The notes beneath the pieces were generated by a model. That model had not been told where the DNA came from. It worked only from the letters and a program-made list of their open reading frames with translations, and made no database searches. From positions 1 through 64,000 of the forward strand of contig JAPOWH010000029.1 of assembly GCA_026707735.1 (NCBI GenBank): DNA of 64,000 nucleotides, written 5' to 3'. This document shows positions 1 through 64,000 of the stretch, piece after piece (the stretch's first letter is position 1; each line of letters starts with the position of its first letter). Origin of the DNA: Gammaproteobacteria bacterium. Its GTDB lineage: Bacteria > Pseudomonadota > Gammaproteobacteria > Pseudomonadales > Azotimanducaceae. The position numbers were made by a program, and so were the translations under genes.

Positions 1-231
1 AAGTCCCTTACCGATCTTGCGGGACCAAATTCGCTCTACTCCAACTTCGGGAATGAACTCAACAAGTTTTGCCGGACCGTCAGTGCTGACTTCCTCCGAG
101 GATTTGGATCCGCCTCCACCAAACGGGTTGAGTCTGTTTAAGGGCTTGAGAGGTCCGATGCATCCAGCGAGTAGAAGGACTATGGTTCCAACAACTATTG
201 CGCGACCGACGTGGAGTTTTGAATTGTTCAT
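1..231 (-). CDS. bamB: Outer membrane assembly lipoprotein BamB (N-terminal part, runs off the window)
   Basis: This is an open frame of 77 codons from an ATG at 231 to the window edge. It starts with a basic/hydrophobic signal peptide ending in a lipobox (LLLAGC), so the mature protein should be lipidated at that Cys. A Gly/Ser-rich linker follows, then a segment AKLVEFIPEVGVERIWSRKI that matches the start of the BamB beta-propeller. BamB is a lipoprotein of the BAM complex that inserts outer membrane proteins. It starts 17 bases after the yfgM-like stop, in the conserved hisS-yfgM-bamB order. The propeller itself lies outside the window, so assignment rests on the N-terminus plus context. 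Confidence 0.85.
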   Translation of the reverse strand, partial: MNNSKLHVGRAIVVGTIVLLLAGCIGPLKPLNRLNPFGGGGSKSSEEVSTDGPAKLVEFIPEVGVERIWSRKIGKGL

Positions 232-247
232 GGGTTGGATCGGAGAA

Positions 248-901
248 CTACGACGATGAATTGGATTCCGAATCGTCCTCTAAAGTTCTCGGTAGGCTAG
301 ACAACTTCGAGCCAATGCGCTGCTCGTCAAAAAAGCTCTCAGAGAGTTCCAACGCATCGGTATATGCGGTTGCCGCCAGTTCGATCTCTCCTCGTGCGCG
401 ATATATGTCTCCGGTCAGTTCAAGTGCAAGCAATTCGTAACCGGCCCCAACTTGACCTACTGTGCTCAGCGCTTCGTCTAGCTTGTTCAATTGAAACTCG
501 ACTCTAGCCTTGCGCATTCGAATCATGCTTTGGAAAGTTTTGTCCTTGGCCAACTCCAATGCACCGTTCAATTGTTCGAGAGCTAGCTCATAGTTGTCCT
601 CGTCGACGGCATCCTTTGCCTGATAAAGCAGCACGAACATTTGATAGCTGGAATTGGGGTATCGCTCTTCGATGTCCTGTGCCAGTTCCTCGACGGGGCC
701 CAAGAGACCTCTTGCCGTTTCGAAATCGACGAATATGTCCGCCCGTTCCTGAGCGACCTTGGCTCGATGGTCTTGAAAAAAGTTCCACCCAATGATTCCG
801 CCGATTCCCAAGACAAGCGCCAGCACAATCGTTAGCCCATAATCGCGCCATAACTGTCGTATTCGTTCAGCTTGTTCCTCTTCTGTCAGAAAATCTGCCA
901 A
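248..901 (-). CDS. yfgM: YfgM-like tetratricopeptide membrane protein
   Basis: The product has about 217 residues: a short cytoplasmic N-terminus (LTEEEQAERIRQLWRDYG), one transmembrane helix near residues 22-42, then a periplasmic helical TPR-like region and an acidic Ser-rich tail. This is the layout of YfgM (TPR_21 family), an inner-membrane partner of the Sec translocon/PpiD involved in periplasmic protein handling. I chose the TTG at 901 because a GGGAG ribosome-binding site lies 9 bases upstream and the stop of hisS is at 904. A TTG at 916 is an alternative. It sits between hisS and bamB as in many gammaproteobacteria. Confidence 0.85.
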   Translation of the reverse strand: MADFLTEEEQAERIRQLWRDYGLTIVLALVLGIGGIIGWNFFQDHRAKVAQERADIFVDFETARGLLGPVEELAQDIEERYPNSSYQMFVLLYQAKDAVDEDNYELALEQLNGALELAKDKTFQSMIRMRKARVEFQLNKLDEALSTVGQVGAGYELLALELTGDIYRARGEIELAATAYTDALELSESFFDEQRIGSKLSSLPRTLEDDSESNSSS

Positions 902-903
902 GC

Positions 904-2178
904 CTACTTCTCCCAATTCTCACTCAACACTTCAACCACTTGGTCGAAGGAAACCGTTGTTTGTTCCCTTTCAACACGCATCCACTTGATGGTGACTTCC
1001 CGCTTTGCTGCTTCTGCATCGCCCGCAATCAACGCCCATTTTGCGCCGGATTTGTCTGCCCATCTCATTTTGGCACCCATGCGACCGGACTCGGTGTGTT
1101 CCCGAACTCGTAGGTTCGTATGCCGACGCACCTGCCTAGCAACCTCTGCAACATATTCCTGCTGTTCGTCGCTATGTGCAATTATGTATACATCGGCTTT
1201 GTCGTACTTGGAGCTTCCTTCACACTGTTCGAGGAGTATCGCTATGCGATCGATTCCTGCCGCAAAACCAACGCCTGGTGTAGGCTTTCCGCCTAACAAC
1301 TCGATGAGCCCGTCGTAGCGGCCTCCAGCACAAATTGCATCTTGTGCACCCAGCTTGTCAGTCACCCATTCAAATACAGTATCCGTATAGTAGTCAAAGC
1401 CGCGAACCAGTCGGGGAGTGATTTGGTACTCAATGTTGGCACCGTCGAGTAATCGCCTCACCGCTGCAAACTTTTCGTTTGATTCCTGACTAACAAATTC
1501 CTCGATCGGTGGCGCTTGCTCCAAAATCTCCTGTGTACGAGAATTCTTGGAATCTAGGATCCGAATCGGATTCGCCTTCAATCGGTGTCGGCTGTCCGAA
1601 TCGAGATCATCCTCAATAGGCAGAAGATACTCTACCAAGGCCCCTCGATAGAGTGCTCGCTCAGCGGCGCTACCGATATTATTTAGCAAAAGAGTGATTT
1701 CGTCAAGTATGCCGAGCCTGCCGAACACATCAGTTCCTACGCTCATCAGTTCGTAGTCTATCGCCGGTCCTGAGTAGCCGAAAGCTTCAGCTCCGACTTG
1801 CTGAAACTGGCGGTATCTGCCGGATTGTGGTCTTTCATGCCTGAACATTGGACCGGCGTACCATAGCCTTGGTTTGTCCTCATGCGCCATGCTGTGGTTG
1901 ACAATTGCCCGCGCACATGAAGCAGTGCCTTCCGGTCGTAGCGCCAAATCCGTTCCATCACGATCTTCAAAGGAGTACATTTCCTTTGACACCGCATCGG
2001 TCGCTTCGCCTAGCCCACGGTCAAACAGATCCTTTGCTTCCAATACAGGCAATCTAATTTCTTCGTAGGAATAGCTCTGCAATACATCGCGAAACGTGTC
2101 TTCAATCAAAGTTAGGCGCGCTGAATCTTCGGGGAGAATGTCACGCATGCCCCGAACCGGCTGATATCGACGTTTCAC
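904..2178 (-). CDS. hisS: Histidyl-tRNA synthetase
   Basis: The product has 424 residues, the normal length for bacterial HisRS, a class II synthetase that charges tRNA-His. Visible features are the N-terminal PVRGMRDILPED segment, class II motif 2 (MFRHERPQSGRYRQFQQ), the histidine-specific loops LVRGFDYYTDTVFEW and CAGGRYDGLIELLGG, motif 3 (GVGFAAGIDRI) and a C-terminal anticodon-binding domain. Its ATG overlaps the stop of the upstream rodZ-like gene by 4 bases (ATGA), suggesting translational coupling. The ispG gene that usually lies between rodZ and hisS is absent. Confidence 0.97.
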   Translation of the reverse strand: MKRRYQPVRGMRDILPEDSARLTLIEDTFRDVLQSYSYEEIRLPVLEAKDLFDRGLGEATDAVSKEMYSFEDRDGTDLALRPEGTASCARAIVNHSMAHEDKPRLWYAGPMFRHERPQSGRYRQFQQVGAEAFGYSGPAIDYELMSVGTDVFGRLGILDEITLLLNNIGSAAERALYRGALVEYLLPIEDDLDSDSRHRLKANPIRILDSKNSRTQEILEQAPPIEEFVSQESNEKFAAVRRLLDGANIEYQITPRLVRGFDYYTDTVFEWVTDKLGAQDAICAGGRYDGLIELLGGKPTPGVGFAAGIDRIAILLEQCEGSSKYDKADVYIIAHSDEQQEYVAEVARQVRRHTNLRVREHTESGRMGAKMRWADKSGAKWALIAGDAEAAKREVTIKWMRVEREQTTVSFDQVVEVLSENWEK

Positions 2179-3311
2179 GGGGGAAGTTCGAAACTGGCGG
2201 TCGTCGAAGCTCTGTCCGTGTATTGATCCAAAGCGACTTCCTCGCCTTGGAACAACATCCGTACGGCATTCACATTGCCAATGTTGATGCGAAACGGAGC
2301 TTCACCATCCAGCTTAATTTCGGTGCCTTGTTCCTGCACACCCCGCACGAGTTGTGAATTCGTCGCATCTGTGACTGCAAGGTACGAATCATCGTCGACA
2401 AATGTGAATATAAGATCATGCTCAGACTCGGTCTCTTCCTCCACATCTCCCTCTGAGCCTTCGAAAATCAGTCCGTTCCCATTGTCGCCGACCGAACCTG
2501 ATTGGTCACCGGCAGTTTGCGTGTCGCCTCCTATCGTCGGGGAATCCGATTCCAATGGAAATTCTGACGAGCCGTCCGAATCCCGCAAACCCTCGGATGT
2601 CTCGCCAATTGAGCTCAATGCGCTTGAGCCAAGATTCAACAGCGATTCGTCTTCGTCAGTCTGATTGGAAACCGACTGGTCCAATACCGTGGAAGAAGGG
2701 AATCCCAACGAATCGTCTGGCGAATTCGAAGTGAAGGTCGGAACAGGTTGTGCGGCCCCATTGGATTGAGATGCGGGGTCGGATTGAGACGCGGATTCAA
2801 GCTCATTGTGTTGAGATTGCTCTGAGGTATTGGAGCTCGAGCCATCGTCCCGAGGAGAATGAAAGCCAAACCACCAAATGGCGAACGCTCCACACAGTAT
2901 CGCCAGCGAGAAAATGGCTATACCGATTATTGTTCCTACGCCTTGAAAGTCCCTGAAAAATCTGGCCGCGGCACGGTTTTTTCCATGATCGGAATGAACC
3001 AATTCCTCTTCGTGCTTACCGGAATCACTCAGGAGTTCGAGCATTTCCTCCGGGTCGATTTTCAAGTAGCGCGAGTAGTTGCGAATGTAGCCCTTCAAGT
3101 AGCCTTCTGAAGGCATCGATTCAAACTGGTCATTCTCGATGTTCTCGATATGCTGCCGAGGGATTCGCGTATCGAGCATCACGTCGTCGAGAGTTATTTC
3201 CTGGCGTTCTCTCTCTGCTCGAAACCGCTGGCCAATTGACCTTTCTGTCGACTGATCGCCCACCGATTCAGGTTGTTGATCGTCAACCTTTTCTTGAACT
3301 TCGTCGTTCAC
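2175..3311 (-). CDS. rodZ: RodZ-like helix-turn-helix membrane protein
   Basis: RodZ links MreB to the elongation machinery and helps set cell shape. The protein has an N-terminal HTH_25 domain (IGQRFRAERERQEITLDDV... to GYLKGYIRNYSRYLKIDPEEML), a basic juxtamembrane stretch and one transmembrane helix (VGTIIGIAIFSLAILCGAFAIWW). A long Ser/Asp/Gln-rich periplasmic linker follows, then a C-terminal DUF4115-like domain that includes FTFVDDDSYLAVTDA and ends GEEVALDQ. I placed the start at a GTG at 3311, giving a normal N-terminus. The frame stays open to an ATG at 3395, so the start is uncertain. It overlaps hisS by 4 bases. Confidence 0.85.
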   Translation of the reverse strand: MNDEVQEKVDDQQPESVGDQSTERSIGQRFRAERERQEITLDDVMLDTRIPRQHIENIENDQFESMPSEGYLKGYIRNYSRYLKIDPEEMLELLSDSGKHEEELVHSDHGKNRAAARFFRDFQGVGTIIGIAIFSLAILCGAFAIWWFGFHSPRDDGSSSNTSEQSQHNELESASQSDPASQSNGAAQPVPTFTSNSPDDSLGFPSSTVLDQSVSNQTDEDESLLNLGSSALSSIGETSEGLRDSDGSSEFPLESDSPTIGGDTQTAGDQSGSVGDNGNGLIFEGSEGDVEEETESEHDLIFTFVDDDSYLAVTDATNSQLVRGVQEQGTEIKLDGEAPFRINIGNVNAVRMLFQGEEVALDQYTDRASTTASFELPP

Positions 3312-3439
3312 CTTGCTATCCAAAATTACTGTACCTAACAGCAGTACGGCCCTGAATGGAGGAAAGAATGCCACCTGCTTCCTCAAAGGTGGCATGGGAC
3401 ATCCGTAACACTAGCTGCCGTTATCCCTGCGACAGAATT

Positions 3440-4552
3440 TTACATTGACGGCTGCTGCACAGCCGAATAGCGGTCGCGTCGCTTAGTCCTGTCTGCGAAT
3501 TGTCCAACAAGTTGTCCGCAGGCCGCATCAATGTCCGAACCACGCGTGGTCCTGTAGGTAACCATCAGCCCATTGTCAATCAATGTGCGTTGGAAGCTAC
3601 GGACATTTTCCATCGAAGGACGACGAAAATCTGCCAACGCTATGGGATTGAAGGAGATGAGATTCACCTTGCATCTAAAATCGCGAAGTAGCTTGGCAAG
3701 ATCGCGAGCGATGGCGTTGGAGTCGTTGACGCCGTCGATAAGCGTGTACTCGAAAGTCACTATTCTTCGATCGCTAAGCGATCCTAGATACGCACGGCAT
3801 GCCTCAAGCAAGTCAGCGACGGGATACTTCTTGTTGATAGGCACAAGAAAGCTACGCAGGTCATCATTGGGTGCGTGAAGCGAAACAGCAAGCGAAGCTT
3901 CAGTGCGTCCGCACATGTCGTAGATCCGCGGAACAACTCCAGCGGTGCTAATTGTGACACGACGCTTGGATATTCCGAAGGCAAGGTCGTCCATGAAGAT
4001 GTCTGTAGCTGTCATGACAGCCTCAAAATTCATCAATGGTTCGCCCATCCCCATGAAGACGATATTTGTTAGTTCACCACGAGCGGGATCGCCTTCAAGC
4101 CAAGTTTGCGCCTGGACAACTTGCCCAACAATGTCCTCGACTAGGAGATTGCCAGCAAATCCCTGCTTCCCAGTTGCACAGAAGGCGCAGTCCAGCGAAC
4201 AACCGCGCTGTGACGATATGCACAACGTATTTCTTCGGCCATCTGGAATCAGTACGCATTCGACAGCGCCTCCGTCCTTGGTTCCGACAACCCACTTTGT
4301 CGTTCCATCACCAGATGTTGATTGCCTGAGAACAGATGGCAATTCGGCCTCAGAAACCTCAGCCAATGCCGAACGAAATGACTTGGAGAGATTTGTCATT
4401 TCCATCACGTCGTACTCTCGCTCGTGATAGACCCATTTCATGAGTTGCTGAGCTCGAAACGGACGGTCGTCAAAGCCTAGAAGGAACTCCTTCATTTGAG
4501 CTCTGGATAACCCAAACAAGCTCGTTCGAGGACTGGTTGCTTCCATTGCCAT
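3440..4552 (-). CDS. rlmN: Dual-specificity 23S rRNA/tRNA (adenine-C2) methyltransferase RlmN
   Basis: RlmN is a radical-SAM enzyme that methylates C2 of A2503 in 23S rRNA and A37 in tRNAs. The radical SAM motif is CSLDCAFC within SSQRGCSLDCAFCATGKQGF. A GMGEPLMN motif and the C-terminal cysteine that carries the methylene intermediate (SDIDAACGQL) are both present. With the ATG at 4552, one base past the ndk stop, the protein is about 370 residues, normal for the family; an ATG at 4546 is equally possible. Usual neighbours ndk and rodZ are kept, but pilF, often between rlmN and rodZ, is missing. Confidence 0.96.
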   Translation of the reverse strand: MAMEATSPRTSLFGLSRAQMKEFLLGFDDRPFRAQQLMKWVYHEREYDVMEMTNLSKSFRSALAEVSEAELPSVLRQSTSGDGTTKWVVGTKDGGAVECVLIPDGRRNTLCISSQRGCSLDCAFCATGKQGFAGNLLVEDIVGQVVQAQTWLEGDPARGELTNIVFMGMGEPLMNFEAVMTATDIFMDDLAFGISKRRVTISTAGVVPRIYDMCGRTEASLAVSLHAPNDDLRSFLVPINKKYPVADLLEACRAYLGSLSDRRIVTFEYTLIDGVNDSNAIARDLAKLLRDFRCKVNLISFNPIALADFRRPSMENVRSFQRTLIDNGLMVTYRTTRGSDIDAACGQLVGQFADRTKRRDRYSAVQQPSM

Positions 4553-4553
4553 C

Positions 4554-4982
4554 TCAATGGCGTGGATGAACCTCTTCGGGACCGAAGAAGAAGCCGATTT
4601 CTCGAGCTGCAGATTGCGGTGAATCCGATCCATGCACGGCGTTTTCATCCATGCTGTCAGCGTACAAAGCGCGCAGAGTTCCCGGTTTCGCATCCGCAGG
4701 ATTAGTCGCGCCCATTACGTCCCGATTGCGCTCAATGGCTCTTTCACCTTCAAGGACTTGAACACAGATGGGCCCGGAGCTCATGAATTCGCATAGATTA
4801 GAGTAAAAAGGCTTCCCCTGGTGCTCCAAATAGAAGTCTTCCGCTCTCTCTCGCGTCAATTGCACCATGCGTGCAGCGGCAATACGTAGCCCTTCAGACT
4901 CAAAACGGGCGTATATTTCCCCAATGACGTTCTTCTTGACTGCATTGGGCTTGATGATTGAGAGCGTGCGTTCAATGGACAT
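4554..4982 (-). CDS. ndk: Nucleoside diphosphate kinase
   Basis: The product has 142 residues, the standard Ndk length. The enzyme moves the gamma-phosphate from ATP to other NDPs through a phospho-histidine. Visible are the N-terminal [15 protein letters not shown], the ATP-binding RDVMGATNP and the active-site His in the NAVHGSDSP segment. The ATG at 4982 gives the classical N-terminus; the frame continues upstream without homology. It is followed directly by rlmN. In related genomes ndk closes the isc operon; here only iscS stands upstream. Confidence 0.97.
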
Positions 4983-5094
4983 GCTTGACAGCCAACGACT
5001 CCTGTTAGTGAGATCATGCAAACGCTCGACGCGAATCCTTCGCACCCTAAAAGAGTGCTTGAGGGGTCGCGAGAACTCTAGGTGTGTGCGACGG

Positions 5095-6267
5095 TTATTG
5101 TACGAGTTGCGACGTGTCCGCTCGAAGGACAGCTACTACATCCCCAACTCGACTTCCGACGTAGTCAACATCATCTTGCGTGCTGTATCGTCCTAGCGAA
5201 AATCGGATCGAACTAGCCGCTAGGTCGTGTGGCACACCCAATTCCCGCAGCACGTACGACGGCTCGACCGTCGCAGAAGTGCACGCCGAGCCAGACGAGA
5301 CCGCAACGTCGTTCAATGCCATCATGAGGGATTCATCTTGAATGCCCTCAAAGGCCACGTTTAAGAGACCGGGAATGCGCTGTTCTTTGCTTCCGTTCAG
5401 GCTAACGCCGGTGATTTGTTCTAAGTGAGACCAAAGACGTTCACGCAGTTTTAGAATGCGTTCTGCGTCCACCTCCAAGTCCTGTTCGCAAATCTTGGCG
5501 GCTGTGCCCATTCCAACGATTTGATGCGTGGGTAGAGTGCCGGACCGCATACCACGTTCATGACCGCCACCATGAATCGTCGCAGCAATGCGCACCGGGG
5601 GATTGCGTCTGACATACAGTGCGCCAACACCTTTTGGACCATAGATCTTGTGTCCAGAAATGCTCAGCAAGTCAATGTGCATGAGTTTCACGTTTACAGG
5701 AATCTTCCCCACGCTTTGAGCGCCATCGACATGAAAAGGCACGCCTCGCTTCCGGCAGATTCTCCCGATGGTTGCAACATCATTGATCACTCCGATTTCA
5801 TTGTTGACATGCATGATGGAAACTACGAAGGTGTCCGACGTAATCGCTTCCTCCACTCTACTTGGTTGAATCAGTCCCTCGCTATCTGGCTTGACATAGG
5901 TGACGCTATAGCCGTTCTCTTCCAGATAGTGGCATGTATCCAACACTGCCTTGTGTTCATAGGACGATGTGACAATGTGACGACGATTGTCGATCTCTGC
6001 CAATCCCTTCAAGGCCAGATTGTCAGCTTCCGTTGCGCCGGAAGTCCAGACAATCTCCAGGGGATCCGCGCCAATGAGTTTGGCCAGGTCAACACGGGAC
6101 TGTTCGACGAGTTCCTCGGCTTCCCATCCGAAAACATGTGAACTGCTTGCAGGATTGCCGAAATGCCCATCCACCATCAAGCAAGAACTCATTTGGTGAG
6201 CGACTCGAGGGTCTACGGGTGTTGTGGCGGCGTAGTCCATGTAAACCGCACGCGAACGAGGAGCCAT
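5095..6267 (-). CDS. iscS: Cysteine desulfurase, IscS type
   Basis: This PLP enzyme releases sulfur from cysteine for Fe-S clusters and tRNA thiolation. It has [14 protein letters not shown] at the start, the EHKAVLDT segment, the PLP lysine in [10 protein letters not shown] and the catalytic Cys near residue 329 in [21 protein letters not shown]. The ATG at 6267 gives about 390 residues. The C-terminus ends [12 protein letters not shown] and lacks the longer tail known in E. coli IscS, where IscU docks. No iscR, iscU, iscA, hscBA or fdx surround it, although trmJ upstream and ndk downstream are the usual flanks of that operon. Confidence 0.92.
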
Positions 6268-6365
6268 CTGACTAAGGGAATCTCGCTTGTTGAACAAGAT
6301 GCTACGTTAAGACTATGTTAAAGACTTACTACACTCGGCGGGGATTAATTCCATTCATCGAGCCA

Positions 6366-7085
6366 CTAATTCATTGCATTTTCCATGTGCGTAAGGATTC
6401 CTCGGAGGATTTGTACCTCGGTTTCATCCAACTCAATCCTACTGAACAGTCGCCGGATTCGTGTCATTGCTTCCCGAGGATTGTCGGGGTCGTAGAAGTC
6501 AATGGCAGTTAGTACCGATTCCAAATGTTCATAGAAACTCTCGACCGCACGGTGAGTGGCTAGGTTCCTGTCCCAGACATCATGCTCGCTATCCGGATCC
6601 ATGCCAATACGAAAGAGATCGTACGCAATCACCTGCACAGACATGGCCAAATTGAGCGAACCGTACGCATTGCTAGCTGGTATGCGAACTTGCAGGTTGC
6701 ACAAATTCAACTCATCGTTTGTCAGCCCGCTGTCCTCTCGGCCGAAGACTATGCCTATGGGATCGGAAAATCCATATTTCTTGTGGACAAGTGAAGCAAA
6801 GTCGGCAGATTCGAGCACAGGCCATGGAATGTGGCGACCTCGAGCGCTTGTTGCCGCGACCAGCACGCAGGAAGCGACGGCGCTTTGCAGAGTTTCATGA
6901 ACCTCGGCATCCAAGATGATGTCAAGCGCTCCAGCGGCTCGCCAATCCGCCTGAGGGTCGGGAAATCGCTTTGGGCGAACAAGAGAGAGCTTGGAAAGTC
7001 CCATCGTCTTCATTGCCCGCGCGGCTCCACCAATATTGCCCGGATGGGAAGGCTCTACAAGAACTATTCGAATCTGACTATTCAT
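6366..7085 (-). CDS. trmJ: tRNA (cytidine/uridine-2'-O-)-methyltransferase TrmJ
   Basis: This is a SPOUT-class methyltransferase that modifies nucleotide 32 of tRNAs. The N-terminal RIVLVEPSHPGNIGGAARAMKTMGL motif and the knotted SAM-binding region (GIVFGREDSGLTNDEL, RIPASNAYGSLNLAMSVQVIAYDLFR) are both complete. A helical C-terminal extension follows, as in other TrmJ proteins. The ATG at 7085 gives 239 residues. It is divergent from the suhB-like gene with almost no space between them, and it lies next to iscS, its usual neighbour across the iscR position. Confidence 0.95.
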   Translation of the reverse strand: MNSQIRIVLVEPSHPGNIGGAARAMKTMGLSKLSLVRPKRFPDPQADWRAAGALDIILDAEVHETLQSAVASCVLVAATSARGRHIPWPVLESADFASLVHKKYGFSDPIGIVFGREDSGLTNDELNLCNLQVRIPASNAYGSLNLAMSVQVIAYDLFRIGMDPDSEHDVWDRNLATHRAVESFYEHLESVLTAIDFYDPDNPREAMTRIRRLFSRIELDETEVQILRGILTHMENAMN

Positions 7086-7092
7086 TTGCAAA

Positions 7093-8040
7093 TTGAATGA
7101 TGACCCAATCGTTCAAAGTCCGTTTCATACCGAGGAATCCTTGGACGTGCTAGCATGGGCGAAATCTCCGCCAAGGATCTTCTTCTTGGAACCCCTAATC
7201 CGCATCGGTCTCCGTGCCGCGAGACAATCTAGACAGCAACTCTTGAGTACCTACGACCGCCCTCCATTCAACCGAATGCGACGACAAGCATTGCACAACT
7301 ATACGGCCGGAATAAAGAACAAACTTTACGCCAATATAGAGAGCGCCATCCTGAGTGCATATCCAAGTCACGCAGTGGTGCAAGAAACACCTGCTATCAA
7401 TAAGTCTGAACCCTTCACCTGGGTAGTTAAGCCTTTGGATGGCGTAGCAAATTTTCTCCGATCACTCAATGACTTTTGTGCAGTTTTGGGCATTTACGAA
7501 GATTCGAACCTTAGACACTCCATTGTCTACGACTACTTGCAGGACGACGAATATTACGCGAGCCAAGATGTCGGAGCAATGGTCAACCAAAATCGGCTTC
7601 GAGTTGCCAAGAACTTTGTGCACGACGAGGCGATAGTTGCAATTTGCAAACAAGACGCAATGGCGAGCAATTACAGTGCCCACTTTCAAAAAATGTATGC
7701 GCTGCTAAACGCATCTATGCAAGAAATACGCACAAGTGGATCGACGGCAATCGATCTTGCGCGAGTAGCACGCGGCAGACTCGATGCCTTTGTAACAGTT
7801 GGTCCACCGTCGAATACAGTTCAGATTGCGCAGTTGCTTGTAAAAGAGGCTGGGGGATTCGCCACCGAAGTTTGCTCATCCCATCAACATGAAAGCCCCC
7901 GTTACTTCATTGCAGCCAATCCTCAACTCTCGTCGACGATTGGCAAACTACTTGGCGCGAAGCCCGTTGAGATGGAACGTTTAGCTGCTTCTAGCATTGC
8001 CAACCAAGTGGAAGACAGTTCTCGCACCGAGGCGCCGTAG
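7093..8040 (+). CDS. suhB: SuhB-like inositol monophosphatase family protein with degraded active site
   Basis: The fold is recognisable from the segments RIGLRAARQSRQQLL, WVVKPLDGVANFLRSL, TSGSTAIDLARVARGRLDAF and LLVKEAGGFATEV. The position next to trmJ matches suhB. In SuhB the family acts as a Mg-dependent phosphatase and, separately, as a factor in rRNA antitermination. Here the first Asp of the DPLDG motif is Lys, the Thr after it is Val, the second Glu of the EES motif is Thr, and the WD pair near the end is Asn-Thr. Catalysis is therefore unlikely, and a structural role is my inference. The start is unclear: I give the TTG at 7093; there is no good ATG in frame upstream of the homology. 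Confidence 0.75.
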   Translation: MNDDPIVQSPFHTEESLDVLAWAKSPPRIFFLEPLIRIGLRAARQSRQQLLSTYDRPPFNRMRRQALHNYTAGIKNKLYANIESAILSAYPSHAVVQETPAINKSEPFTWVVKPLDGVANFLRSLNDFCAVLGIYEDSNLRHSIVYDYLQDDEYYASQDVGAMVNQNRLRVAKNFVHDEAIVAICKQDAMASNYSAHFQKMYALLNASMQEIRTSGSTAIDLARVARGRLDAFVTVGPPSNTVQIAQLLVKEAGGFATEVCSSHQHESPRYFIAANPQLSSTIGKLLGAKPVEMERLAASSIANQVEDSSRTEAP

Positions 8041-8047
8041 GTGGCAG

Positions 8048-8959
8048 CTACTTTCTAACGAAGTCGCTGCCTTCCTTCTCCGGTATTGCCAAGTCCTCAC
8101 GTTGAATACCTAACATCAATAGCATGGTGGCGGCAACATATATTGACGAGTAGGTACCGACAACCACTCCTATCGACAACGCGGACGCAAACCCTCTTAA
8201 TTGCTCGCCTCCCGCAACCAACAATGCTACCAAGACGAGTAGCGTAGTCATCGAAGTTACCAATGTCCTGCCCAACATCTGGTTCAGCGAACGATTGATG
8301 ATTTCGATTGGTGTGCCTCTCTTGCTGGTTCGAAAGTTCTCTCTAATTCGGTCCGAGACGACGATGGTGTCATTCAGCGAATAACCTATGACGGCGAGGA
8401 GCGCCGCCAACTCAGGCAAGTCGAAAGTCCACTGCATGAGGGAGAAAATGCCCACAACTATCAATACGTCATGAATTAGCGCTGCAACCGCACCCAAGGA
8501 GAACTTCCCTGTAAACCTAAACATGATGTAGACCATGATGGAAATCAGCGCCACAAGCAGCGCAAGCCCACCCTGTTCAGCAAGCTCGTCGCCAACAGCT
8601 GGTCCAACATAGTCCGATCGCCGCAGATCGACGGTCGAGTAGGTTTGCTCGAGTAGCTCGTGAATGTCCGCGCCTACGTTCGACTGGTCAACATCGTCCC
8701 CAGGTGGAACCCTAATGACGATGTCCGTTTCGGCTCCCAGAATTTGGACTACAGCATTGTCGTAGCCGGATTGCTCTAGCAACGAACGAATTTCAGCGGG
8801 TTCGACTGGAGTTTCAAAACCGACCTCGACAAGCACTCCTCCGGTGAATCCCAGTCCGCGATTGATGCCAAGGAACAATAGAGAGACTACAGAAACGACA
8901 AGCATCGTGGCGGACGCGACTAGTGCGATTTTGCGCTTGGACATGAAGTCGAAGTTCAT
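8048..8959 (-). CDS. secF: Protein translocase subunit SecF
   Basis: SecF is an inner-membrane RND-type subunit that with SecD uses the proton gradient to pull proteins through SecYEG. It has six predicted transmembrane helices, one near the N-terminus, a periplasmic P1-like domain (GFETPVEPAEIRSLLEQ), and the conserved AVIGYSLNDTIVVSDRIRE and RTLVTSMTTLLVLVALL segments. The ATG at 8959 overlaps the TGA of secD by one base (TGATG), so translation is probably coupled. Length is about 303 residues, typical for SecF. Confidence 0.97.
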   Translation of the reverse strand: MNFDFMSKRKIALVASATMLVVSVVSLLFLGINRGLGFTGGVLVEVGFETPVEPAEIRSLLEQSGYDNAVVQILGAETDIVIRVPPGDDVDQSNVGADIHELLEQTYSTVDLRRSDYVGPAVGDELAEQGGLALLVALISIMVYIMFRFTGKFSLGAVAALIHDVLIVVGIFSLMQWTFDLPELAALLAVIGYSLNDTIVVSDRIRENFRTSKRGTPIEIINRSLNQMLGRTLVTSMTTLLVLVALLVAGGEQLRGFASALSIGVVVGTYSSIYVAATMLLMLGIQREDLAIPEKEGSDFVRK

Positions 8960-10899
8960 CAGATCCACACCTTATCAGTCCGTCGATTTCCGTACACGAG
9001 ATGGATGAGTCCACGCGAAACGTATATCGCAGTGAACATGGACGTCACAATTCCTATCGAAAGGGTGACGGCAAATCCAGCGATAGGTCCGCTCCCAATT
9101 GTTAGAAGTATTAGAGCCACAAACAGTGTTGTTACATTGGCATCAAGAATTGTCAGAAAGGCACGGTTATAGCCAGCTGGAATCGCCACATGCGGCGCAG
9201 AGTGCTTCAGTTCCTCCCGTATTCGCGAAAAAATCAATACATTAGCGTCCACTGCCATGCCCACCGTCAACACAATTCCTGCAATCCCCGGCAGAGTCAA
9301 GGTTGCACCCAAAATCGACATGACCGCCACCAAGATGACCAAATTCAAAGCCAGCGCAATGTTGGCAACAAACCCAAAGACTTTGTAGTAGACCAGCATG
9401 AAGGCGAGAACTAGGAAAAATCCAATAGTTACGGCGAGCACTCCGCGATCAATGTTCTCTGCTCCCAGAGACGCACCGACGGTACGTTCCTCGACGAAGT
9501 ACATTGGTGCCGCAAGGGCACCAGCTCTAAGCAAGAGCGACAATTCACGAGCTTCAGCCTGGTTCAATCCAGTAACGCGTGAGTTGTATCCAAGCGCAGC
9601 CTGGATTGTCGCGACGCTAATCAGCCTCCGCTCCGGAACAATGCGCGTCTCTTCAACTCGTTCCCCATCAACGACAGATGTCACTATCACAGGTTTTTGT
9701 TCGATGAAGATAATTGCCATCTGGTGGCCGATCTCATTCTTCGTTGCGTCGTGAAGCCGGTCGCCGCCCGACCGGTCCAATGTGATTCTTGCCTCCGGTA
9801 GTCCTGTATCGGGGTCAATTCCAGGAACGGCATTGATGACGTTGTCACCAGAGACAATGATGTGCTTGTTCACTTGAACGTCTCGACCCTTGTAGGGCAG
9901 AATTTCAATCTGCGATGGATGAGTTTCCGGCTTGGCTACAAGGTGGAATTCAAGAGTAGCGAATTTTCCAATGATCCGCTTAGCTTCCGCACTATCCTGA
10001 ACGCCGGGGAGGTCGACAATTACCCGAGTTCTCCCCTGCCTCTGTACCAATGGCTCGGACACGTTGAGTTCATTGACTCGGCTGCGCAATCCCGTCAGGT
10101 TCTGCTCGATTGCTACGTCTTCGATTTCGCGCAATCTCGCATCGGTAATTGTGACTTGAACGGCCAATCCCTTCTCGTTGTCTATTTCCGCGATCTCGAA
10201 CTCTGGCTGACCATATTGCTCTGAGAGGATTGAGTAGGCGGTACTTTGGTCGCTCTCTGAGGAGAAGTAAACAAAGAATGATCGATCGATGACTTCATTC
10301 AGTGCCGCAACATACCTTATGGATTCGTCTCTTAACAACGTCAGAATCTTTGCCGATTGGTCGTCAAGTTGATTCTTGATCGCCTCGGTCATGTCGACCT
10401 GCAAAACGAAGTGGATTCCGCCAGCCAAATCAAGTCCTAAGGTCATCGGCCTCGCCCCAATCTTTCTTAGCCAGAGCGGCGTGGTTTCTGCAAGATTCAG
10501 GGCGACAACAAACTGTCGGTCTCTTCCCGCGGGATTGAGCCGTTGCTCCATGATTGTTTTAGCTCGCAGCTGATCTTCGCTGTTGTATAGTCGAATCAGC
10601 GCGCCACTGGAGATACGTTGCGCTTCTTTGATCTCCACACCCTCTTGCGACAAGAGGCCTGCCGATTGCGCTACGAAGGAATCGCCAATCCGAAATTCGT
10701 CGCCCTGTGCATTTGTTGCGTTGTCAACTTGGATCTGCAGTGCTGGGTCTGGAGGGTAGAGATTTGGAATTGCATAGACAATGCCAATGGCAATGACCAA
10801 GGCTGAAATCAAGTAGCGCCAAACAGACACCTTACCCGAGGGAGCGGCACCTGCCTGGGTGCCAAAGAGGTTCTGTCCAAAAACCCGGGTTGCAGGCAT
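8959..10899 (-). CDS. secD: Protein translocase subunit SecD
   Basis: The product has 646 residues, a normal SecD length. The order is an N-terminal transmembrane helix, a large periplasmic P1 domain with LGLDLAGGIHFVLQVDM and RIIGKFATLEFHLVA, and five C-terminal helices. These carry the Asp-containing GMAVDANVLIFSRIREEL motif and a final TSMFTAIYVSRGLI segment. The ATG follows the yajC stop directly and the stop overlaps secF, so yajC-secD-secF form one transcription unit. Confidence 0.97.
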   Translation of the reverse strand: MPATRVFGQNLFGTQAGAAPSGKVSVWRYLISALVIAIGIVYAIPNLYPPDPALQIQVDNATNAQGDEFRIGDSFVAQSAGLLSQEGVEIKEAQRISSGALIRLYNSEDQLRAKTIMEQRLNPAGRDRQFVVALNLAETTPLWLRKIGARPMTLGLDLAGGIHFVLQVDMTEAIKNQLDDQSAKILTLLRDESIRYVAALNEVIDRSFFVYFSSESDQSTAYSILSEQYGQPEFEIAEIDNEKGLAVQVTITDARLREIEDVAIEQNLTGLRSRVNELNVSEPLVQRQGRTRVIVDLPGVQDSAEAKRIIGKFATLEFHLVAKPETHPSQIEILPYKGRDVQVNKHIIVSGDNVINAVPGIDPDTGLPEARITLDRSGGDRLHDATKNEIGHQMAIIFIEQKPVIVTSVVDGERVEETRIVPERRLISVATIQAALGYNSRVTGLNQAEARELSLLLRAGALAAPMYFVEERTVGASLGAENIDRGVLAVTIGFFLVLAFMLVYYKVFGFVANIALALNLVILVAVMSILGATLTLPGIAGIVLTVGMAVDANVLIFSRIREELKHSAPHVAIPAGYNRAFLTILDANVTTLFVALILLTIGSGPIAGFAVTLSIGIVTSMFTAIYVSRGLIHLVYGNRRTDKVWI

Positions 10900-11223
10900 T
10901 TAGACGTCGAGTGTTCCTTTAGGTAATGACGCGTTTACTGCGTACTTTTGGAATCGTAGCTCGACGTTCTTGGCCACGCGCACAATGATGTAATCGTCTT
11001 CAACGCGTGTGATGATTCCCATCATTCCACTGGCCATGACTACTTCGTCGCCGCGCGACAATGCACCTACCAGCTCGCGATGGGCTTTCCTTTGTTTTTG
11101 TTGCGGGCGAATTAGCAGGAAGTAGAACAGCGCGACCATGCCCCCAAGCATCGCGATGGTCAACCAGCCTTGACCGGATCCACCACCTTCTTGGGCATAC
11201 GCAACAGTTTCAATCCAATTCAT
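10900..11223 (-). CDS. yajC: Sec translocon accessory subunit YajC
   Basis: This is a small protein of 107 residues with one transmembrane helix (WLTIAMLGGMVALFYFLLI) followed by RPQQKQRKAH, the YajC hallmark, and a short beta-rich cytoplasmic domain (GDEVVMASGMMGIITRVED). It joins SecDF in the holo-translocon. The gene ends directly before secD, and the coiled-coil gene and tgt lie upstream. Confidence 0.96.
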   Translation of the reverse strand: MNWIETVAYAQEGGGSGQGWLTIAMLGGMVALFYFLLIRPQQKQRKAHRELVGALSRGDEVVMASGMMGIITRVEDDYIIVRVAKNVELRFQKYAVNASLPKGTLDV

Positions 11224-11406
11224 TTTTGCACCTGGTAGTTTGAGTATTTTCAGTCCTGAGTTGTCCGTCGATGCGTATTCGGCGATCCATTGAGAACTAC
11301 TGCAAGGCTAAGTATCTTACTCGCAAACACTGCGAGCCTAGTTTGGACGAGCAAGTCGATCCGGCTCATTCTCGCGCAGTATCGACCCTACGACGTACGT
11401 TGAGAG

Positions 11407-11601
11407 CTAAGATGGTCCACCCTCGCTCTTGAAATGAGACAGAACTTCGTCCAAGTGCCATTCAAGCTCCTCGAGACGACGTTCAATTGCGGCAAAGCTT
11501 GAGTTGATTCGCGCTTCCATTTCTTGCAGGTCTTCTCTCAATCGTTCCAGGTCTGCACCCGTGGCATGAGACTCGGTATCTTTGCCTGAAGTACTAGACA
11601 T
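11407..11601 (-). CDS. Small charged coiled-coil protein, function unknown
   Basis: The product has 64 residues and no signal or membrane segment. Residues 15-60 form a heptad-like helix rich in Glu/Arg/Leu (LERLREDLQEMEARINS then AIERRLEELEWHLDEV). The size recalls SlyX-type small coiled coils, but I cannot assign a family. It lies between tgt and yajC on the same strand, with an ATG at 11601. It could be a real small gene of the queA-tgt-yajC unit. The roughly 180 bases between it and yajC show no further gene. Confidence 0.55.
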   Translation of the reverse strand: MSSTSGKDTESHATGADLERLREDLQEMEARINSSFAAIERRLEELEWHLDEVLSHFKSEGGPS

Positions 11602-11702
11602 GACAATTCCTCGCTTCGGACTTGCTCAATTGTCGCCCGTCCTTGATTTCTTGGCAAACAAACATTGCTTGGCGACAACGCAATGTAAGGAGATTGATCA
11701 AT

Positions 11703-13809
<2,107 letters not shown>

Positions 13810-13925
13810 GGGTTGAACGACTTAGTCGATCTGAATGCAGTTCAGGCTTGGATTCTCAGCGGGCGCTTGTGGTCTAGACTACAAGATCACGAATTTCAAC
13901 TAGCAATTGAGGTTATGTTCCGACA

Positions 13926-14669
13926 ATGCAGACTACAGCTCAAAATCTGACTGGATTGCTCCTTGTGTTTCTATCCATTGCCGCAACTTCACAAGAAAAA
14001 GAGTCGACGTGGGAACCATACATAAGGTACTTCGAGCAGCTGGATGTAGAAGAGATGCCGCCGAAAAACGCCGTGCTTTTCGTGGGCAGTTCAAGCATTG
14101 TGTTTTGGCGCAGCCTGCAAGAAGACATGTCTCCATTGGCCGTCATAAACCGAGGATTTGGCGGATCGCAAATGCACGAGCTCAACCAGTTCCGGGACCG
14201 TATAGTGACCAAGTACAAGCCGCGTGCAATTGTTATCTACGAAGGCGACAATGACGTGTTCTTTGGCAAGGGCCCTGAACAAATACTCGAAAGCTACGAT
14301 GACTTCATAGGCCATATCGACAAGGAATTGCCCGACGCGGACATTTGCTTCATTGCCGTGAAACCCTCCATAAGTCGTGAGGAACTCTGGCCCACAATGG
14401 AAGAAGTGAATCGAGAATTAATGAAACGTGCCGATGACCGGGAGGATATGTGCTACCTGGACATCGCAAGCCCAATGATGAAAGGAGAGGGTTTTGTACG
14501 CGAGGACCTATTTGTGGAAGATGGATTGCATTTGAATACGAAGGGCTACGAAGTATGGACCGAAACCGTTCGCCCAATACTGATTGACAGATACGGACCG
14601 GAATCTGAACGTCCCGCTGCTCAGCATCAAGCTAAAGAAAAAGCACAGGAGGCCGAAGCCAATGAGTGA
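13926..14669 (+). CDS. Secreted SGNH/GDSL-family hydrolase
   Basis: The product has 247 residues with an N-terminal signal peptide ending near residue 22. The SGNH blocks are visible. Block I is LFVGSSSIVFW, with the nucleophile Ser near residue 55, where GSS replaces the usual GDS. Block II is the Gly in NRGFGGSQ, block III is the Asn in YEGDNDVFFG, and block V is the Asp/His pair in VEDGLHLNTKGYEVW. Proteins of this type hydrolyse acyl or acetyl esters of lipids or cell-surface sugars; the substrate cannot be read here. The stop overlaps the next gene by 8 bases. Confidence 0.85.
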   Translation: MQTTAQNLTGLLLVFLSIAATSQEKESTWEPYIRYFEQLDVEEMPPKNAVLFVGSSSIVFWRSLQEDMSPLAVINRGFGGSQMHELNQFRDRIVTKYKPRAIVIYEGDNDVFFGKGPEQILESYDDFIGHIDKELPDADICFIAVKPSISREELWPTMEEVNRELMKRADDREDMCYLDIASPMMKGEGFVREDLFVEDGLHLNTKGYEVWTETVRPILIDRYGPESERPAAQHQAKEKAQEAEANE

Positions 14670-15081
14670 TTCCACACTTCCCAATTGGATTGAAGAACAC
14701 GTTCGCCAATACATGGAAACCAACGGGGAGAAGGGACATATCTGGAATGGAATGCCGACCCTTCTACTCACCACGCAAGGACGCAAGTCCGATATGTCTC
14801 GCACGATACCCCTGATTTACGGAACACACGAAGGTTCCTACGTGGTGGTTGGATCGAAGGGCGGCCATCCACACCACCCATCTTGGTACCTGAATCTCGA
14901 CAAGAATCCTAGCGTGAAAGTCCAAGTTGGTTCGAAGCACATGAATGGTGTTGCACGAACCAGTTCAGGTGAAGAGAGGCAGAATTTGTGGAATCAGATG
15001 TGCCAAGTATTCTCAGGCTACACTGAATATGCAAACAAGACAGACCGTGAAATTCCCGTAGTAGTGATCGATTGTTGTTGA
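14662..15081 (+). CDS. Deazaflavin (F420)-type nitroreductase family protein
   Basis: The product has about 139 residues with the Ddn/FDOR pattern: GMPTLLLTTQGRKSDMSRTIPL, then YVVVGSKGGHPHHPSWYLNL and NPSVKVQVG. This is a split-barrel fold that in actinobacteria binds F420 and reduces nitro- or enone compounds. Some proteobacterial relatives may use another flavin. The ATG at 14662 sits inside the end of the SGNH hydrolase gene, implying an operon. No F420 synthesis genes are visible in this window. Confidence 0.8.
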   Translation: MSDSTLPNWIEEHVRQYMETNGEKGHIWNGMPTLLLTTQGRKSDMSRTIPLIYGTHEGSYVVVGSKGGHPHHPSWYLNLDKNPSVKVQVGSKHMNGVARTSSGEERQNLWNQMCQVFSGYTEYANKTDREIPVVVIDCC

Positions 15082-15162
15082 CATTTGCTACTTGCTAAGA
15101 TTAAACTGGATATTTGTACATATTTCCTTCAAATTGCTTCTAGTTGGATTGTCAATTCATCA

Positions 15163-15930
15163 ATGCGTGCTAAATCTGTTTACACTCCTCCAAAACCTCT
15201 GGCCCTCCACAAATTGAGCCAGATCGACATTGACGGACGTCGGGTAGAAATCCGATTGCGATCACGTCCCCGACGACGTACGCGCGTAATGTTGTCCTAT
15301 CATCCAGACGGCATTTTGTTCATCGATGCCCCTGCTGGTACCACTGAACGGGCACTTCGCATACTCATTTTTCGCAGCGAAGATTGGTTGCGTAGAGAAA
15401 TACGAAAGTTCAAGAATAGCGATCACGTCGTCTACCCATCCAGCTACAAAACGGGTAGCACGCTCTACCTTTTGGGCATGCCATTGAAATTGCAGGTCCA
15501 CCAATCCAGTTCCATTGCAGTCCAACAGCTAAATGGAACGATTCGGGTACGTGCGCCACTGAATTCGTCAATTCAGACAATAGTGCACGATTGGTACGGA
15601 GATGTTGCCAACTCCATATTGAATGAGAGCATAGGACGAATATGTAGCAACACTTCGCTGCTTGATTCCGTTCCGCATTGGAGCCACCGCTACATGTCTT
15701 CGCGTTGGGGCAGCTGTAGCTCTCATGGGACCATGCGCCTCAACACCCACCTTGTCAAAGTTCCGCAGGATGCAATTGACATGGTCGTGCTGCACGAGCT
15801 GTGCCACTTCAAGCAACTGAACCACAGCAAGGCGTTCTATTCGCTGATGGCACAGCACATGCCGGATTGGAAGCAGCACGACAACACCCTCAAGAAGTAT
15901 CACCGACTGCTACAGGAAGAATTCGTGTAA
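15163..15930 (+). CDS. YgjP-like (DUF45) zinc metallopeptidase
   Basis: The product has about 255 residues with the YgjP/WLM-type domain. The N-terminal beta-rich part (RRVEIRLRSRPRRRTRVMLSY) is followed by SSRWGSCSSHGTMRLNTHLVKVP and the zinc motif VVLHELCHFKQLNHS, then MPDWKQHDNTLKKYH. HExxH with a downstream His is complete, so it should bind metal; the physiological substrate of this family is not established. I chose the ATG at 15163; an open frame upstream to 15085 has no homology. It is the third gene after the SGNH hydrolase and the Ddn-like protein. Confidence 0.85.
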   Translation: MRAKSVYTPPKPLALHKLSQIDIDGRRVEIRLRSRPRRRTRVMLSYHPDGILFIDAPAGTTERALRILIFRSEDWLRREIRKFKNSDHVVYPSSYKTGSTLYLLGMPLKLQVHQSSSIAVQQLNGTIRVRAPLNSSIQTIVHDWYGDVANSILNESIGRICSNTSLLDSVPHWSHRYMSSRWGSCSSHGTMRLNTHLVKVPQDAIDMVVLHELCHFKQLNHSKAFYSLMAQHMPDWKQHDNTLKKYHRLLQEEFV

Positions 15931-15973
15931 TTGTCTAGAGAGAAAAGGGAGCGGCATAACACACGGACTACCG

Positions 15974-16060
15974 TGGTGCCTGAGGAGAGACTCGAACTCT
16001 CACGGTGTTGCCACCACCAGATTTTGAGTCTGGCGCGTATACCAATTTCGCCACTCAGGC
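15974..16060 (-). tRNA. tRNA-Leu (anticodon CAA)
   Basis: Reading the minus strand, the acceptor stem GCCTGAG pairs with CTCAGGC, followed by discriminator A and an encoded CCA. The anticodon stem-loop CCAGA-CTCAAAA-TCTGG gives anticodon CAA (codon UUG). A long variable arm, as in class II tRNAs, precedes the T-loop GTTCGAGTC. A tRNA-Leu near queA is also found in Pseudomonas-like genomes. Confidence 0.96.
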
Positions 16061-16110
16061 ATGCGCGAAAATTATATTGACTAGGGTTGTTTCTAAGCTT
16101 GGACAAAGGT

Positions 16111-16809
16111 ATGGCTAGCAAAGTTTGCTTAGTTACAGGTGTCGGTCCCGGTACTGGTGCCGCGATCGCCAGAAAGTTTGCAAGCGACTACGAAGTTGCG
16201 ATGGTAGCTCGATCCACAGACCGACTAGAAGGACTTGCCGAGGAATCTGAGAGACTTCATGCATATCCATGTGACATTTCAGATCTAGAAAGTCTCGAAA
16301 AGACCTATTTGCAGGTCCAATCGGACTTGCAGCCTCCAGATGTCATTGTTCACAATGCTGTGTATGGGTTGTTCGGCACGTTCGACAAGGTCAAGGTCGG
16401 ACAATTCGAAAAGGCGTTCAGACTAAACGCCTCCACGCTTTTGTTTTTGGGGCAGCTTGCGGCTCCCAAAATGATTGAGCGGCAAAACGGAGCGATCGCT
16501 ATTACGGGCAATACGGCCGCATACCGTGGAGTTCCTAATTTCGCTGGATTTGCTCCTAGCAAAGCAGCTCAGCGAATTCTTGCCGAATCTCTCGCCCGAA
16601 CTCTAGGTCCTTCTGGCATTCACGTTGCCTACATAGCGATCGACGCGGTGATCGCAACTCCCGGCATGCGGAAAGCAATGGCGGACAAACCGGTTGAGTT
16701 TTTTGCCAACCCCGACGACATTGCGCAACACGTTTGGGATGTAGTTCACCAACCCAAGTCTACGTGGTCCTTTGACAGCGTCATTCGTCCCTATGGCGAA
16801 TCGTGGTAG
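16111..16809 (+). CDS. Short-chain dehydrogenase/reductase
   Basis: The product has about 232 residues. The Rossmann motif is VTGVGPGTGAAIARKF (TGxxxGxG) and the HNAVYG segment replaces the usual NNAG. The catalytic Tyr-x3-Lys position is altered: the line GNTAAYRGVPNFAGFAPSKAAQRILAESLA has Phe-Ala-Pro-Ser-Lys, so the Tyr appears to be replaced by Phe while the Lys is kept. It therefore may be an atypical or weakly active SDR. It uses the ATG at 16111, is plus-strand, and converges on malate synthase with only 4 bases between stops. Confidence 0.8.
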   Translation: MASKVCLVTGVGPGTGAAIARKFASDYEVAMVARSTDRLEGLAEESERLHAYPCDISDLESLEKTYLQVQSDLQPPDVIVHNAVYGLFGTFDKVKVGQFEKAFRLNASTLLFLGQLAAPKMIERQNGAIAITGNTAAYRGVPNFAGFAPSKAAQRILAESLARTLGPSGIHVAYIAIDAVIATPGMRKAMADKPVEFFANPDDIAQHVWDVVHQPKSTWSFDSVIRPYGESW

Positions 16810-16813
16810 CCTC

Positions 16814-19003
16814 CTATCGACCATATTTGGCCTTTGCCTCTCTACGTCTTGCGTGAAGCACCGGCTCTGTATAGCCATTCGGAAGCTCAAGTCCACAAAA
16901 TATCAAATCGTGTGCGGCTTGAAAGGCAATGCTGCCCGTAAAGTTGGGCGCCATGTTGCGATAGTCGGAGTCGCCCGCATTCTGTTCATCAACGATTGCC
17001 GCCATGCGTCGCATTGTGTCTTGCACCTGATCGGTTGAAACGACGCCGTGCAGCAGCCAGTTGGCGATGTGCTGGCTTGATATACGACAGGTTGCGCGGT
17101 CCTCCATGAGTCCAACGTCGTTGATGTCGGGAACCTTGGAGCAACCTACTCCTTGATCAATCCACCGAACCACATAGCCCAGAATGCCCTGGACGTTATT
17201 GTCCAATTCCATCTGTACCTCCTCCTTGGACCAGTTTTCGCCCAACGATAGTGGAATTTTCAGCATGTCGTCTATGCTCCCTCGGGATCGGGAGGTCAAA
17301 TCAGATTGACGCTGCGCCACGTCTACCTCGTGGTAGTGGAGGGCATGAAGCGTAGCTGCAGTCGGAGATGGCACCCAGGCGCAAGAAGCTCCAGCGATGG
17401 GATGTGAAATCTTGCTTTCTAACATATCCTTCATTTCGTCAGGCTTTGGCCACATGCCCTTGCCGATTTGAGCGACTCTTGGAAATCCAGTTGCCAGACC
17501 TGTGTCGACGTTGGCATCCTCATAGGCAAGAATCCATGGCTCCTCCTTCATGGGACCCTTACGCACCATCGCACCTGCATTCATTGATGTATGGATTTCA
17601 TCTCCGGTTCGATCTAGAAATCCGGTGTTTATAAAGACAATCCGATCCTTGGCGACTCGAACGCACTCGCGCAAGTTCAAGCTCGTTCTCCGTTCTTCGT
17701 CCATTACGCCGAGCTTTATGGTGTTGCGAGCAAGACCTAGCACATCTTCCACACGACCAAATAGATCACAGGTGAATTCAACCTCCTTTGAGCCGTGCAT
17801 TTTGGGTTTCACAATGTAGATGCTGCCGGTCCTTGAATTCGCTTTCGCATTCTTTCCGCGGAGGTCGTGCAATGCGCACAAGCTAGTCATGCATGCATCA
17901 AGAATTCCCTCAAATATCTCGTTCCCGCTTTGGTCCAGCACCGCATCTGACTGCATCAGGTGCCCAACATTCCGAACGAGTAGCAAGCTGCGCCCGGGGA
18001 GTTTCAGTTGCGACCCATCGCAGGCAATGTAGGTCCGATCCTTGGCAAGCCCACGATGAACCGTTTGCCCATCCTTCTTAAACGTTTCCTCGAGGTCCCC
18101 CTTCATCAAGCCAAGCCAGTTGCGGTAGACAGCGGTCTTATCCTCGGCATCCACCGCCGCGACTGAGTCCTCGCAGTCTTGGATCGTCGTGACCGCAGAT
18201 TCAAACAACACGTCCTTGACTCCAGCTCGATGCGTTCGTCCAACTTGATCGTCGCGATCAATCTGTATTTCTATGTGCAACCCGTTGTTGCGGAGCAAGA
18301 TCGCCGATGGCTCTTTGCCAATTCGCCGCCGAAAGCCTCGAAATTGCGACTCATCTTTCAGCCGATGTTTGGATGACGCGGTGCAAGCGACCAATTCAAA
18401 ACCCGTTGAAGTGGACTTAGCTTCGTACTGAACCACTTCAGCGTGTGAAGTCCCGTGCAATGGCGCGATACCGTCAAGTTGTTTACATGCAAGTGCAATA
18501 ACTTGCTCGCCTCTCGCGGCGTTATAGGAGCTTCCTCGTTCGAGACCCGGCTCTTCCGGAATTACGTCGGTTCCATACAAGGCATCGTAGAGACTTCCCC
18601 ATCGAGCATTCGTGGCATTGAGTGCAAATCTTGCATTCAAAACGGGGACCACGAGTTGGGGTCCGGCAATCTGTGCGATTTCTTTGTCGACGTTCGTTGT
18701 CGCGATTTGAAAGGAAGGTCCCTCTTCCTCCAAGTAGCCAATTTCGAACAAGAACCGCTTGTATTCCTCGGCATCTACGGCGTGTGCACGTCGCTCCTTG
18801 TGCCAAGCATCAATTTGTTCTTGGAGGGATTCACGCTTATCCAAAAGTCGACGATTTCGTTCCGTGAATTCTCCGACGATGTCAGCCACACCCTCCCAGA
18901 ATGCGTCAACATCGACTCCGGTGCCAGGTATGGCTTCGCTTGTCACAAATTGGTGGAGAACATCAGAAATTTGCAGTCCGTACACGCTAATTCTGTCAGG
19001 CAT
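16814..19003 (-). CDS. glcB: Malate synthase G
   Basis: The product has about 729 residues, the length of isoform G. The enzyme condenses glyoxylate and acetyl-CoA to malate in the glyoxylate route. The sequence runs from [20 protein letters not shown] through the TIM-barrel residues ([51 protein letters not shown]) to [25 protein letters not shown] and the C-terminal plug [20 protein letters not shown] chose the ATG at 19003; the frame extends to 19093 without homology. No isocitrate lyase gene is in this window. Confidence 0.95.
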
Positions 19004-19229
19004 CGCAACGCTCCCTACCCAATTACAAGCTGACTCGTTCGAGAGTTGGAAAGGGCGTATGATAGTAGTTGCTGCTGCGTCGGACACCTTCAAAATCGAA
19101 TGGCGACGACCTCTAAGTCTGTGTAAACAGGAAGGTAACGACTAAACTAGCTCAATTGTCAATGTGGAAGGTTTAGTGGCCTAGGTGCTATTCTCTACAG
19201 ACCTATAGGAGAATGTTTCTCAAGAAATC

Positions 19230-19664
19230 TTGAAGCAATCAGGTATCAATCTTGTTATCACTGGTGCAGTAATAGCCATAGTCTGTGGTGCACTCGTAAT
19301 CCTAGCGAATTTAGGTGACATCAAAACAGGAAAAGAGCTTGTCGGACTTGTGCTTGGCATTGGTTCGAGCGCGATTGTCTTCTCGCTTGCGTTTCTCGTA
19401 ATTCTGGCAACAAAGGCAGAGAGGAATGCAAGAAACTGTGGCACACTTCTTATTGCTTCGTCATTCGCAACAGCTATCCTAGGTTTCGTTGTCATAGCGG
19501 TCTTAGTGTTGACAATGCCTACTGATGGAAACTACTCAGAATTCGCAAGAGCAATCTACCTTACGAGCTTGTTTATTTCAGTATTCCTGGCGATAGTTCT
19601 AATCGGAGGAGTCTTAATCAGATTGGGTTCCGATGGCGAAGGCAAAGCAGAGAGCGATTCTTAA
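19230..19664 (+). CDS. Small four-helix membrane protein, unknown
   Basis: The product has 144 residues and is almost entirely hydrophobic, with four predicted helices: near residues 5-28, 38-61, 72-97 and 108-132. A short polar C-terminus (RLGSDGEGKAESDS) follows. I recognise no family. The apparent start is a TTG at 19230. An ATG at 19213, close behind an AGGAG, opens a seven-codon frame whose stop overlaps that TTG. It converges with the next membrane-protein gene in an accessory stretch beside the insertion element. Confidence 0.6.
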   Translation: MKQSGINLVITGAVIAIVCGALVILANLGDIKTGKELVGLVLGIGSSAIVFSLAFLVILATKAERNARNCGTLLIASSFATAILGFVVIAVLVLTMPTDGNYSEFARAIYLTSLFISVFLAIVLIGGVLIRLGSDGEGKAESDS

Positions 19665-19744
19665 CAGCGAGGATGAGTTCTTGCTGATTGCGACCCAATG
19701 GCGGCGATGTCGAGAAACTGACCTTGGCATGGACTTGAACAAGG

Positions 19745-20158
19745 TTAAGAGGTCTCTTTCTTCGTCACCCCTATAGTTCCGATTCCTGCAACTAGCAACA
19801 GAATCAGAAGCGCGGCAAACAAGAACCCTGTAATCTCCAGCATTCCATCAAGAGCCCAATCGCTTGAGTAGACATGCACATACTTTACATAAGCTATTCG
19901 ACTCAATATGCAGATTCCCAGTAGCGAACAACCAACCAACAACCATCCTTGAATCTTGCTTCGTATCTTGCCACTCAGCGCAACTAAAGCAATGGTTGTC
20001 AGTGCTACGAAAAGTTCGAGACAACCCATCCAAAAGCCAACTGGTCCCAGACGGTCGCCAAATCTAAACGCCATCGCACCCACTGCCACAGTAAATACTC
20101 CCAAAAAGACAGTAAACGCCGAGCCACTAAGCAGAAGCGTGATTTTTGCTCGTTTCAT
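19745..20158 (-). CDS. Small four-helix membrane protein, unknown
   Basis: The product has about 137 residues from the ATG at 20158, which places a basic MKRAK before the first helix. Four hydrophobic helices follow: near residues 7-30, 41-60, 68-91 and 105-130. The protein ends with a polar GVTKKETS tail. No recognisable domain or catalytic motif is visible. The frame continues upstream to 20272, but that part is polar and overlaps the target duplication and left inverted repeat of the IS1595-family element. The element begins about 90 bases upstream, so its insertion probably lies in this gene's promoter region. Confidence 0.6.
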   Translation of the reverse strand: MKRAKITLLLSGSAFTVFLGVFTVAVGAMAFRFGDRLGPVGFWMGCLELFVALTTIALVALSGKIRSKIQGWLLVGCSLLGICILSRIAYVKYVHVYSSDWALDGMLEITGFLFAALLILLLVAGIGTIGVTKKETS

Positions 20159-20239
20159 TTCAATTTGCCAGACTCTTACGCCTTGCCGACTCTTGGCGGG
20201 TTGCCGACCCTCCCATAGTAAAACGTATTCTTGTCTATA

Positions 20240-20247
20240 TTCAACAG
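20240..20247. repeat. Target-site duplication, left copy
   Basis: TTCAACAG directly precedes the left terminal inverted repeat. The same eight bases follow the right repeat at 23138-23145. Eight-base duplications are typical for the IS1595 family. Confidence 0.93.
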
Positions 20248-20271
20248 GGGAATTACTAACTTTAATAAACA
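20248..20271 (+). repeat. Left terminal inverted repeat of the IS1595-family element
   Basis: Twenty-four bases starting GGGAATTACTAACTTTAATA, identical in inverse orientation to 23114-23137. It starts directly after the 8-base target duplication. Confidence 0.93.
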
Positions 20272-20278
20272 AAAACTG

Positions 20279-20306
20279 TTGACAGGGTTATAACGATGAG
20301 TAAAAT
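20279..20306 (+). promoter_or_regulatory. Likely transposase promoter
   Basis: TTGACA at 20279-20284 and TAAAAT at 20301-20306 are separated by 16 bases, close to a sigma-70 consensus. They lie just inside the left end and about 30 bases before the transposase ATG. Confidence 0.55.
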
Positions 20307-20335
20307 AAACATATAGACACTTGGAATCTCAATCA

Positions 20336-21280
20336 ATGACCAACAAGACGACAATGGGTGAGCTGGAGTTTTTGAACTGGGTCGGCACCACAGAGGACGA
20401 AGCGGTCAAGTTCTTCGAAGCAAGACGATGGCCGTTCGGACGATTCTGTCCCGCATGCGGAAGCGTGAACACCTACGAGCACACCTCGCGAAAACACTAC
20501 TATCACTGCAAGGACTGTCGCAAGCAGTTCTCCTGCAAAATCGGTACAGTTATGGAAGGGACTCGATTGCCGGTGAAGGAATGGCTATGGGTCATGTACA
20601 AGATTAGCGTTTCGAGAAAGGGAGTGTCCTCCGTTCAACTGGCAAAGGAATTGAACCGTCCGCAGAAGACAACATGGTTCATGCTACAACGAATGAAGGA
20701 AGCCTGTGGCAACAAGACCGCACTGCTGTCTGGTGTAGTGGAAGCCGACGAGAAGTATGTGGGCGGTCGAGAAACCAATAAGCACGAGTCGAAGAAACTC
20801 AAGCTAGGAAGAGGTCCATCTGGCAAGCAACCCGTATTCGGCATCCGCGAGCGTGATGGGGAAGTCATAGCCGTGCCTGTTGATACCACCGACTCGGCAA
20901 CCTTGCAGAGCAAGATTCACGAGCATGTGAAGCACGGAAGCGAAGTTTATACGGACGAGCATAAATCGTACAATGGGTTGGATGGTTTGTTCTACTCGCA
21001 CGACACCGTGAAGCACAGCGCCAAGGAATATGTACGAGGAAGCGTACATACGAACGGCATTGAATCAGTGTGGGCGATTCTTGAACGAACTATCACGGGA
21101 GTGCATCACCACATATCCGTCAAGCATCTGAAACGCTACTTGAACGAAGTCTGCTACAGGCTCAACGAAGGCAACGTCAAGGTGCATGTGAAGGATCGGG
21201 TAAGTGCACTGTGTCTCATGTGTGCAGGAGTGACGCTACCATGGAAAAGACTAGTAAGAAACCATCAAAGGAGTTTCTAG
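20336..21280 (+). CDS. IS1595-family (ISXO2-like) transposase
   Basis: The product has about 314 residues. An N-terminal zinc ribbon (CPACGS ... CKDCRKQF) is followed by a helix-turn-helix region (GVSSVQLAKELNRPQKTTWFMLQRMKEA). The DDE-type catalytic core shows Asp in VVEADEKYVGG, Asp in VYTDEHKSYNGL and the final block HTNGIESVWAILERTITGVHH. The frame is intact, so the element may be mobile. The start is the ATG at 20336; a TTG at 20321 is possible. Confidence 0.93.
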   Translation: MTNKTTMGELEFLNWVGTTEDEAVKFFEARRWPFGRFCPACGSVNTYEHTSRKHYYHCKDCRKQFSCKIGTVMEGTRLPVKEWLWVMYKISVSRKGVSSVQLAKELNRPQKTTWFMLQRMKEACGNKTALLSGVVEADEKYVGGRETNKHESKKLKLGRGPSGKQPVFGIRERDGEVIAVPVDTTDSATLQSKIHEHVKHGSEVYTDEHKSYNGLDGLFYSHDTVKHSAKEYVRGSVHTNGIESVWAILERTITGVHHHISVKHLKRYLNEVCYRLNEGNVKVHVKDRVSALCLMCAGVTLPWKRLVRNHQRSF

Positions 21281-21384
21281 CTCTTGTTGATCGAGTGGCT
21301 TCCGGCAAGGGCAAGACCACAAAGACTCGAAGACCAGTTCAGAAAAGAGAAAAGGCTGGGAGTCCTATAAACACCCAGCCTTGA
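21241..21384 (+). CDS. Small basic protein of the element, unknown
   Basis: This 47-codon frame begins with an ATG inside the 3' end of the transposase gene (40-base overlap). The product is Lys/Arg-rich (MEKTSKKPSKEFLALVDRVA, then GKGKTTKTRRP) and could bind nucleic acid, but nothing identifies it. Its last codons form part of an AGGCTGGG/CCCAGCCT inverted repeat, with no clear T-run after it, that might act as a weak terminator. Confidence 0.35.
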   Translation: MEKTSKKPSKEFLALVDRVASGKGKTTKTRRPVQKREKAGSPINTQP

Positions 21385-21449
21385 TTGTGTGAGCTAACCG
21401 ATTTCCAACACGCCCACAGTTTCATTCTACACAAGAAGAGGGCGTGGCA

Positions 21450-21533
21450 TGGTTTTTGTTTTTCTTGGTTACGCGGTGCTCGTGTTTGGACTCTATGGCT
21501 ACATCCTATGGCGTTCAGCCAATGATGACTAGT
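21450..21533 (+). CDS. Very small single-helix membrane peptide, unknown
   Basis: This 27-codon frame (start MVFVFLGYAVLVFGLYGYIL, ending RSANDD) has an AGAGGG-like ribosome-binding site a few bases upstream. One hydrophobic helix and a polar end resemble CcmD-sized peptides, but no heme-export genes are near. Its stop overlaps the end of the converging 92-residue membrane protein gene. A chance open frame cannot be excluded. Confidence 0.3.
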
Positions 21534-21807
21534 CTCCGTTTTCGGATTCCTTTGATCGTGCTGGTATTAATCGTTCGAACATAGCTACAGCACCACCTAC
21601 AGCAATCATTTGCAAATTGATGATGTGATCCGAGAAGGATTCGTATGTGACATTCTCGTTGTCCGTCGCACACAGTGCCATGACGCCGTCAAAGCCAAAC
21701 ATCAACAATATAGCTATCTCAACAATTACGAGCATCCAAATTACGTTGGTGTATATCGGCACCTTCTTTGGTGATTGCTTGCACTTTTGGGAGTTTGGTT
21801 CTGTCAT
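21529..21807 (-). CDS. Small two-helix membrane protein, passenger of the element
   Basis: The product has 92 residues from the ATG at 21807, two bases after the methyltransferase-HNH stop. The N-terminus is polar and Lys-rich, followed by helix one (IWMLVIVEIAILLMFGFDGV), a short acidic loop and helix two (INLQMIAVGGAVAMFERLI). No family is recognised. The tight spacing suggests co-transcription with the methyltransferase gene, perhaps as part of the same cargo module. Confidence 0.5.
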   Translation of the reverse strand: MTEPNSQKCKQSPKKVPIYTNVIWMLVIVEIAILLMFGFDGVMALCATDNENVTYESFSDHIINLQMIAVGGAVAMFERLIPARSKESENGD

Positions 21808-21809
21808 GG

Positions 21810-23067
21810 TTATTGCCTCATGTAACCCAGTTTCTTGTTTTGCCTTCGCAGTCCGCTCAGCGTGTAGGTGTTGCTCTTGAGTCGGTTGCAAGGACCGCAA
21901 AGTAGTATCCGATTGGATATGTGATTCCATCCGCCGTCGGAGCGAGGCGTGTTGTGATCGAGTTCCAAATAGCGTTGGTCGTCAAATTCCCGGTCGCATC
22001 CCTGACACTTGGATCCGTTTTGAGCCAGTAGAAATTCATACATCTGCGCACGGCTCATGCGTTGTCCTTCAGGTTCCTTGACGCTTTCCTTGACTCGAAG
22101 AAACGGCGATGCGGTTGATTCGTCGTCCGTGCGTTCGGGCGGTTGGTCGGTAAACGTCACCTTGCCGAAAACGCCCACCGTGTCGTGCAGGCGATTGACG
22201 ACCAGATTGTGCGATCCCTGCCAAATGTCGATTCCTATCCATTGACGCTCAAGCGTCTCGGCCGCTACCAGCGTCGTGGCACAACCGCAGAAAGGATCAA
22301 GAACTACCCCCCCCCCTGTCACTCGACGCTTGTATCATTCGCTCATACAAAGCCAAGGGCTTTTGAGTGGGAAAACCGGCTGTTTCTGGCTGGTTTCCTC
22401 TCAATGCAGGAATGTCCCATACATCCCTCACGCCAACGTGCCTGTATGTTCCACGTTCGTCCTCGAAAAGTTTAATGTTAGAAAATCCATATTTGTGAGA
22501 TAAATAGGATTTCTCCTTTTGCACGTTAAAGATGTGAGTTTGAGATTTGGAATAAAAGAACACATTGTCGTGCTTACGAGCAAACCATCGATTGCTCGTA
22601 CCACCAGTTTTGTAAAACCAAATGATCTCATTGCGAAACTGCTTGGACCTGAATACCGCATCCATCACCGCTTTGAGGTAGTGGCTTGCAGTCGGGTCGC
22701 AATGCAGATAGATGCTTCCCGTTGGCTTCAGCACTCGGTGCATCTCCAGCAGGCGCACGGCCATGAAGCACATGTAGGCACCCATGCCGTCGCTGTGAGC
22801 GTTGCGAGCGCTGTTGATCGCGTCAATGAGATTGGGGTGGTCGTCGGTTAGCTGGTCAACCCATTCCTCGTGCACGTCACGCTCCCATGACCAGCGATCT
22901 TGAAATTTTGCACCTTTGGCAAGACTGTCGGGTGTGGCGTGGAAATCTCGCCCCTTGTTGAACGGCGGATCGGTCGCTATGAGGTCAACCGACTCGCTGT
23001 TCATAGCTCTTAGAAACTTGAGGTTATCACCATGAAATAGGGTTCTATTCTTCCAGTTCGGCTCCAA
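21810..23067 (-). pseudogene. DNA methyltransferase-HNH nuclease fusion gene, split by a frameshift at a G10 tract
   Basis: The N-terminal frame (22297-23067, TTG start) has the amino-methyltransferase motif IV TDPPFNKGRD and KPTGSIYLHCDP, and ends just after the ten-G tract. The other frame (to 21810) continues with motif I GVVLDPFCGCATTLVAAE and a C-terminal HNH domain (CQGCDREFDDQRYLELDHNTPRSDGGW ... CGPCNRLKS). Removing one G restores a single protein of about 418 residues: a beta-class-like N6/N4 methyltransferase fused to an HNH nuclease. It may be a broken gene, a phase-variable gene or a homopolymer sequencing error. It lies wholly inside the IS1595-family element. Confidence 0.85.
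22307..22316. repeat. Ten-C (ten-G on coding strand) homopolymer tract
   Basis: This is an uninterrupted run of ten C residues on the plus strand. It is placed exactly where the methyltransferase frame changes. Nine Gs would give the continuous GGVVLDPFCG reading. Confidence 0.9.
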
Positions 23068-23099
23068 GACTCACATCCATCTTGTAATATGGATGAGTC
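23068..23099 (-). promoter_or_regulatory. Inverted repeat just upstream of the methyltransferase start
   Basis: GACTCACATCCAT (23068-23080) faces ATGGATGAGTC (23089-23099), an imperfect palindrome with an 8-base centre. It ends directly before the TTG start and could be an operator or a leader hairpin affecting translation. Confidence 0.4.
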
Positions 23100-23113
23100 A
23101 TTTTACTCAAAGC

Positions 23114-23137
23114 TGTTTATTAAAGTTAGTAATTCCC
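23114..23137 (-). repeat. Right terminal inverted repeat of the IS1595-family element
   Basis: Perfect inverse copy of 20248-20271, ending in CCC on the plus strand, directly followed by the 8-base target duplication. Confidence 0.93.
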
Positions 23138-23145
23138 TTCAACAG
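23138..23145. repeat. Target-site duplication, right copy
   Basis: TTCAACAG, identical to 20240-20247. Confidence 0.93.
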
Positions 23146-23530
23146 TGATGACGCTCATATGTGTGCCACATTGCCACTCGCTGCAGCGTGTTCGTTAGAC
23201 GTGGCCTTAATGAGTCCTCGGATAAGCCTAGATGCACAATTCCAGCATCGTCAGATGCAAATAAGCTTCAACAGGTCTCTCCACCGGCATGTGTGTTGAG
23301 GAAAGCACGCTCGTTCGACCCGAAGATCTAATCGTCCCCTTTGGCACCGGGTGGGCGACACGAGTCACTCGCGGGATCCAATTCAATGGTTCTTACAATG
23401 AACCGAGTAAATGTAATTCTTCCTCAATGCCGAGAGACGGTGCGCCACCACGTTTAGCAGCTGGAAGACCTACATTCCATTCAAAATTCACCCGAGGCGA
23501 CGTTCCCACACGGCGTACGAACTTGATCGT
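23146..23530. other. Stretch without a supported gene
   Basis: About 385 bases lie between the insertion element and the RDD gene. The short open frames here have no homology or convincing start. No tRNA, terminator or repeat is seen. Confidence 0.5.
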
Positions 23531-24004
23531 TTGGCAGTCCAGATTCGATTGAAAGCCGTCGATTCCCAATCTTTGATCGATGGCGAGCGCGCACAATTCC
23601 GATTTCGTCTCGCAGCGATGATCTACGACGCGTTCATCATTCTCGCCATGTGGGTGTTCACCATCGTGCTGCTAGTTACCGTAACAGGTGACGCCGTGAT
23701 TGGTGCGTGGCTGCAAAGCCTGCTGTTCCTGGAACTATTCGCCTTCTTCGTCTATTTCTGGATGCACAAAGGACAAACGATCGGCATGTTGGCTTGGCGA
23801 TTGCGGCTAGTCTCGCCTGAACCCTTTACGCTACGCAAAGCGTTCTATCGCTTTCTAGGTGCAACCGCGTCCTTCTTGACTCTGGGACTGGGCTACTACT
23901 GGATCTGGATTGATTCCGATCGTCGATCCTGGTCGGACATAGCCTCGAACAGCTATATCGTCCGTTACACCCGAGAACGCTCTTCACGTGAGACGACACA
24001 GTAG
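23531..24004 (+). CDS. RDD family membrane protein
   Basis: The product has about 157 residues with the RDD pattern: FRFRLAAMIYDAFIILAMW (an Arg, then Asp in the first helix), a second helix pair (LLFLELFAFFVYFWMHKGQTIGMLAWRLRLV) and a C-terminal WSDIASNSYIV. The role of these proteins is not settled; some may transport ions or small solutes. No ATG is available, so translation probably starts at a TTG near 23531. It converges on and overlaps lptG by 21 bases. An RDD gene next to lptG fits the conserved neighbourhood. Confidence 0.8.
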   Translation: MAVQIRLKAVDSQSLIDGERAQFRFRLAAMIYDAFIILAMWVFTIVLLVTVTGDAVIGAWLQSLLFLELFAFFVYFWMHKGQTIGMLAWRLRLVSPEPFTLRKAFYRFLGATASFLTLGLGYYWIWIDSDRRSWSDIASNSYIVRYTRERSSRETTQ

Positions 24005-25048
24005 GAACAGTCCGACTCCCCACATGACAATTAGCGGAAGACATACAGCAAGCAATGGCGGCGCGTCGTATAGCAATGCCATAGGACCCAGGGTCTGTTG
24101 GAGATAGCCGAAGAAAACCCCGGCTCCTATGCCAGCTGTGATTCGTGTGCCCATGCCCGTCTCCCGCAACGGTCCAAGCACGAACCCTATGGCAATCAAT
24201 ACCAATCCAACCACCATGAACGGAGTTGTAAGGCGCGACCAGAAAGTGATCTCGAACTGGCCGGTCTCCATCCCTTCATCCTTCAAGTATTGAATGTGAC
24301 TGTGCATGTCAACAAGCGACAGATCTTCAGGTTCCCTCTTGACTCGAGTTGCGAAGGAGGAAAAATCACTGTGTAATTTCCAATCACGTTGATTGGACGT
24401 GCGAGTGTAATTGCCGGCTGGATCGATCAGTGTTTCAGAAACGTTTCCGAGCGACCAGCTTCCCGATCTTGCAGCTGGAGTTCCTTTTTGGGCAGCGGTT
24501 GCACGAACGAGGTTTCCAATCCCATCAAATTCAAACTGCTTCACTTCGGTCAGGTTCCCCGTTTCGTCGACATCGCGCAACCATGTGAATACGTTGCCTT
24601 CTCTGTACCAATAGCCACGACTTGGCTTTGACTTTGCTTCGGGATCCTCGAGACTATTCGCATGTTCGGTTGACGTCGGTCCCAAGAATTCCGTAACCAA
24701 CGACATTACCCCGAGAAACGCCAATGCTGCGATCGATGCGGAAACCGCCAATCGCCACTGTGAGACTCCCGCAACCCGCAACACGGTTACCTCGGAACTT
24801 GCACTCAATACGCCGAACCCGATTACCGCTCCAAGAAACGTGATGTAGGGAACCATTTCCCCCAACTGCAAAGGAATGCCAAGGACAACCACCAATGCGA
24901 TCGTTGCAAATGAACGAGTCTCGCCACTCCCTCTTGCTTCGTCGACAAATCCGAATAGACACATCAACACCACTATGCAGAGCAATACAACTGTCATGCT
25001 GAGGAGCAGACCTCGAATGATGTAGAAGTCGTATTGGCGAAGGATCAT
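23984..25048 (-). CDS. lptG: LPS export permease LptG
   Basis: LptG is an inner-membrane half of the LptB2FG ABC transporter that extracts lipopolysaccharide. The product has about 354 residues, with transmembrane helices at both ends and a central periplasmic beta-jellyroll (EGNVFTWLRDVDETGNLTEVKQFEFDG). The YLKD-type and FWSRLTTPFMVVGLVLIAIGFVLGPLRETGMGTRI segments are typical. Its ATG at 25048 overlaps the lptF stop (ATGA). The frame continues upstream inside lptF but without homology. Confidence 0.94.
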   Translation of the reverse strand: MILRQYDFYIIRGLLLSMTVVLLCIVVLMCLFGFVDEARGSGETRSFATIALVVVLGIPLQLGEMVPYITFLGAVIGFGVLSASSEVTVLRVAGVSQWRLAVSASIAALAFLGVMSLVTEFLGPTSTEHANSLEDPEAKSKPSRGYWYREGNVFTWLRDVDETGNLTEVKQFEFDGIGNLVRATAAQKGTPAARSGSWSLGNVSETLIDPAGNYTRTSNQRDWKLHSDFSSFATRVKREPEDLSLVDMHSHIQYLKDEGMETGQFEITFWSRLTTPFMVVGLVLIAIGFVLGPLRETGMGTRITAGIGAGVFFGYLQQTLGPMALLYDAPPLLAVCLPLIVMWGVGLFLLCRLT

Positions 25049-26106
25049 GCGGGCCTGCTCTGCTTGAGAGTCCATGCAATTGCAAACGAACCAACCACTG
25101 CGTGGACAGGCCAAAGCCCTAAAGCCATCAAGAAGCTACCCTGCGCCATGCCCTGACGTGCCACTACGAGAAGCACGTAGTACACAACAAAGGTCAATAT
25201 GCCTGGAACGATTTGGCCAAATCTTCCTGAGCGCGGTCTAGTTCTCGAAATTCCATAGGCAAGCAACCCGGTTACAAGCGTCATGATTGGCAACGCTAGC
25301 CGCCATTGGAATTCCTGAGCATCTTCAATCTTGGTTGTGTCCAGATCGTTGGTGGGCTTAGACTCCAAAGCCAAATCGATGGGCAAAGCCTCTTCTAGCT
25401 CAAGACGTAGGGCAAGCTCCTCAAAGCCAATGACTCGGTAGTCATTGGAACCAGGTATTCCTTCGTAACGTGTCCCCCGAAGCAAAACGAGCAATCTCTC
25501 GCCTGGTTGGGAGCCCACACGGATTTGTGCCTCTTCGGCAGTTACTGTAATAGTTACGTCGTCTCTATTCTCGGCATAGAACAATCCGCTTAGCGTGCGA
25601 GTGTCCCGGTCGATTCGCTCTGCATAAATCGTCCGACGTCCCCCTGAAAAAATGCGAAACTGACCTGGCACAATAGCGGCGATCTCCGACGAAATTGCCT
25701 GATCTGCGATCAGCTCGACGACTGAAGACGTAGACTTTGGCGTCACTCCAAGACTCAGCACTCCGACAAGCAACGCGCACGGGACAGCAACCGAGAACGT
25801 CCACGACACCATGTGCAACGGACCGGCTCCCCCCGCCAACAGGACGACAAATTCCTGGTCCGCGTGTATGCGCCCATAAGTAACAACTATTGCGAGAAAC
25901 AGGGCGAAAGGAAGAACGATTTGAACGAATTCCGGAAGTCTAAGTCCAATCAGCGTCCACAGAACATCAGCATCGAACCTGCCGCTTGCCGCTTCCTGCA
26001 GATAGCCAGTTAGTCGGAATCCAACGCCTACGAAAATCAATATGGCGAACACGACTCCGAGCACTAGAAGCAGTTCGCGGGTTACGTGCCTGTAGGCGGT
26101 GTTCAC
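25045..26106 (-). CDS. lptF: LPS export permease LptF
   Basis: The product has 353 residues. It starts MNTAYRHVTRELLLVLGVVFAILIFVGVGFRLTGYLQEAASGR, typical of LptF. Two helix groups flank a periplasmic jellyroll (FSGGRRTIYAERIDRDTRTLSGLFYAE), and the protein ends with PRSGRFGQIVPGILTFVVYYVLL. With LptG it forms the membrane part of the LPS transporter. It is transcribed away from holC; the pepA gene that usually lies between these in related genomes is absent. Confidence 0.94.
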   Translation of the reverse strand: MNTAYRHVTRELLLVLGVVFAILIFVGVGFRLTGYLQEAASGRFDADVLWTLIGLRLPEFVQIVLPFALFLAIVVTYGRIHADQEFVVLLAGGAGPLHMVSWTFSVAVPCALLVGVLSLGVTPKSTSSVVELIADQAISSEIAAIVPGQFRIFSGGRRTIYAERIDRDTRTLSGLFYAENRDDVTITVTAEEAQIRVGSQPGERLLVLLRGTRYEGIPGSNDYRVIGFEELALRLELEEALPIDLALESKPTNDLDTTKIEDAQEFQWRLALPIMTLVTGLLAYGISRTRPRSGRFGQIVPGILTFVVYYVLLVVARQGMAQGSFLMALGLWPVHAVVGSFAIAWTLKQSRPA

Positions 26107-26223
26107 AGGATAGGTCTCTTACAATGCTTGCCCAATGGCGTTGTGCGAATCATTTGTTAGTCAAGAGAATCAATCAGCTCGATTGTTGAGAAGTCTCCAT
26201 CCAATGTTAACCATATCGACACT

Positions 26224-26652
26224 GTGACCAACGTGACTTTCTACCTCATTCCCGAAGAGCACGAACATGCCCGCCAACGACTGTCATGCCAACTGGCAAG
26301 TCAGTTTTGCCTACGGCTGATTCCAACGCACATACACGCTGCGAAACCAGAGTACGCCGCGCAATTGGACGAGCTTCTGTGGGAATATCCCCCCAATCGA
26401 TTTGTTCCCCACATCATGGCGAATGAGCGATCCAACCAATGTTTGGTCACAGTGAGCCACGAAAAGGTTTTTTCGGGTAACGGTGGAGCGCTGATCAACA
26501 CTACTCAGGAGATTCCAGAGATGGTCGGTTTGTTTGACGAAGTCTGCGAACTGGTATTGGCGAATGAACGGCCACGCGCACGCGATCAATACAAAGAGTA
26601 TCGCTCTCGACAGTTTGATCTTCGGCACAAGGAACTTGACCAATGGGAATGA
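26224..26652 (+). CDS. holC: DNA polymerase III chi subunit
   Basis: The product has 142 residues, the size of HolC, which links SSB to the clamp loader. It starts TNVTFYLIPEEHEHARQRLSCQLASQFC and contains LDELLWEYPPNRFVPHIMANE and EIPEMVGLFDEVCELV, the standard chi segments. A GTG at 26224 gives this N-terminus. It is followed 43 bases later by valS, the usual partner. Confidence 0.9.
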   Translation: MTNVTFYLIPEEHEHARQRLSCQLASQFCLRLIPTHIHAAKPEYAAQLDELLWEYPPNRFVPHIMANERSNQCLVTVSHEKVFSGNGGALINTTQEIPEMVGLFDEVCELVLANERPRARDQYKEYRSRQFDLRHKELDQWE

Positions 26653-26695
26653 CCGAAACGGCTGAACGATCATTGGAAATCTACCACGACTGATC

Positions 26696-29485
26696 ATGTC
26701 CAACACATCAAAACTCACGGGAAATTTCGATCCCAAGAGCATTGAATCTGACTTGTATGCTGAGTGGGAGCGACGCGGCTACTTCGAGCCTAGTGGCAAG
26801 GGTGTTCCGTTCTCCATCGCGATACCCCCTCCAAATGTGACTGGCACTCTTCACGTCGGCCATGCATTTCAACAGACCTTGATGGATGCGATCATCCGCT
26901 ATCGTCGAATGGCTGACTTCGACACGCTCTGGCAGACCGGCACCGATCACGCCGGTATTTCAACTCAAATGGTCGTTGCGGAGAAAATCCTTTCAGAGGG
27001 TCAATCGCCTGCAGAGCTAGGTCGTGAACGATTCGTAGACAGAGTTTGGGAGTGGAAACAGGAGTCTGGCGGAACTATCACCAACCAGATGAGAAGAATG
27101 GGAGCGTCGGTGGACTGGTCGCGCGAACGGTTCACACTAGACGAAGGATTCTCCAAAGCAGTAGTTGAAGCCTTTGTCCAACTATACGAACAAGGTCTCA
27201 TCTACAAAGGCACAAGACTCGTCAATTGGGATCCAGAACTTGAGACGGCACTGTCAGACCTAGAGGTACTAAGCGATACGGAAGACGGCTATCTCTGGCA
27301 TATCCGCTATCCGCTTGCAGACGATTCCCAATCTTCTGGTGCAAAAGCCCATGTGGTTGTTGCTACTACAAGACCCGAAACGATGTTGGGTGATACGGCC
27401 GTTGCAGTACACCCTGAAGACGAACGCTACCAATCGCTAATTGGCAAGCACGTGGACCTGCCGCTGACTGGCCGACGAATTCCCATCATCGCGGATCCTC
27501 ATGTGGATCGAGAGTTTGGAACGGGGTGCTTGAAGATTACCCCCGCCCACGATTTCGACGACAACGAAATCGGAGCGCGCCACAACCTCGAGTCCATCAA
27601 CATTTTCACAACCACTGCCCAGCTCAATGAGAACGTTCCTGAAGAGTTTCGAGGGCTAGACAGGTTTGTTGCTAGAGAACGCGTCATCAATGCACTTGAG
27701 GAACAAGGTTTATTGGAGTTCGTAGAACCGTACTCAGTGAAGATTCCTCGTGGCGAGAGATCCAATGCAATAGTCGAACCTCTGTTGACCACTCAGTGGT
27801 TTGTGGCCATACAGCCTCTAGCAGAGAGAGCCATTCAAGCCGTTGAGGAGGGACACATAGAGTTTGTGCCCAAACGATGGGAAAAGGTTTATTTCTCCTG
27901 GATGCTGAATATTAAAGATTGGTGCATCAGTCGACAACTTTGGTGGGGTCAACGAATTCCAGCGTGGTACGACGCTGAGGGTAACGTATATGTCGGACGC
28001 ACGGAAGAGGAAGCGCGCCGCAACGCAAACCTGGATGACCCAATCGAGCTGGAACAGGATCCCGATGTCTTGGAGACGTGGTTTTCGAGCTCTCTTTGGA
28101 CGTTTGCAACGCTTGGCTGGCCGGACAACACGCATGACCTGCGTACCTACCATCCTACGGATGTATTAGTCACCGGCCACGACATAATTTTCTTCTGGGT
28201 GGCTCGCATGATCATGATGACCTTGCGGTTCACCGACGAAATTCCGTTTCGAAAGGTTTACATTACAGGTCTGGTGCGAGACGCAGACGGCAACAAGATG
28301 TCAAAGACTGCGGGCAACGGACTGGATCCATTGGATCTCGTCGACGGCATCGACCTTGCCAGCCTCGTAGAGAAACGCACTAGCAATCTCACTCAGCCAC
28401 GAATGGCGGAACGCATCGAGCAGAATACGAGACGCGACTATCCCAACGGTATTCAGCCATTCGGAGCAGATGCCTTGCGTTTCACGTTTTGTGCCATTGC
28501 ATCTCCGTCCAGCAATTACAACTTTGACGTGAAGCGTGTAGAAGGCTATCACTACTTTTGCAACAAACTATGGAATGCGACGAAGTACGTGCTTGCAAAT
28601 TGCGGAGACCTTGACCTAGATGCGCCGCACGATCTCTCAATGCCTGACCGGTGGATCCAATCCGCAGCTAACCAGCTGGTCAAACAGTGCCGAAAGGCAT
28701 TTGAAGACTATCGTTTTGACTTATGTGCAAATCACATCTACGACTTCATTTGGCATGAATACTGCGATTGGTATGTTGAGCTGACCAAGTCGATTCTCTA
28801 CGACGAAGACTCCTCGGTACTGGCAACACGAGGAGCAAAACGCACCCTGATCGTCGTATTGGAGCTCCTCCTGCGTGCAACCCACCCAATAATGCCCTTC
28901 ATTACTGAGAGTCTGTGGACGCAGATCGCGCCTCTCGCGGGAAGAAACCAACCTTCTCTAATGCTTGAGCAGTACCCTCACGAAGACGAACTACCCATCG
29001 ATCCGCAAGCAGAAACGGCCATCGATTGGCTAAAGAGTTTAGTTCTAGCGGTTCGGAACATTCGCGGTGAACGCCAAATTCCTCCGCGCAAGGAAGTCCA
29101 AGTGACGTTGAGTCATGGCACACCCCAAGATCGCCTATTGCAACAGGAAACTGGGAGTTTGTTATCCAAAATGGCCAAGATATCCAGCATCGGTTGGATT
29201 GAAGACGGCGGAGCAACTCCCCCTGGATCAGTTCAATTGATTAAGGATTTGCGCATTACCGTTCCCTTCATTGACCAGGATGAAATCAATTCGGAACGCC
29301 AGAGAATCGGCAAAGAGCTCGCAAGAATTGACAAAGAGATTGCCATCGCAGCGAACAAGCTCAACAATCGAAACTTCGTTGAACGCGCACCTCAAAACGT
29401 AGTGCAGCAACAAAGAGACAAGGCAAAGCTGCTCGAATCACAAAGAGAGACGCTTGCTCAGCAAGCATCTCTTCTTCCTAGCTAG
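26696..29485 (+). CDS. valS: Valyl-tRNA synthetase
   Basis: The product has 929 residues, the usual size for this class I enzyme. The HIGH signature is PPPNVTGTLHVGHAFQ and KMSKS is NKMSKTAGNGLDPLD. The editing domain (TTRPETMLGDTAVAVHPED, HDFDDNEIGARHNL), the anticodon-binding domain and the C-terminal coiled-coil arm (EINSERQRIGKELARIDKEI) are all present. The start is the ATG at 26696. It overlaps the converging quinone reductase gene by 8 bases. Confidence 0.97.
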   Translation: MSNTSKLTGNFDPKSIESDLYAEWERRGYFEPSGKGVPFSIAIPPPNVTGTLHVGHAFQQTLMDAIIRYRRMADFDTLWQTGTDHAGISTQMVVAEKILSEGQSPAELGRERFVDRVWEWKQESGGTITNQMRRMGASVDWSRERFTLDEGFSKAVVEAFVQLYEQGLIYKGTRLVNWDPELETALSDLEVLSDTEDGYLWHIRYPLADDSQSSGAKAHVVVATTRPETMLGDTAVAVHPEDERYQSLIGKHVDLPLTGRRIPIIADPHVDREFGTGCLKITPAHDFDDNEIGARHNLESINIFTTTAQLNENVPEEFRGLDRFVARERVINALEEQGLLEFVEPYSVKIPRGERSNAIVEPLLTTQWFVAIQPLAERAIQAVEEGHIEFVPKRWEKVYFSWMLNIKDWCISRQLWWGQRIPAWYDAEGNVYVGRTEEEARRNANLDDPIELEQDPDVLETWFSSSLWTFATLGWPDNTHDLRTYHPTDVLVTGHDIIFFWVARMIMMTLRFTDEIPFRKVYITGLVRDADGNKMSKTAGNGLDPLDLVDGIDLASLVEKRTSNLTQPRMAERIEQNTRRDYPNGIQPFGADALRFTFCAIASPSSNYNFDVKRVEGYHYFCNKLWNATKYVLANCGDLDLDAPHDLSMPDRWIQSAANQLVKQCRKAFEDYRFDLCANHIYDFIWHEYCDWYVELTKSILYDEDSSVLATRGAKRTLIVVLELLLRATHPIMPFITESLWTQIAPLAGRNQPSLMLEQYPHEDELPIDPQAETAIDWLKSLVLAVRNIRGERQIPPRKEVQVTLSHGTPQDRLLQQETGSLLSKMAKISSIGWIEDGGATPPGSVQLIKDLRITVPFIDQDEINSERQRIGKELARIDKEIAIAANKLNNRNFVERAPQNVVQQQRDKAKLLESQRETLAQQASLLPS

Positions 29486-30461
29486 CCAAGCTGGAATCGA
29501 CCTGCAGCACTACCTTGCCAAAAGTACGATTTGAGGCAATCAATTGGTGAGCCTCATTAGCCTTTTGGATCGGCAAAGTGCGATCCACTATTGGATGAAA
29601 GGCCCCAGATTCAATCAACGGCCACACCCGAGCCTTCAACTCATCCATAACACGAGCCTTGGCTTCGATGGAACGAGCACGAAGAGTTGACCCTATTACT
29701 CGTTGCCGTTTCACCATCAAGCGACCCAATGGCAGTTCTGCACTGGCACCGCCCATCAATCCGATGACGACCAATCTGCCGTCGAGAGCAAGTGAGTTCA
29801 AGTTTGCATCGAAATAGCCTCCGCCGACTGGGTCTAGTATCACGTCGACGCCCTTCCCCTGAGTCCATTCTGCAACCTTTTCCACAAAGTCGGTGTTGTG
29901 GCGAATACACCCTTCGTCTGCCCCCAATCGCTTGCAGTGGTCAATTTTCTCGACGGACCCTGCAGTAACAAAGCACGGATTCAAGAACAGCTTGCAAAGT
30001 TGAACCGCAGCGGTTCCAACACCGCTGCCACCTGCATGAATGAGAGCTGTTTCGCCCGGTAGCAAGTTCGCTTCCATATAGAGGTTCAAGTAGGCAGTTG
30101 CAACGACCTCGGGCAAAGCTGCCGCAGCCTTGTAGTCGAGATTTTCTGGAATGTGCAAGACCTGTCCCGCGGGAACGGTAACTTTTTCGGCATATCCTCC
30201 ACCTGACAACAGTGCACAGACCTTATCGTCCACTACAAAGTTAGTTACTCCTTCACCTACTGCGTCGATTTCTCCTGAACACTCCAATCCCAAGATTTGG
30301 CTCGCCCCAGGAGGAGGCGCGTAGTTACCTGCCCGTTGCGAAAGATCTGCGCGATTTACCGCTGTGGCTCTTATTGCGATACGAACCTCGCCACGTTCTG
30401 GATGGACATCCGGCACGTCTGTCCACGCCAAATGATCCTTCTGCTGAACAATTGCTTTCAT
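29478..30461 (-). CDS. NAD(P)H quinone oxidoreductase (PIG3-like zinc-independent ADH)
   Basis: The product has about 327 residues. The MDR fold is visible: an N-terminal GroES-like part (VNRADLSQRAGNYAPPPGASQILGLECSGEI) and an NADPH-binding part with LIHAGGSGVGTAAVQLCKL. Structural zinc cysteines are missing, as expected for the QOR/PIG3 group. It probably reduces quinones with NADPH; the exact substrate is unknown. Its ATG at 30461 shares a base with the hisF stop (TGATG), so it is translationally coupled to the hisH-hisF unit although its function is not histidine synthesis. Confidence 0.87.
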   Translation of the reverse strand: MKAIVQQKDHLAWTDVPDVHPERGEVRIAIRATAVNRADLSQRAGNYAPPPGASQILGLECSGEIDAVGEGVTNFVVDDKVCALLSGGGYAEKVTVPAGQVLHIPENLDYKAAAALPEVVATAYLNLYMEANLLPGETALIHAGGSGVGTAAVQLCKLFLNPCFVTAGSVEKIDHCKRLGADEGCIRHNTDFVEKVAEWTQGKGVDVILDPVGGGYFDANLNSLALDGRLVVIGLMGGASAELPLGRLMVKRQRVIGSTLRARSIEAKARVMDELKARVWPLIESGAFHPIVDRTLPIQKANEAHQLIASNRTFGKVVLQVDSSLAS

Positions 30462-31240
30462 CACCAAGACATCCGTACTTTCACACTATTTGATGCCAAG
30501 AAGTGTTTGAGCTGGCTAACTTTGTAGGTCCCGTAATGCACTAGGGAAGCAACCAGAGCAGCATCGGCTCGTCCCTCTGTGAGGACTTCAAACAAATGAT
30601 GAGGATTACCCGCGCCACCGGAAGCAACAACGGGGATTCTTACTGCATCGCTAAGCATTCGAGTCAATCCTAGTTCGTACCCATCCAAAGTTCCGTCTGC
30701 GTCTATGGAATTTACAACTAGCTCACCTGCACCAAGTTGCTCGCCCATCAGAGCCCATTCCAATGCGTCAAGACCTTCGTCCGTTCGCCCTCCATCGATT
30801 ATGATCCGGTAGCCGCTTGGAGTTGTTCGATCCTTCGTACTCTTCAGGATATCCATGGAGAGAACGACGTTTTGCGACCCAATGGCGTTCGCGCATTCGG
30901 AGATAAGTGCTGGCCGCCTCACCGCCGCTGAATTGACATTTATCTTCTCCGCTCCAGCCAAGCGAAGATCAGTCGCATCATTTACTGATCGTATCCCGCC
31001 ACCCACCGATAACGGTATGAATACTTGCTCCGCTACCTCTTCCACGACTCCAAGCATGATTTTTCGCTTTTGGCTCGATGCCGTGATGTCGTAGAACACG
31101 AGCTCATCTAATCCATCGTCATAGTATTCCCTAGCCTTAGCGACGGGATCGCCAATGTCCTTGGTATTCACGAACTTTACGCTTTTGGCAAGTTTGCCAT
31201 CTCGAACATCGAGACAAGCAATCACGCGTTTGCTAAGCAA
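30461..31240 (-). CDS. hisF: Imidazole glycerol phosphate synthase, cyclase subunit
   Basis: The product has 259 residues, a TIM barrel. The catalytic Asp is in [14 protein letters not shown]; phosphate-binding segments are [14 protein letters not shown] and [14 protein letters not shown]. The canonical barrel Asp in strand 5 is present in VLSMDIL. With HisH it converts PRFAR and ammonia into IGP and AICAR. The start is a TTG at 31240, inside the last codons of hisH (8-base overlap). hisA and hisB are not adjacent, so histidine genes are scattered here. Confidence 0.95.
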
Positions 31241-31853
31241 GATGGCCGTCCCACTCTACGAATCGCTCGAGAAGTTCAAGCCCTGCTCGACCGCTTTTTT
31301 CAGGATGGAACTGTGTACCCACGAAGTTCTTGAACCCTACGGCACTACAGAACTCTCTTTCATAGGCTGATACGGCGACCACATGATCTGCTTGCATTGG
31401 CCGAGGATAGTAGGCATGAACGAAATAGAACTCGCTGCATTCCTCAATGGATCGCATCACCGGGTGGTCCCTCACTACTCTTACGTTATTCCAACCCATG
31501 TGTGGAATCTTTAGCCGAGGATCGTTCAAATTGAACTTGAGCACCTTCCCAGAGACAATTCCCAATGTGGGTGTGTCGTCCTCTTCAGAGTAGTCGAGGC
31601 AAATTTGCAAGCCCATGCATATTCCCAATAGAGGGCGACCGGAATCGAACACATCAACAAGGGCCGAATCCATTCCAGAATGTTGGATACTCCGCATAGC
31701 CGGCCCAGCTGCGCCAACACCGGGGAAAATCACCCTCTCGGCATCTCGAATTCTGTTGGGAATTGAAGTAACCGTTGATGTGACTCCCACCTCCGCGCAT
31801 GCTCTTTGGACGCTGCGAAGATTGCCCGCATCATAGTCAACAATGGCCAGCAC
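31233..31853 (-). CDS. hisH: Imidazole glycerol phosphate synthase, glutaminase subunit
   Basis: The product has 206 residues, a class I glutamine amidotransferase that feeds ammonia to HisF. The nucleophile Cys is in [15 protein letters not shown]. The His and Glu of the triad are in [21 protein letters not shown] at 31853 gives the standard N-terminus [22 protein letters not shown]. It is divergent from ferrochelatase with a gap of 64 bases that should hold both promoters. Confidence 0.96.
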
Positions 31854-31917
31854 GTGGGACGCCCGAGAAAATTGCGGATATTATCCGTTTCGAGCGAACA
31901 CGCGAGTTCTACACTTG

Positions 31918-32913
31918 ATGAAAGTAGGTGTCATAGTTGCAAACTTAGGGTCTCCCGCAACACCTTCTCGTCGTGATGTTCACAAGTTTCTCGCTGATTT
32001 TCTGTCAGACCCTTATGTCGTTGATCTGCCAACTCCACTGCGCCAGATCCTGGTTCGCGGCATAGTTGCTCCGCTTCGGAGCGGAAATTCCTCAAAAGCG
32101 TACGAGTCGATATGGCAGTGGGATGGCGGCCCCCTGCGCAAGTTCACTAGCGACATTGCTAATTCTTTGGAGCGTGCGACGCAACTTCGGACTGTGGTAG
32201 GCATGCGCTATGGAGAACCATCACTCAAATCCGCGTTTGATGCGCTGACAGGTTGCACAAAGGTAATTCTGTTGCCCATCTATCCGCAGCATGCCGACTC
32301 GACCCGTACAACTCTGGTCCATCAAGCTCGATCGCTCGCTGCAAATGTGAATCTTACGGTAGTACCCCCGTTCTACAACCATGACCGATATGTAGAAATC
32401 CTTTCTCGACAGATAGTTAGAGAGTTACACGAAGACATTGAGCATGTCGTCCTCAGCTTTCACAGTCTGCCATTGAGGCACATTACAAAGGCAGATCCGA
32501 CAGGAAAACACTGCTTAACTGCGATCGATTGTTGTGAAGTAGAGTCGCAAGCACATGAGACCTGCTATAGACATCAATGCCTGTGGACCGCAAAAGCGGT
32601 CGGAACCAGACTCAGAGTGCCCTACTCTGTTGCATTTCAGTCTCGTCTGGGCCGCCTAGCGTGGTTAGAACCATCCACCGCAGAAACTATTGCATCCATG
32701 GCCAAAAAGGGTTTCCGACGGATTGCAGTAGCGTGTCCCGCATTCACTGTTGACAATCTGGAAACCTTAGAGGAAATTGGCATTCAAGCGAAACAACAGT
32801 TCGAGTCTCAGGGAGGTGAGAAACTGCAGCTCATCCCCTGTCTCAATTCCGAACCGGATTGGATTGAATTTCTTTCGATGCTTGTGCGGAAACAGGTAGA
32901 GGCCGGCTCCTAG
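31918..32913 (+). CDS. hemH: Ferrochelatase
   Basis: This enzyme inserts Fe(II) into protoporphyrin IX in the last step of heme synthesis. It has about 331 residues from the ATG at 31918. Key regions are VIVANLGSPATPSRRDVHKFLADFLSD at the start, the metal-site His in VVLSFHSLPLRH, and the C-terminal RIAVACPAFTVDNLETLEEI with the catalytic Glu. An internal Cys-rich segment (KHCLTAIDCCEVESQ, then TCYRHQC) follows the ADPTG motif; this type of insertion has been linked to a [2Fe-2S] cluster in some bacterial ferrochelatases. Confidence 0.95.
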   Translation: MKVGVIVANLGSPATPSRRDVHKFLADFLSDPYVVDLPTPLRQILVRGIVAPLRSGNSSKAYESIWQWDGGPLRKFTSDIANSLERATQLRTVVGMRYGEPSLKSAFDALTGCTKVILLPIYPQHADSTRTTLVHQARSLAANVNLTVVPPFYNHDRYVEILSRQIVRELHEDIEHVVLSFHSLPLRHITKADPTGKHCLTAIDCCEVESQAHETCYRHQCLWTAKAVGTRLRVPYSVAFQSRLGRLAWLEPSTAETIASMAKKGFRRIAVACPAFTVDNLETLEEIGIQAKQQFESQGGEKLQLIPCLNSEPDWIEFLSMLVRKQVEAGS

Positions 32914-32972
32914 CCAGCAGCAAACCTCGACCCCACATGACCTACATGACGGTGTGCTCGCAACACCACATC

Positions 32973-34328
32973 TCAATCTTCCGTTGCGTTGCGACAGGAG
33001 AGCTCGCCCGTTGGATTTGGATTGTTGTGAACTATCCCCATCATGTGCTTCAGCCTGTCTGATAGGAGTTCGTAGATGTCATCGGGAACATGCAGATTAG
33101 CGCTTGACTGTTCGTGCAAAGCGCGAATGAAATGCCGGTTGTAGTGGCACCGCATTCCGTACCTTGTACCAGTCACGGTTCGTCGCCCGCCGCAATGTAG
33201 CACACGAGTGTCAGTAATAATGCAACTACCGGCAGGGGCGCAAATCGCAACCAACCCGGGCTCACCATCCACCAACTCAAGAAGATTGGCTCCCAAACCA
33301 AAAATAGTTTGTCCATCGGAAGTGCGATGCGACCCCGGAACTACATAGGTTGCCCCGTTTTCTAAATCAAAGTCGCTAAAGCACCATATGATTAAGGAGC
33401 CAAATGGAAACTGCGGATAGGGCAGTGGCATCAAGCCTTGATCAATGTGCAATTCCTGCAAACCACCACCCTGGTGCACTATCGAACCATGGGCGCACCC
33501 TAGTCCAAACCCCTCGCCCATAATCTTGGTTAGCAACCGGTCAACAAGTGGTCCGCGCTGCGCGGCGGAAGCCTTGAACTCCACGAGGTCCCTAAACGCA
33601 GCTCCCTTGAGCACAAGATTGTTGACAAGCTGGGCCTGTTCGTTTCGGCTTGTCATGATTGCGTTGTTGGCGTGGCGCTCTGCTTCTGCCTGGTCCAGTA
33701 GACGGTCTAGCAGAATCTGAATCTGCTCTTCTGTTAGTGCACCTTTCACAACACAGTAGCCCCACCTGACAAAATCTGCCTCAAGCTGTGCTTCGTCGTC
33801 AGAAGAACGAGGTAGATAGTCGAATTCCGAGCTGTTACGAATGCGCCCAGCCTTCATTCGCTCTTTCGAAATCCCTGCGAGTTGCTTTAGCACCTTGCCC
33901 GCGCTAATGCTGCTAGTTTGCGAGTGGCCGTCCGAGTACGCGATCCCTTCTTGCATAGCAGTCTTCCACGAGCTATGACGATCTACAAGATCTTGCTTTT
34001 CTTTAAATTTGCGTAAATCCTCTCGCAATGCAGCATTTTCTGAGCGCAATCGCCGAATAGTTTCTTCGGCGTCGGCGACTGGCGGCAATGCACCCGATGC
34101 AGTTGAGGTAGCGTCTTCTTGCATGAAATAGGATAGTTCTTGCCCAGTCTTGGAAACAAACGCTAAGCAAAGAAAGTTGGATGATGTAGCTGCTTCTGTC
34201 GGTTCTTGAAGGTCGGTTATGTAACGGATTCGGACTGACGAATTGTGCCATATGTCGTATTCGGGAACCAAACCGGGCTGCTGACCGAGACGCTTTGGCT
34301 CATTTAACGAATCTGAATTCCGTGGCAT
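32973..34328 (-). CDS. Phytanoyl-CoA dioxygenase (PhyH) family protein
   Basis: This is an Fe(II)/2-oxoglutarate dioxygenase-like protein. The metal triad is visible: the His-x-Asp in LQELHIDQGL and the distal His in TDTRVLHCGGRRTVTG, followed by an Arg suited for 2-oxoglutarate. Residues near 90-115 form a predicted coiled coil (AEETIRRLRSENAALREDLRKF), which is unusual for the family. The N-terminus is uncertain: the frame is open to the ATG at 34328 (451 residues), but an ATG at 34124 (383 residues) gives a more natural start. The substrate cannot be read from the sequence. Confidence 0.8.
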   Translation of the reverse strand: MPRNSDSLNEPKRLGQQPGLVPEYDIWHNSSVRIRYITDLQEPTEAATSSNFLCLAFVSKTGQELSYFMQEDATSTASGALPPVADAEETIRRLRSENAALREDLRKFKEKQDLVDRHSSWKTAMQEGIAYSDGHSQTSSISAGKVLKQLAGISKERMKAGRIRNSSEFDYLPRSSDDEAQLEADFVRWGYCVVKGALTEEQIQILLDRLLDQAEAERHANNAIMTSRNEQAQLVNNLVLKGAAFRDLVEFKASAAQRGPLVDRLLTKIMGEGFGLGCAHGSIVHQGGGLQELHIDQGLMPLPYPQFPFGSLIIWCFSDFDLENGATYVVPGSHRTSDGQTIFGLGANLLELVDGEPGLVAICAPAGSCIITDTRVLHCGGRRTVTGTRYGMRCHYNRHFIRALHEQSSANLHVPDDIYELLSDRLKHMMGIVHNNPNPTGELSCRNATED

Positions 34329-34407
34329 TTGTCACGCGACAAACCTAACGCAGTGTCACATGCGATCGAATCTGTGATTGAGCAGAAAATCGTGATCGTC
34401 GTTCCAT

Positions 34408-34980
34408 TTAATGGCGAACGAGTAGTGAGTCCGGCAAGGCTCGTAGGGCTAGAACTACTAGCAGCACACCTAAATGAATGTATCCAGCTAGCGGGTCAAA
34501 CGCCGTTAAGATCCAGTGGAGGAATGTCAACAACGCAGCCGCATATACGCAGCGGTGCAGCACCTTCCAATATTTGCGAAGTTTGCGTACTGAATAGTTG
34601 TTACTTGTTGCAGCCAGTAGCAAGAGTATTGCGCATGACAGCCATCCAACCAAAATACCGATCTCGGTCGCGTCGGACAGAATCAGCTCAACGTTTGCTT
34701 TCTTTACGACGTATGCCAGAGTGTGTAAGGCAGCGTATAGGAACGTGGCGATGCCAAGATCTCGTCGCCGCGCCACAATCCATTTCACCAAACGAGAATT
34801 CGGCAGCATCCGGCGCAGTGGTGTGACTGCCAACGTGACAATCAGCAGTCGTGCCGACTGTTCTCCCGTCCAGTGGAGATATTCTCCGTAAAAGATAGTT
34901 CCTGCCAGGTAGCGCCAGGTTTGGAATACCAGCGGGCTCGACAGAGCCAACCACAATAGCCAACGAGACGCCGCAAGCAT
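34408..34980 (-). CDS. Ferric reductase-like transmembrane protein (MsrQ/YedZ family)
   Basis: The product has 190 residues with about six hydrophobic helices and the heme-ligand type histidines of the ferric-reductase-like family: FLYAALHTLAYV and KVLHRCVYAAALLTFLHW. The RRRDLGIATFLYA stretch is the family hallmark. MsrQ supplies electrons from the quinone pool to the methionine-sulfoxide reductase MsrP, but no msrP is here. The gene instead follows a secreted HHH protein gene by 21 bases behind a possible Fur box. A role in iron reduction or heme-linked electron transfer is therefore possible (inference). Confidence 0.75.
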   Translation of the reverse strand: MLAASRWLLWLALSSPLVFQTWRYLAGTIFYGEYLHWTGEQSARLLIVTLAVTPLRRMLPNSRLVKWIVARRRDLGIATFLYAALHTLAYVVKKANVELILSDATEIGILVGWLSCAILLLLAATSNNYSVRKLRKYWKVLHRCVYAAALLTFLHWILTAFDPLAGYIHLGVLLVVLALRALPDSLLVRH

Positions 34981-35001
34981 TGTTGGACTTTTGTGCGGGC
35001 C

Positions 35002-35640
35002 CTAGTGCGACAACTCGAGTGTGATATAGCTCTCGAGTCTAGCTACCTCGTCCTCATCAACGTACTTGCCAATTTCGCGCCGAAACTGCTCTATGGACTT
35101 GTAGGGTCGGTATTCCTCGAATTCATGCACCATTCGGTCCGTCATACCCGGTATTGTCTTGAGGTCTTCACTTGATGCAGTGTTCAGATTTAGTGGAATA
35201 AACACATACTGCTCCAATCTTGCAACTTCCTCCTCGTCGACATATTTGCCGATCTCGCGCCGGAATTGCTCAATGGAGGTGTAAGGCCGATATTCCTCGA
35301 ATTCGTGTGCCATGCGGCTAGTCATTCCAGGTACAACCATGATTTCCTCTCGACTGGCATTGTTTAGGTCAATTTGGCGAAACAAATGTGCATAGACAGC
35401 TTCACGCTGCTCCCGTTCCAGAGAGTTTGCAAGCACCGAATCCAGTTGCTTTGCTGACAGGTATGGCCGTCCTGCAACGATAGCATCCACAATTTCTTCA
35501 CTCAGTTCTGGCAAACCCTTTAGAACACTTGGCTCCGCCAGATTGGGATCGAGAATCTCACCACGCTCTCCTGCCTGAGTCAATACCGTTCCTACACATA
35601 CCACGCACAACACAGCCGAAAGAATTTTCCGCAGTTTCAA
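35002..35640 (-). CDS. Secreted helix-hairpin-helix (ComEA-like) repeat protein
   Basis: The product has 212 residues with a Sec signal peptide (residues 1-23). Three HHH-like units follow. The last two, residues 91-150 and 151-210, are near copies of each other (each contains HEFEEYRPY and SIEQFRREIGKYVDE). ComEA-like HHH domains bind DNA in the periplasm during uptake, but no other competence genes are nearby. The strong internal duplication suggests recent expansion. It is co-directional with the ferric-reductase-like gene. Confidence 0.78.
   Translation of the reverse strand: MKLRKILSAVLCVVCVGTVLTQAGERGEILDPNLAEPSVLKGLPELSEEIVDAIVAGRPYLSAKQLDSVLANSLEREQREAVYAHLFRQIDLNNASREEIMVVPGMTSRMAHEFEEYRPYTSIEQFRREIGKYVDEEEVARLEQYVFIPLNLNTASSEDLKTIPGMTDRMVHEFEEYRPYKSIEQFRREIGKYVDEDEVARLESYITLELSH
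35011..35370 (-). repeat. Two tandem 180-base coding repeats in the HHH protein gene
   Basis: Units 35191-35370 and 35011-35190 encode 60-residue copies differing at few positions. Confidence 0.75.
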
Positions 35641-35680
35641 GTCGAACTCCTTGCTTGTCAGGAATTTGATTCGATTTTAG

Positions 35681-35703
35681 TGCAAATGCGACTCATTCTC
35701 ATT
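35681..35703 (-). promoter_or_regulatory. Possible Fur box upstream of the HHH/ferric-reductase unit
   Basis: On the minus strand AATGAGAATGAGTCGCATT followed by TGCA resembles the GATAATGATAATCATTATC Fur consensus in its direct/inverse hexamers. It lies about 41-63 bases before the HHH gene start, a normal operator distance. This is based on pattern similarity only. Confidence 0.4.
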
Positions 35704-36196
35704 ATTCACGAGAATCTATCACATCCAAGCCGCTATGGCTGCGTTTGAGCCTATCAGAAAGCCACTTTAGGATTTGGCGGACTAACGCCGTAATGGGCCA
35801 GCGAGGTACTGATCAGGCGCCCCTTCGACGGATTACACGAGCGTATACGTAACCAAGATTGCAATTACAAATTGCTCGAATTCAAGTGAACACGTGGCAT
35901 GACCGAAACCTTGATTTACAGAATCGACCAGCTGTACTCGTACTGGTTACTTACTGTACTACGTAAACCAATTCGCGTTGACATTCCTGTCTGGAAAGAC
36001 AGTTTTCGTTTCGGACGCCCTATTGCAATCCAAGAGACTTCAGCTTGTGATGGCGATGTTGAGAGATCCAAGGAATCAGTCATCGGATGTCGAATTGGAT
36101 CAACGTTACCCACGAGCAATGTGCGCATTGACCTTCTTAGCATTGGCTGTATGATTAGGCATCGACGTTCGATGCCCCGCTCGAACAGGGAATCCC
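35704..36196. other. Stretch without a supported gene
   Basis: Nearly 500 bases separate the divergent HHH unit and the first solenoid gene. One 104-codon plus-strand frame (35899-36213) is unsupported. Promoters for both directions should lie here, but I see no clear element besides the Fur-like site just before. Confidence 0.45.
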
Positions 36197-38083
36197 ATGA
36201 AATCGTTTTTTAACAAGATATTCGGATCAAAAATCTCTTTCCTCTCAGGAGTCGTAGTGACAGCAGCGATTTTTGGGGCGGTGTTGCTTGCTTCTAATTT
36301 GACCACCAACTCTAGCGGCCAGCCGGCCGATACGGGATCGTTGTCCAAATCGAGCGTTGAGCAGCAATTGCGCGAAACATTAGCGTCGTCCGACGATGGC
36401 AGGACTGAGGATTCGGCGAGCAGTCTGTTCGAGCTGTCGCAACTAACGAGTGACTTTGCTCGTTCAGTGGCGCTGCATGGAATTTTGATAGAAGCAAACC
36501 AAAGGGATTTACGACAGCTGATTGAAGAATCAAACGAAATTACACCAAGTAGCCGCCAGCATAGTATTCAGGAAGCGATCTTTCAGCGCTATACGACAAT
36601 CGACCCTGCGAGCGCACTGCTTCGAGTTGAAGAAATGCCCGGCAACCGACATGGTCCCTTGGTAAGCGTGGTATTCAAAGAGTGGTCACAACTGGATTTG
36701 GACAAAGCTGTCGCCAAAGCAGCACAGCTCGAGGGATCGACCAAACTTGCCGCTCTGCGTGGAATATTGCAGTCTCGTGACGATCTATCAGACGACCTAC
36801 GACTGGGCATCGCTCGTGATATCGGGAACGAACAGTACGCGATAGATTTTCTTACGCAATCGCAAATGTCCGACTCCATAGACAACCCGCAGGCCGCGTG
36901 GAACACTTTAGTTAATGACGATCATGACGACATCGCTCAAATCGCCAGACTTGTCGAAGTTGCCCAATCATGGGTGGAACAAAGCGGATTCAGTGCATTA
37001 CAAGAGATAAACGAATCTCTCTCCAATTGGCAATCGCGCATGGCAGTCCTCGGTTCTGTCATTCATCGTTTGGCGCAATCCGATCCGGAAGGCCTGTTCA
37101 ACCAAGTTTTGAATTACGACCAAGACCGCAACAACTTCATCGCTACAACGCTTGTTCAAGCTTGGGTGGCATCGGATCCACACGCAGCCCTTGATGCTGT
37201 AGTCAACGTAGAGTCGGACCGTTTACGGCAAACACTCTTGGAGTCGATCGTTAATCGTTGGGCTTACAGTGATCCACACGCAGTTCTCGATGCCATCGAT
37301 TTGTTTCCTGAAGAGTCAAGAAGCATGGGAAGACGGACAGCCATTGTCGCTTTGGCTCGATCTTCTCCAGAAGAAGCATCTAGGCTACTGTCCTCCGTAA
37401 CAGGCAACAATTCTCGGTGGGATGTTGCACGCACCATTGCAAGCAGTTGGTCTCGTGAGGATGTATATGGCGCTTTGGAGTGGGTGTTGGATAGTCCGGA
37501 CGTTCAAGGCATGCAAAGCAGACTGCTAGAGGTCGTCTTGAACGAATTGACATCAGTTGACCCTCAACTTGCGATGGAAACAGCGTTGCAGCAACCAATT
37601 AGCGGCGATCAGCGCGGACTGGAGTCAATTGTTATAGCTCGGTTGGCAAACTCCGACATTCAAAAAGCCATTGAAATGCTCTCGCAAGTTCGAGATGGAC
37701 AGACAAAGTCGGCGGCTTACGCGTCAGTCGGTAGCGCGCTAGCAAGAAGCGGCGACATAGACAAAGCGCTCAAATTGGCAGGAAGTCTGTCCGATGGAAT
37801 GCAATCCGTCTACTATCAATCAGTTGTAAACGCTTGGGGACGCCGGGACCCTCAAGACTTGCTGGCATCTATGGACAGGCTCCCCACACCAGAGGTCAAA
37901 TCGCGTGCAGCAATGTCGCTGGTCTTCAATAGTCGCTGGCAGCGGGACCTGACCGAAGAGGACTTGGACTACGCCCGTTCCTTTCTGACAGAGCAAGATG
38001 CACGCTCGATAGAACGTGCAAGAGCGAGAGGCGGCTGGCAGCGAAACTCGGGAGGAGGACCTACGTCATTTCGTCGACGCTAG
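36197..38083 (+). CDS. Anchored alpha-solenoid repeat protein, paralogue 1 of 6
   Basis: The product has 628 residues. A single hydrophobic anchor (residues 11-32, LSGVVVTAAIFGAVLLA) is followed by a Ser/Thr/Asp-rich linker to about residue 75. A continuous helical array then carries repeats of roughly 33-36 residues bearing a W-x3-DP-x-x-AL-like signature (AWVASDPHAALDAV, RWAYSDPHAVLDAI, SSWSREDVYGALEWV, ELTSVDPQLAMETA). The C-terminus has the family end LTEEDLDYARSFLTEQDA. There is a GGGA ribosome-binding site before the ATG. It is likely periplasm-facing. The function is unknown; the fold suggests protein-protein interaction. Confidence 0.85.
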   Translation: MKSFFNKIFGSKISFLSGVVVTAAIFGAVLLASNLTTNSSGQPADTGSLSKSSVEQQLRETLASSDDGRTEDSASSLFELSQLTSDFARSVALHGILIEANQRDLRQLIEESNEITPSSRQHSIQEAIFQRYTTIDPASALLRVEEMPGNRHGPLVSVVFKEWSQLDLDKAVAKAAQLEGSTKLAALRGILQSRDDLSDDLRLGIARDIGNEQYAIDFLTQSQMSDSIDNPQAAWNTLVNDDHDDIAQIARLVEVAQSWVEQSGFSALQEINESLSNWQSRMAVLGSVIHRLAQSDPEGLFNQVLNYDQDRNNFIATTLVQAWVASDPHAALDAVVNVESDRLRQTLLESIVNRWAYSDPHAVLDAIDLFPEESRSMGRRTAIVALARSSPEEASRLLSSVTGNNSRWDVARTIASSWSREDVYGALEWVLDSPDVQGMQSRLLEVVLNELTSVDPQLAMETALQQPISGDQRGLESIVIARLANSDIQKAIEMLSQVRDGQTKSAAYASVGSALARSGDIDKALKLAGSLSDGMQSVYYQSVVNAWGRRDPQDLLASMDRLPTPEVKSRAAMSLVFNSRWQRDLTEEDLDYARSFLTEQDARSIERARARGGWQRNSGGGPTSFRRR

Positions 38084-38161
38084 TTCCCCCTTGGATCAAG
38101 CAATGCTTGACCCACTGTTGACCAGAAAATAACATACTTCCAGCCAGCAAACAGACTAATC

Positions 38162-40051
38162 ATGATGGAACATTCCAACGCCCACGACCGTCAGTTGCCA
38201 TGCAAAGAATTGCTCTCTACATTGTCGGGACTAGGTGCAATTGCCGCCATCCTTGTTGTAGTAGCTGGATGTAGCGATAGTAACCGCCAGAGCCTAGAAG
38301 ACGCTTCGGTCTCTGGCTCGACTAGCCGAGAAAAACCAACGACGCTCGACCAATCACGCAGCGTTCAAATGCAGGTCGAATCTCTGAGTGATCTAACTGC
38401 TTTTGACCGTGGATTCGATCGTTCCGTGGCGTTGCACAACCTACTTGCTGATGCAGACGAAAAGCGTTTGGTCAAATTGATCCAGCAGTCAAAGGAAATC
38501 GAACACTACAGTCAGCGTCGTAGTACTCAGAACGCCATTTTCCAACGATTCGCTTCATTGAATCCCAAAGCGGCGCTAACTCATGTAGCCACAATGCCGC
38601 GGTTTGAGCGCGAGACATTGGTGGCAACGACTTTCTCGCAATGGGCGTTAGAGGATCTAGAGGGCGCGACAGAGCATGCGATGTCGTTGGAAGGATTCCG
38701 GAAGCATGCGGCTCTCAGAGGCATTCTCCAATCGAGAGATGACCTATCGGAAGAGCTGCGCCGAGAAATCGCGCGAAAAGTAGGAAATGAACAGCTAGCA
38801 ATCGACTTGATCGCGCAGTCTAATCTAGCAGAGTCCATGGAAAGTCCTGAGCAGGCGTGGAGCACTTTAGTTAACGATGACATCCGCGATGCATCTCAGA
38901 CTGGACTGCTCATCCAAGTTGCAGAAGCGTGGTTCGACAAGAGTGGATTGAGCGTGCTGGACGAGATAAACCGGTCGATAGTTGACTGGCAGACTCGACA
39001 ATCCATTCTTAACGCGATAGTAGAGCAAGTGGTGCAGACAGCTCCGCGAGAAGCCTTTGACTTCGCGAGAGGCATGGAGGACGATGGAAGTCTTCTCTTG
39101 GTTGTAGCTAGAGCGTGGGCCAACCTAGATCCAGAATCGGCACTCGATGCGACTCAGACGGTTGATGCCGGTTTGCTACGCAGGAACTTAGAGTATTCGA
39201 TTGTGCAGGTTTGGGCTAGCACCGACCCTCACTTCATTCTCGAGAATCTTGATCGACTTCCCGAAACTTCGCGAGCTATGGCGCAGAGCCAAGCGATCAT
39301 GGCGATTGCCCGCACATCTCCCGAAGAAGCTGCCCACCTCATGGCAGGAATGGACGACGCCACATCCCGCTATTCTGTCGCGTACACCATATTGTTCAAT
39401 TGGTCTCGAACCGATGTGACTGCCGCATTGGACTGGGTCTTGAACAATAGCGATCTAAAGGACTTGCGAGAGCAATTGCTTCCGATTGTGTTGAATCGCC
39501 TCGCAAGTGTAGACCCAGAATTCGCGATGCAAACGGCCCTGAATCAGCCGATAGGTCGAAACGGCTCGGGCATGGAATACACCGTTTTGAGTTACATTGC
39601 TGCCAATGATCCGCAAAAAGCGCTTGCAATGCTCCCAAGAGTCCGTGAAGGGCAGACAAGCGTATGGGCTCACATCTCCGTCGGTGGAGCACTGGTGCGT
39701 GCTGGGCAGATTGACAGTGCGCTCAAACTTGCGTCCAACTTGGAAGGATCCGACCGAGAAAGGTACTACGGCAATTTGGTTAGCACATGGGCTTCAAACG
39801 ACGCGAAGAGTTTGTACGACAACATTGACCGGTTGCCTACGTCCGATGTCAAGTCAAGCGCCGCTCTCACGCTAATAACTTGGAACAGTTGGCAGAAGAG
39901 TCTCTCGCAGGATCAAGTTGACAGAGCAAAGACCTTTCTTACCAGTGACGACGCTGAGGCCCTTGAACAAGGTGACACACAGCGAACCTTAGGTTACCGA
40001 TTAGGAGTCGAGCACGGCTTCGTATTGCCGGCTCCCGCAGCGAGTCAGTAG
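38162..40051 (+). CDS. Anchored alpha-solenoid repeat protein, paralogue 2 of 6 (lipoprotein form)
   Basis: The product has 629 residues and aligns along its whole length with paralogue 1 (for example RSVALHNLL, AALRGILQSRDDLSEELRREIARKVGNEQLAIDLI, ARTSPEEAAHLMAGM). It differs at the N-terminus: the hydrophobic stretch ends in a lipobox (VVVAGC) followed by SDS, so the mature form is predicted to be lipidated rather than helix-anchored. A longer C-terminal tail ends FVLPAPAASQ. It starts 78 bases after paralogue 1, so the two may share a transcript. Confidence 0.85.
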   Translation: MMEHSNAHDRQLPCKELLSTLSGLGAIAAILVVVAGCSDSNRQSLEDASVSGSTSREKPTTLDQSRSVQMQVESLSDLTAFDRGFDRSVALHNLLADADEKRLVKLIQQSKEIEHYSQRRSTQNAIFQRFASLNPKAALTHVATMPRFERETLVATTFSQWALEDLEGATEHAMSLEGFRKHAALRGILQSRDDLSEELRREIARKVGNEQLAIDLIAQSNLAESMESPEQAWSTLVNDDIRDASQTGLLIQVAEAWFDKSGLSVLDEINRSIVDWQTRQSILNAIVEQVVQTAPREAFDFARGMEDDGSLLLVVARAWANLDPESALDATQTVDAGLLRRNLEYSIVQVWASTDPHFILENLDRLPETSRAMAQSQAIMAIARTSPEEAAHLMAGMDDATSRYSVAYTILFNWSRTDVTAALDWVLNNSDLKDLREQLLPIVLNRLASVDPEFAMQTALNQPIGRNGSGMEYTVLSYIAANDPQKALAMLPRVREGQTSVWAHISVGGALVRAGQIDSALKLASNLEGSDRERYYGNLVSTWASNDAKSLYDNIDRLPTSDVKSSAALTLITWNSWQKSLSQDQVDRAKTFLTSDDAEALEQGDTQRTLGYRLGVEHGFVLPAPAASQ

Positions 40052-40296
40052 TAGCCGCTCCGCAATCACTATTCAAACTGCGCATCGGCACGATAGTCTC
40101 AAGCAGGCTTGTTGCCCGTCGATGCAAGAGTGTATTTGAGCTTCTACATTCGTTAGGCAGCGGGCATTTCGTGCAGACATGGCGAGCCCAGGCAACACGG
40201 TCAAATGCATCAAGTTCTCCCAACCGCATTTCGCCGTGGTGGTGACGGGTGTAGAAACCACGAGACTAGGGACTTGCTGAAATCAAACGTACTCAC

Positions 40297-42096
40297 ATGG
40301 TCGACCTAAACACACTTAAATTCATTGCCATTGGATTTCTAGTAGGAGTACTGGCAACAATTGCAACTCTTCTCGGCGTGTCTGTCCTCAACTTGCCAGG
40401 GTTGTCTCAATCACCGAGATCTGATGTTCAAGCTGACTCGTCCAAAACTCCATACGGCGCAGCGGACTCCAAACTCACATCTAACACCTCGCAATTCGCT
40501 ACGCTTGACCACCTGCATGGGTTGACGGAAATCAAGAGCAACTTCCTGCGGGTGGCCACATTCCATGCCACGCTAGCAAGTGCCGATGAAGAGCAATTGG
40601 TCCGATTCATCGCACAGTCAAAACGTGTCTCTAATCCCTCACAACGGCAATGGATACAAGAGGCCATATTTTCGAGACTCACAAATCTCGATCCGAACAC
40701 GGCATTGGTCCAAGTCGAACAAATGCCCCATGCTTCCGCAATCGACCTCATGGAAACCATATTTGCAGAGTGGTCGCTTAACGATTTGCCCAGCGCTATC
40801 GATCACATAGAGAAATTAGAGGGCACGATGCGGCTGGCGGCAATGCGTGGATTACTTCTCACTCGTGATGACCTGTCCGAACAGGGTCGGCAAAATCTAG
40901 CAAAACGCCTAGGAAACGAGCTGTTGGCAGTCGACTTGAGCCAAGACTCGAAACTGACTCTTGCTCTCGATGATCCGAAGAAGGCTTGGCAGACAACTAT
41001 GGAAGATGCCCGTGCCAACATTTCTCAAGTTGACGACTTGATTCGTATCGCACATGCGTGGGTTGACAAGAGTGGGCTCTCGGCAATCGATCAAATCAGC
41101 GAATCGTTGACGTCATGGGAGATCCGTTCCACGGTTTTTAGCTCGATTCTTCACCGAATAGCACAAACAAATCCTGAAGAAGCTTTTCTACATGCGCTCA
41201 AATTTGAGGGAGATCACAACAACTACCTGCTCTCCATCCTGACACAAGAATGGGCAACTACCGACCCCGACGCTGCTATGTCAGCAATTGACGGCGTTGA
41301 ATCTCCAGTCTTGCGCAGCTACTTGTACGATTCCGTGGTAAGGGGATGGGCTGAGAGAAATCCTCAGGGAGTTCTGCAAGACTTAGGTTCGCTTCCCGAG
41401 AACTTCCAGGTACTAGCTCGAGAAGTCGCAATCCAGACTATTGCCAAAACCGAACCGAAAGAGGCAGCTCAACTAATTCCAAGTGTGGAGAACGAGAGCA
41501 GCCGCGCCGTGGTCGCGTTTTCGGTAGCGTCCAATTGGGCAAAACTAAACGCGCACGAGGCATTGGATTGGGTAATAAATGATCCTGAAGTCCGATCGAT
41601 GCGCAGAAATCTACTCGGTACGGTTCTTGAGGAACTTACTGAATTAGATCCACAGCTCGCACTCTCGACCGCTCTGGAGCAGCCTATAGAGACTGATCAG
41701 ATTGGTATGGAATCCCGAGTAATTACAAGGTTAGCGTGGACAGATGTTGAGAAAGCACTCGAATTGTTGCCAAGAGTTCGTGCAGGTCAAACCAAAATTC
41801 TTGCCTATGCTTCCGTTGGAGGCGCTTTGGTCCAAAATGGCAAGGCGCTTGAAGCGTTGGAAATGGCGAATCAGTTGCCCGAGAACCAACGAAATCGTTA
41901 CTACGAAACTGTCGCGAATTCGTGGGCGCGTCACGACCCCGTTGATCTACTGAGCAACATCGAAAAGCTCCCCACCCCTGAGATTCGCTCACACGCTGCG
42001 AGGTTTCTGGTCGATTCCAACACGTGGCATCGCGTCCTTACTGATGATCAGGTCAAACACGCCAAGACATTTCTACCAGACGAACAGTTACGCTAA
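40297..42096 (+). CDS. Anchored alpha-solenoid repeat protein, paralogue 3 of 6
   Basis: The product has 599 residues, the shortest copy. It has an N-terminal transmembrane anchor (FIAIGFLVGVLATIATLLGV), a short linker, then the repeat array (EWATTDPDAAMSAI, NWAKLNAHEALDWVI, LTELDPQLALSTALEQP) and the conserved end LTDDQVKHAKTFLPDEQ. It shares RDDLSEQGRQNLAKRLGNE and SNPSQRQWIQEAIF with copies 1 and 2, which places it in the same subgroup. The 245-base gap before it shows no other gene. Confidence 0.85.
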   Translation: MVDLNTLKFIAIGFLVGVLATIATLLGVSVLNLPGLSQSPRSDVQADSSKTPYGAADSKLTSNTSQFATLDHLHGLTEIKSNFLRVATFHATLASADEEQLVRFIAQSKRVSNPSQRQWIQEAIFSRLTNLDPNTALVQVEQMPHASAIDLMETIFAEWSLNDLPSAIDHIEKLEGTMRLAAMRGLLLTRDDLSEQGRQNLAKRLGNELLAVDLSQDSKLTLALDDPKKAWQTTMEDARANISQVDDLIRIAHAWVDKSGLSAIDQISESLTSWEIRSTVFSSILHRIAQTNPEEAFLHALKFEGDHNNYLLSILTQEWATTDPDAAMSAIDGVESPVLRSYLYDSVVRGWAERNPQGVLQDLGSLPENFQVLAREVAIQTIAKTEPKEAAQLIPSVENESSRAVVAFSVASNWAKLNAHEALDWVINDPEVRSMRRNLLGTVLEELTELDPQLALSTALEQPIETDQIGMESRVITRLAWTDVEKALELLPRVRAGQTKILAYASVGGALVQNGKALEALEMANQLPENQRNRYYETVANSWARHDPVDLLSNIEKLPTPEIRSHAARFLVDSNTWHRVLTDDQVKHAKTFLPDEQLR

Positions 42097-42228
42097 CAGC
42101 AAGGATTCGAAACGTGGGAATTTGGAAGATATCATTTGAATGCTCTAGCCGATTGCCAAGTGTCGCTGAATTGACCACACAATCTTAGTGGAATTCCCTG
42201 TAGTCACAACCTCCCAATACTTGAATCC

Positions 42229-44052
42229 ATGAAGTTTGCTAGATCACGAATTGTCTCTCTAGCATCGCTCTCGTTCGCATTCTTCCTTGGCATAGGCGTG
42301 GGTGCACTCGTTTCTTGGCTATTGGGTTCCTATGGGACCCAAGATCTCCCGACAAATGTGGATGCCGCAATCCCCATTAACAGCACCGATTCCCAGGCTC
42401 GAAAGGAAAACTCGGTGGCTACAGCTGCTATTGCTTCCCACTTGAATAGTCTCACGGTTAGGAGTCTTGAGGAACTAAAGCAAATTGAAAGCCCATACGA
42501 CCGCAGCTTGGCACTGCGCAACACTTTGGTCGGTTTGGACATAGAACAATCGCTGAATCTCCTGGACAAGTCCTTAAACCTACCGGTTGGCAGCTCTCGA
42601 GATGAAATGCAATCCGCAATAATCCAGCGACTTGCACAAGTAAGCCCTAAGACAGCCCTATCACGTGCCCTCGAATTGAATGCACGGATTTCAAACCAGC
42701 TTGTTTCACGCGTTTACGTTGAGTGGGCACACTCCGATTTGAATGGAGCGGTCTTGGCTGCACTTCCACTTGATCAGAAATCTAAGGAATCTGCCTTAAA
42801 CGCTATTCTGAATGAGAGAACTGATCTCCCCGCTGAGGCCCTGCGAGCGATTGCGCGCGACCTAGGCAACGAACAGATGGCAATCAGGCTCATTGCACAG
42901 CGTGAAATCGAAGACGCACTCACGAAACCCGAGGAGAAATGGGACGAACTAGTTGCCAAGTTCCAGGACGATAGTCAAAATTCTTGGGATCTTGCTCGCG
43001 TGGCGAAAAGCTGGGTCAAGACGAACGGATTGAGCGCGTTGGATCAGATCGCAACCGCAATTACAAATTTGCAGACAAGGGCCGAAGTCTTGCGAAGTGT
43101 GCTTAGATCAGTTGCCGAGACAGATCCACTTGCTGCATTTGAGTACGCATTGAACTCTGAAAATGATCCATCTGATTCTATTGTCTTTAGTGTTACGTCG
43201 GTATGGGCTCAGTCTGATCCACGAGCAGCTTTGGCTGCCGTGTCCGCTATAGACGATAACTCACGGCGTCACCAGTTGGAAGAGTCCATTGTCCTATTGT
43301 GGGCGACTGAAGAACCAATTGAGGTTTTGGATGGTATTGGGTCACTTCCGGCGACACATCAAGTTTTGGCAACAGTCGAAGCGGTCAGTGCTATAGCTTG
43401 GATCTCGCCCCAAAATGCGTCTATGAAAGTGACTGAATTGACACCAGGAGCGGCAAAGGCGAGGGCTGCATCCATGGTTGTGGCGGTGTGGTCGCTAGAA
43501 GACCCGAAGAAAGCTCTGGACTGGATTCTCAACGAGCCTTCTGTGGAGGACTTACGAACGCAATTGCTTGCGACGAATATTCCCGAGCTCGTTAAGGTTG
43601 ACCCAGAACTTGCTATGTCCACAGCGCTTGCGCTGCCGCTCGCTGACGGAGAGAAAATTGAATCCCTCGTTATTCATGCACTTGCCGTCAACGACGTGGA
43701 TTCGACAATCAAGTTCCTACCTCAGCTGCGCACTGAAGGTTCCCGATCGCTTGCGTACCAAAGCATTGGTCAATCCTTGGTAAACACGGGCAGATTTGAG
43801 GAAGTCGTTAGTTTCGCCTACGAAGAGGTTCCGGATGCTCACCTAGCGGATTACTTTAGCTCCATCGTCGATTCTTGGGCACGGCAGGATTCCGTAGAGT
43901 TGCTCAGATCGATGGATCGATTACCCTCTGGATCAATCAGATCAAAAGCGGCGTCAGCTATCCTGAGCCAGGAACGATCGTCATTGACTGCCAATCAACT
44001 TGAACGAACAAGGCAGTTTCTCACGGCACAGGACGCCAATTCGCATGAGTAA
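42229..44052 (+). CDS. Anchored alpha-solenoid repeat protein, paralogue 4 of 6
   Basis: The product has 607 residues. The anchor helix is LSFAFFLGIGVGALVSWLLG. After the linker the second-subgroup signature begins: LEELKQIESPYDRSLALRNTL, IIQRLAQVSPKTALSRALEL. The repeat array shows VWAQSDPRAALAAV, VWSLEDPKKALDWIL and LVKVDPELAMSTALALP. The end is LTANQLERTRQFLTAQDA. It is nearer in sequence to copies 5 and 6 than to 1-3. Confidence 0.85.
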   Translation: MKFARSRIVSLASLSFAFFLGIGVGALVSWLLGSYGTQDLPTNVDAAIPINSTDSQARKENSVATAAIASHLNSLTVRSLEELKQIESPYDRSLALRNTLVGLDIEQSLNLLDKSLNLPVGSSRDEMQSAIIQRLAQVSPKTALSRALELNARISNQLVSRVYVEWAHSDLNGAVLAALPLDQKSKESALNAILNERTDLPAEALRAIARDLGNEQMAIRLIAQREIEDALTKPEEKWDELVAKFQDDSQNSWDLARVAKSWVKTNGLSALDQIATAITNLQTRAEVLRSVLRSVAETDPLAAFEYALNSENDPSDSIVFSVTSVWAQSDPRAALAAVSAIDDNSRRHQLEESIVLLWATEEPIEVLDGIGSLPATHQVLATVEAVSAIAWISPQNASMKVTELTPGAAKARAASMVVAVWSLEDPKKALDWILNEPSVEDLRTQLLATNIPELVKVDPELAMSTALALPLADGEKIESLVIHALAVNDVDSTIKFLPQLRTEGSRSLAYQSIGQSLVNTGRFEEVVSFAYEEVPDAHLADYFSSIVDSWARQDSVELLRSMDRLPSGSIRSKAASAILSQERSSLTANQLERTRQFLTAQDANSHE

Positions 44053-44368
44053 TAAAACTAGGAAAGAGTCAAGGATTTCTTGATCGAGCTAAGTCTCTAT
44101 GAGGATCTGTCTCCAAACATCAAAACGAACAAGTATCGATTTCATAAATAATTGATTTATCGTACTAAATCCTGTGTATTGCAGTTGCTCATCCAACTAA
44201 AGCAACGGTTCCACCACACACTCGGTTATTCAATAACAGTAGATTGAGTCTAACTGATCCTCTAAGTTTGTTTCACACTCTGAAATGCGACAATTTAGCT
44301 GTGCATTTGACCAATCAAGCTGAGAGGCATAGCATCTTGCTAATCTGCTTCCGCTACCGGTACAGCCC
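44053..44368. other. AT-rich intergenic stretch between paralogues 4 and 5
   Basis: These 316 bases have no coding frame that I can support. They are clearly AT-richer than the genes around, so a promoter for copies 5-6 is plausible. No clear terminator hairpin is found. Confidence 0.4.
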
Positions 44369-46240
44369 ATGACATCTTTCACATCGCGAAGGAAACGCTA
44401 TGCGCTGCCAGCTCTTACCTTTCTACTTGGCATTGGATTCTCTTGTGCCGTCTATTGGTTACTTCTAGCTCCAAACAAGAGCAACCAGCTCCAAGAAGCA
44501 ATCACCGAAATCCCTAGCAAATACGACACTTCCAAAACCCAAGATCAACACGCGTCCGCGCAGGCATTGGGCCCAGACCAAAGTTCTAGCGCGACACCTA
44601 CAAGTCTAATTGACATCGAACAAATCAACAGCCCGTTTGATCGGAGCTTAGCGCTGCGAGACCTGCTCGCCAACACCGATGAGGAAGGTGCATTTGACCT
44701 ATTTACCCAATCCTTGAGCCTACCTAGCCATCCTGGCAGTCGCGAACTACAGACTGCAATCATTCAGAGACTGGCACAAATCAATCCTTCACGGGCACTA
44801 ACTCATGCCACTAAGTTGGACAAACGTGAACCATTTTTGTCCGCACAATTCGTTCCCAACGTCTATAAAGAGTGGGCTCAGTCAAATTTGAACGAAGCCA
44901 TTACAAGCGCGAAATCATTGGAGGAAAGCACAAGGAGGTCCGCTTCTGAAGCGATTCTGCAGGAACGAATCGATCTACCCGAAGAGAGGCTTCGTGAAAT
45001 CGCTCGAGATCTTGGCGATGAACAGATAGCGGTTGCACTCATCAGACAGCTTGAGGTCAACAAAGCTATTGAGAATCCGGAAAGAAATTGGAGCGGACTC
45101 GTATCCAGTCTGCAAGACGACGTGCAAAACTCGTGGAATATTTCTCGAGTTGCTATTTCTTGGATTGAGGAGAGCGGTTTTGGCGTCATGGATCAAATTG
45201 TTTCATCGCTAACAAACTCACAGACCAAGCTACAAGTAGTGCGAAACGTCCTCAATTCCATAGCCGAAACCGATCCTGCCACGGCATTTGAGTATGCATT
45301 GACTATTGAGGACGATCTCTACAACCTGACCCTTACGGGCGTTGCAGACACATGGGCTCGGTCGGATCCAAGAGCCGCGCTGGCTTCGGCTTCGCAGGTT
45401 GAGCAGTCAACACTGCGCAACCAAATACAGGATTCAATTATTCGTACATGGTCTCATGCAGAACCCCGTGGAATCTTGAAGAGCGCAGGCGAGTTACCTG
45501 AGAGACTAAGTGCGTTAGCCACACGATCCGCAATCTGGTCCATTGCATGGACCTCGCCTAGAGACGCTGCCGAGCTTGTATCCGAGCTGGAAGCAGGACA
45601 GGAAAAGACACAGATTGCAACGAACGTAGCGATTACTTGGGCAAGAGGAGACGTTAGAGCTGCGCTGGATTGGATTCAAACGGAACCTTCAAATTCAGAT
45701 ATTCAGCCTCAATTGCTTGAGTCAATCATGGGTAGGCTTGCGCCGGTTGATCCAGAGCTAGCCATGGAAATCGCACTGGAACAGTCAATAGCCGACGGCG
45801 GGACGGGAATGGAGTTGCAAGTTGTGAGTGCATTGGCGATGGAGGACGTCGAAAAAGCTCTGGAACTCCTTCCTCAAACACGGAAGGGTCAAACCAGGTT
45901 GCGGGCATATCAAAATGTAGGTCGCGCTCTGGCACGAAATAACAATATTGATCAGGCACTTGAACTGCTTCAACAAGTATCCGATCCCGAGAAGTCCTCG
46001 GTCTTTTTGCCAATAGCTGCAGCGTGGGCAAGAACGGATTCTGAAGGACTACTCGATTCCATTGACCGTCTCTCCTCGCAAGAGCTAAAGTCGAAGGCGG
46101 CAATGGCAATAGTGCTCTCCAACCGCGAATGGCAAAAGGTGCTAAGCGACGAACGGATTGAAGAGGCACGCAAGTTCCTTGAAGAAGGCGACCGGCAACT
46201 GCTTGAGGAAGGGGAAGCCAGTACTTTTCAATGGTGGTAG
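44369..46240 (+). CDS. Anchored alpha-solenoid repeat protein, paralogue 5 of 6
   Basis: The product has 623 residues with a basic N-terminus (TSRRKRY) before the anchor ALTFLLGIGFSCAVYWLLLAP, predicting N-in/C-out topology. The array includes TWARSDPRAALASA, TWSHAEPRGILKSA, TWARGDVRAALDWI and LAPVDPELAMEIALEQS. The end is LSDERIEEARKFLEEGDRQLLEEGE. It shares the AVYWLL anchor with copy 6 and SPFDRSLALRDLL with copy 4. Confidence 0.85.
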   Translation: MTSFTSRRKRYALPALTFLLGIGFSCAVYWLLLAPNKSNQLQEAITEIPSKYDTSKTQDQHASAQALGPDQSSSATPTSLIDIEQINSPFDRSLALRDLLANTDEEGAFDLFTQSLSLPSHPGSRELQTAIIQRLAQINPSRALTHATKLDKREPFLSAQFVPNVYKEWAQSNLNEAITSAKSLEESTRRSASEAILQERIDLPEERLREIARDLGDEQIAVALIRQLEVNKAIENPERNWSGLVSSLQDDVQNSWNISRVAISWIEESGFGVMDQIVSSLTNSQTKLQVVRNVLNSIAETDPATAFEYALTIEDDLYNLTLTGVADTWARSDPRAALASASQVEQSTLRNQIQDSIIRTWSHAEPRGILKSAGELPERLSALATRSAIWSIAWTSPRDAAELVSELEAGQEKTQIATNVAITWARGDVRAALDWIQTEPSNSDIQPQLLESIMGRLAPVDPELAMEIALEQSIADGGTGMELQVVSALAMEDVEKALELLPQTRKGQTRLRAYQNVGRALARNNNIDQALELLQQVSDPEKSSVFLPIAAAWARTDSEGLLDSIDRLSSQELKSKAAMAIVLSNREWQKVLSDERIEEARKFLEEGDRQLLEEGEASTFQWW

Positions 46241-46489
46241 GATTCTCTCGATTGTGCGAGCCGTACACGCGAGAAGACAATCCCGATCCAACCTACCCTT
46301 CTGCGACGAATTTTGGGCTTGTCTAACCCAATTCGCCGAATGTGCCCCGTTCATTCGTAGCACCACCAATTCGAATTGATGGACATTCGGGAGCTCAAAC
46401 AAACCGTCTAATCGTTTGCATGTTGTTGGCATGTTGACCCCAATTGCTCTTACAAATACCATGCCACTAACCCCTACTCGTCCAAATTC

Positions 46490-48376
46490 ATGAAATCAAC
46501 TAGATCGCAAGGTACTTTTGTTGCACTTCTAACACTCGCGTTCGTACTTGGAATTTGTACTGCTAGCGCTGTGTATTGGCTACTCGTTGCACCTGCCAGA
46601 AGCGACGATATGGCAGCTGCCACCGAACCAAGTTCAGTGGAAGAAGAAACGGAGCCCAAACCCATAGAGCAAATTGACCACGACGTGACTTCTAGCTCGA
46701 GTCAGACCGCAATGAAGACGGTGCGAAATCTAGATGAACTTCAAGAAATTAAGAGTGCGTTTGAGCGTAGCGTTGCACTTCGCAATCTGCTACTTGAATC
46801 AAATGAAGCGCAGGTAGTTGAACTATTGGCACAATCGGAAGACCGTGCGCAAACCAACTATCGATTCGGGATGCAGGTGGTTGTCGTTCAGCGACTGGCA
46901 CAACTCAATCCCAAGCGAGCGCTGTCACGTGTGTTGAGAATGGATCCGCAGGAGTACAACGTTTGGCAGTTCATAACAAGTGTGTTTGAGGAGTGGGCGC
47001 ATTCAGATTTGGATGAAGCGGTTCTACAGGCCAGAACAATCGATGAAAACTGGAAGGAAGTGGCATTGCAGGCGATAGTCCAAGAACGAATGGACCTCTC
47101 TGAAGAGATTCTACTTGCCATCGCGCGAGACCTTGGATATGAACAGGTTGCAGTTGGAGCCATAACAGGGCGAAAAATCGAAGACGCACTGGAGGACGAT
47201 CCTGAAAGAGCCTGGAACGAACTGGCCATCGATCTACAAAACGACCGCCAGCACATGAGGAACATTGCTCGAGTGGCAACTGCGTGGGTTGAACAAGACG
47301 GAACGGGGGTATTGGACCAAATAAATCAATCGTTAACCAACAACGATACTAAGAGGTATGTACTTCGCAACGTCTTGAGCAACGTTGCCCGTTCCGACCC
47401 GGCCGGCGCGTTTAGATTCGCGGTAACTGTCGATAACGACCAATACAGTCACATCGCCTCTGGAGTGATAGATACATGGGCCCAAACTGATCCTCAAGCT
47501 GCCCTTGCAGCGGCATCCGAAGTGGAGAGACGGACTTTGAGAAGGCAGTTGGAGGAGTCAGTTGTTAGAGCCTGGGGTTACTCGAAGCCCAGAGAGGTCC
47601 TAGACAACATCGATGTCCTACCCGCGCATCTTCAACCAACAGCGATATCGACAGCAATGAGCCACGTAGCTAGAAATTCTCCGGAGGAGGCCGCGGCACT
47701 GGTTGTCGGGATGAATAGTGGAAATACAAGAACCGCAGCCGCGATCGCTGTAGTCGGCGCTTGGGTAAATGGTGACCATGAGGCTGCCCTTGAATGGATC
47801 CTAAACGAGCCTACGAATAAGGAGATAAAGACTCAGCTTCTGCAAGGAATCTTGTGGCAACTTGTGAGAATTGACCCTCAACTTGCAATGGATACCGCGG
47901 TCGCGCAACCTATCGAACAGGATGATGCAAGGCGGACTGGAATGGCGTTGGAAGTGACCGTCATTTCATCTCTAGCCTATTCTGATTTAGACAAAGCTAT
48001 CGAGTTGCTTCCTCAAGTAAGGAAGGGTCCTTACAGACTGCAGGCTTACCAAATGGTGAGTGGAGCCATGATTCGCGATGGAGATGTTGACGAAGCACTC
48101 AACTTGGCCCAACAGCTCGCCGAATCCGACAGAGAGAGTTTCTATATGTCATTGGCCACGGCTTGGGCTGGAACCGATCCCGAAGGGCTGCTCAATTCGA
48201 TGAATCGACTGCCTTCCAAGGGCGTTAAGTCGAGAGCTGCGATGATGCTTCTGTCGTTCAACCGACACCAAGAAAACTTGACTGAAGAGCAAGTCGAGAA
48301 CGCCAAGAAACATCTCACCGACGAAGACGCAAAAGCACTTGAGGAGGGAGGAGAAAACGTATATTACGGCTGGTGA
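46490..48376 (+). CDS. Anchored alpha-solenoid repeat protein, paralogue 6 of 6
   Basis: The product has 628 residues. The anchor is LTLAFVLGICTASAVYWLLVAP, followed by an acidic linker (SVEEETEPKPIEQID). The array includes TWAQTDPQAALAAA, AWGYSKPREVLDNI, AWVNGDHEAALEWIL and LVRIDPQLAMDTAVAQP. The family end is LTEEQVENAKKHLTDEDAKALEEG. It is the last copy, about 215 bases before the 1,400-residue membrane protein gene on the same strand. Confidence 0.85.
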   Translation: MKSTRSQGTFVALLTLAFVLGICTASAVYWLLVAPARSDDMAAATEPSSVEEETEPKPIEQIDHDVTSSSSQTAMKTVRNLDELQEIKSAFERSVALRNLLLESNEAQVVELLAQSEDRAQTNYRFGMQVVVVQRLAQLNPKRALSRVLRMDPQEYNVWQFITSVFEEWAHSDLDEAVLQARTIDENWKEVALQAIVQERMDLSEEILLAIARDLGYEQVAVGAITGRKIEDALEDDPERAWNELAIDLQNDRQHMRNIARVATAWVEQDGTGVLDQINQSLTNNDTKRYVLRNVLSNVARSDPAGAFRFAVTVDNDQYSHIASGVIDTWAQTDPQAALAAASEVERRTLRRQLEESVVRAWGYSKPREVLDNIDVLPAHLQPTAISTAMSHVARNSPEEAAALVVGMNSGNTRTAAAIAVVGAWVNGDHEAALEWILNEPTNKEIKTQLLQGILWQLVRIDPQLAMDTAVAQPIEQDDARRTGMALEVTVISSLAYSDLDKAIELLPQVRKGPYRLQAYQMVSGAMIRDGDVDEALNLAQQLAESDRESFYMSLATAWAGTDPEGLLNSMNRLPSKGVKSRAAMMLLSFNRHQENLTEEQVENAKKHLTDEDAKALEEGGENVYYGW

Positions 48377-48591
48377 TTGAGTATGGCACCTAAACGTACT
48401 AGGTGGCATTCTCACACGGTTTTGCGACACATCCAATGTATGGCGCATCATTAGTAATAGGTAGGTCAAGCACAGCGTAAGTAACCGTTCAAGTGCAGGA
48501 ATCCACCTCGGTATACAGTCTGCAAAGAACGCTTGAAGTTGCGCAACAATTTGTGATGCAAAGCAAACTAAAGCGCGTTTGGAGGACCAAA

Positions 48592-51500
48592 ATGAGGAGT
48601 GGCAAGCTACTTGCGAAAGCAGTCGGACTGATTGCACTTGTGGTCATTGCATCGGCGCCGGTCGCATTTGCGGATGAGGTTTACGTTCCAGACGAGTTAA
48701 AGCCCTGGGTCGATTGGGTACTACACGACCAGAAGCAATTCGATTGTCCCTACGATGCACAGGGCGGTGGTCGAGTTGGTTGCGTGTGGATTCGCAAGAT
48801 AGAGGTCAATGTAAGGCGCAATGCGCCAACCGGAGCATCATTTCGCATCGATGCATATGCATTTGTCGACTCCGATCTCTCTCTACCCACTTCAAACGCG
48901 CACAAGCCTCACACCGTGCTACTTAACGGAGAGCCTGCGACGCTCGGTGGAGGCAACCAAACTCCGCGGGTAGGACTGTCCGCTGGCCCCCACGAGATCA
49001 CGGGGGAATTGACCTGGAGGCTGGAAGAAGAACCTGAATTTCTAAACGTCCCTCGTGCCGCGCTCGTAACGCTTTCCGTGGACACGGAAGGTAGGGTGCG
49101 TCCTTTTCTCGACAACAACCATTTGAGATTGTGGCTCACCCGAACGATGGAGCTTGCAGGTGAAGCTGATGAGTTCCTTGCAGATACCCTGGGCGTAAAG
49201 GTTTTTCGTCACCTTGTCGACGGATTGCCGCAACTTCTGACCACCTACATCGAACTGGCGGCAGGCGGTCGACCTAGAGTCGTCGAGTTGGGCAAGGTAG
49301 TGTCTGATGAATTCAGCTTGATCGCGCTCCGATCACAAATTCCAGCCAACATAAACGACGATGGAATCCTAAGTGTGTTGGTCTCTCGGGGTGAGAACAC
49401 CGTCGTGGTCGCCTCCAGAGCCAACACGTTGATCGACTCGTTTAGCTACCAGCGTGCAAGTAGAGAGTGGCCAGACGAGGAGATCTGGGGGTTCCAGCCA
49501 ACCCGCAATCTCCGCGTTGTCAGCGTCGAGGGTCCACCTCGCGTCAACCTCGAGCAGGTTCAAGCTCCGGGACCCCTATCACAGTCAGGTTCTGACATCT
49601 ACGGTTACGTATTGTCTGGCGATACACCATTGACTCTGATTGAGGAACAACGAGGAAATGTCAATCCCAACCCGGCGCGCTTCAACATAACCAGGAATCT
49701 TTGGTTAAGTTTCGACGGCAACTCCTATGTCGTGGCCGACGACATCCATGCCCAAACCGATTCTGAAATCCGCATCGCCGCAAGCTACCTTCCCGGTAAG
49801 GTCGAGGTGGATGGGCAGCTTCGATTGATTTCGTTTGAAGACCCAGTTGAGAAAGAGAGTCCCGGCATCAACCTGAATCAACGGAATGCGAACATTCATG
49901 CTGTGAGCGTGTTCGAGGGACGAGGCACTATGCTGGCCAACGGTTGGCACGTTGATGCCAATTCGCTACGAGCGACTCTGCATCTGCCGCCGGGCTGGCG
50001 TTTGCTTTGGACTAACGGAATCGACAACGTAGAGCAAACCTGGTTGTCGAAGTGGTCGATCTGGGACGTGTTCCTATGTCTACTGCTGGTGGCGTTCGTT
50101 TTCCGGATTGGAGGAATCTGGTGGGCTGTCACCATTTTCCTGACAGTAGTACTCACCTATCACGAGAGTGCACTACCTACCATAGGCTGGCTTGTACTCG
50201 CCGGACTGATCTATCTAACAAATCTCGTTAACGCAAGTTGGTTTCGATCAGCAACTACAGTTGTCTATTGGACGTTTGCGGTCGCAGCAGCCGTCGTAAC
50301 GGTCTACTTTGCCGCTCTCAGCGCCATGCAAGCGGTTTTCCCTCAACTGGATTCTCCAACTCCGTATTCGCCAGTTGCATACATGGCTTCATCGAGGGCA
50401 GATTCGCCGCAAACAGAACAAGTCTCAGTCCAGTCACGAAGCTTAACCGACACTCAACTCACCAAGCAGATGACGGTAGTCACCGGCTCACGGTTGCCGT
50501 CACCACCTGCAGACTCCATAGTAGACCATCTGACTGGGTCGGATCGTGGCTCAAGTGATTCCATATTGACGTCGAGCGGGGGCGCGACCGACTTCGACAC
50601 TACGACACAAGGTGTAACAATTCAAACAGGACCAGGTACACCTAATTGGCAATGGAGTTCGGCTGAATTGAATTGGTCGGGTCCTGTAACCAAGCACCAG
50701 ACGATTTCCTTTGCCTTGATGCCTCCGTGGGCAACACGAATTGTCGCTGGACTTGGTGCGGTGCTTGCCCTCGTTGCAATTGGCTTTTTCATCGCAATGC
50801 GGTCGGCCACTGTGGCGGGAAATCTCCCCGGCTTCTTGCGAGGGGTACTGCCCGTCTTGGCTATTTTGCTGCTACTTCCCACGGATGTCTTGGCTGATAC
50901 ACCCGACTCGAGAATTCTTCAGGAATTGCGTACGAGACTAACAGAGTCGCCCGATTGCTTGCCGGATTGCGCCTATCTTGAAGACGTACGTGTCGAAGTT
51001 AACGAAGATTCTCTGGAAATGAACCTTCTTATACATGCCGAAGAGACTATTGCAGTCGCGTTGCCCTCCGGGATGAATTCTTGGAACCCTAGTAGTGTCT
51101 TGGCCAACGGAAAGGAGACGCCGCTACAGAGAGATGCTGATGGTTCTCTCTATGTTCTTTTGGATCGTGGCAAGCACACCATTGATATTGACGCAAATAT
51201 AGGAGATCTAAATCGATTCGAGATCGAGTTTCCGCTTAAACCAAGTCTGATTGACATCGGTGCTACTGCTTGGATCATCGAAGGACTAGTCGGAGGCAAG
51301 CTCAAGGGTTCTAATTTAGCTTTTTCCAAGCTGTCCGAAGACAGCGACGAAGAGGCCCGACCCGAACCGGCATTGCTATCAGCTTCGCAGCCGATCCAGC
51401 CCTATGTTTCAGTAATGCGCCGCATGAGCCTCGCGTACGAACCCACGGTGATCACGACGGTTGTCCGGATTGCTCCCGAAACTGAACCGTTCACGGTTCA

Positions 51501-52794
51501 AGTGCCTCTACTGCCAAACGAAACGGTGCTTCAGGCCGCCGGAACGGTACAAGAGAATGTCATTACGCTTTCTTTTAAGGAGAAGGAATATGCCCAAAGC
51601 TGGTCGAGCCGATTCCGCGTCGATGGACCAATTGAACTGACTGCCCCAAACCTTGTTGACCGCAATGAGACGTGGTCAATTCGCGGATCGGACTTCTGGG
51701 CGTTTGAGTATGCAGGAATCACACCCGTAAAGTCGGACTTCAATGAGACTGTATTTCATCCTCGTTCTAGCGAGACGCTAACACTAAACCTTTCACGACC
51801 CGTGCCAGCACCCGGCAATGTGTTCACTATCGAATCAGCTGATGTGCGGTATTCCGTTGGCAATCGATCCCACCGCACCAATCTCCGGTTACTTATTCAT
51901 GCTTCGCAGTCCGCTGACTTTGCAGTAACGCTCCCAGACGGCGCGATGGTGCAAGCGATTAGAGTTCGAGGAGAGGCGCAGCCAATTCCAGCCGACCCTC
52001 GGGTTGTATTGCCTTTGCGCACAGGTACGCACGGCTACAGCATTGAATGGCTTGTGGATTCCGGGACAGGTCTTGTGTTTTCTACTCCACAAATTGGACT
52101 AGAGAGGGAAGCACGCAATATCAACATGACGATGTCGTACCCGGAGGATCGCTGGACTCTTTTTCTGGGCGGACCTACGCTTGGTGGCGCCGTGATGTTT
52201 TGGGCGGTAATTGCCGTTGTACTGTTGGTAGCCATTGCCATATCTCGATTGCCGAATATGCCCATAACGACCACCGACGCCATACTGCTCTCTCTTGGTG
52301 CCACATTGACAAACCTGTGGGCGCTGCTGTTTGCAGGTGCATGGTTTCTAGCAATTTGGGTCAGGGCACGCAAGAAGGAGATTGATCGCATCAGGTTCTT
52401 CTACTATTTGAAGCAAATTACCTACGTCGCATTGAGCGTTACTGGGTTCTCAATGCTAGTCTGGGCGGTCCCCTCCGCGCTGCTCGGGCAACCCAACATG
52501 CATATTGCAGGGTACGGTTCAGGTCCGTTCAACTTTAAGTGGTTTTCGGATGAAAGCGGCACAGTATTGCCAACCGCATGGGTGTTTTCGTTACCGCAGT
52601 GGGTGTTTTTCGTCGCCATGCTGATCTGGTCATTGTGGCTCGCATTCGCGTTGCTCAAATGGACCAAGTCTGCTTGGATCGCAGCAACCGAACCTGAGTT
52701 TTGGCCAGCGTTTCGTTTTTGGAAGGAACGCCGTGCCATGCTCGCAGAAGTGAGGAAACGCCGAAGAGAAGAACAGGAAGAGGCTAAGGAATAG
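48592..52794 (+). CDS. Large multi-domain membrane protein with internal duplication, unknown
   Basis: The product has 1,400 residues. The ATG at 48592 has a GGAGGA ribosome-binding site 5 bases upstream. A signal peptide (ending near residue 27) precedes a beta-rich extracytoplasmic half, then a helix block (about residues 487-575), a Ser/Thr-rich stretch and two more helices (about 717 and 755). A second extracytoplasmic half follows, then four C-terminal helices (about 1200-1357) and a basic cytoplasmic tail. The start of each half carries a Cys pair and similar layout (FDCPYD...GCVWIRKIEVNV versus CLPDCAYLEDVRVEVN), suggesting an old duplication. I recognise no described family. It may work with the solenoid proteins upstream (inference from position). 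Confidence 0.85.
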   Translation: MRSGKLLAKAVGLIALVVIASAPVAFADEVYVPDELKPWVDWVLHDQKQFDCPYDAQGGGRVGCVWIRKIEVNVRRNAPTGASFRIDAYAFVDSDLSLPTSNAHKPHTVLLNGEPATLGGGNQTPRVGLSAGPHEITGELTWRLEEEPEFLNVPRAALVTLSVDTEGRVRPFLDNNHLRLWLTRTMELAGEADEFLADTLGVKVFRHLVDGLPQLLTTYIELAAGGRPRVVELGKVVSDEFSLIALRSQIPANINDDGILSVLVSRGENTVVVASRANTLIDSFSYQRASREWPDEEIWGFQPTRNLRVVSVEGPPRVNLEQVQAPGPLSQSGSDIYGYVLSGDTPLTLIEEQRGNVNPNPARFNITRNLWLSFDGNSYVVADDIHAQTDSEIRIAASYLPGKVEVDGQLRLISFEDPVEKESPGINLNQRNANIHAVSVFEGRGTMLANGWHVDANSLRATLHLPPGWRLLWTNGIDNVEQTWLSKWSIWDVFLCLLLVAFVFRIGGIWWAVTIFLTVVLTYHESALPTIGWLVLAGLIYLTNLVNASWFRSATTVVYWTFAVAAAVVTVYFAALSAMQAVFPQLDSPTPYSPVAYMASSRADSPQTEQVSVQSRSLTDTQLTKQMTVVTGSRLPSPPADSIVDHLTGSDRGSSDSILTSSGGATDFDTTTQGVTIQTGPGTPNWQWSSAELNWSGPVTKHQTISFALMPPWATRIVAGLGAVLALVAIGFFIAMRSATVAGNLPGFLRGVLPVLAILLLLPTDVLADTPDSRILQELRTRLTESPDCLPDCAYLEDVRVEVNEDSLEMNLLIHAEETIAVALPSGMNSWNPSSVLANGKETPLQRDADGSLYVLLDRGKHTIDIDANIGDLNRFEIEFPLKPSLIDIGATAWIIEGLVGGKLKGSNLAFSKLSEDSDEEARPEPALLSASQPIQPYVSVMRRMSLAYEPTVITTVVRIAPETEPFTVQVPLLPNETVLQAAGTVQENVITLSFKEKEYAQSWSSRFRVDGPIELTAPNLVDRNETWSIRGSDFWAFEYAGITPVKSDFNETVFHPRSSETLTLNLSRPVPAPGNVFTIESADVRYSVGNRSHRTNLRLLIHASQSADFAVTLPDGAMVQAIRVRGEAQPIPADPRVVLPLRTGTHGYSIEWLVDSGTGLVFSTPQIGLEREARNINMTMSYPEDRWTLFLGGPTLGGAVMFWAVIAVVLLVAIAISRLPNMPITTTDAILLSLGATLTNLWALLFAGAWFLAIWVRARKKEIDRIRFFYYLKQITYVALSVTGFSMLVWAVPSALLGQPNMHIAGYGSGPFNFKWFSDESGTVLPTAWVFSLPQWVFFVAMLIWSLWLAFALLKWTKSAWIAATEPEFWPAFRFWKERRAMLAEVRKRRREEQEEAKE

Positions 52795-52897
52795 TCGTAG
52801 TTGACCTAGTTGCACCATTTACCTTCACTTGGCAAACGAACAACCAGATGCCTGTGTAATATGCTTGCATCTGGCAGGACACACAACGAGGGGCAAT

Positions 52898-53713
52898 GTG
52901 AGCCGATCAGTTACTGCAATTGACGACAAGCTGTTGTCCGCATGGCAACAGCCCATAAATAGATGGATGGACCAACCAGGTTCCATCCACAATGATTCCG
53001 TGGCGACCAAGATTGGCATGCGTGGTGGCACTATACCAGGGACAATTCACCTCGATCACTTTGTGCCAATCATTCAGGAAACTTGGGGGGCTCAATGGTA
53101 CAAGTGCGGAGCTATTTCCATGTACTACACCTATGCGACCACCCATCGAGAGGATGTTCGCGCGGTCATGTCGCAAACGAGTGGAACCGACAATGAAAAG
53201 GTCGACGCGTTTGTTGAGACTCCCGAGCATCGAATAGTTGCAAAAGGATCGCTGTCAATTGGGTCTCCAGTTGAGATGAACTACGTCTCCAGCTTGACTC
53301 TAGACAACGCAAGTTCAGATCAGCTCCGTATTCTTGAAGATCTCAAACCAGGAGACGAATGTCCATCAAACGACAGTGTGATTGTTAACGAAGGAAGTGG
53401 TTCTGGGGTCTTCGATAGACTAGTCGTTCTTCCATCCGCGATGTACACGGTGCTCAATGCAAGTTTTCCTACGCATAAGATCAAGCCGGCGGTGGGGTTC
53501 TTTGGAGCGACAGAAATTTCCTTGGTCAATGGTCCAGTTCATATTGGGCGGGAATACCGGCGGACCGGATCAGTCATATGTGTGGGGGCAAGCCCAAGAA
53601 CCGAGTTCGCTTGGGTGGATTCACAGCTACAGGACAAGACTTCAGGTAAAACGATAGCCAAGATGCGGCACCTTACGCGCTGGATGAAAGCATCATCGCC
53701 GCTTTGGAACTAA
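52898..53713 (+). CDS. Probable hotdog-fold (MaoC-like) protein
   Basis: The product has about 271 residues. A GTG at 52898 with a GAGG ribosome-binding site is the preferred start; the frame is open to a TTG at 52829. The segment GTIPGTIHLDHFVPIIQETWG and the closing YRRTGSVICVGASPRTEFAWVDSQLQDKTSGKTIAKM recall double-hotdog dehydratase-like proteins acting on acyl thioesters. The canonical Asp/His dehydratase pair is not convincing, so the activity is open. Confidence 0.5.
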   Translation: MSRSVTAIDDKLLSAWQQPINRWMDQPGSIHNDSVATKIGMRGGTIPGTIHLDHFVPIIQETWGAQWYKCGAISMYYTYATTHREDVRAVMSQTSGTDNEKVDAFVETPEHRIVAKGSLSIGSPVEMNYVSSLTLDNASSDQLRILEDLKPGDECPSNDSVIVNEGSGSGVFDRLVVLPSAMYTVLNASFPTHKIKPAVGFFGATEISLVNGPVHIGREYRRTGSVICVGASPRTEFAWVDSQLQDKTSGKTIAKMRHLTRWMKASSPLWN

Positions 53714-53758
53714 GCACGTAGTCCGTTAGCGCCCTACCTTACTGGTGGGTAAACAGGC

Positions 53759-53820
53759 ATTCAATGCAAACCCAGTCTCGGAGTCTTCACTAGCGACACA
53801 CTCTCGTTGCATTGAATTTT
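53759..53820 (+). terminator. Inverted repeat, possible terminator
   Basis: ATTCAATGCAA (53759-53769) faces TTGCATTGAAT (53807-53817), which runs into TTTT. The 37-base loop is long for a terminator, so this is only a candidate for ending the preceding gene. Confidence 0.25.
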
Positions 53821-53948
53821 GAGCAGCTTGAGCAGTTGCTTGCGAATCGTCGTGCTTGACACAATCACCTGACGGTTTATGTCCGAGTCACAACTATCCA
53901 TAGACTGTCGAATCCGATCTTCGAGTCAATAGTGAAATCGCACCGCCG

Positions 53949-54704
53949 ATGACAATTGCGCTCATCCTGGCAACCGTTCTCGCCACAAGCATATTGTCCG
54001 GCGTTGCCGGAATGGCAGGCGGCATGATTCTCATGGCAGTGCTGTTGGCTGTCACTCCCGTCGCACATGCCATGGTCCTGCATGGCTTTGTCCAGTCAAT
54101 TGCGAATGGATCGCGATTCTGGTTTTTGCGCAAGCATGTCGTTTGGGAAGTGCTACCGCCCTACCTTCTGGGAACTGTTTTCGCGGTCGGGCCCTTTCTA
54201 GCCCTGAGCGTACTCCCAAGCAAGAACTTTGTGCTGATTTTTCTGGGTTTAGTGCCCTTAGCGTCCCACCTGCAACCCAATACGGCAGAGTTGGACATCA
54301 GGAAACCTTGGACTGCGTTTGTATGTGGATTGCTTGTAGTCTTCACACAACTGTTATCCGGAACGTCAGGCCCTCTTCTGGATTTCTTCTACCAGAAATC
54401 GCCTCTAAACAGGTTTCAGATTGTTGCTTCCAAAGCCCTTACTCAGACCATCGGACACCTATGTAAGACCGGGTATTACGCATACGCTGCCTATGTAGTC
54501 GCAGATTCGCCACTACCCTCGACATGGGGATGGCTACTAATTGCAGCTGGGGTGCTTGCGCTAGTTGGAACCCGATTTGGCACACACCTGCTCCACCGAC
54601 TGCAGGAACAAACGTTTCAGAAGTATGTTCCCTGGGTCATCGACGTGATCGGCGTTGTGTGTGTTGTACAGGGAGTTGTAGGACTATTTCAGGGCGCTGC
54701 CTGA
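53949..54704 (+). CDS. TSUP (TauE/SafE) family membrane transporter
   Basis: The product has 251 residues with about eight hydrophobic helices. The N-terminal ATSILSGVAGMAGGMILMAVLL and the inverted-topology second half (GTSGPLLDFFYQKSPLNRFQIVASKALTQTIGHLCK) are typical of the DUF81/TauE family, which exports or imports sulfur-containing or carboxylate anions. The substrate cannot be told. It overlaps the converging carboxylase gene by 16 bases. Confidence 0.85.
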   Translation: MTIALILATVLATSILSGVAGMAGGMILMAVLLAVTPVAHAMVLHGFVQSIANGSRFWFLRKHVVWEVLPPYLLGTVFAVGPFLALSVLPSKNFVLIFLGLVPLASHLQPNTAELDIRKPWTAFVCGLLVVFTQLLSGTSGPLLDFFYQKSPLNRFQIVASKALTQTIGHLCKTGYYAYAAYVVADSPLPSTWGWLLIAAGVLALVGTRFGTHLLHRLQEQTFQKYVPWVIDVIGVVCVVQGVVGLFQGAA

Positions 54705-57700
54705 GGCTGAACAACGAACAACAGATCTCCCGCATTGACTTGCTGTCCCGAAGAGACATTGATCCTAGTAATCCTGTAGTCTTTGTCCTCAGGGTAGAAA
54801 GGACTTGCTCCTACGTTCAAGTCTCGTAGCTTCAATGGGGTGAAGACTTTGAACGCTTCGATCTGGCAGAGCGTGTGGTCAGTGCGAATGCATTCGTTAT
54901 GTTGGACATAGTCGCTCTCGGCGGGAGTCGGCTTCAAGTAAAAGATGCCAGTGGTCGGCGCAAGAACCTTTAGCTCGTCGCTTCCCTCAATTGAGATGGC
55001 CGCAGCATCGATGCTTGACGATTGATCCCCCATCGTGGATTCCATCTCCGCAATGAGCGAGTCTGCGTCAATACGATTGAGGAATTCGGGCAAGTAGTCG
55101 GTGGTGTACTCCCCCTCGAGAAACACTGAATCTTCCAAGACTTTGCACAGCATGGCAATATTCGTTCCGATTCCTTCAATTTGGACTTTCGACAGAAAGC
55201 TCCTCAAGCGGCGTGCCGCAGACGCTCGATCAGAACCATGGGCTATGACCTGTGCGATCATGCTGTCGTAGTAGGGCGAAATAAATTTTCCTGTGGCGGC
55301 GATGGATATCACATCCACTTTCACGTCTTTGGGGAACTTGCATTTCGAAATGAGGCCGGCACTTGGCTGGAACACGAGTGCGCCATCCGCATCACGGACT
55401 ACTCGCTCCGCATTGACACGAGCTTCAATTGCGTAACCCTTGTGATCGACCTTGAGGTCGTCGATGCTTGCTCCACCAGCAATAGAAAATTGCTGGCCCA
55501 CGATGTCAACACCCGACACTAATTCCGTTACTGGGTGCTCTACCTGAAGTCTAGTGTTCATCTCCATGAAGTAACAACCGTCTGCCTGTACGTCATAAAT
55601 GAACTCTAGCGTGCCCGCGCCTACATACTCGACCTGATCTGCAATGGCAACGCTATCTCGATGGATTTGCTCCAGAAATCTGTCTGGCAGCATGGTCGAT
55701 CCAGATTCCTCAAAAATCTTCTGTTTATTTCGCTGAACGCTGCAGTCGCGAATGCCAAGTACTTTCGTGTTGCCAAACTTGTCGCGAAGAATCTGTGCTT
55801 CGATGTGTCTCAGATCCGTTATGTAGCGTTCAAGATAAACATCGCTGCTGCCAAACGCTGCGCGGGCTTCTACGGAAACACGCTGGAACGACTCGTGAAA
55901 CTTCTCGGATGATTCGACCAACTGAATCCCTTTACCGCCGCCACCGTGGACGGCCTTGATAAGCACTGGATAGCCGATTTCCTCAGCTATCAGCGCCGCT
56001 TGATCGATGTCAGTCACGATCCCATGGCTGCCTGGCACAACTGGGACACCCAATCGCATAGCCGTGGTGATCGCGTTCGACTTGTTACCCATTGTCTCCA
56101 TGCTGGCCACAGGAGGACCAATGAAGTTGATTCCATGGGATCGAACTAGGCCGGCGAATTGGCTATTTTCAGATAGAAATCCGATTCCGGGATGCAACGA
56201 GTCAACTTCTGCATTTTTGGCAATAGCCAGAACTGAACGTGCGTTGAGGTAGCTCTCGTCTGGTGTGCTGCCACCAATGCAAATGACCCTTTCTTGGTCA
56301 GCCACCATGTCCGAAGCGACCGACTCCATGTCCGGGTCTGACTGAACTAGTACAACGTCGATACCAAGTTTCTGCGCTATCCGGACGATCTTTACTGCCG
56401 CACAACCACGAGCATGGACAAGAACTCGCTTAACTGGCTTGTAGAGAAGCTCCGTGCTAATGGTTCGTTGTTGTGCAGGAAGCTGAGCTGTACGTACGGC
56501 CGAGAGCGATCCTTCCATCACTCCGGCCACTACGTCCACGATGGATGCATCCGGCACCGGAATGTCGCTGTCGATATTGCGCAAGTCCGTATCCAGATCT
56601 TCGTAGAACGGGTGCTTCACCAGTCCTTGCATGGCACCGGGAACGGAGACGAGATAATTCGACAAAATCGAATCGAGAGGCAGGTAACTCGGAACTACTA
56701 TCTGTCCAGCAAAGGGCATGCTAGTACCCGACAGGTAGTAAGTGTGCACCAGTGGGTGCGTTACAAAACTTGCCTGTGCCCCGCCGGTGCAATCCCCATA
56801 GCCGAAAACTACGACGGGCAAGTCGTAATCTCGTACAAAATGGGTGATCCTGTCATTGATGGCCGCCATGGAGAAAAGTGCCCCTGCGCCTTCTTTCGTC
56901 TGCATTCCTCCAGAAGAAATGAAGCAGATGAGAGGTAGCTTCTCCTCAGCGCAGGTTAGCAGCAACCTGCAAAACTTTTCAGCGCTGGCCATGTCGAATG
57001 CACCAGCTTGGAAGGAAGAGTTCGAAAGTACAACTCCTACCCGCAAGCCGCCTTCAATTCCTTTGAAGTTTCCAACGCCGGTGACAATGCCGCAGGGAGG
57101 TCTGTCTTGCTCCAGAGCTGCTTCTATCGCGAGCCGGAATCCAGGAAACTCGCACGGGTCGCTGCTTAACTGGTCTTCAAACAGTTCTTCGAAATCGTCG
57201 AAGAACATGTCGCGAAATGCTTCATAGCTGGTGGATCGAGATTTCTTGTATTCAATCAGCACTTCTTGGATCTGCAAATCTCTATAGGCGTTGTTCAGCC
57301 GATTCCAGAAATCTTTCTTGCGCCCAATGTTCCGCGGAGTTATGCGACCGCTGTAGCGTTTGCCTTCCAATTCACTCGAAAGTAGCGAAACCAAGAGGTT
57401 TTGGAAGAAGAAAGTAACGATCACCAGCAGTGTGTCCGAGATATGTGGATAACTGGTCTTCTTCCATTCCTCGACGCCAAGCAGGAACTTGCGAAGCCCG
57501 GCAGTCGATTGGAATCTGTAGTACCACTCGCAGAAACCGTCAAGGAAGGTGTCCATGTCCAAATCTTCCGGCAATCCTCGGCCTTGATTTGCACGTACGG
57601 TCTTTCGTACGGAATCCCTCAAGAGCTTCCGTACCGTAGCACGCTCCAACGACTGTGTGTTCTTTGCCTCAACAGCGATTTCTTTGAGATTCGTTAGAGT

Positions 57701-59578
57701 TTCGTCGTAAATGGCATTGAAGACCACTAGATGCTGTAGTTCCTTGAGAAACAACGGCCGAAGCTCGGGTTCGCGAATGATGTCCAGTACTGTCGCAATC
57801 CCATCCGCTTGTCCCGCAGACTCTTCGATCTCAGTAGAAATACCTTGGAAGTGATCACCGAATCGTTCGTCCAGCACGCTTCTGTTGTACGCTGTGCTTG
57901 ATTGCGATACCACAAGCGCTGTACCATCGGAGGTAGTCGAAGATTCCTCAATTTGGAGATGTTCGCCTGAAATGACCAAGTTCAGTTCAATGGCCAAGTG
58001 TTCAGCCAATTGAGTCTCGGACATTTCCTCGACTCCTACTCGACCAAGGAGCTTTCTTCCGTAATGGGTAAACCGCTCACGCAGTGTCGGACCCAACACT
58101 TGATCGGTGGCAATGGAACGCAACAGGATTCGGGGACTGACTATGCTTAGCGCATCTATGAGATCCGAGCTGGCTGATTCGTTTTGCAGATAGTCCACTA
58201 GTGATATCAGGTTGCCTGCACTATCCACCTTCCACCGATTCATCAAAAACGAGCCCACAACGGACAAAAGCGTGTTCGTTGCGCTTTCAAAGTTCTTCTT
58301 GGGTTCTCCAAGCAGCAACCGGCCCAATCGTCCCCGAGTTTCGCCAACCGCTGCCCTAGCTGTCGCATATGCCCGCCAAGCCCGTCTAAGAGTGTCGTCG
58401 TAGACGATCCTGTCGGGATCCTGAAGCCACCTCAAGAAAGTTCGGCGGCGGTCCTGATCAAGACGGACGGAGAGCTCCCCTTCTGGAATCTCGCGTTGTG
58501 CGAGGCGTCCATATTGGCCTTTACCCGTGGATTTGATTCTCCTTCGCACTCGGAGAAATCTGCTGTACCGATACGCTAACCCAAAAACGTTCAAGTAATC
58601 GGTTGGATTCTCGACAAACTCAAAGAGTGAAGCACTCTCTGTCTGCCGCATACGCTCGGTGGGAAATAGGTATCGATCAAGAACGTGCTCATATTCTGAG
58701 AGAAACATGCGTTCCTGAGCTACAAACGCCTTGGTGCTGGCTTCTATGGACCCTATCCCCGTGACGATGGCCTGTCGGAAATTCTCAAGTTTTTCACCCG
58801 TCTCTCCAGGGACGTAATCGACAATGCCATCGATGTTGCCCTGGCGCAACAATTCGTACGGTGAAAGCCCAACGTGCTTTGCACACTCCTGCCAAGAAAG
58901 ATTCAGTCGCCTCGCAATGCTTGCAAGTCCCCTAGGTTGAATCGTGCTGAATAGACCATCTCGGACTGAGAGAATCATGTTGCTTGCAGCCAAAGGAATT
59001 GCGCCGCCTGAATAGCCAATTCCGAAAATGATCCCAATATTGGGCACGTCCACATCGGACATCACGGCGATCAGGCGGGAAATGCTGTGCGCTTGATTGC
59101 CACGATTGGCCTCTTCGTCAGCAGCGGCTCCAGGGGTATCCATCAGACTGACAATCGGAATAGCCCGACGAGCGCACGACTGAACGAAGTCTGCGGCTAG
59201 TGAATGCTCCGCCTGACCCCACTCACCGTTGCGATGAGTTCTGTCCTGAGCGACAAATCCAACCGTGCGAACATCTTCGTCAAATTCCATTTCGACAAGA
59301 GCATCGAAATACGCGGCTCGATTTGTTGCATGAATCACCGACCCGAGCAACGGGACTACATCGGACGCTGCCATGCGATTGGGCATCTCGGCGGGGGCCA
59401 CTACAGCTTCAATGTAGCTGTCAATGTCCATGCGCTCTAGCGCATCACGGTGGGTTTGAACGTCGTTCTCACTTAGCAAACCCCGGACGGCATATTCCGA
59501 TTCCGGGTCGGCAGTTGCAAGCAAAAGCGATTCCTGCGCAAACCGTTCTGCACTAAGAAAAAGTCTTTCGATGTTCAA
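54689..59578 (-). CDS. Single-chain acyl-CoA carboxylase (CT-alpha, CT-beta, biotin carboxylase, biotinyl domain)
   Basis: The product has 1,629 residues. An N-terminal AccA-like carboxyltransferase (IPIVSLMDTPGAAADEEA, GIIFGIGYSGGAIPLAASNMILS) is followed by about 500 residues without recognised motifs. An AccD-like carboxyltransferase comes next (FISSGGMQTKEGAGALFSM, GYGDCTGGAQASF). A biotin carboxylase (HPGIGFLSENSQFA, HGGGGKGIQLV, RDCSVQRNKQKIFEES, EMNTRLQVEHPVTE, YDSMIAQ) and a C-terminal biotinyl-like domain complete it; there the usual EAMKM reads EAFKV with the Lys kept. The domain order differs from eukaryotic ACC. It likely makes malonyl-CoA or a related acyl-CoA, but substrate is not shown. 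Confidence 0.88.
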   Translation of the reverse strand: MNIERLFLSAERFAQESLLLATADPESEYAVRGLLSENDVQTHRDALERMDIDSYIEAVVAPAEMPNRMAASDVVPLLGSVIHATNRAAYFDALVEMEFDEDVRTVGFVAQDRTHRNGEWGQAEHSLAADFVQSCARRAIPIVSLMDTPGAAADEEANRGNQAHSISRLIAVMSDVDVPNIGIIFGIGYSGGAIPLAASNMILSVRDGLFSTIQPRGLASIARRLNLSWQECAKHVGLSPYELLRQGNIDGIVDYVPGETGEKLENFRQAIVTGIGSIEASTKAFVAQERMFLSEYEHVLDRYLFPTERMRQTESASLFEFVENPTDYLNVFGLAYRYSRFLRVRRRIKSTGKGQYGRLAQREIPEGELSVRLDQDRRRTFLRWLQDPDRIVYDDTLRRAWRAYATARAAVGETRGRLGRLLLGEPKKNFESATNTLLSVVGSFLMNRWKVDSAGNLISLVDYLQNESASSDLIDALSIVSPRILLRSIATDQVLGPTLRERFTHYGRKLLGRVGVEEMSETQLAEHLAIELNLVISGEHLQIEESSTTSDGTALVVSQSSTAYNRSVLDERFGDHFQGISTEIEESAGQADGIATVLDIIREPELRPLFLKELQHLVVFNAIYDETLTNLKEIAVEAKNTQSLERATVRKLLRDSVRKTVRANQGRGLPEDLDMDTFLDGFCEWYYRFQSTAGLRKFLLGVEEWKKTSYPHISDTLLVIVTFFFQNLLVSLLSSELEGKRYSGRITPRNIGRKKDFWNRLNNAYRDLQIQEVLIEYKKSRSTSYEAFRDMFFDDFEELFEDQLSSDPCEFPGFRLAIEAALEQDRPPCGIVTGVGNFKGIEGGLRVGVVLSNSSFQAGAFDMASAEKFCRLLLTCAEEKLPLICFISSGGMQTKEGAGALFSMAAINDRITHFVRDYDLPVVVFGYGDCTGGAQASFVTHPLVHTYYLSGTSMPFAGQIVVPSYLPLDSILSNYLVSVPGAMQGLVKHPFYEDLDTDLRNIDSDIPVPDASIVDVVAGVMEGSLSAVRTAQLPAQQRTISTELLYKPVKRVLVHARGCAAVKIVRIAQKLGIDVVLVQSDPDMESVASDMVADQERVICIGGSTPDESYLNARSVLAIAKNAEVDSLHPGIGFLSENSQFAGLVRSHGINFIGPPVASMETMGNKSNAITTAMRLGVPVVPGSHGIVTDIDQAALIAEEIGYPVLIKAVHGGGGKGIQLVESSEKFHESFQRVSVEARAAFGSSDVYLERYITDLRHIEAQILRDKFGNTKVLGIRDCSVQRNKQKIFEESGSTMLPDRFLEQIHRDSVAIADQVEYVGAGTLEFIYDVQADGCYFMEMNTRLQVEHPVTELVSGVDIVGQQFSIAGGASIDDLKVDHKGYAIEARVNAERVVRDADGALVFQPSAGLISKCKFPKDVKVDVISIAATGKFISPYYDSMIAQVIAHGSDRASAARRLRSFLSKVQIEGIGTNIAMLCKVLEDSVFLEGEYTTDYLPEFLNRIDADSLIAEMESTMGDQSSSIDAAAISIEGSDELKVLAPTTGIFYLKPTPAESDYVQHNECIRTDHTLCQIEAFKVFTPLKLRDLNVGASPFYPEDKDYRITRINVSSGQQVNAGDLLFVVQPQAAP

Positions 59579-59706
59579 CGTTTTCTAATTCCAAATTGCA
59601 ATTTGGTCACAATTCACAAGTTCGTGACTTAGACAAGAAAGTAAAGGATATATCATTGTGTATTCGATTAAGCAACCTACGCGCGGTTTGTAAATCCTTT
59701 GAATTC

Positions 59707-60210
59707 ATGCACCAACTAAACATAGCTATACTCACGGTCTCAGATACAAGGTCAGTGGAAACGGATACTTCAGGTGCTTTTCTGAGAGATGCCATCAAGC
59801 AAGATGGCCATAAATTGGTGGACACGGATATAGTGGTAGACGATCGCTACCTTATCCGCGCAGTCATATCAAATTGGATTGCTGACAAGAGCATTGACGT
59901 CATTTTAACAACTGGAGGCACAGGATTTGGTGGACGCGACAGCACTCCTGAAGCGCTACTGCCTCTCTTCGACAAAGTCGTCGAAGGATTTGGAGAACTG
60001 TTTCGGAGTTTGTCCTATGAAGACATTGGGACATCCACCATACAGTCTAGAGCCGTTGCCGGACTCGCAAATTCCACTGTGATCTTTGCCCTGCCAGGAT
60101 CCACTGGCGCTTGCAGATTGGCATGGGAGCAAATCCTACAACAACAGCTGGATGCCTCCCACAAGCCCTGCAACTTTGCAGAACTTAGTCCCAAACTCAA
60201 AGCTCTGTAA
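59707..60210 (+). CDS. moaB: Molybdenum cofactor biosynthesis protein MoaB-like
   Basis: The product has about 167 residues with the MoaB/MogA fold: NIAILTVSDTRSVETDTSG, VILTTGGTGFGGRDSTPEAL, IGTSTIQSRAVAGLANSTVIFALPGS. The family adenylylates or handles molybdopterin. The ATG at 59707 is chosen because the upstream open part has no homology. No other moa/moe genes are in the window. It is divergent from the carboxylase gene. Confidence 0.92.
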   Translation: MHQLNIAILTVSDTRSVETDTSGAFLRDAIKQDGHKLVDTDIVVDDRYLIRAVISNWIADKSIDVILTTGGTGFGGRDSTPEALLPLFDKVVEGFGELFRSLSYEDIGTSTIQSRAVAGLANSTVIFALPGSTGACRLAWEQILQQQLDASHKPCNFAELSPKLKAL

Positions 60211-60381
60211 GGCAGGTCATTGGGCACCGCATCTTTAGAAGATGTCACATTGAGACTGTGCGAGAAGTGCCCGTTCTAGCTCTCCTGACCACTTACAATG
60301 TAGCCAAATCGCTATACGAGAAGCCATGCAGGATCGTTTAACGTGGAGTAACATTCCATCCAAGGGGGGAGGATTGCTTAC

Positions 60382-62250
60382 TTGAACCGATTGCCTGTTA
60401 TAGTGGGTTTCGGAGGTGTTAATCCTGCTGGGAGAGTCTCCTGCCACCATGCCTTTCGCCGCACAGTAATTGATGCACTTCCCCGTGCGGCCTCCAACGA
60501 GACATTCGAATCCCTGCGGGGCCTAATGGGGCTTTCCGCAACCAATGAAGATCAAAGCAGTCGCGACTACATTCTCAATCATACGCTGGTGCGCAAGATT
60601 GAGCTATACGACATAAACGATTGCGACTTTCACAAATCATCCAGAATTCAGGCAAGCAACGGGGATGCGATCCGATTTGCGGTTCCCGTACGCCAACTTC
60701 CAGAGTCTATCCCGGACAACTGGTCAGTAAAGTCAAGTGCCAACGGCAAGATTGAGGTTGAAGTTCAAGGTGAGACGCCAGTCTTGTTTCCTGACAGGAA
60801 GGTTGCGCGGGTAACCTCAGCAGGGCAACTGCCAACAGGATTTGATCCTGCAGCGACCTATCCGTCTCGTAATCACCCGCGCGGATTGCAGGTAACTATC
60901 GTGAGTGCTTCGGATGCCGCTCACTCTGTTGGAATTCCGTGGGAGACAATTCGCCGCTCCGTGGGCCCAGATGAAATGGCTGTGTTCGCAGGCAGCGCGA
61001 TGGGTCAACTCGACGCCAACGGTAACGGCGGAATGCTTCAAGCTCCATACCGCGGCAAGCGACCAACATCGAAACAAATCGCTCTGGGTCTTTCAGAGAT
61101 GCCAGCTGATTTCGTAAATGCCTATGTATTGGGATCGATGGGCGGCACCGGAGGGATTATCGGTGCATGCGCGACGTTTCTATACAACGTTAAACAGGGC
61201 GTAGATGAAATTCGGCATGGAGGCAAGAGGGTTGTTATGGTAGGAGGAGCTGAAGCGCCCATAACAGCAGAGATTGTCGAAGCCTACCGAATCATGGGCG
61301 CAGTAGCTGAGGATGAAGCGTTGATGGAACTCGATGGCTCCGATGTGGCCGACAATCGTCGCGCCTGTCGTCCCTTCTCGTCCAATGCAGGATTCACTCT
61401 CGCGGAGGCAGGAGTCTACCTAGTGCTCATGGACGAAGAATTGGCCTTGGAACTCGGTGCGCAAATTTATGGATCAGTTCCTTCGGTCTTTATCAACGCT
61501 GACGGATTCAAGAAATCCATTCCCAGTCCAGGAGCAGGCAACTATTTGACAGTTGGCAAAGCCTTGGCTCTGTCGAGGGCAATCCTAGGAGAGAATGCCA
61601 TTAGATCGCGATCATGTATCCACGCTCATGGAACCGGTACGCCACAGAACCGTGTTACCGAATCGCACATCCTCAACGAATTGGCAAAAGTCTTCAACAT
61701 TGAAAAGTGGCCTGTCGCGGCGGTCAAAGCATTTTTGGGGCATACTCTTGCCGCGGCGTCCGGCGATCAAATGACCTCCGTACTTGGAACGTGGGAATAC
61801 GGCTGGTTACCAGGGATATCGACCATTGACCACATTGCTGACGATGTATTCCACAGCAATCTGCACATTGATTCGCAACACTTGGAACTCGATCCAGAGA
61901 ATGGACTAGAAGTGGCACTGGTAAATTCAAAGGGTTTCGGCGGGAACAATGCAACGGGTGTGGTTCTATCTCCCTCGGTGACGAACAAAATGCTTGAATC
62001 AAGGCATGGGAAGCGAAGAATGCTTGAACATGCAAAGAAGAACGAGAAGGTCTTCGAAGAAATCCGCAGTTACGACCAGCGGGCCACAACAGATGGAATT
62101 CCTTCGATCTACAAGTTTGGCGAGGACGTACTGGAAGGAGAGGATCTAGAAATCGATTCCACATCGATTCGCGTACCTGGATTTGGCAAGCCAATCAACT
62201 TGACAGTAGATAATCCCTACGAGGACATGCAACCAGCACGTTCCGATTAA
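60382..62250 (+). CDS. fabY: Beta-ketoacyl-ACP synthase, FabY type
   Basis: The product has 622 residues, much longer than FabB/FabF but like the FabY class first shown in Pseudomonas aeruginosa, which starts fatty acid synthesis from acetyl-CoA and malonyl-ACP in place of FabH. The N-terminal LPVIVGFGGVNPAGR matches my recollection of that class. The catalytic Cys is residue 263 (GACATF), with His 416 (HAHGTGTP) and His 454 (FLGHTLAAASGDQ). The start is a TTG with a GGGGGGAGG site upstream. It lies near the single-chain carboxylase that could supply malonyl-CoA. Confidence 0.87.
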   Translation: MNRLPVIVGFGGVNPAGRVSCHHAFRRTVIDALPRAASNETFESLRGLMGLSATNEDQSSRDYILNHTLVRKIELYDINDCDFHKSSRIQASNGDAIRFAVPVRQLPESIPDNWSVKSSANGKIEVEVQGETPVLFPDRKVARVTSAGQLPTGFDPAATYPSRNHPRGLQVTIVSASDAAHSVGIPWETIRRSVGPDEMAVFAGSAMGQLDANGNGGMLQAPYRGKRPTSKQIALGLSEMPADFVNAYVLGSMGGTGGIIGACATFLYNVKQGVDEIRHGGKRVVMVGGAEAPITAEIVEAYRIMGAVAEDEALMELDGSDVADNRRACRPFSSNAGFTLAEAGVYLVLMDEELALELGAQIYGSVPSVFINADGFKKSIPSPGAGNYLTVGKALALSRAILGENAIRSRSCIHAHGTGTPQNRVTESHILNELAKVFNIEKWPVAAVKAFLGHTLAAASGDQMTSVLGTWEYGWLPGISTIDHIADDVFHSNLHIDSQHLELDPENGLEVALVNSKGFGGNNATGVVLSPSVTNKMLESRHGKRRMLEHAKKNEKVFEEIRSYDQRATTDGIPSIYKFGEDVLEGEDLEIDSTSIRVPGFGKPINLTVDNPYEDMQPARSD

Positions 62251-62274
62251 GATTTTGGGCAAACGGGCTTTACC

Positions 62275-63063
62275 TCAGTTGATGGTCTCGTTGCCTGGAG
62301 CTAAGCTAAGGAGACGTCGCCGAATCCGCTCCTTGATGTCGTCACGACTGGTCGACTTCAAAGCTTCGCCGAGCAACTCTCTAGCCATTCCAATTTCCCC
62401 CACTTCCAACCAAACACGTGCTCTCTCCATCAACACTTCTGTTTGAGTGGGGAATAGCAAAGACTTGTAGTCCAGAATCGTCAGAGCTACCAGCGGATTC
62501 GTCCTAACTTCCAAGGCAGCGAAAACGTTGTTCAACATGCGAATGGCAATGTCTACATTTGATGCTCGAGCAAACAGATTTGTGTCCGGTATTCCATGGC
62601 TTCTGGCCCACGACTTTAGATCCGAGACGGTAACAATCTCCATTTGCAGTGGATCAATTAGCTCACCGTTCAACTGTGCCAAGAAATGTTGGGGAAAATT
62701 GATCCCATGGCATTCGATTTCTAAATGCCTGGCAACTCCGATTACAACCATGGCCAGCGTAATTGGGTTTGCTGTTTTGTACCGAAGTGCTTGATCGATA
62801 CGCGAATTGTCTACTGGATCGAGATTGCGTCGTTCTCCAGTAAATCCCTGTAGTCGCAATGATGCAACCAAATCGCTTACATTCCTTTTTGGGACTTGCT
62901 CGGTCAAATTCCGGATTTCGCGCCTTACTTGGTCAGCATTGACCGAAGCATCAATGATCTGCGCAACGGTGATGGCAACTTCTATGGGATTGACCTCGGG
63001 ACCTACTACATGGAGAAGTTGGTCCTTTAGTGGCAAATCAGCTGAGGAAGAACTCCCTAACAT
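62275..63063 (-). CDS. SirB1-family protein (transglutaminase-like plus TPR)
   Basis: The product has about 262 residues. The first part matches the SirB1 N-terminal domain (RIDQALRYKTANPITLAMVVIGVARHLEIECHGINFPQHFLAQL); a helical TPR-like C-terminus follows (ALTILDYKSLLFPTQTEVLMERARVWLEVGEIGMARELLGEAL). The family is widespread, often near prfA/hemK, and its molecular role is unclear. The ATG at 63063 is preferred over 63096. It converges with fabY and shares the strand with prfC. Confidence 0.85.
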   Translation of the reverse strand: MLGSSSSADLPLKDQLLHVVGPEVNPIEVAITVAQIIDASVNADQVRREIRNLTEQVPKRNVSDLVASLRLQGFTGERRNLDPVDNSRIDQALRYKTANPITLAMVVIGVARHLEIECHGINFPQHFLAQLNGELIDPLQMEIVTVSDLKSWARSHGIPDTNLFARASNVDIAIRMLNNVFAALEVRTNPLVALTILDYKSLLFPTQTEVLMERARVWLEVGEIGMARELLGEALKSTSRDDIKERIRRRLLSLAPGNETIN

Positions 63064-63126
63064 ATGCCAACGAAATCCCCACGCCGATCGAATCAATCAG
63101 AGAATTCTACGCCAGCAGACCTTCCG

Positions 63127-64000
63127 CTAGCCAATTGCAGCATGTTCTCGAGTAGTCGCGAAGGTGATGTCGGGCCATCTCTCCTCTAAGAGCTGCAAGT
63201 TGGGACGCGACGTGGCTAGCAGGGTCAGATGTTCATCGCCATCCCGTGCCAACTGAGACCGGGTTCGAGCACAGAAGTCTTCAAAGACTATGGGATCTTC
63301 TGAGCTAACCCACCGAACCGTGTGTATTTGGCACGGCTCGTACAGGCAATCGGCTCCGTATTCCTCAAGCAAACGAAACGCCACTAGATCGAATTGAAGC
63401 GAACCGACCGCTCCGACAATGATGTCTTGATTGTTGAGGGGCGAGAAAACTTGAGTCGCGCCTTCCTCTGACAATTGTCGAATGCCGTTCTTCAATCTCT
63501 TTGAATGTAACGGATCCCGAATACGAACGCGGCGAAAGATCTCAGGCGCAAAGTTTGGAATTCCTCGAAACGAGATGGAATCGCCTTCAGTGAACGTATC
63601 ACCAATTCTGATGGTTCCATGGTTGTGCAATCCGATTATGTCCCCTGCGTATGCTTCTTCAACTTGTGCTCTGTCCCCCGCCATGAAGGTCACGGCATCG
63701 GCAATCTTGACGTTTTTGGCCAACCTGACATGCCTCATTTGCATGCCTTTTCGATAGGTGCCCGAGCAAATTCTCATGAATGCAATGCGGTCTCTGTGCT
63801 TGGGGACCATGTTTGCCTGAATTTTGAATACAAAGCCTGTCAGCTTCTCGAATTCAGGCTCGATAGTGCCTGAGTCAGTTTCTCGAGGTCGCGGAGGGGG
63901 AGCGATGTCAACAAACCGATCAAGAAGCTCGGATACGCCAAAGTTCTGCAATGCGCTACCAAAATAAACTGGCGTTTGCCTTCCAGCCAGGTATTCGTCG
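63127..64000 (-). CDS. prfC: Peptide chain release factor 3 (C-terminal part, 5' end outside the window)
   Basis: The frame runs from the window edge to a stop at 63127. It covers RF3 domains II and [75 protein letters not shown] and the C-terminal [31 protein letters not shown]3 is a GTPase that recycles RF1/RF2 from the ribosome. The GTP-binding domain lies beyond the window end, so intactness of the whole gene cannot be judged. Confidence 0.95.

Follow-up and report, generated by a model that had tools for sequence, protein, structure and literature searches.

The window analysed here, a stretch of 64,000 nucleotides from a gammaproteobacterial genome assembly, carries six consecutive homologous genes, which raises the question of what kind of proteins they encode and whether the array constitutes a fixed system or is part of something larger.

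A tandem array of six full-length homologues

Six complete homologous open reading frames (ORFs) on the plus strand occupy positions 36197-48376, with intergenic gaps of just 78-316 bp. The features of the locus are the following:

32973..34328, minus strand: phytanoyl-CoA dioxygenase-like gene upstream of the array; a relative marks the same locus in genome G003
36128..36155, plus strand: promoter-like TTGACC-16-TATGAT before copy 1
36197..38083, plus strand: copy 1, 628 aa; predicted N-terminal membrane helix, linker and two-helix repeats; genes 1-3 clade
38162..40051, plus strand: copy 2, 629 aa; N terminus with the lipobox-like LVVVAGC, solenoid part homologous to the others; genes 1-3 clade
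40297..42096, plus strand: copy 3, 599 aa; genes 1-3 clade
42229..44052, plus strand: copy 4, 607 aa; genes 4-6 clade
44369..46240, plus strand: copy 5, 623 aa; genes 4-6 clade
46490..48376, plus strand: copy 6, 628 aa; predicted helix 7-33 and linker (both low confidence), repeats at about 81-620; genes 4-6 clade
48493..52794, plus strand: 1433-aa protein that fits no Pfam or NCBIfam family, single copy in the genome, beside a shorter array in G003 too

All pairs among the six proteins were homologous by BLASTP (E 1e-90 to 1e-167, spanning 532-630 residues), the similarity of gene 4 to genes 1 and 2 starting only at about residue 75, and a six-way alignment showed 30-42% identity and two subgroups, genes 1-3 and genes 4-6. 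According to this, the sequence-only reading was right to describe six full-length homologues of 599-629 codons filling the region. The shared C-terminal end that it had noticed is present as well, although its motif had to be corrected to L-[TS]-x-[EDN]-x4-[AT]-x2-[FH]-L, with four residues before the A rather than three. None of the six proteins reached any Pfam or NCBIfam cut-off, in line with its statement that no gammaproteobacterial system of this layout is known to be described, and no paper on the family or its repeat motif was found, as judged by title or abstract start.

TTGACC lies 44-69 nt ahead of the ATG in five of the six copies (1, 2, 4, 5 and 6), so that array copies may each have a promoter to themselves. 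Against this, the region has no excess of promoter-like matches (11, against a mean of 11.6 in shuffles). A family-wide promoter motif was rejected: TTGAC was found upstream of 44 of 173 copies and of 75 of 399 other genes, which gives no regulon motif.

Predicted fold and membrane topology

AlphaFold models of copy 6 (mean pLDDT 81.6, solenoid blocks mostly 80-95) and copy 1 (mean pLDDT 79.6) predicted the same architecture, in which a membrane helix at the N terminus is followed by a loose linker and then by about 16 repeats of two helices each, and the antiparallel helix pairs of about 34 residues place both models in the TPR-like alpha-solenoid fold class. Together with the hydrophobic N termini, these models agree with the earlier proposal of anchored helical solenoids. 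The proposed W-x3-D-P-x-x-A-L signature also stood, while its spacing of 35 residues did not, the repeats of the copy 6 model having a mean of about 33 (range 31-37). Among 175 full-length copies the commonest residues per repeat phase were W(-5), A(-4), D(-1), P(0), A(+3) and L(+4), and the best-conserved columns were W, A, P, G, L, F and one D of this motif. No enzyme or catalytic signature was seen among the conserved columns of the 175 copies, and there is no exposed patch so invariant as to point to a binding site shared by all. Helix phases presumed to be exposed, as judged from phase rather than computed exposure, vary faster than core phases.

Membership in known repeat families was also considered. 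The best TPR model, TPR_12, scored 18.0 bits against a gathering threshold of 30.1, and no PPR Pfam match was obtained in the six proteins. Foldseek searches of the PDB returned generic alpha-solenoids as top matches (SF3B, karyopherins, PPR), with a query TM-score of at most 0.28 among the 50 matches listed. In profile comparison, whole-profile similarity to designed PPR proteins was limited to about profile columns 476-561, and for all but one of the 16 PPR or solenoid rows there was no stretch that passed by itself.

Regarding the anchor, a hydrophobic N-terminal stretch was scored as a membrane helix in five of the six array copies, that of gene 2 ending in LVVVAGC, and among 102 full-length copies there were 86 membrane helices, 13 lipobox-like matches and 3 unclear cases. 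The N-side of the helix is the more positive one in 160 of 175 copies and a second strongly hydrophobic window appears in just 6 of 175, so that family members are predicted from sequence to be type II (N-in, C-out) inner-membrane proteins. Past residue 75 the mean net charge is -30, and cysteine is scarce beyond residue 60 (0.27 per copy; 175 copies in both cases). Furthermore, 90% of 172 copies share a glycine at the same column of the membrane helix and 56% have another four residues earlier, a conservation that need not signify dimerisation.

Copy number and distribution of the family

The array is a small part of a much larger family. Its own 3.4 Mb genome holds 55 ORFs of the family (45 are full length and 7 short, and 3 are fragments, two of which look like halves of one copy at locus L054), amounting to 2.9% of the genome, and the six array genes are about one ninth of them; the gene caller dropped two smaller pieces of 82 and 172 aa. 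The paralogous expansion and diversification suggested by the sequence-only reading are thus real, and bigger than it described. Counts in other genomes refer to matching pieces rather than to confirmed genes (in the own genome, 60 pieces correspond to 55 ORFs). On this measure nine of 17 genus-mates had 40-116 matches and eight had 0-6, with values of 50 (G009), 64 (G005), 77 (G012), 99 (G014) and 116 (G008) in close species. In a 2.7 Mb genome of the same genus the family could reach perhaps 7%, an estimate from 116 pieces corrected by the gene/piece ratio of the own genome.

On a valyl-tRNA synthetase (ValRS) tree the ten rich species are separated by a branch from the seven poor genus-mates placed, so the expansion is restricted to one clade. 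Sampled members of the taxonomic family beyond the genus gave few, weak matches and the remaining order almost none; the wider sampling covered the window's own phylum only and scored at most three candidates per genome (at most five in the order sample), and may have overlooked members that are distant or weak.

Genomic context of the copies

The 55 ORFs lie in 32 runs, 17 of which are single copies, and the neighbours are mostly unrelated enzymes (among them NuoF, phosphofructokinase, the dehydrogenases of glutamate and isocitrate, and DNA polymerase III alpha). At the same site in G003, recognised by common flanking genes, there are two copies instead of six. The sequence-only reading had envisaged a system of conserved array size and fixed neighbours, and had itself held that frequent isolated copies beside unrelated genes would argue against it. 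This is what the 17 single-copy runs are, and we rejected a conserved-array system since array size and site vary and the neighbours are mostly unrelated. The 1433-aa protein was likewise rejected as a family partner or operon member, being single copy in its own genome and seen beside an array only here and in G003; it is a locus marker. The runs have 49 distinct immediate neighbours of at least 140 aa, and all but one of these (48) were scanned with Pfam.

Selection and duplication

Family orthologues are under purifying selection, yet they evolve faster than flanking genes: the median dN/dS was 0.275 (0.16-0.42) in 61 orthologue pairs, which share species and are not independent, and 0.118 (0.01-0.62) in 23 flanking-gene pairs, after dropping pairs with dS of at most 0.05 or above 1.2. 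Within the proteins, the linker (0.46) changes faster than the solenoid (0.25; 59 pairs). Positive selection was looked for and not seen in any of the 61 pairs. That small genomes carry so heavy a burden, and keep it under purifying selection, points to a role that is important and diversified, probably in the envelope.

Most arrays, that of the window included, show plain tandem relationships. At three loci, in contrast, copies two apart are far closer than adjacent ones, in an A-B alternation: 61 versus 22% identity at L053 of the own genome, 53 versus 33% at L224 of G007, and 44 versus 27% at L227 of G005, a locus common to G012 and G014. Several A-B pairs have 4-bp gene overlaps. At the shared locus the measure does not work in G008 and G002, where partial copies left out of the analysis shift the register. 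Both the selection and the A-B analyses took in the fetched loci, not every copy of each genome.

A co-abundant membrane-protein family

A second unnamed family of large membrane proteins, c0, is separate from the solenoids and resembles them in abundance, with occasional adjacency. In 24 genomes picked by hand, c0 and solenoid counts correlated with a Spearman coefficient of 0.89, and of 0.80 in the 14 genomes outside the expanded clade; inside it (10 genomes) there was no correlation (rho 0.05), so ancestry, or a tolerance of duplication in general, may lie behind the overall one. Of the 32 own-genome runs, 28 have no c0 neighbour; the remaining 4 adjoin three c0 genes between them. HExxH was absent in five members checked, no Pfam model came above cut-off for four members, NCBIfam gave no match for five and the PDB none for the one searched; our reading of c0 as ABC-2-like comes from topology, and no match in these three databases supports it. 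The clade structure, together with this co-abundant family, makes function testable by comparing sister species.

Possible functions of the family

We consider the most probable explanation (with a probability of about 0.55) to be a dispersed, lineage-expanded family of periplasmic alpha-solenoids anchored in the inner membrane, which would serve as non-catalytic scaffolds for binding and owe their diversity to duplication. Each protein would be held by a single membrane span, or in a few copies possibly by a lipid anchor, and would probably be dimeric through a small-residue (GxxxG-like) face of the helix. A flexible linker would extend the repeats, about 16 helix pairs, outwards as an acidic rod, and each copy would show its own surface to its own partner. 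A repertoire of about 40-115 members would have arisen by dispersal and by duplication in tandem, which at some loci copied a whole A-B pair. c0 is a possible, unproven partner; with it, the solenoids would be adaptors that bind clients for export or for assembly of the envelope. Among the functions put forward earlier, a scaffold or recognition role is possible and is the general reading that we prefer, while defence and a fixed system were not supported.

Alternatively, the solenoids could reach the cell exterior as a surface or host-interaction repertoire, in the manner of eukaryotic-like repeat proteins in a bacterium associated with a host, with copy number tracking host or predator variation. 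The fast evolution of the linker and of likely exposed positions, the wide spread among close species (50-116 pieces) and the neighbours of two runs, which include a WD40-like gene (its matches stay under the curated cut-offs) and an Ig-repeat/autotransporter gene, are in line with this. Additionally, the top ValRS identities (59-60%) among the best 80 of at least 594 rows belong to the MAGs IRC4_bin_23 and RHO1_bin_72, whose prefixes we take to denote sponge MAGs. However, these two MAGs fall outside the genus on the ValRS tree, one having a single weak match and the other none, the anchor resembles an inner-membrane type II helix, and selection was purifying on average in every pair kept, so that we regard a surface role as doubtful, if a serious contender.

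A second alternative would be periplasmic binding proteins feeding uptake systems, by analogy with the SusD alpha-solenoids of Bacteroidota. Large paralogous numbers of anchored alpha-solenoids would fit such a role, and run L050 of the own genome adjoins a TonB-dependent receptor gene, receptors of the same cluster lie inside the G329 and G340 loci, and another own-genome run adjoins a gene with a TonB C-terminal domain. Nevertheless, the L050 receptor is the only TonB-dependent receptor among the 48 immediate neighbours scanned, far from regular SusC-like adjacency, and it faces the array, so the two do not form one operon; in G329 and G340 other genes separate receptor and solenoids. The anchor is mostly a membrane helix, and no SusD Pfam domain was matched by the six proteins at E up to 1. 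Uptake is therefore improbable.

We also give little credence to selfish or neutral amplification, in which copies of little function spread by recombination between them. Copy number does change fast, positions are scattered and a few copies are split or truncated (3 fragments among 55 ORFs), but dN/dS stayed at 0.16-0.42 in all pairs kept and the long array of G008 and G012 preserves 11 one-to-one orthologue pairs in identical order. Moreover, no link to phages or plasmids was found: copy 6 had no tblastn match in phage and plasmid records at E<=0.001 and no relative in viral contigs, and the two PHROG matches, at E 0.01 and 0.053 and each to a single member, were put down to chance. Lastly, an anti-phage defence or polymorphic recognition array, as first suggested for these genes, is very improbable despite the big variable repertoire of binding-type proteins, since none of the six matched PADLOC models at E up to 0.1, copy 6 lacked the phage and plasmid matches just mentioned, and the neighbours are mostly metabolic genes with no effector domain found.

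Returning to the binding-scaffold reading, a bolder form of it would be a genus-level periplasmic recognition repertoire, in which about 40-115 solenoids with a common dimerisation face, divergent rods and A-B partner genes would handle clients in a combinatorial, modular way with co-amplified c0. We put this forward tentatively and think it unlikely as a whole. If true, the repertoire with c0 would be unlike any system known to us in Gammaproteobacteria.

Comparison with known systems

W-A-x-x-D-P repeat proteins are known from Verrucomicrobia and Planctomycetes, and sigma/anti-sigma pairing is a lead for W-A-x-x-D-P proteins. Such pairing was rejected for the present family, given that the 48 neighbours scanned had no sigma-factor Pfam match. 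Like the TPR, Sel1 and PPR superfamilies, the family has two-helix repeats of about 31-37 residues in a superhelix and gives weak, sub-threshold TPR matches; it differs from them in its own W-A-x-x-D-P-x-x-A-L signature and in the lack of any Pfam or NCBIfam assignment for the six proteins. SusD proteins are alpha-solenoid lipoproteins of Bacteroidota with many divergent paralogues, and in this regard they are similar membrane-attached solenoid binding proteins, whereas the present family is without the SusD domain or a regular receptor partner and has mostly a membrane-helix anchor. Finally, sponge symbionts are enriched in eukaryotic-like repeat proteins (ANK, WD40, TPR), according to PMC9531527, and share with our genome the presence of many binding-type repeat proteins; those are assorted domains, while here a single homologous anchored family is conserved at full length.

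Repertoire of solenoid genes in the genome

The tandem layout that the sequence-only reading had pointed out is real, and the window contains the following features at and beyond it:

36197-48376 (+): six successive ORFs of 599-629 codons, with intergenic gaps of 78-316 bp
35002-35640 (-): ComEA-like protein carrying helix-hairpin-helix repeats (HHH_3 in three stretches), a short way upstream of the array
54689-59578 (-): one 1629-aa ORF in which carboxyltransferase domains (ACCA, Carboxyl_trans) precede a full set of biotin carboxylase domains; judging by its domains, a fused acyl-CoA carboxylase

Every pair of the six copies was homologous over 532-630 residues, with 30-42% identity in a six-way alignment that divided them into two groups, genes 1-3 and genes 4-6. 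It is the repertoire across the genome, rather than this array, that makes the family interesting. With copy 6 as query, the genome holding the window gave 59 match pieces at E<=0.001, and after fetching the matched places the family amounted to 45 full-length ORFs (>=540 aa), seven of 472-516 aa, six of which start with a hydrophobic helix, and three fragments, of which two probably come from a single split copy. These ORFs total 97.5 kb, 2.9% of the genome, and random pairs of copies share a mean identity of 26%. They form 32 runs of consecutive copies (17 single, 11 double, two triple, one of four and the window's six), a count that hinges on a simple gene caller, some single runs being one ORF away from another run.

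Expansion and duplication

Among this genome and 37 relatives, 19 of 38 matched at 1e-5. When all candidates were scored, ten species of the genus were rich in pieces, with 40 (G011), 46, 50, 51, 60 (own genome), 64, 77, 83, 99 and 116 (G008, 2.7 Mb), and the other eight of its 17 genus-mates had 0, 0, 1, 3, 3, 3, 6 and 6 matches. In a midpoint-rooted ValRS tree a single branch (support 83/88) parts the ten rich from seven poor species, one with a partial ValRS (the poor genome G001 gave none), so that one main expansion would be the simplest reading. In the family-level sample 27 of 81 genomes matched, three of them from the window's genus; the best match outside the genus reached 127 bits, and G324 had 14 pieces. 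With few candidates scored per genome, matches were found in six of 244 genomes of the order (two outside the family) and in one of 398 of the phylum, the own genome itself. Among 14 genomes reached via ValRS loci there was one with a weak match; the other 13 had no match.

In five poor genus-mates the copies found lie at one common locus, with one copy in G015, three in G010, six in G017, at least two in G001 (contig end) and, in G016, what appear to be two halves of the locus on two contigs. G004 carries three copies at a different place, beside a gene of c0, an unnamed family of large membrane proteins, and G003 has two copies at the site of the window's array (L063). Furthermore, G008 and G012 share a 13-copy array in which 11 positions are one-to-one orthologue pairs in kept order, the other two being cut by the ends of the fetched stretches. 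From these locus copy numbers and ordered orthologues it follows that tandem duplication raises the number of copies and that some arrays are old and stable.

At three loci (L053 in the own genome, L224 in G007 and one common to G012, G005 and G014) each copy resembles the next but one far more than its direct neighbour, which shows that the unit duplicated was two genes, A and B. At the common locus, two-apart versus neighbour identity was 44 vs 27% in G005, 37 vs 27% in G014, and in G012 34 vs 29% for the array as a whole and 41-46 vs 26-28% when limited to the first part; the measure shows nothing there in G008 and G002, where omitted partial copies shift the register. The pattern was not seen in the arrays of the window, L058, L062, L068, L226, L223 and L232, and hardly in L231. 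Some pairs overlap by 4 bp, as translationally coupled genes do.

Selection was examined in reciprocal best pairs among G002, G005, G008, G012 and G014, dropping dS<=0.05 or >1.2. Median dN/dS was 0.275 in 61 solenoid pairs vs 0.118 in 23 flanking-gene pairs (one control up to 0.62), the pairs not being independent, and it was higher in the linker (0.46) than in the solenoid (0.25). Additionally, TTGACC lies 44-69 nt upstream of the ATG in five of the six window genes, which suggests separate promoters for them; no upstream motif of this type marks the family at large, and promoter matches in the array region were not above shuffles.

Neighbours of the runs

Next to the runs of the own genome lie 59 different genes, counting immediate neighbours only. 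Of the 49 with >=140 aa, 48 were scanned against Pfam, the one left out being a paralogue of a scanned carboxypeptidase-regulatory-like protein. Most were unrelated metabolic and housekeeping genes. Thinly recurring neighbours were c0 (three genes, flanking four runs: L032, L047 twice and L054), thioredoxin-like proteins (three), alpha/beta hydrolases (two), luciferase-like monooxygenases (two, either side of one run) and an AAA_14/DUF4143 ATPase (two, with members of its cluster close to copies in G007 and G010 as well). A TonB-dependent receptor and a PhyH gene each occurred once. As TonB-dependent receptor and ATPase neighbours are few, they leave the weighing of explanations unchanged. Genes observed around the runs include:

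L035:9723-10964, L053:13407-14582, also L062 and L212: AAA_14/DUF4143 ATPase genes, near runs in three genomes
L052:8696-11002; L053:43-2358, 2705-4990, 14733-16970 and 17018-19000: five paralogues of 661-771 aa around the A-B-A-B array, the scanned member with carboxypeptidase-regulatory-like domains
L212:12032-14317 and L232:16361-18646 (+): 761-aa sulfatase gene inside the solenoid cluster of G010 and G017 (Pfam Sulfatase shown for the L212 gene)
L037:2-5581 and L049:4516-5637: Ig-repeat/autotransporter-like protein and WD40-like protein (the latter with matches below curated cut-offs), each adjoining a run

The c0 proteins have 1140-1200 aa, with 6-7 predicted helices in the first ~300 residues followed by ~850 residues. 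They are dispersed: the own genome has 20 matches, the other rich genomes 5-31 each. Own-genome examples are:

L047:7368-10808 (-): c0 gene
L032:1105-4653 (-): c0 gene
G000:C6:88502-99083: three c0 genes in a row

Tandem groups were found at three of nine further c0 loci, and an ABC ATPase gene adjoins c0 at one of the nine. From its topology c0 is a candidate ABC-2-like protein, a reading that no model match backs in searches of a few members (NCBIfam 0/5, Pfam above cut-off 0/4, PDB 0/1); HExxH was absent from five members. Outside the own genome, c0 genes adjoin the G004 triplet (L235) and two paired copies in G324 (L218). Adjacency in the own genome had P about 0.008 with gene numbers assumed. 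Counts of pieces correlated over 24 hand-picked, related genomes (rho 0.89) and over 14 related genomes outside the expanded clade (rho 0.80, P 6e-4), and the ten rich genomes alone gave no correlation (rho 0.05). A c0-solenoid partnership is a lead.

Anchor and predicted fold

The N-terminal helix has a more positive charge on its N-side than on its C-side in 160 of 175 copies, and across 172 copies one glycine is 90% conserved, with a second four residues before it in 56%. A loose lipobox-like pattern matched 13 of 102 copies, most clearly gene 2 of the window; several of these matches sit where the helix is rich in small residues, so that only a few copies may be genuine lipoproteins. In the 175 full-length copies the repeat consensus is W-A-x-x-D-P-x-x-A-L, spaced at ~33 residues on average in copy 6. 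Conservation is strongest at columns of W, A, P, G, L, F and one D of the repeat, and the helix phases where exposure is expected are more variable.

Pfam and NCBIfam matched none of the six window proteins at cut-off; some had sub-threshold TPR matches, and a PDB search with the six-protein profile returned mainly designed PPR proteins, via one short stretch. AlphaFold models of copies 6 and 1 (mean pLDDT 81.6 and 79.6), with the six window proteins only as input, consist of ~16 helix pairs preceded by an N-terminal helix and a linker of low confidence. Foldseek searches of the PDB returned generic alpha-solenoids, with query TM-scores up to 0.28 among the 50 matches listed, and no viral structure matched at E<=0.001. 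The function that we assign to the family is inferred. In sum, these proteins are predicted to be anchored alpha-solenoids of the periplasm, and they form an unnamed family that has undergone a massive expansion within a single clade of its gammaproteobacterial genus.
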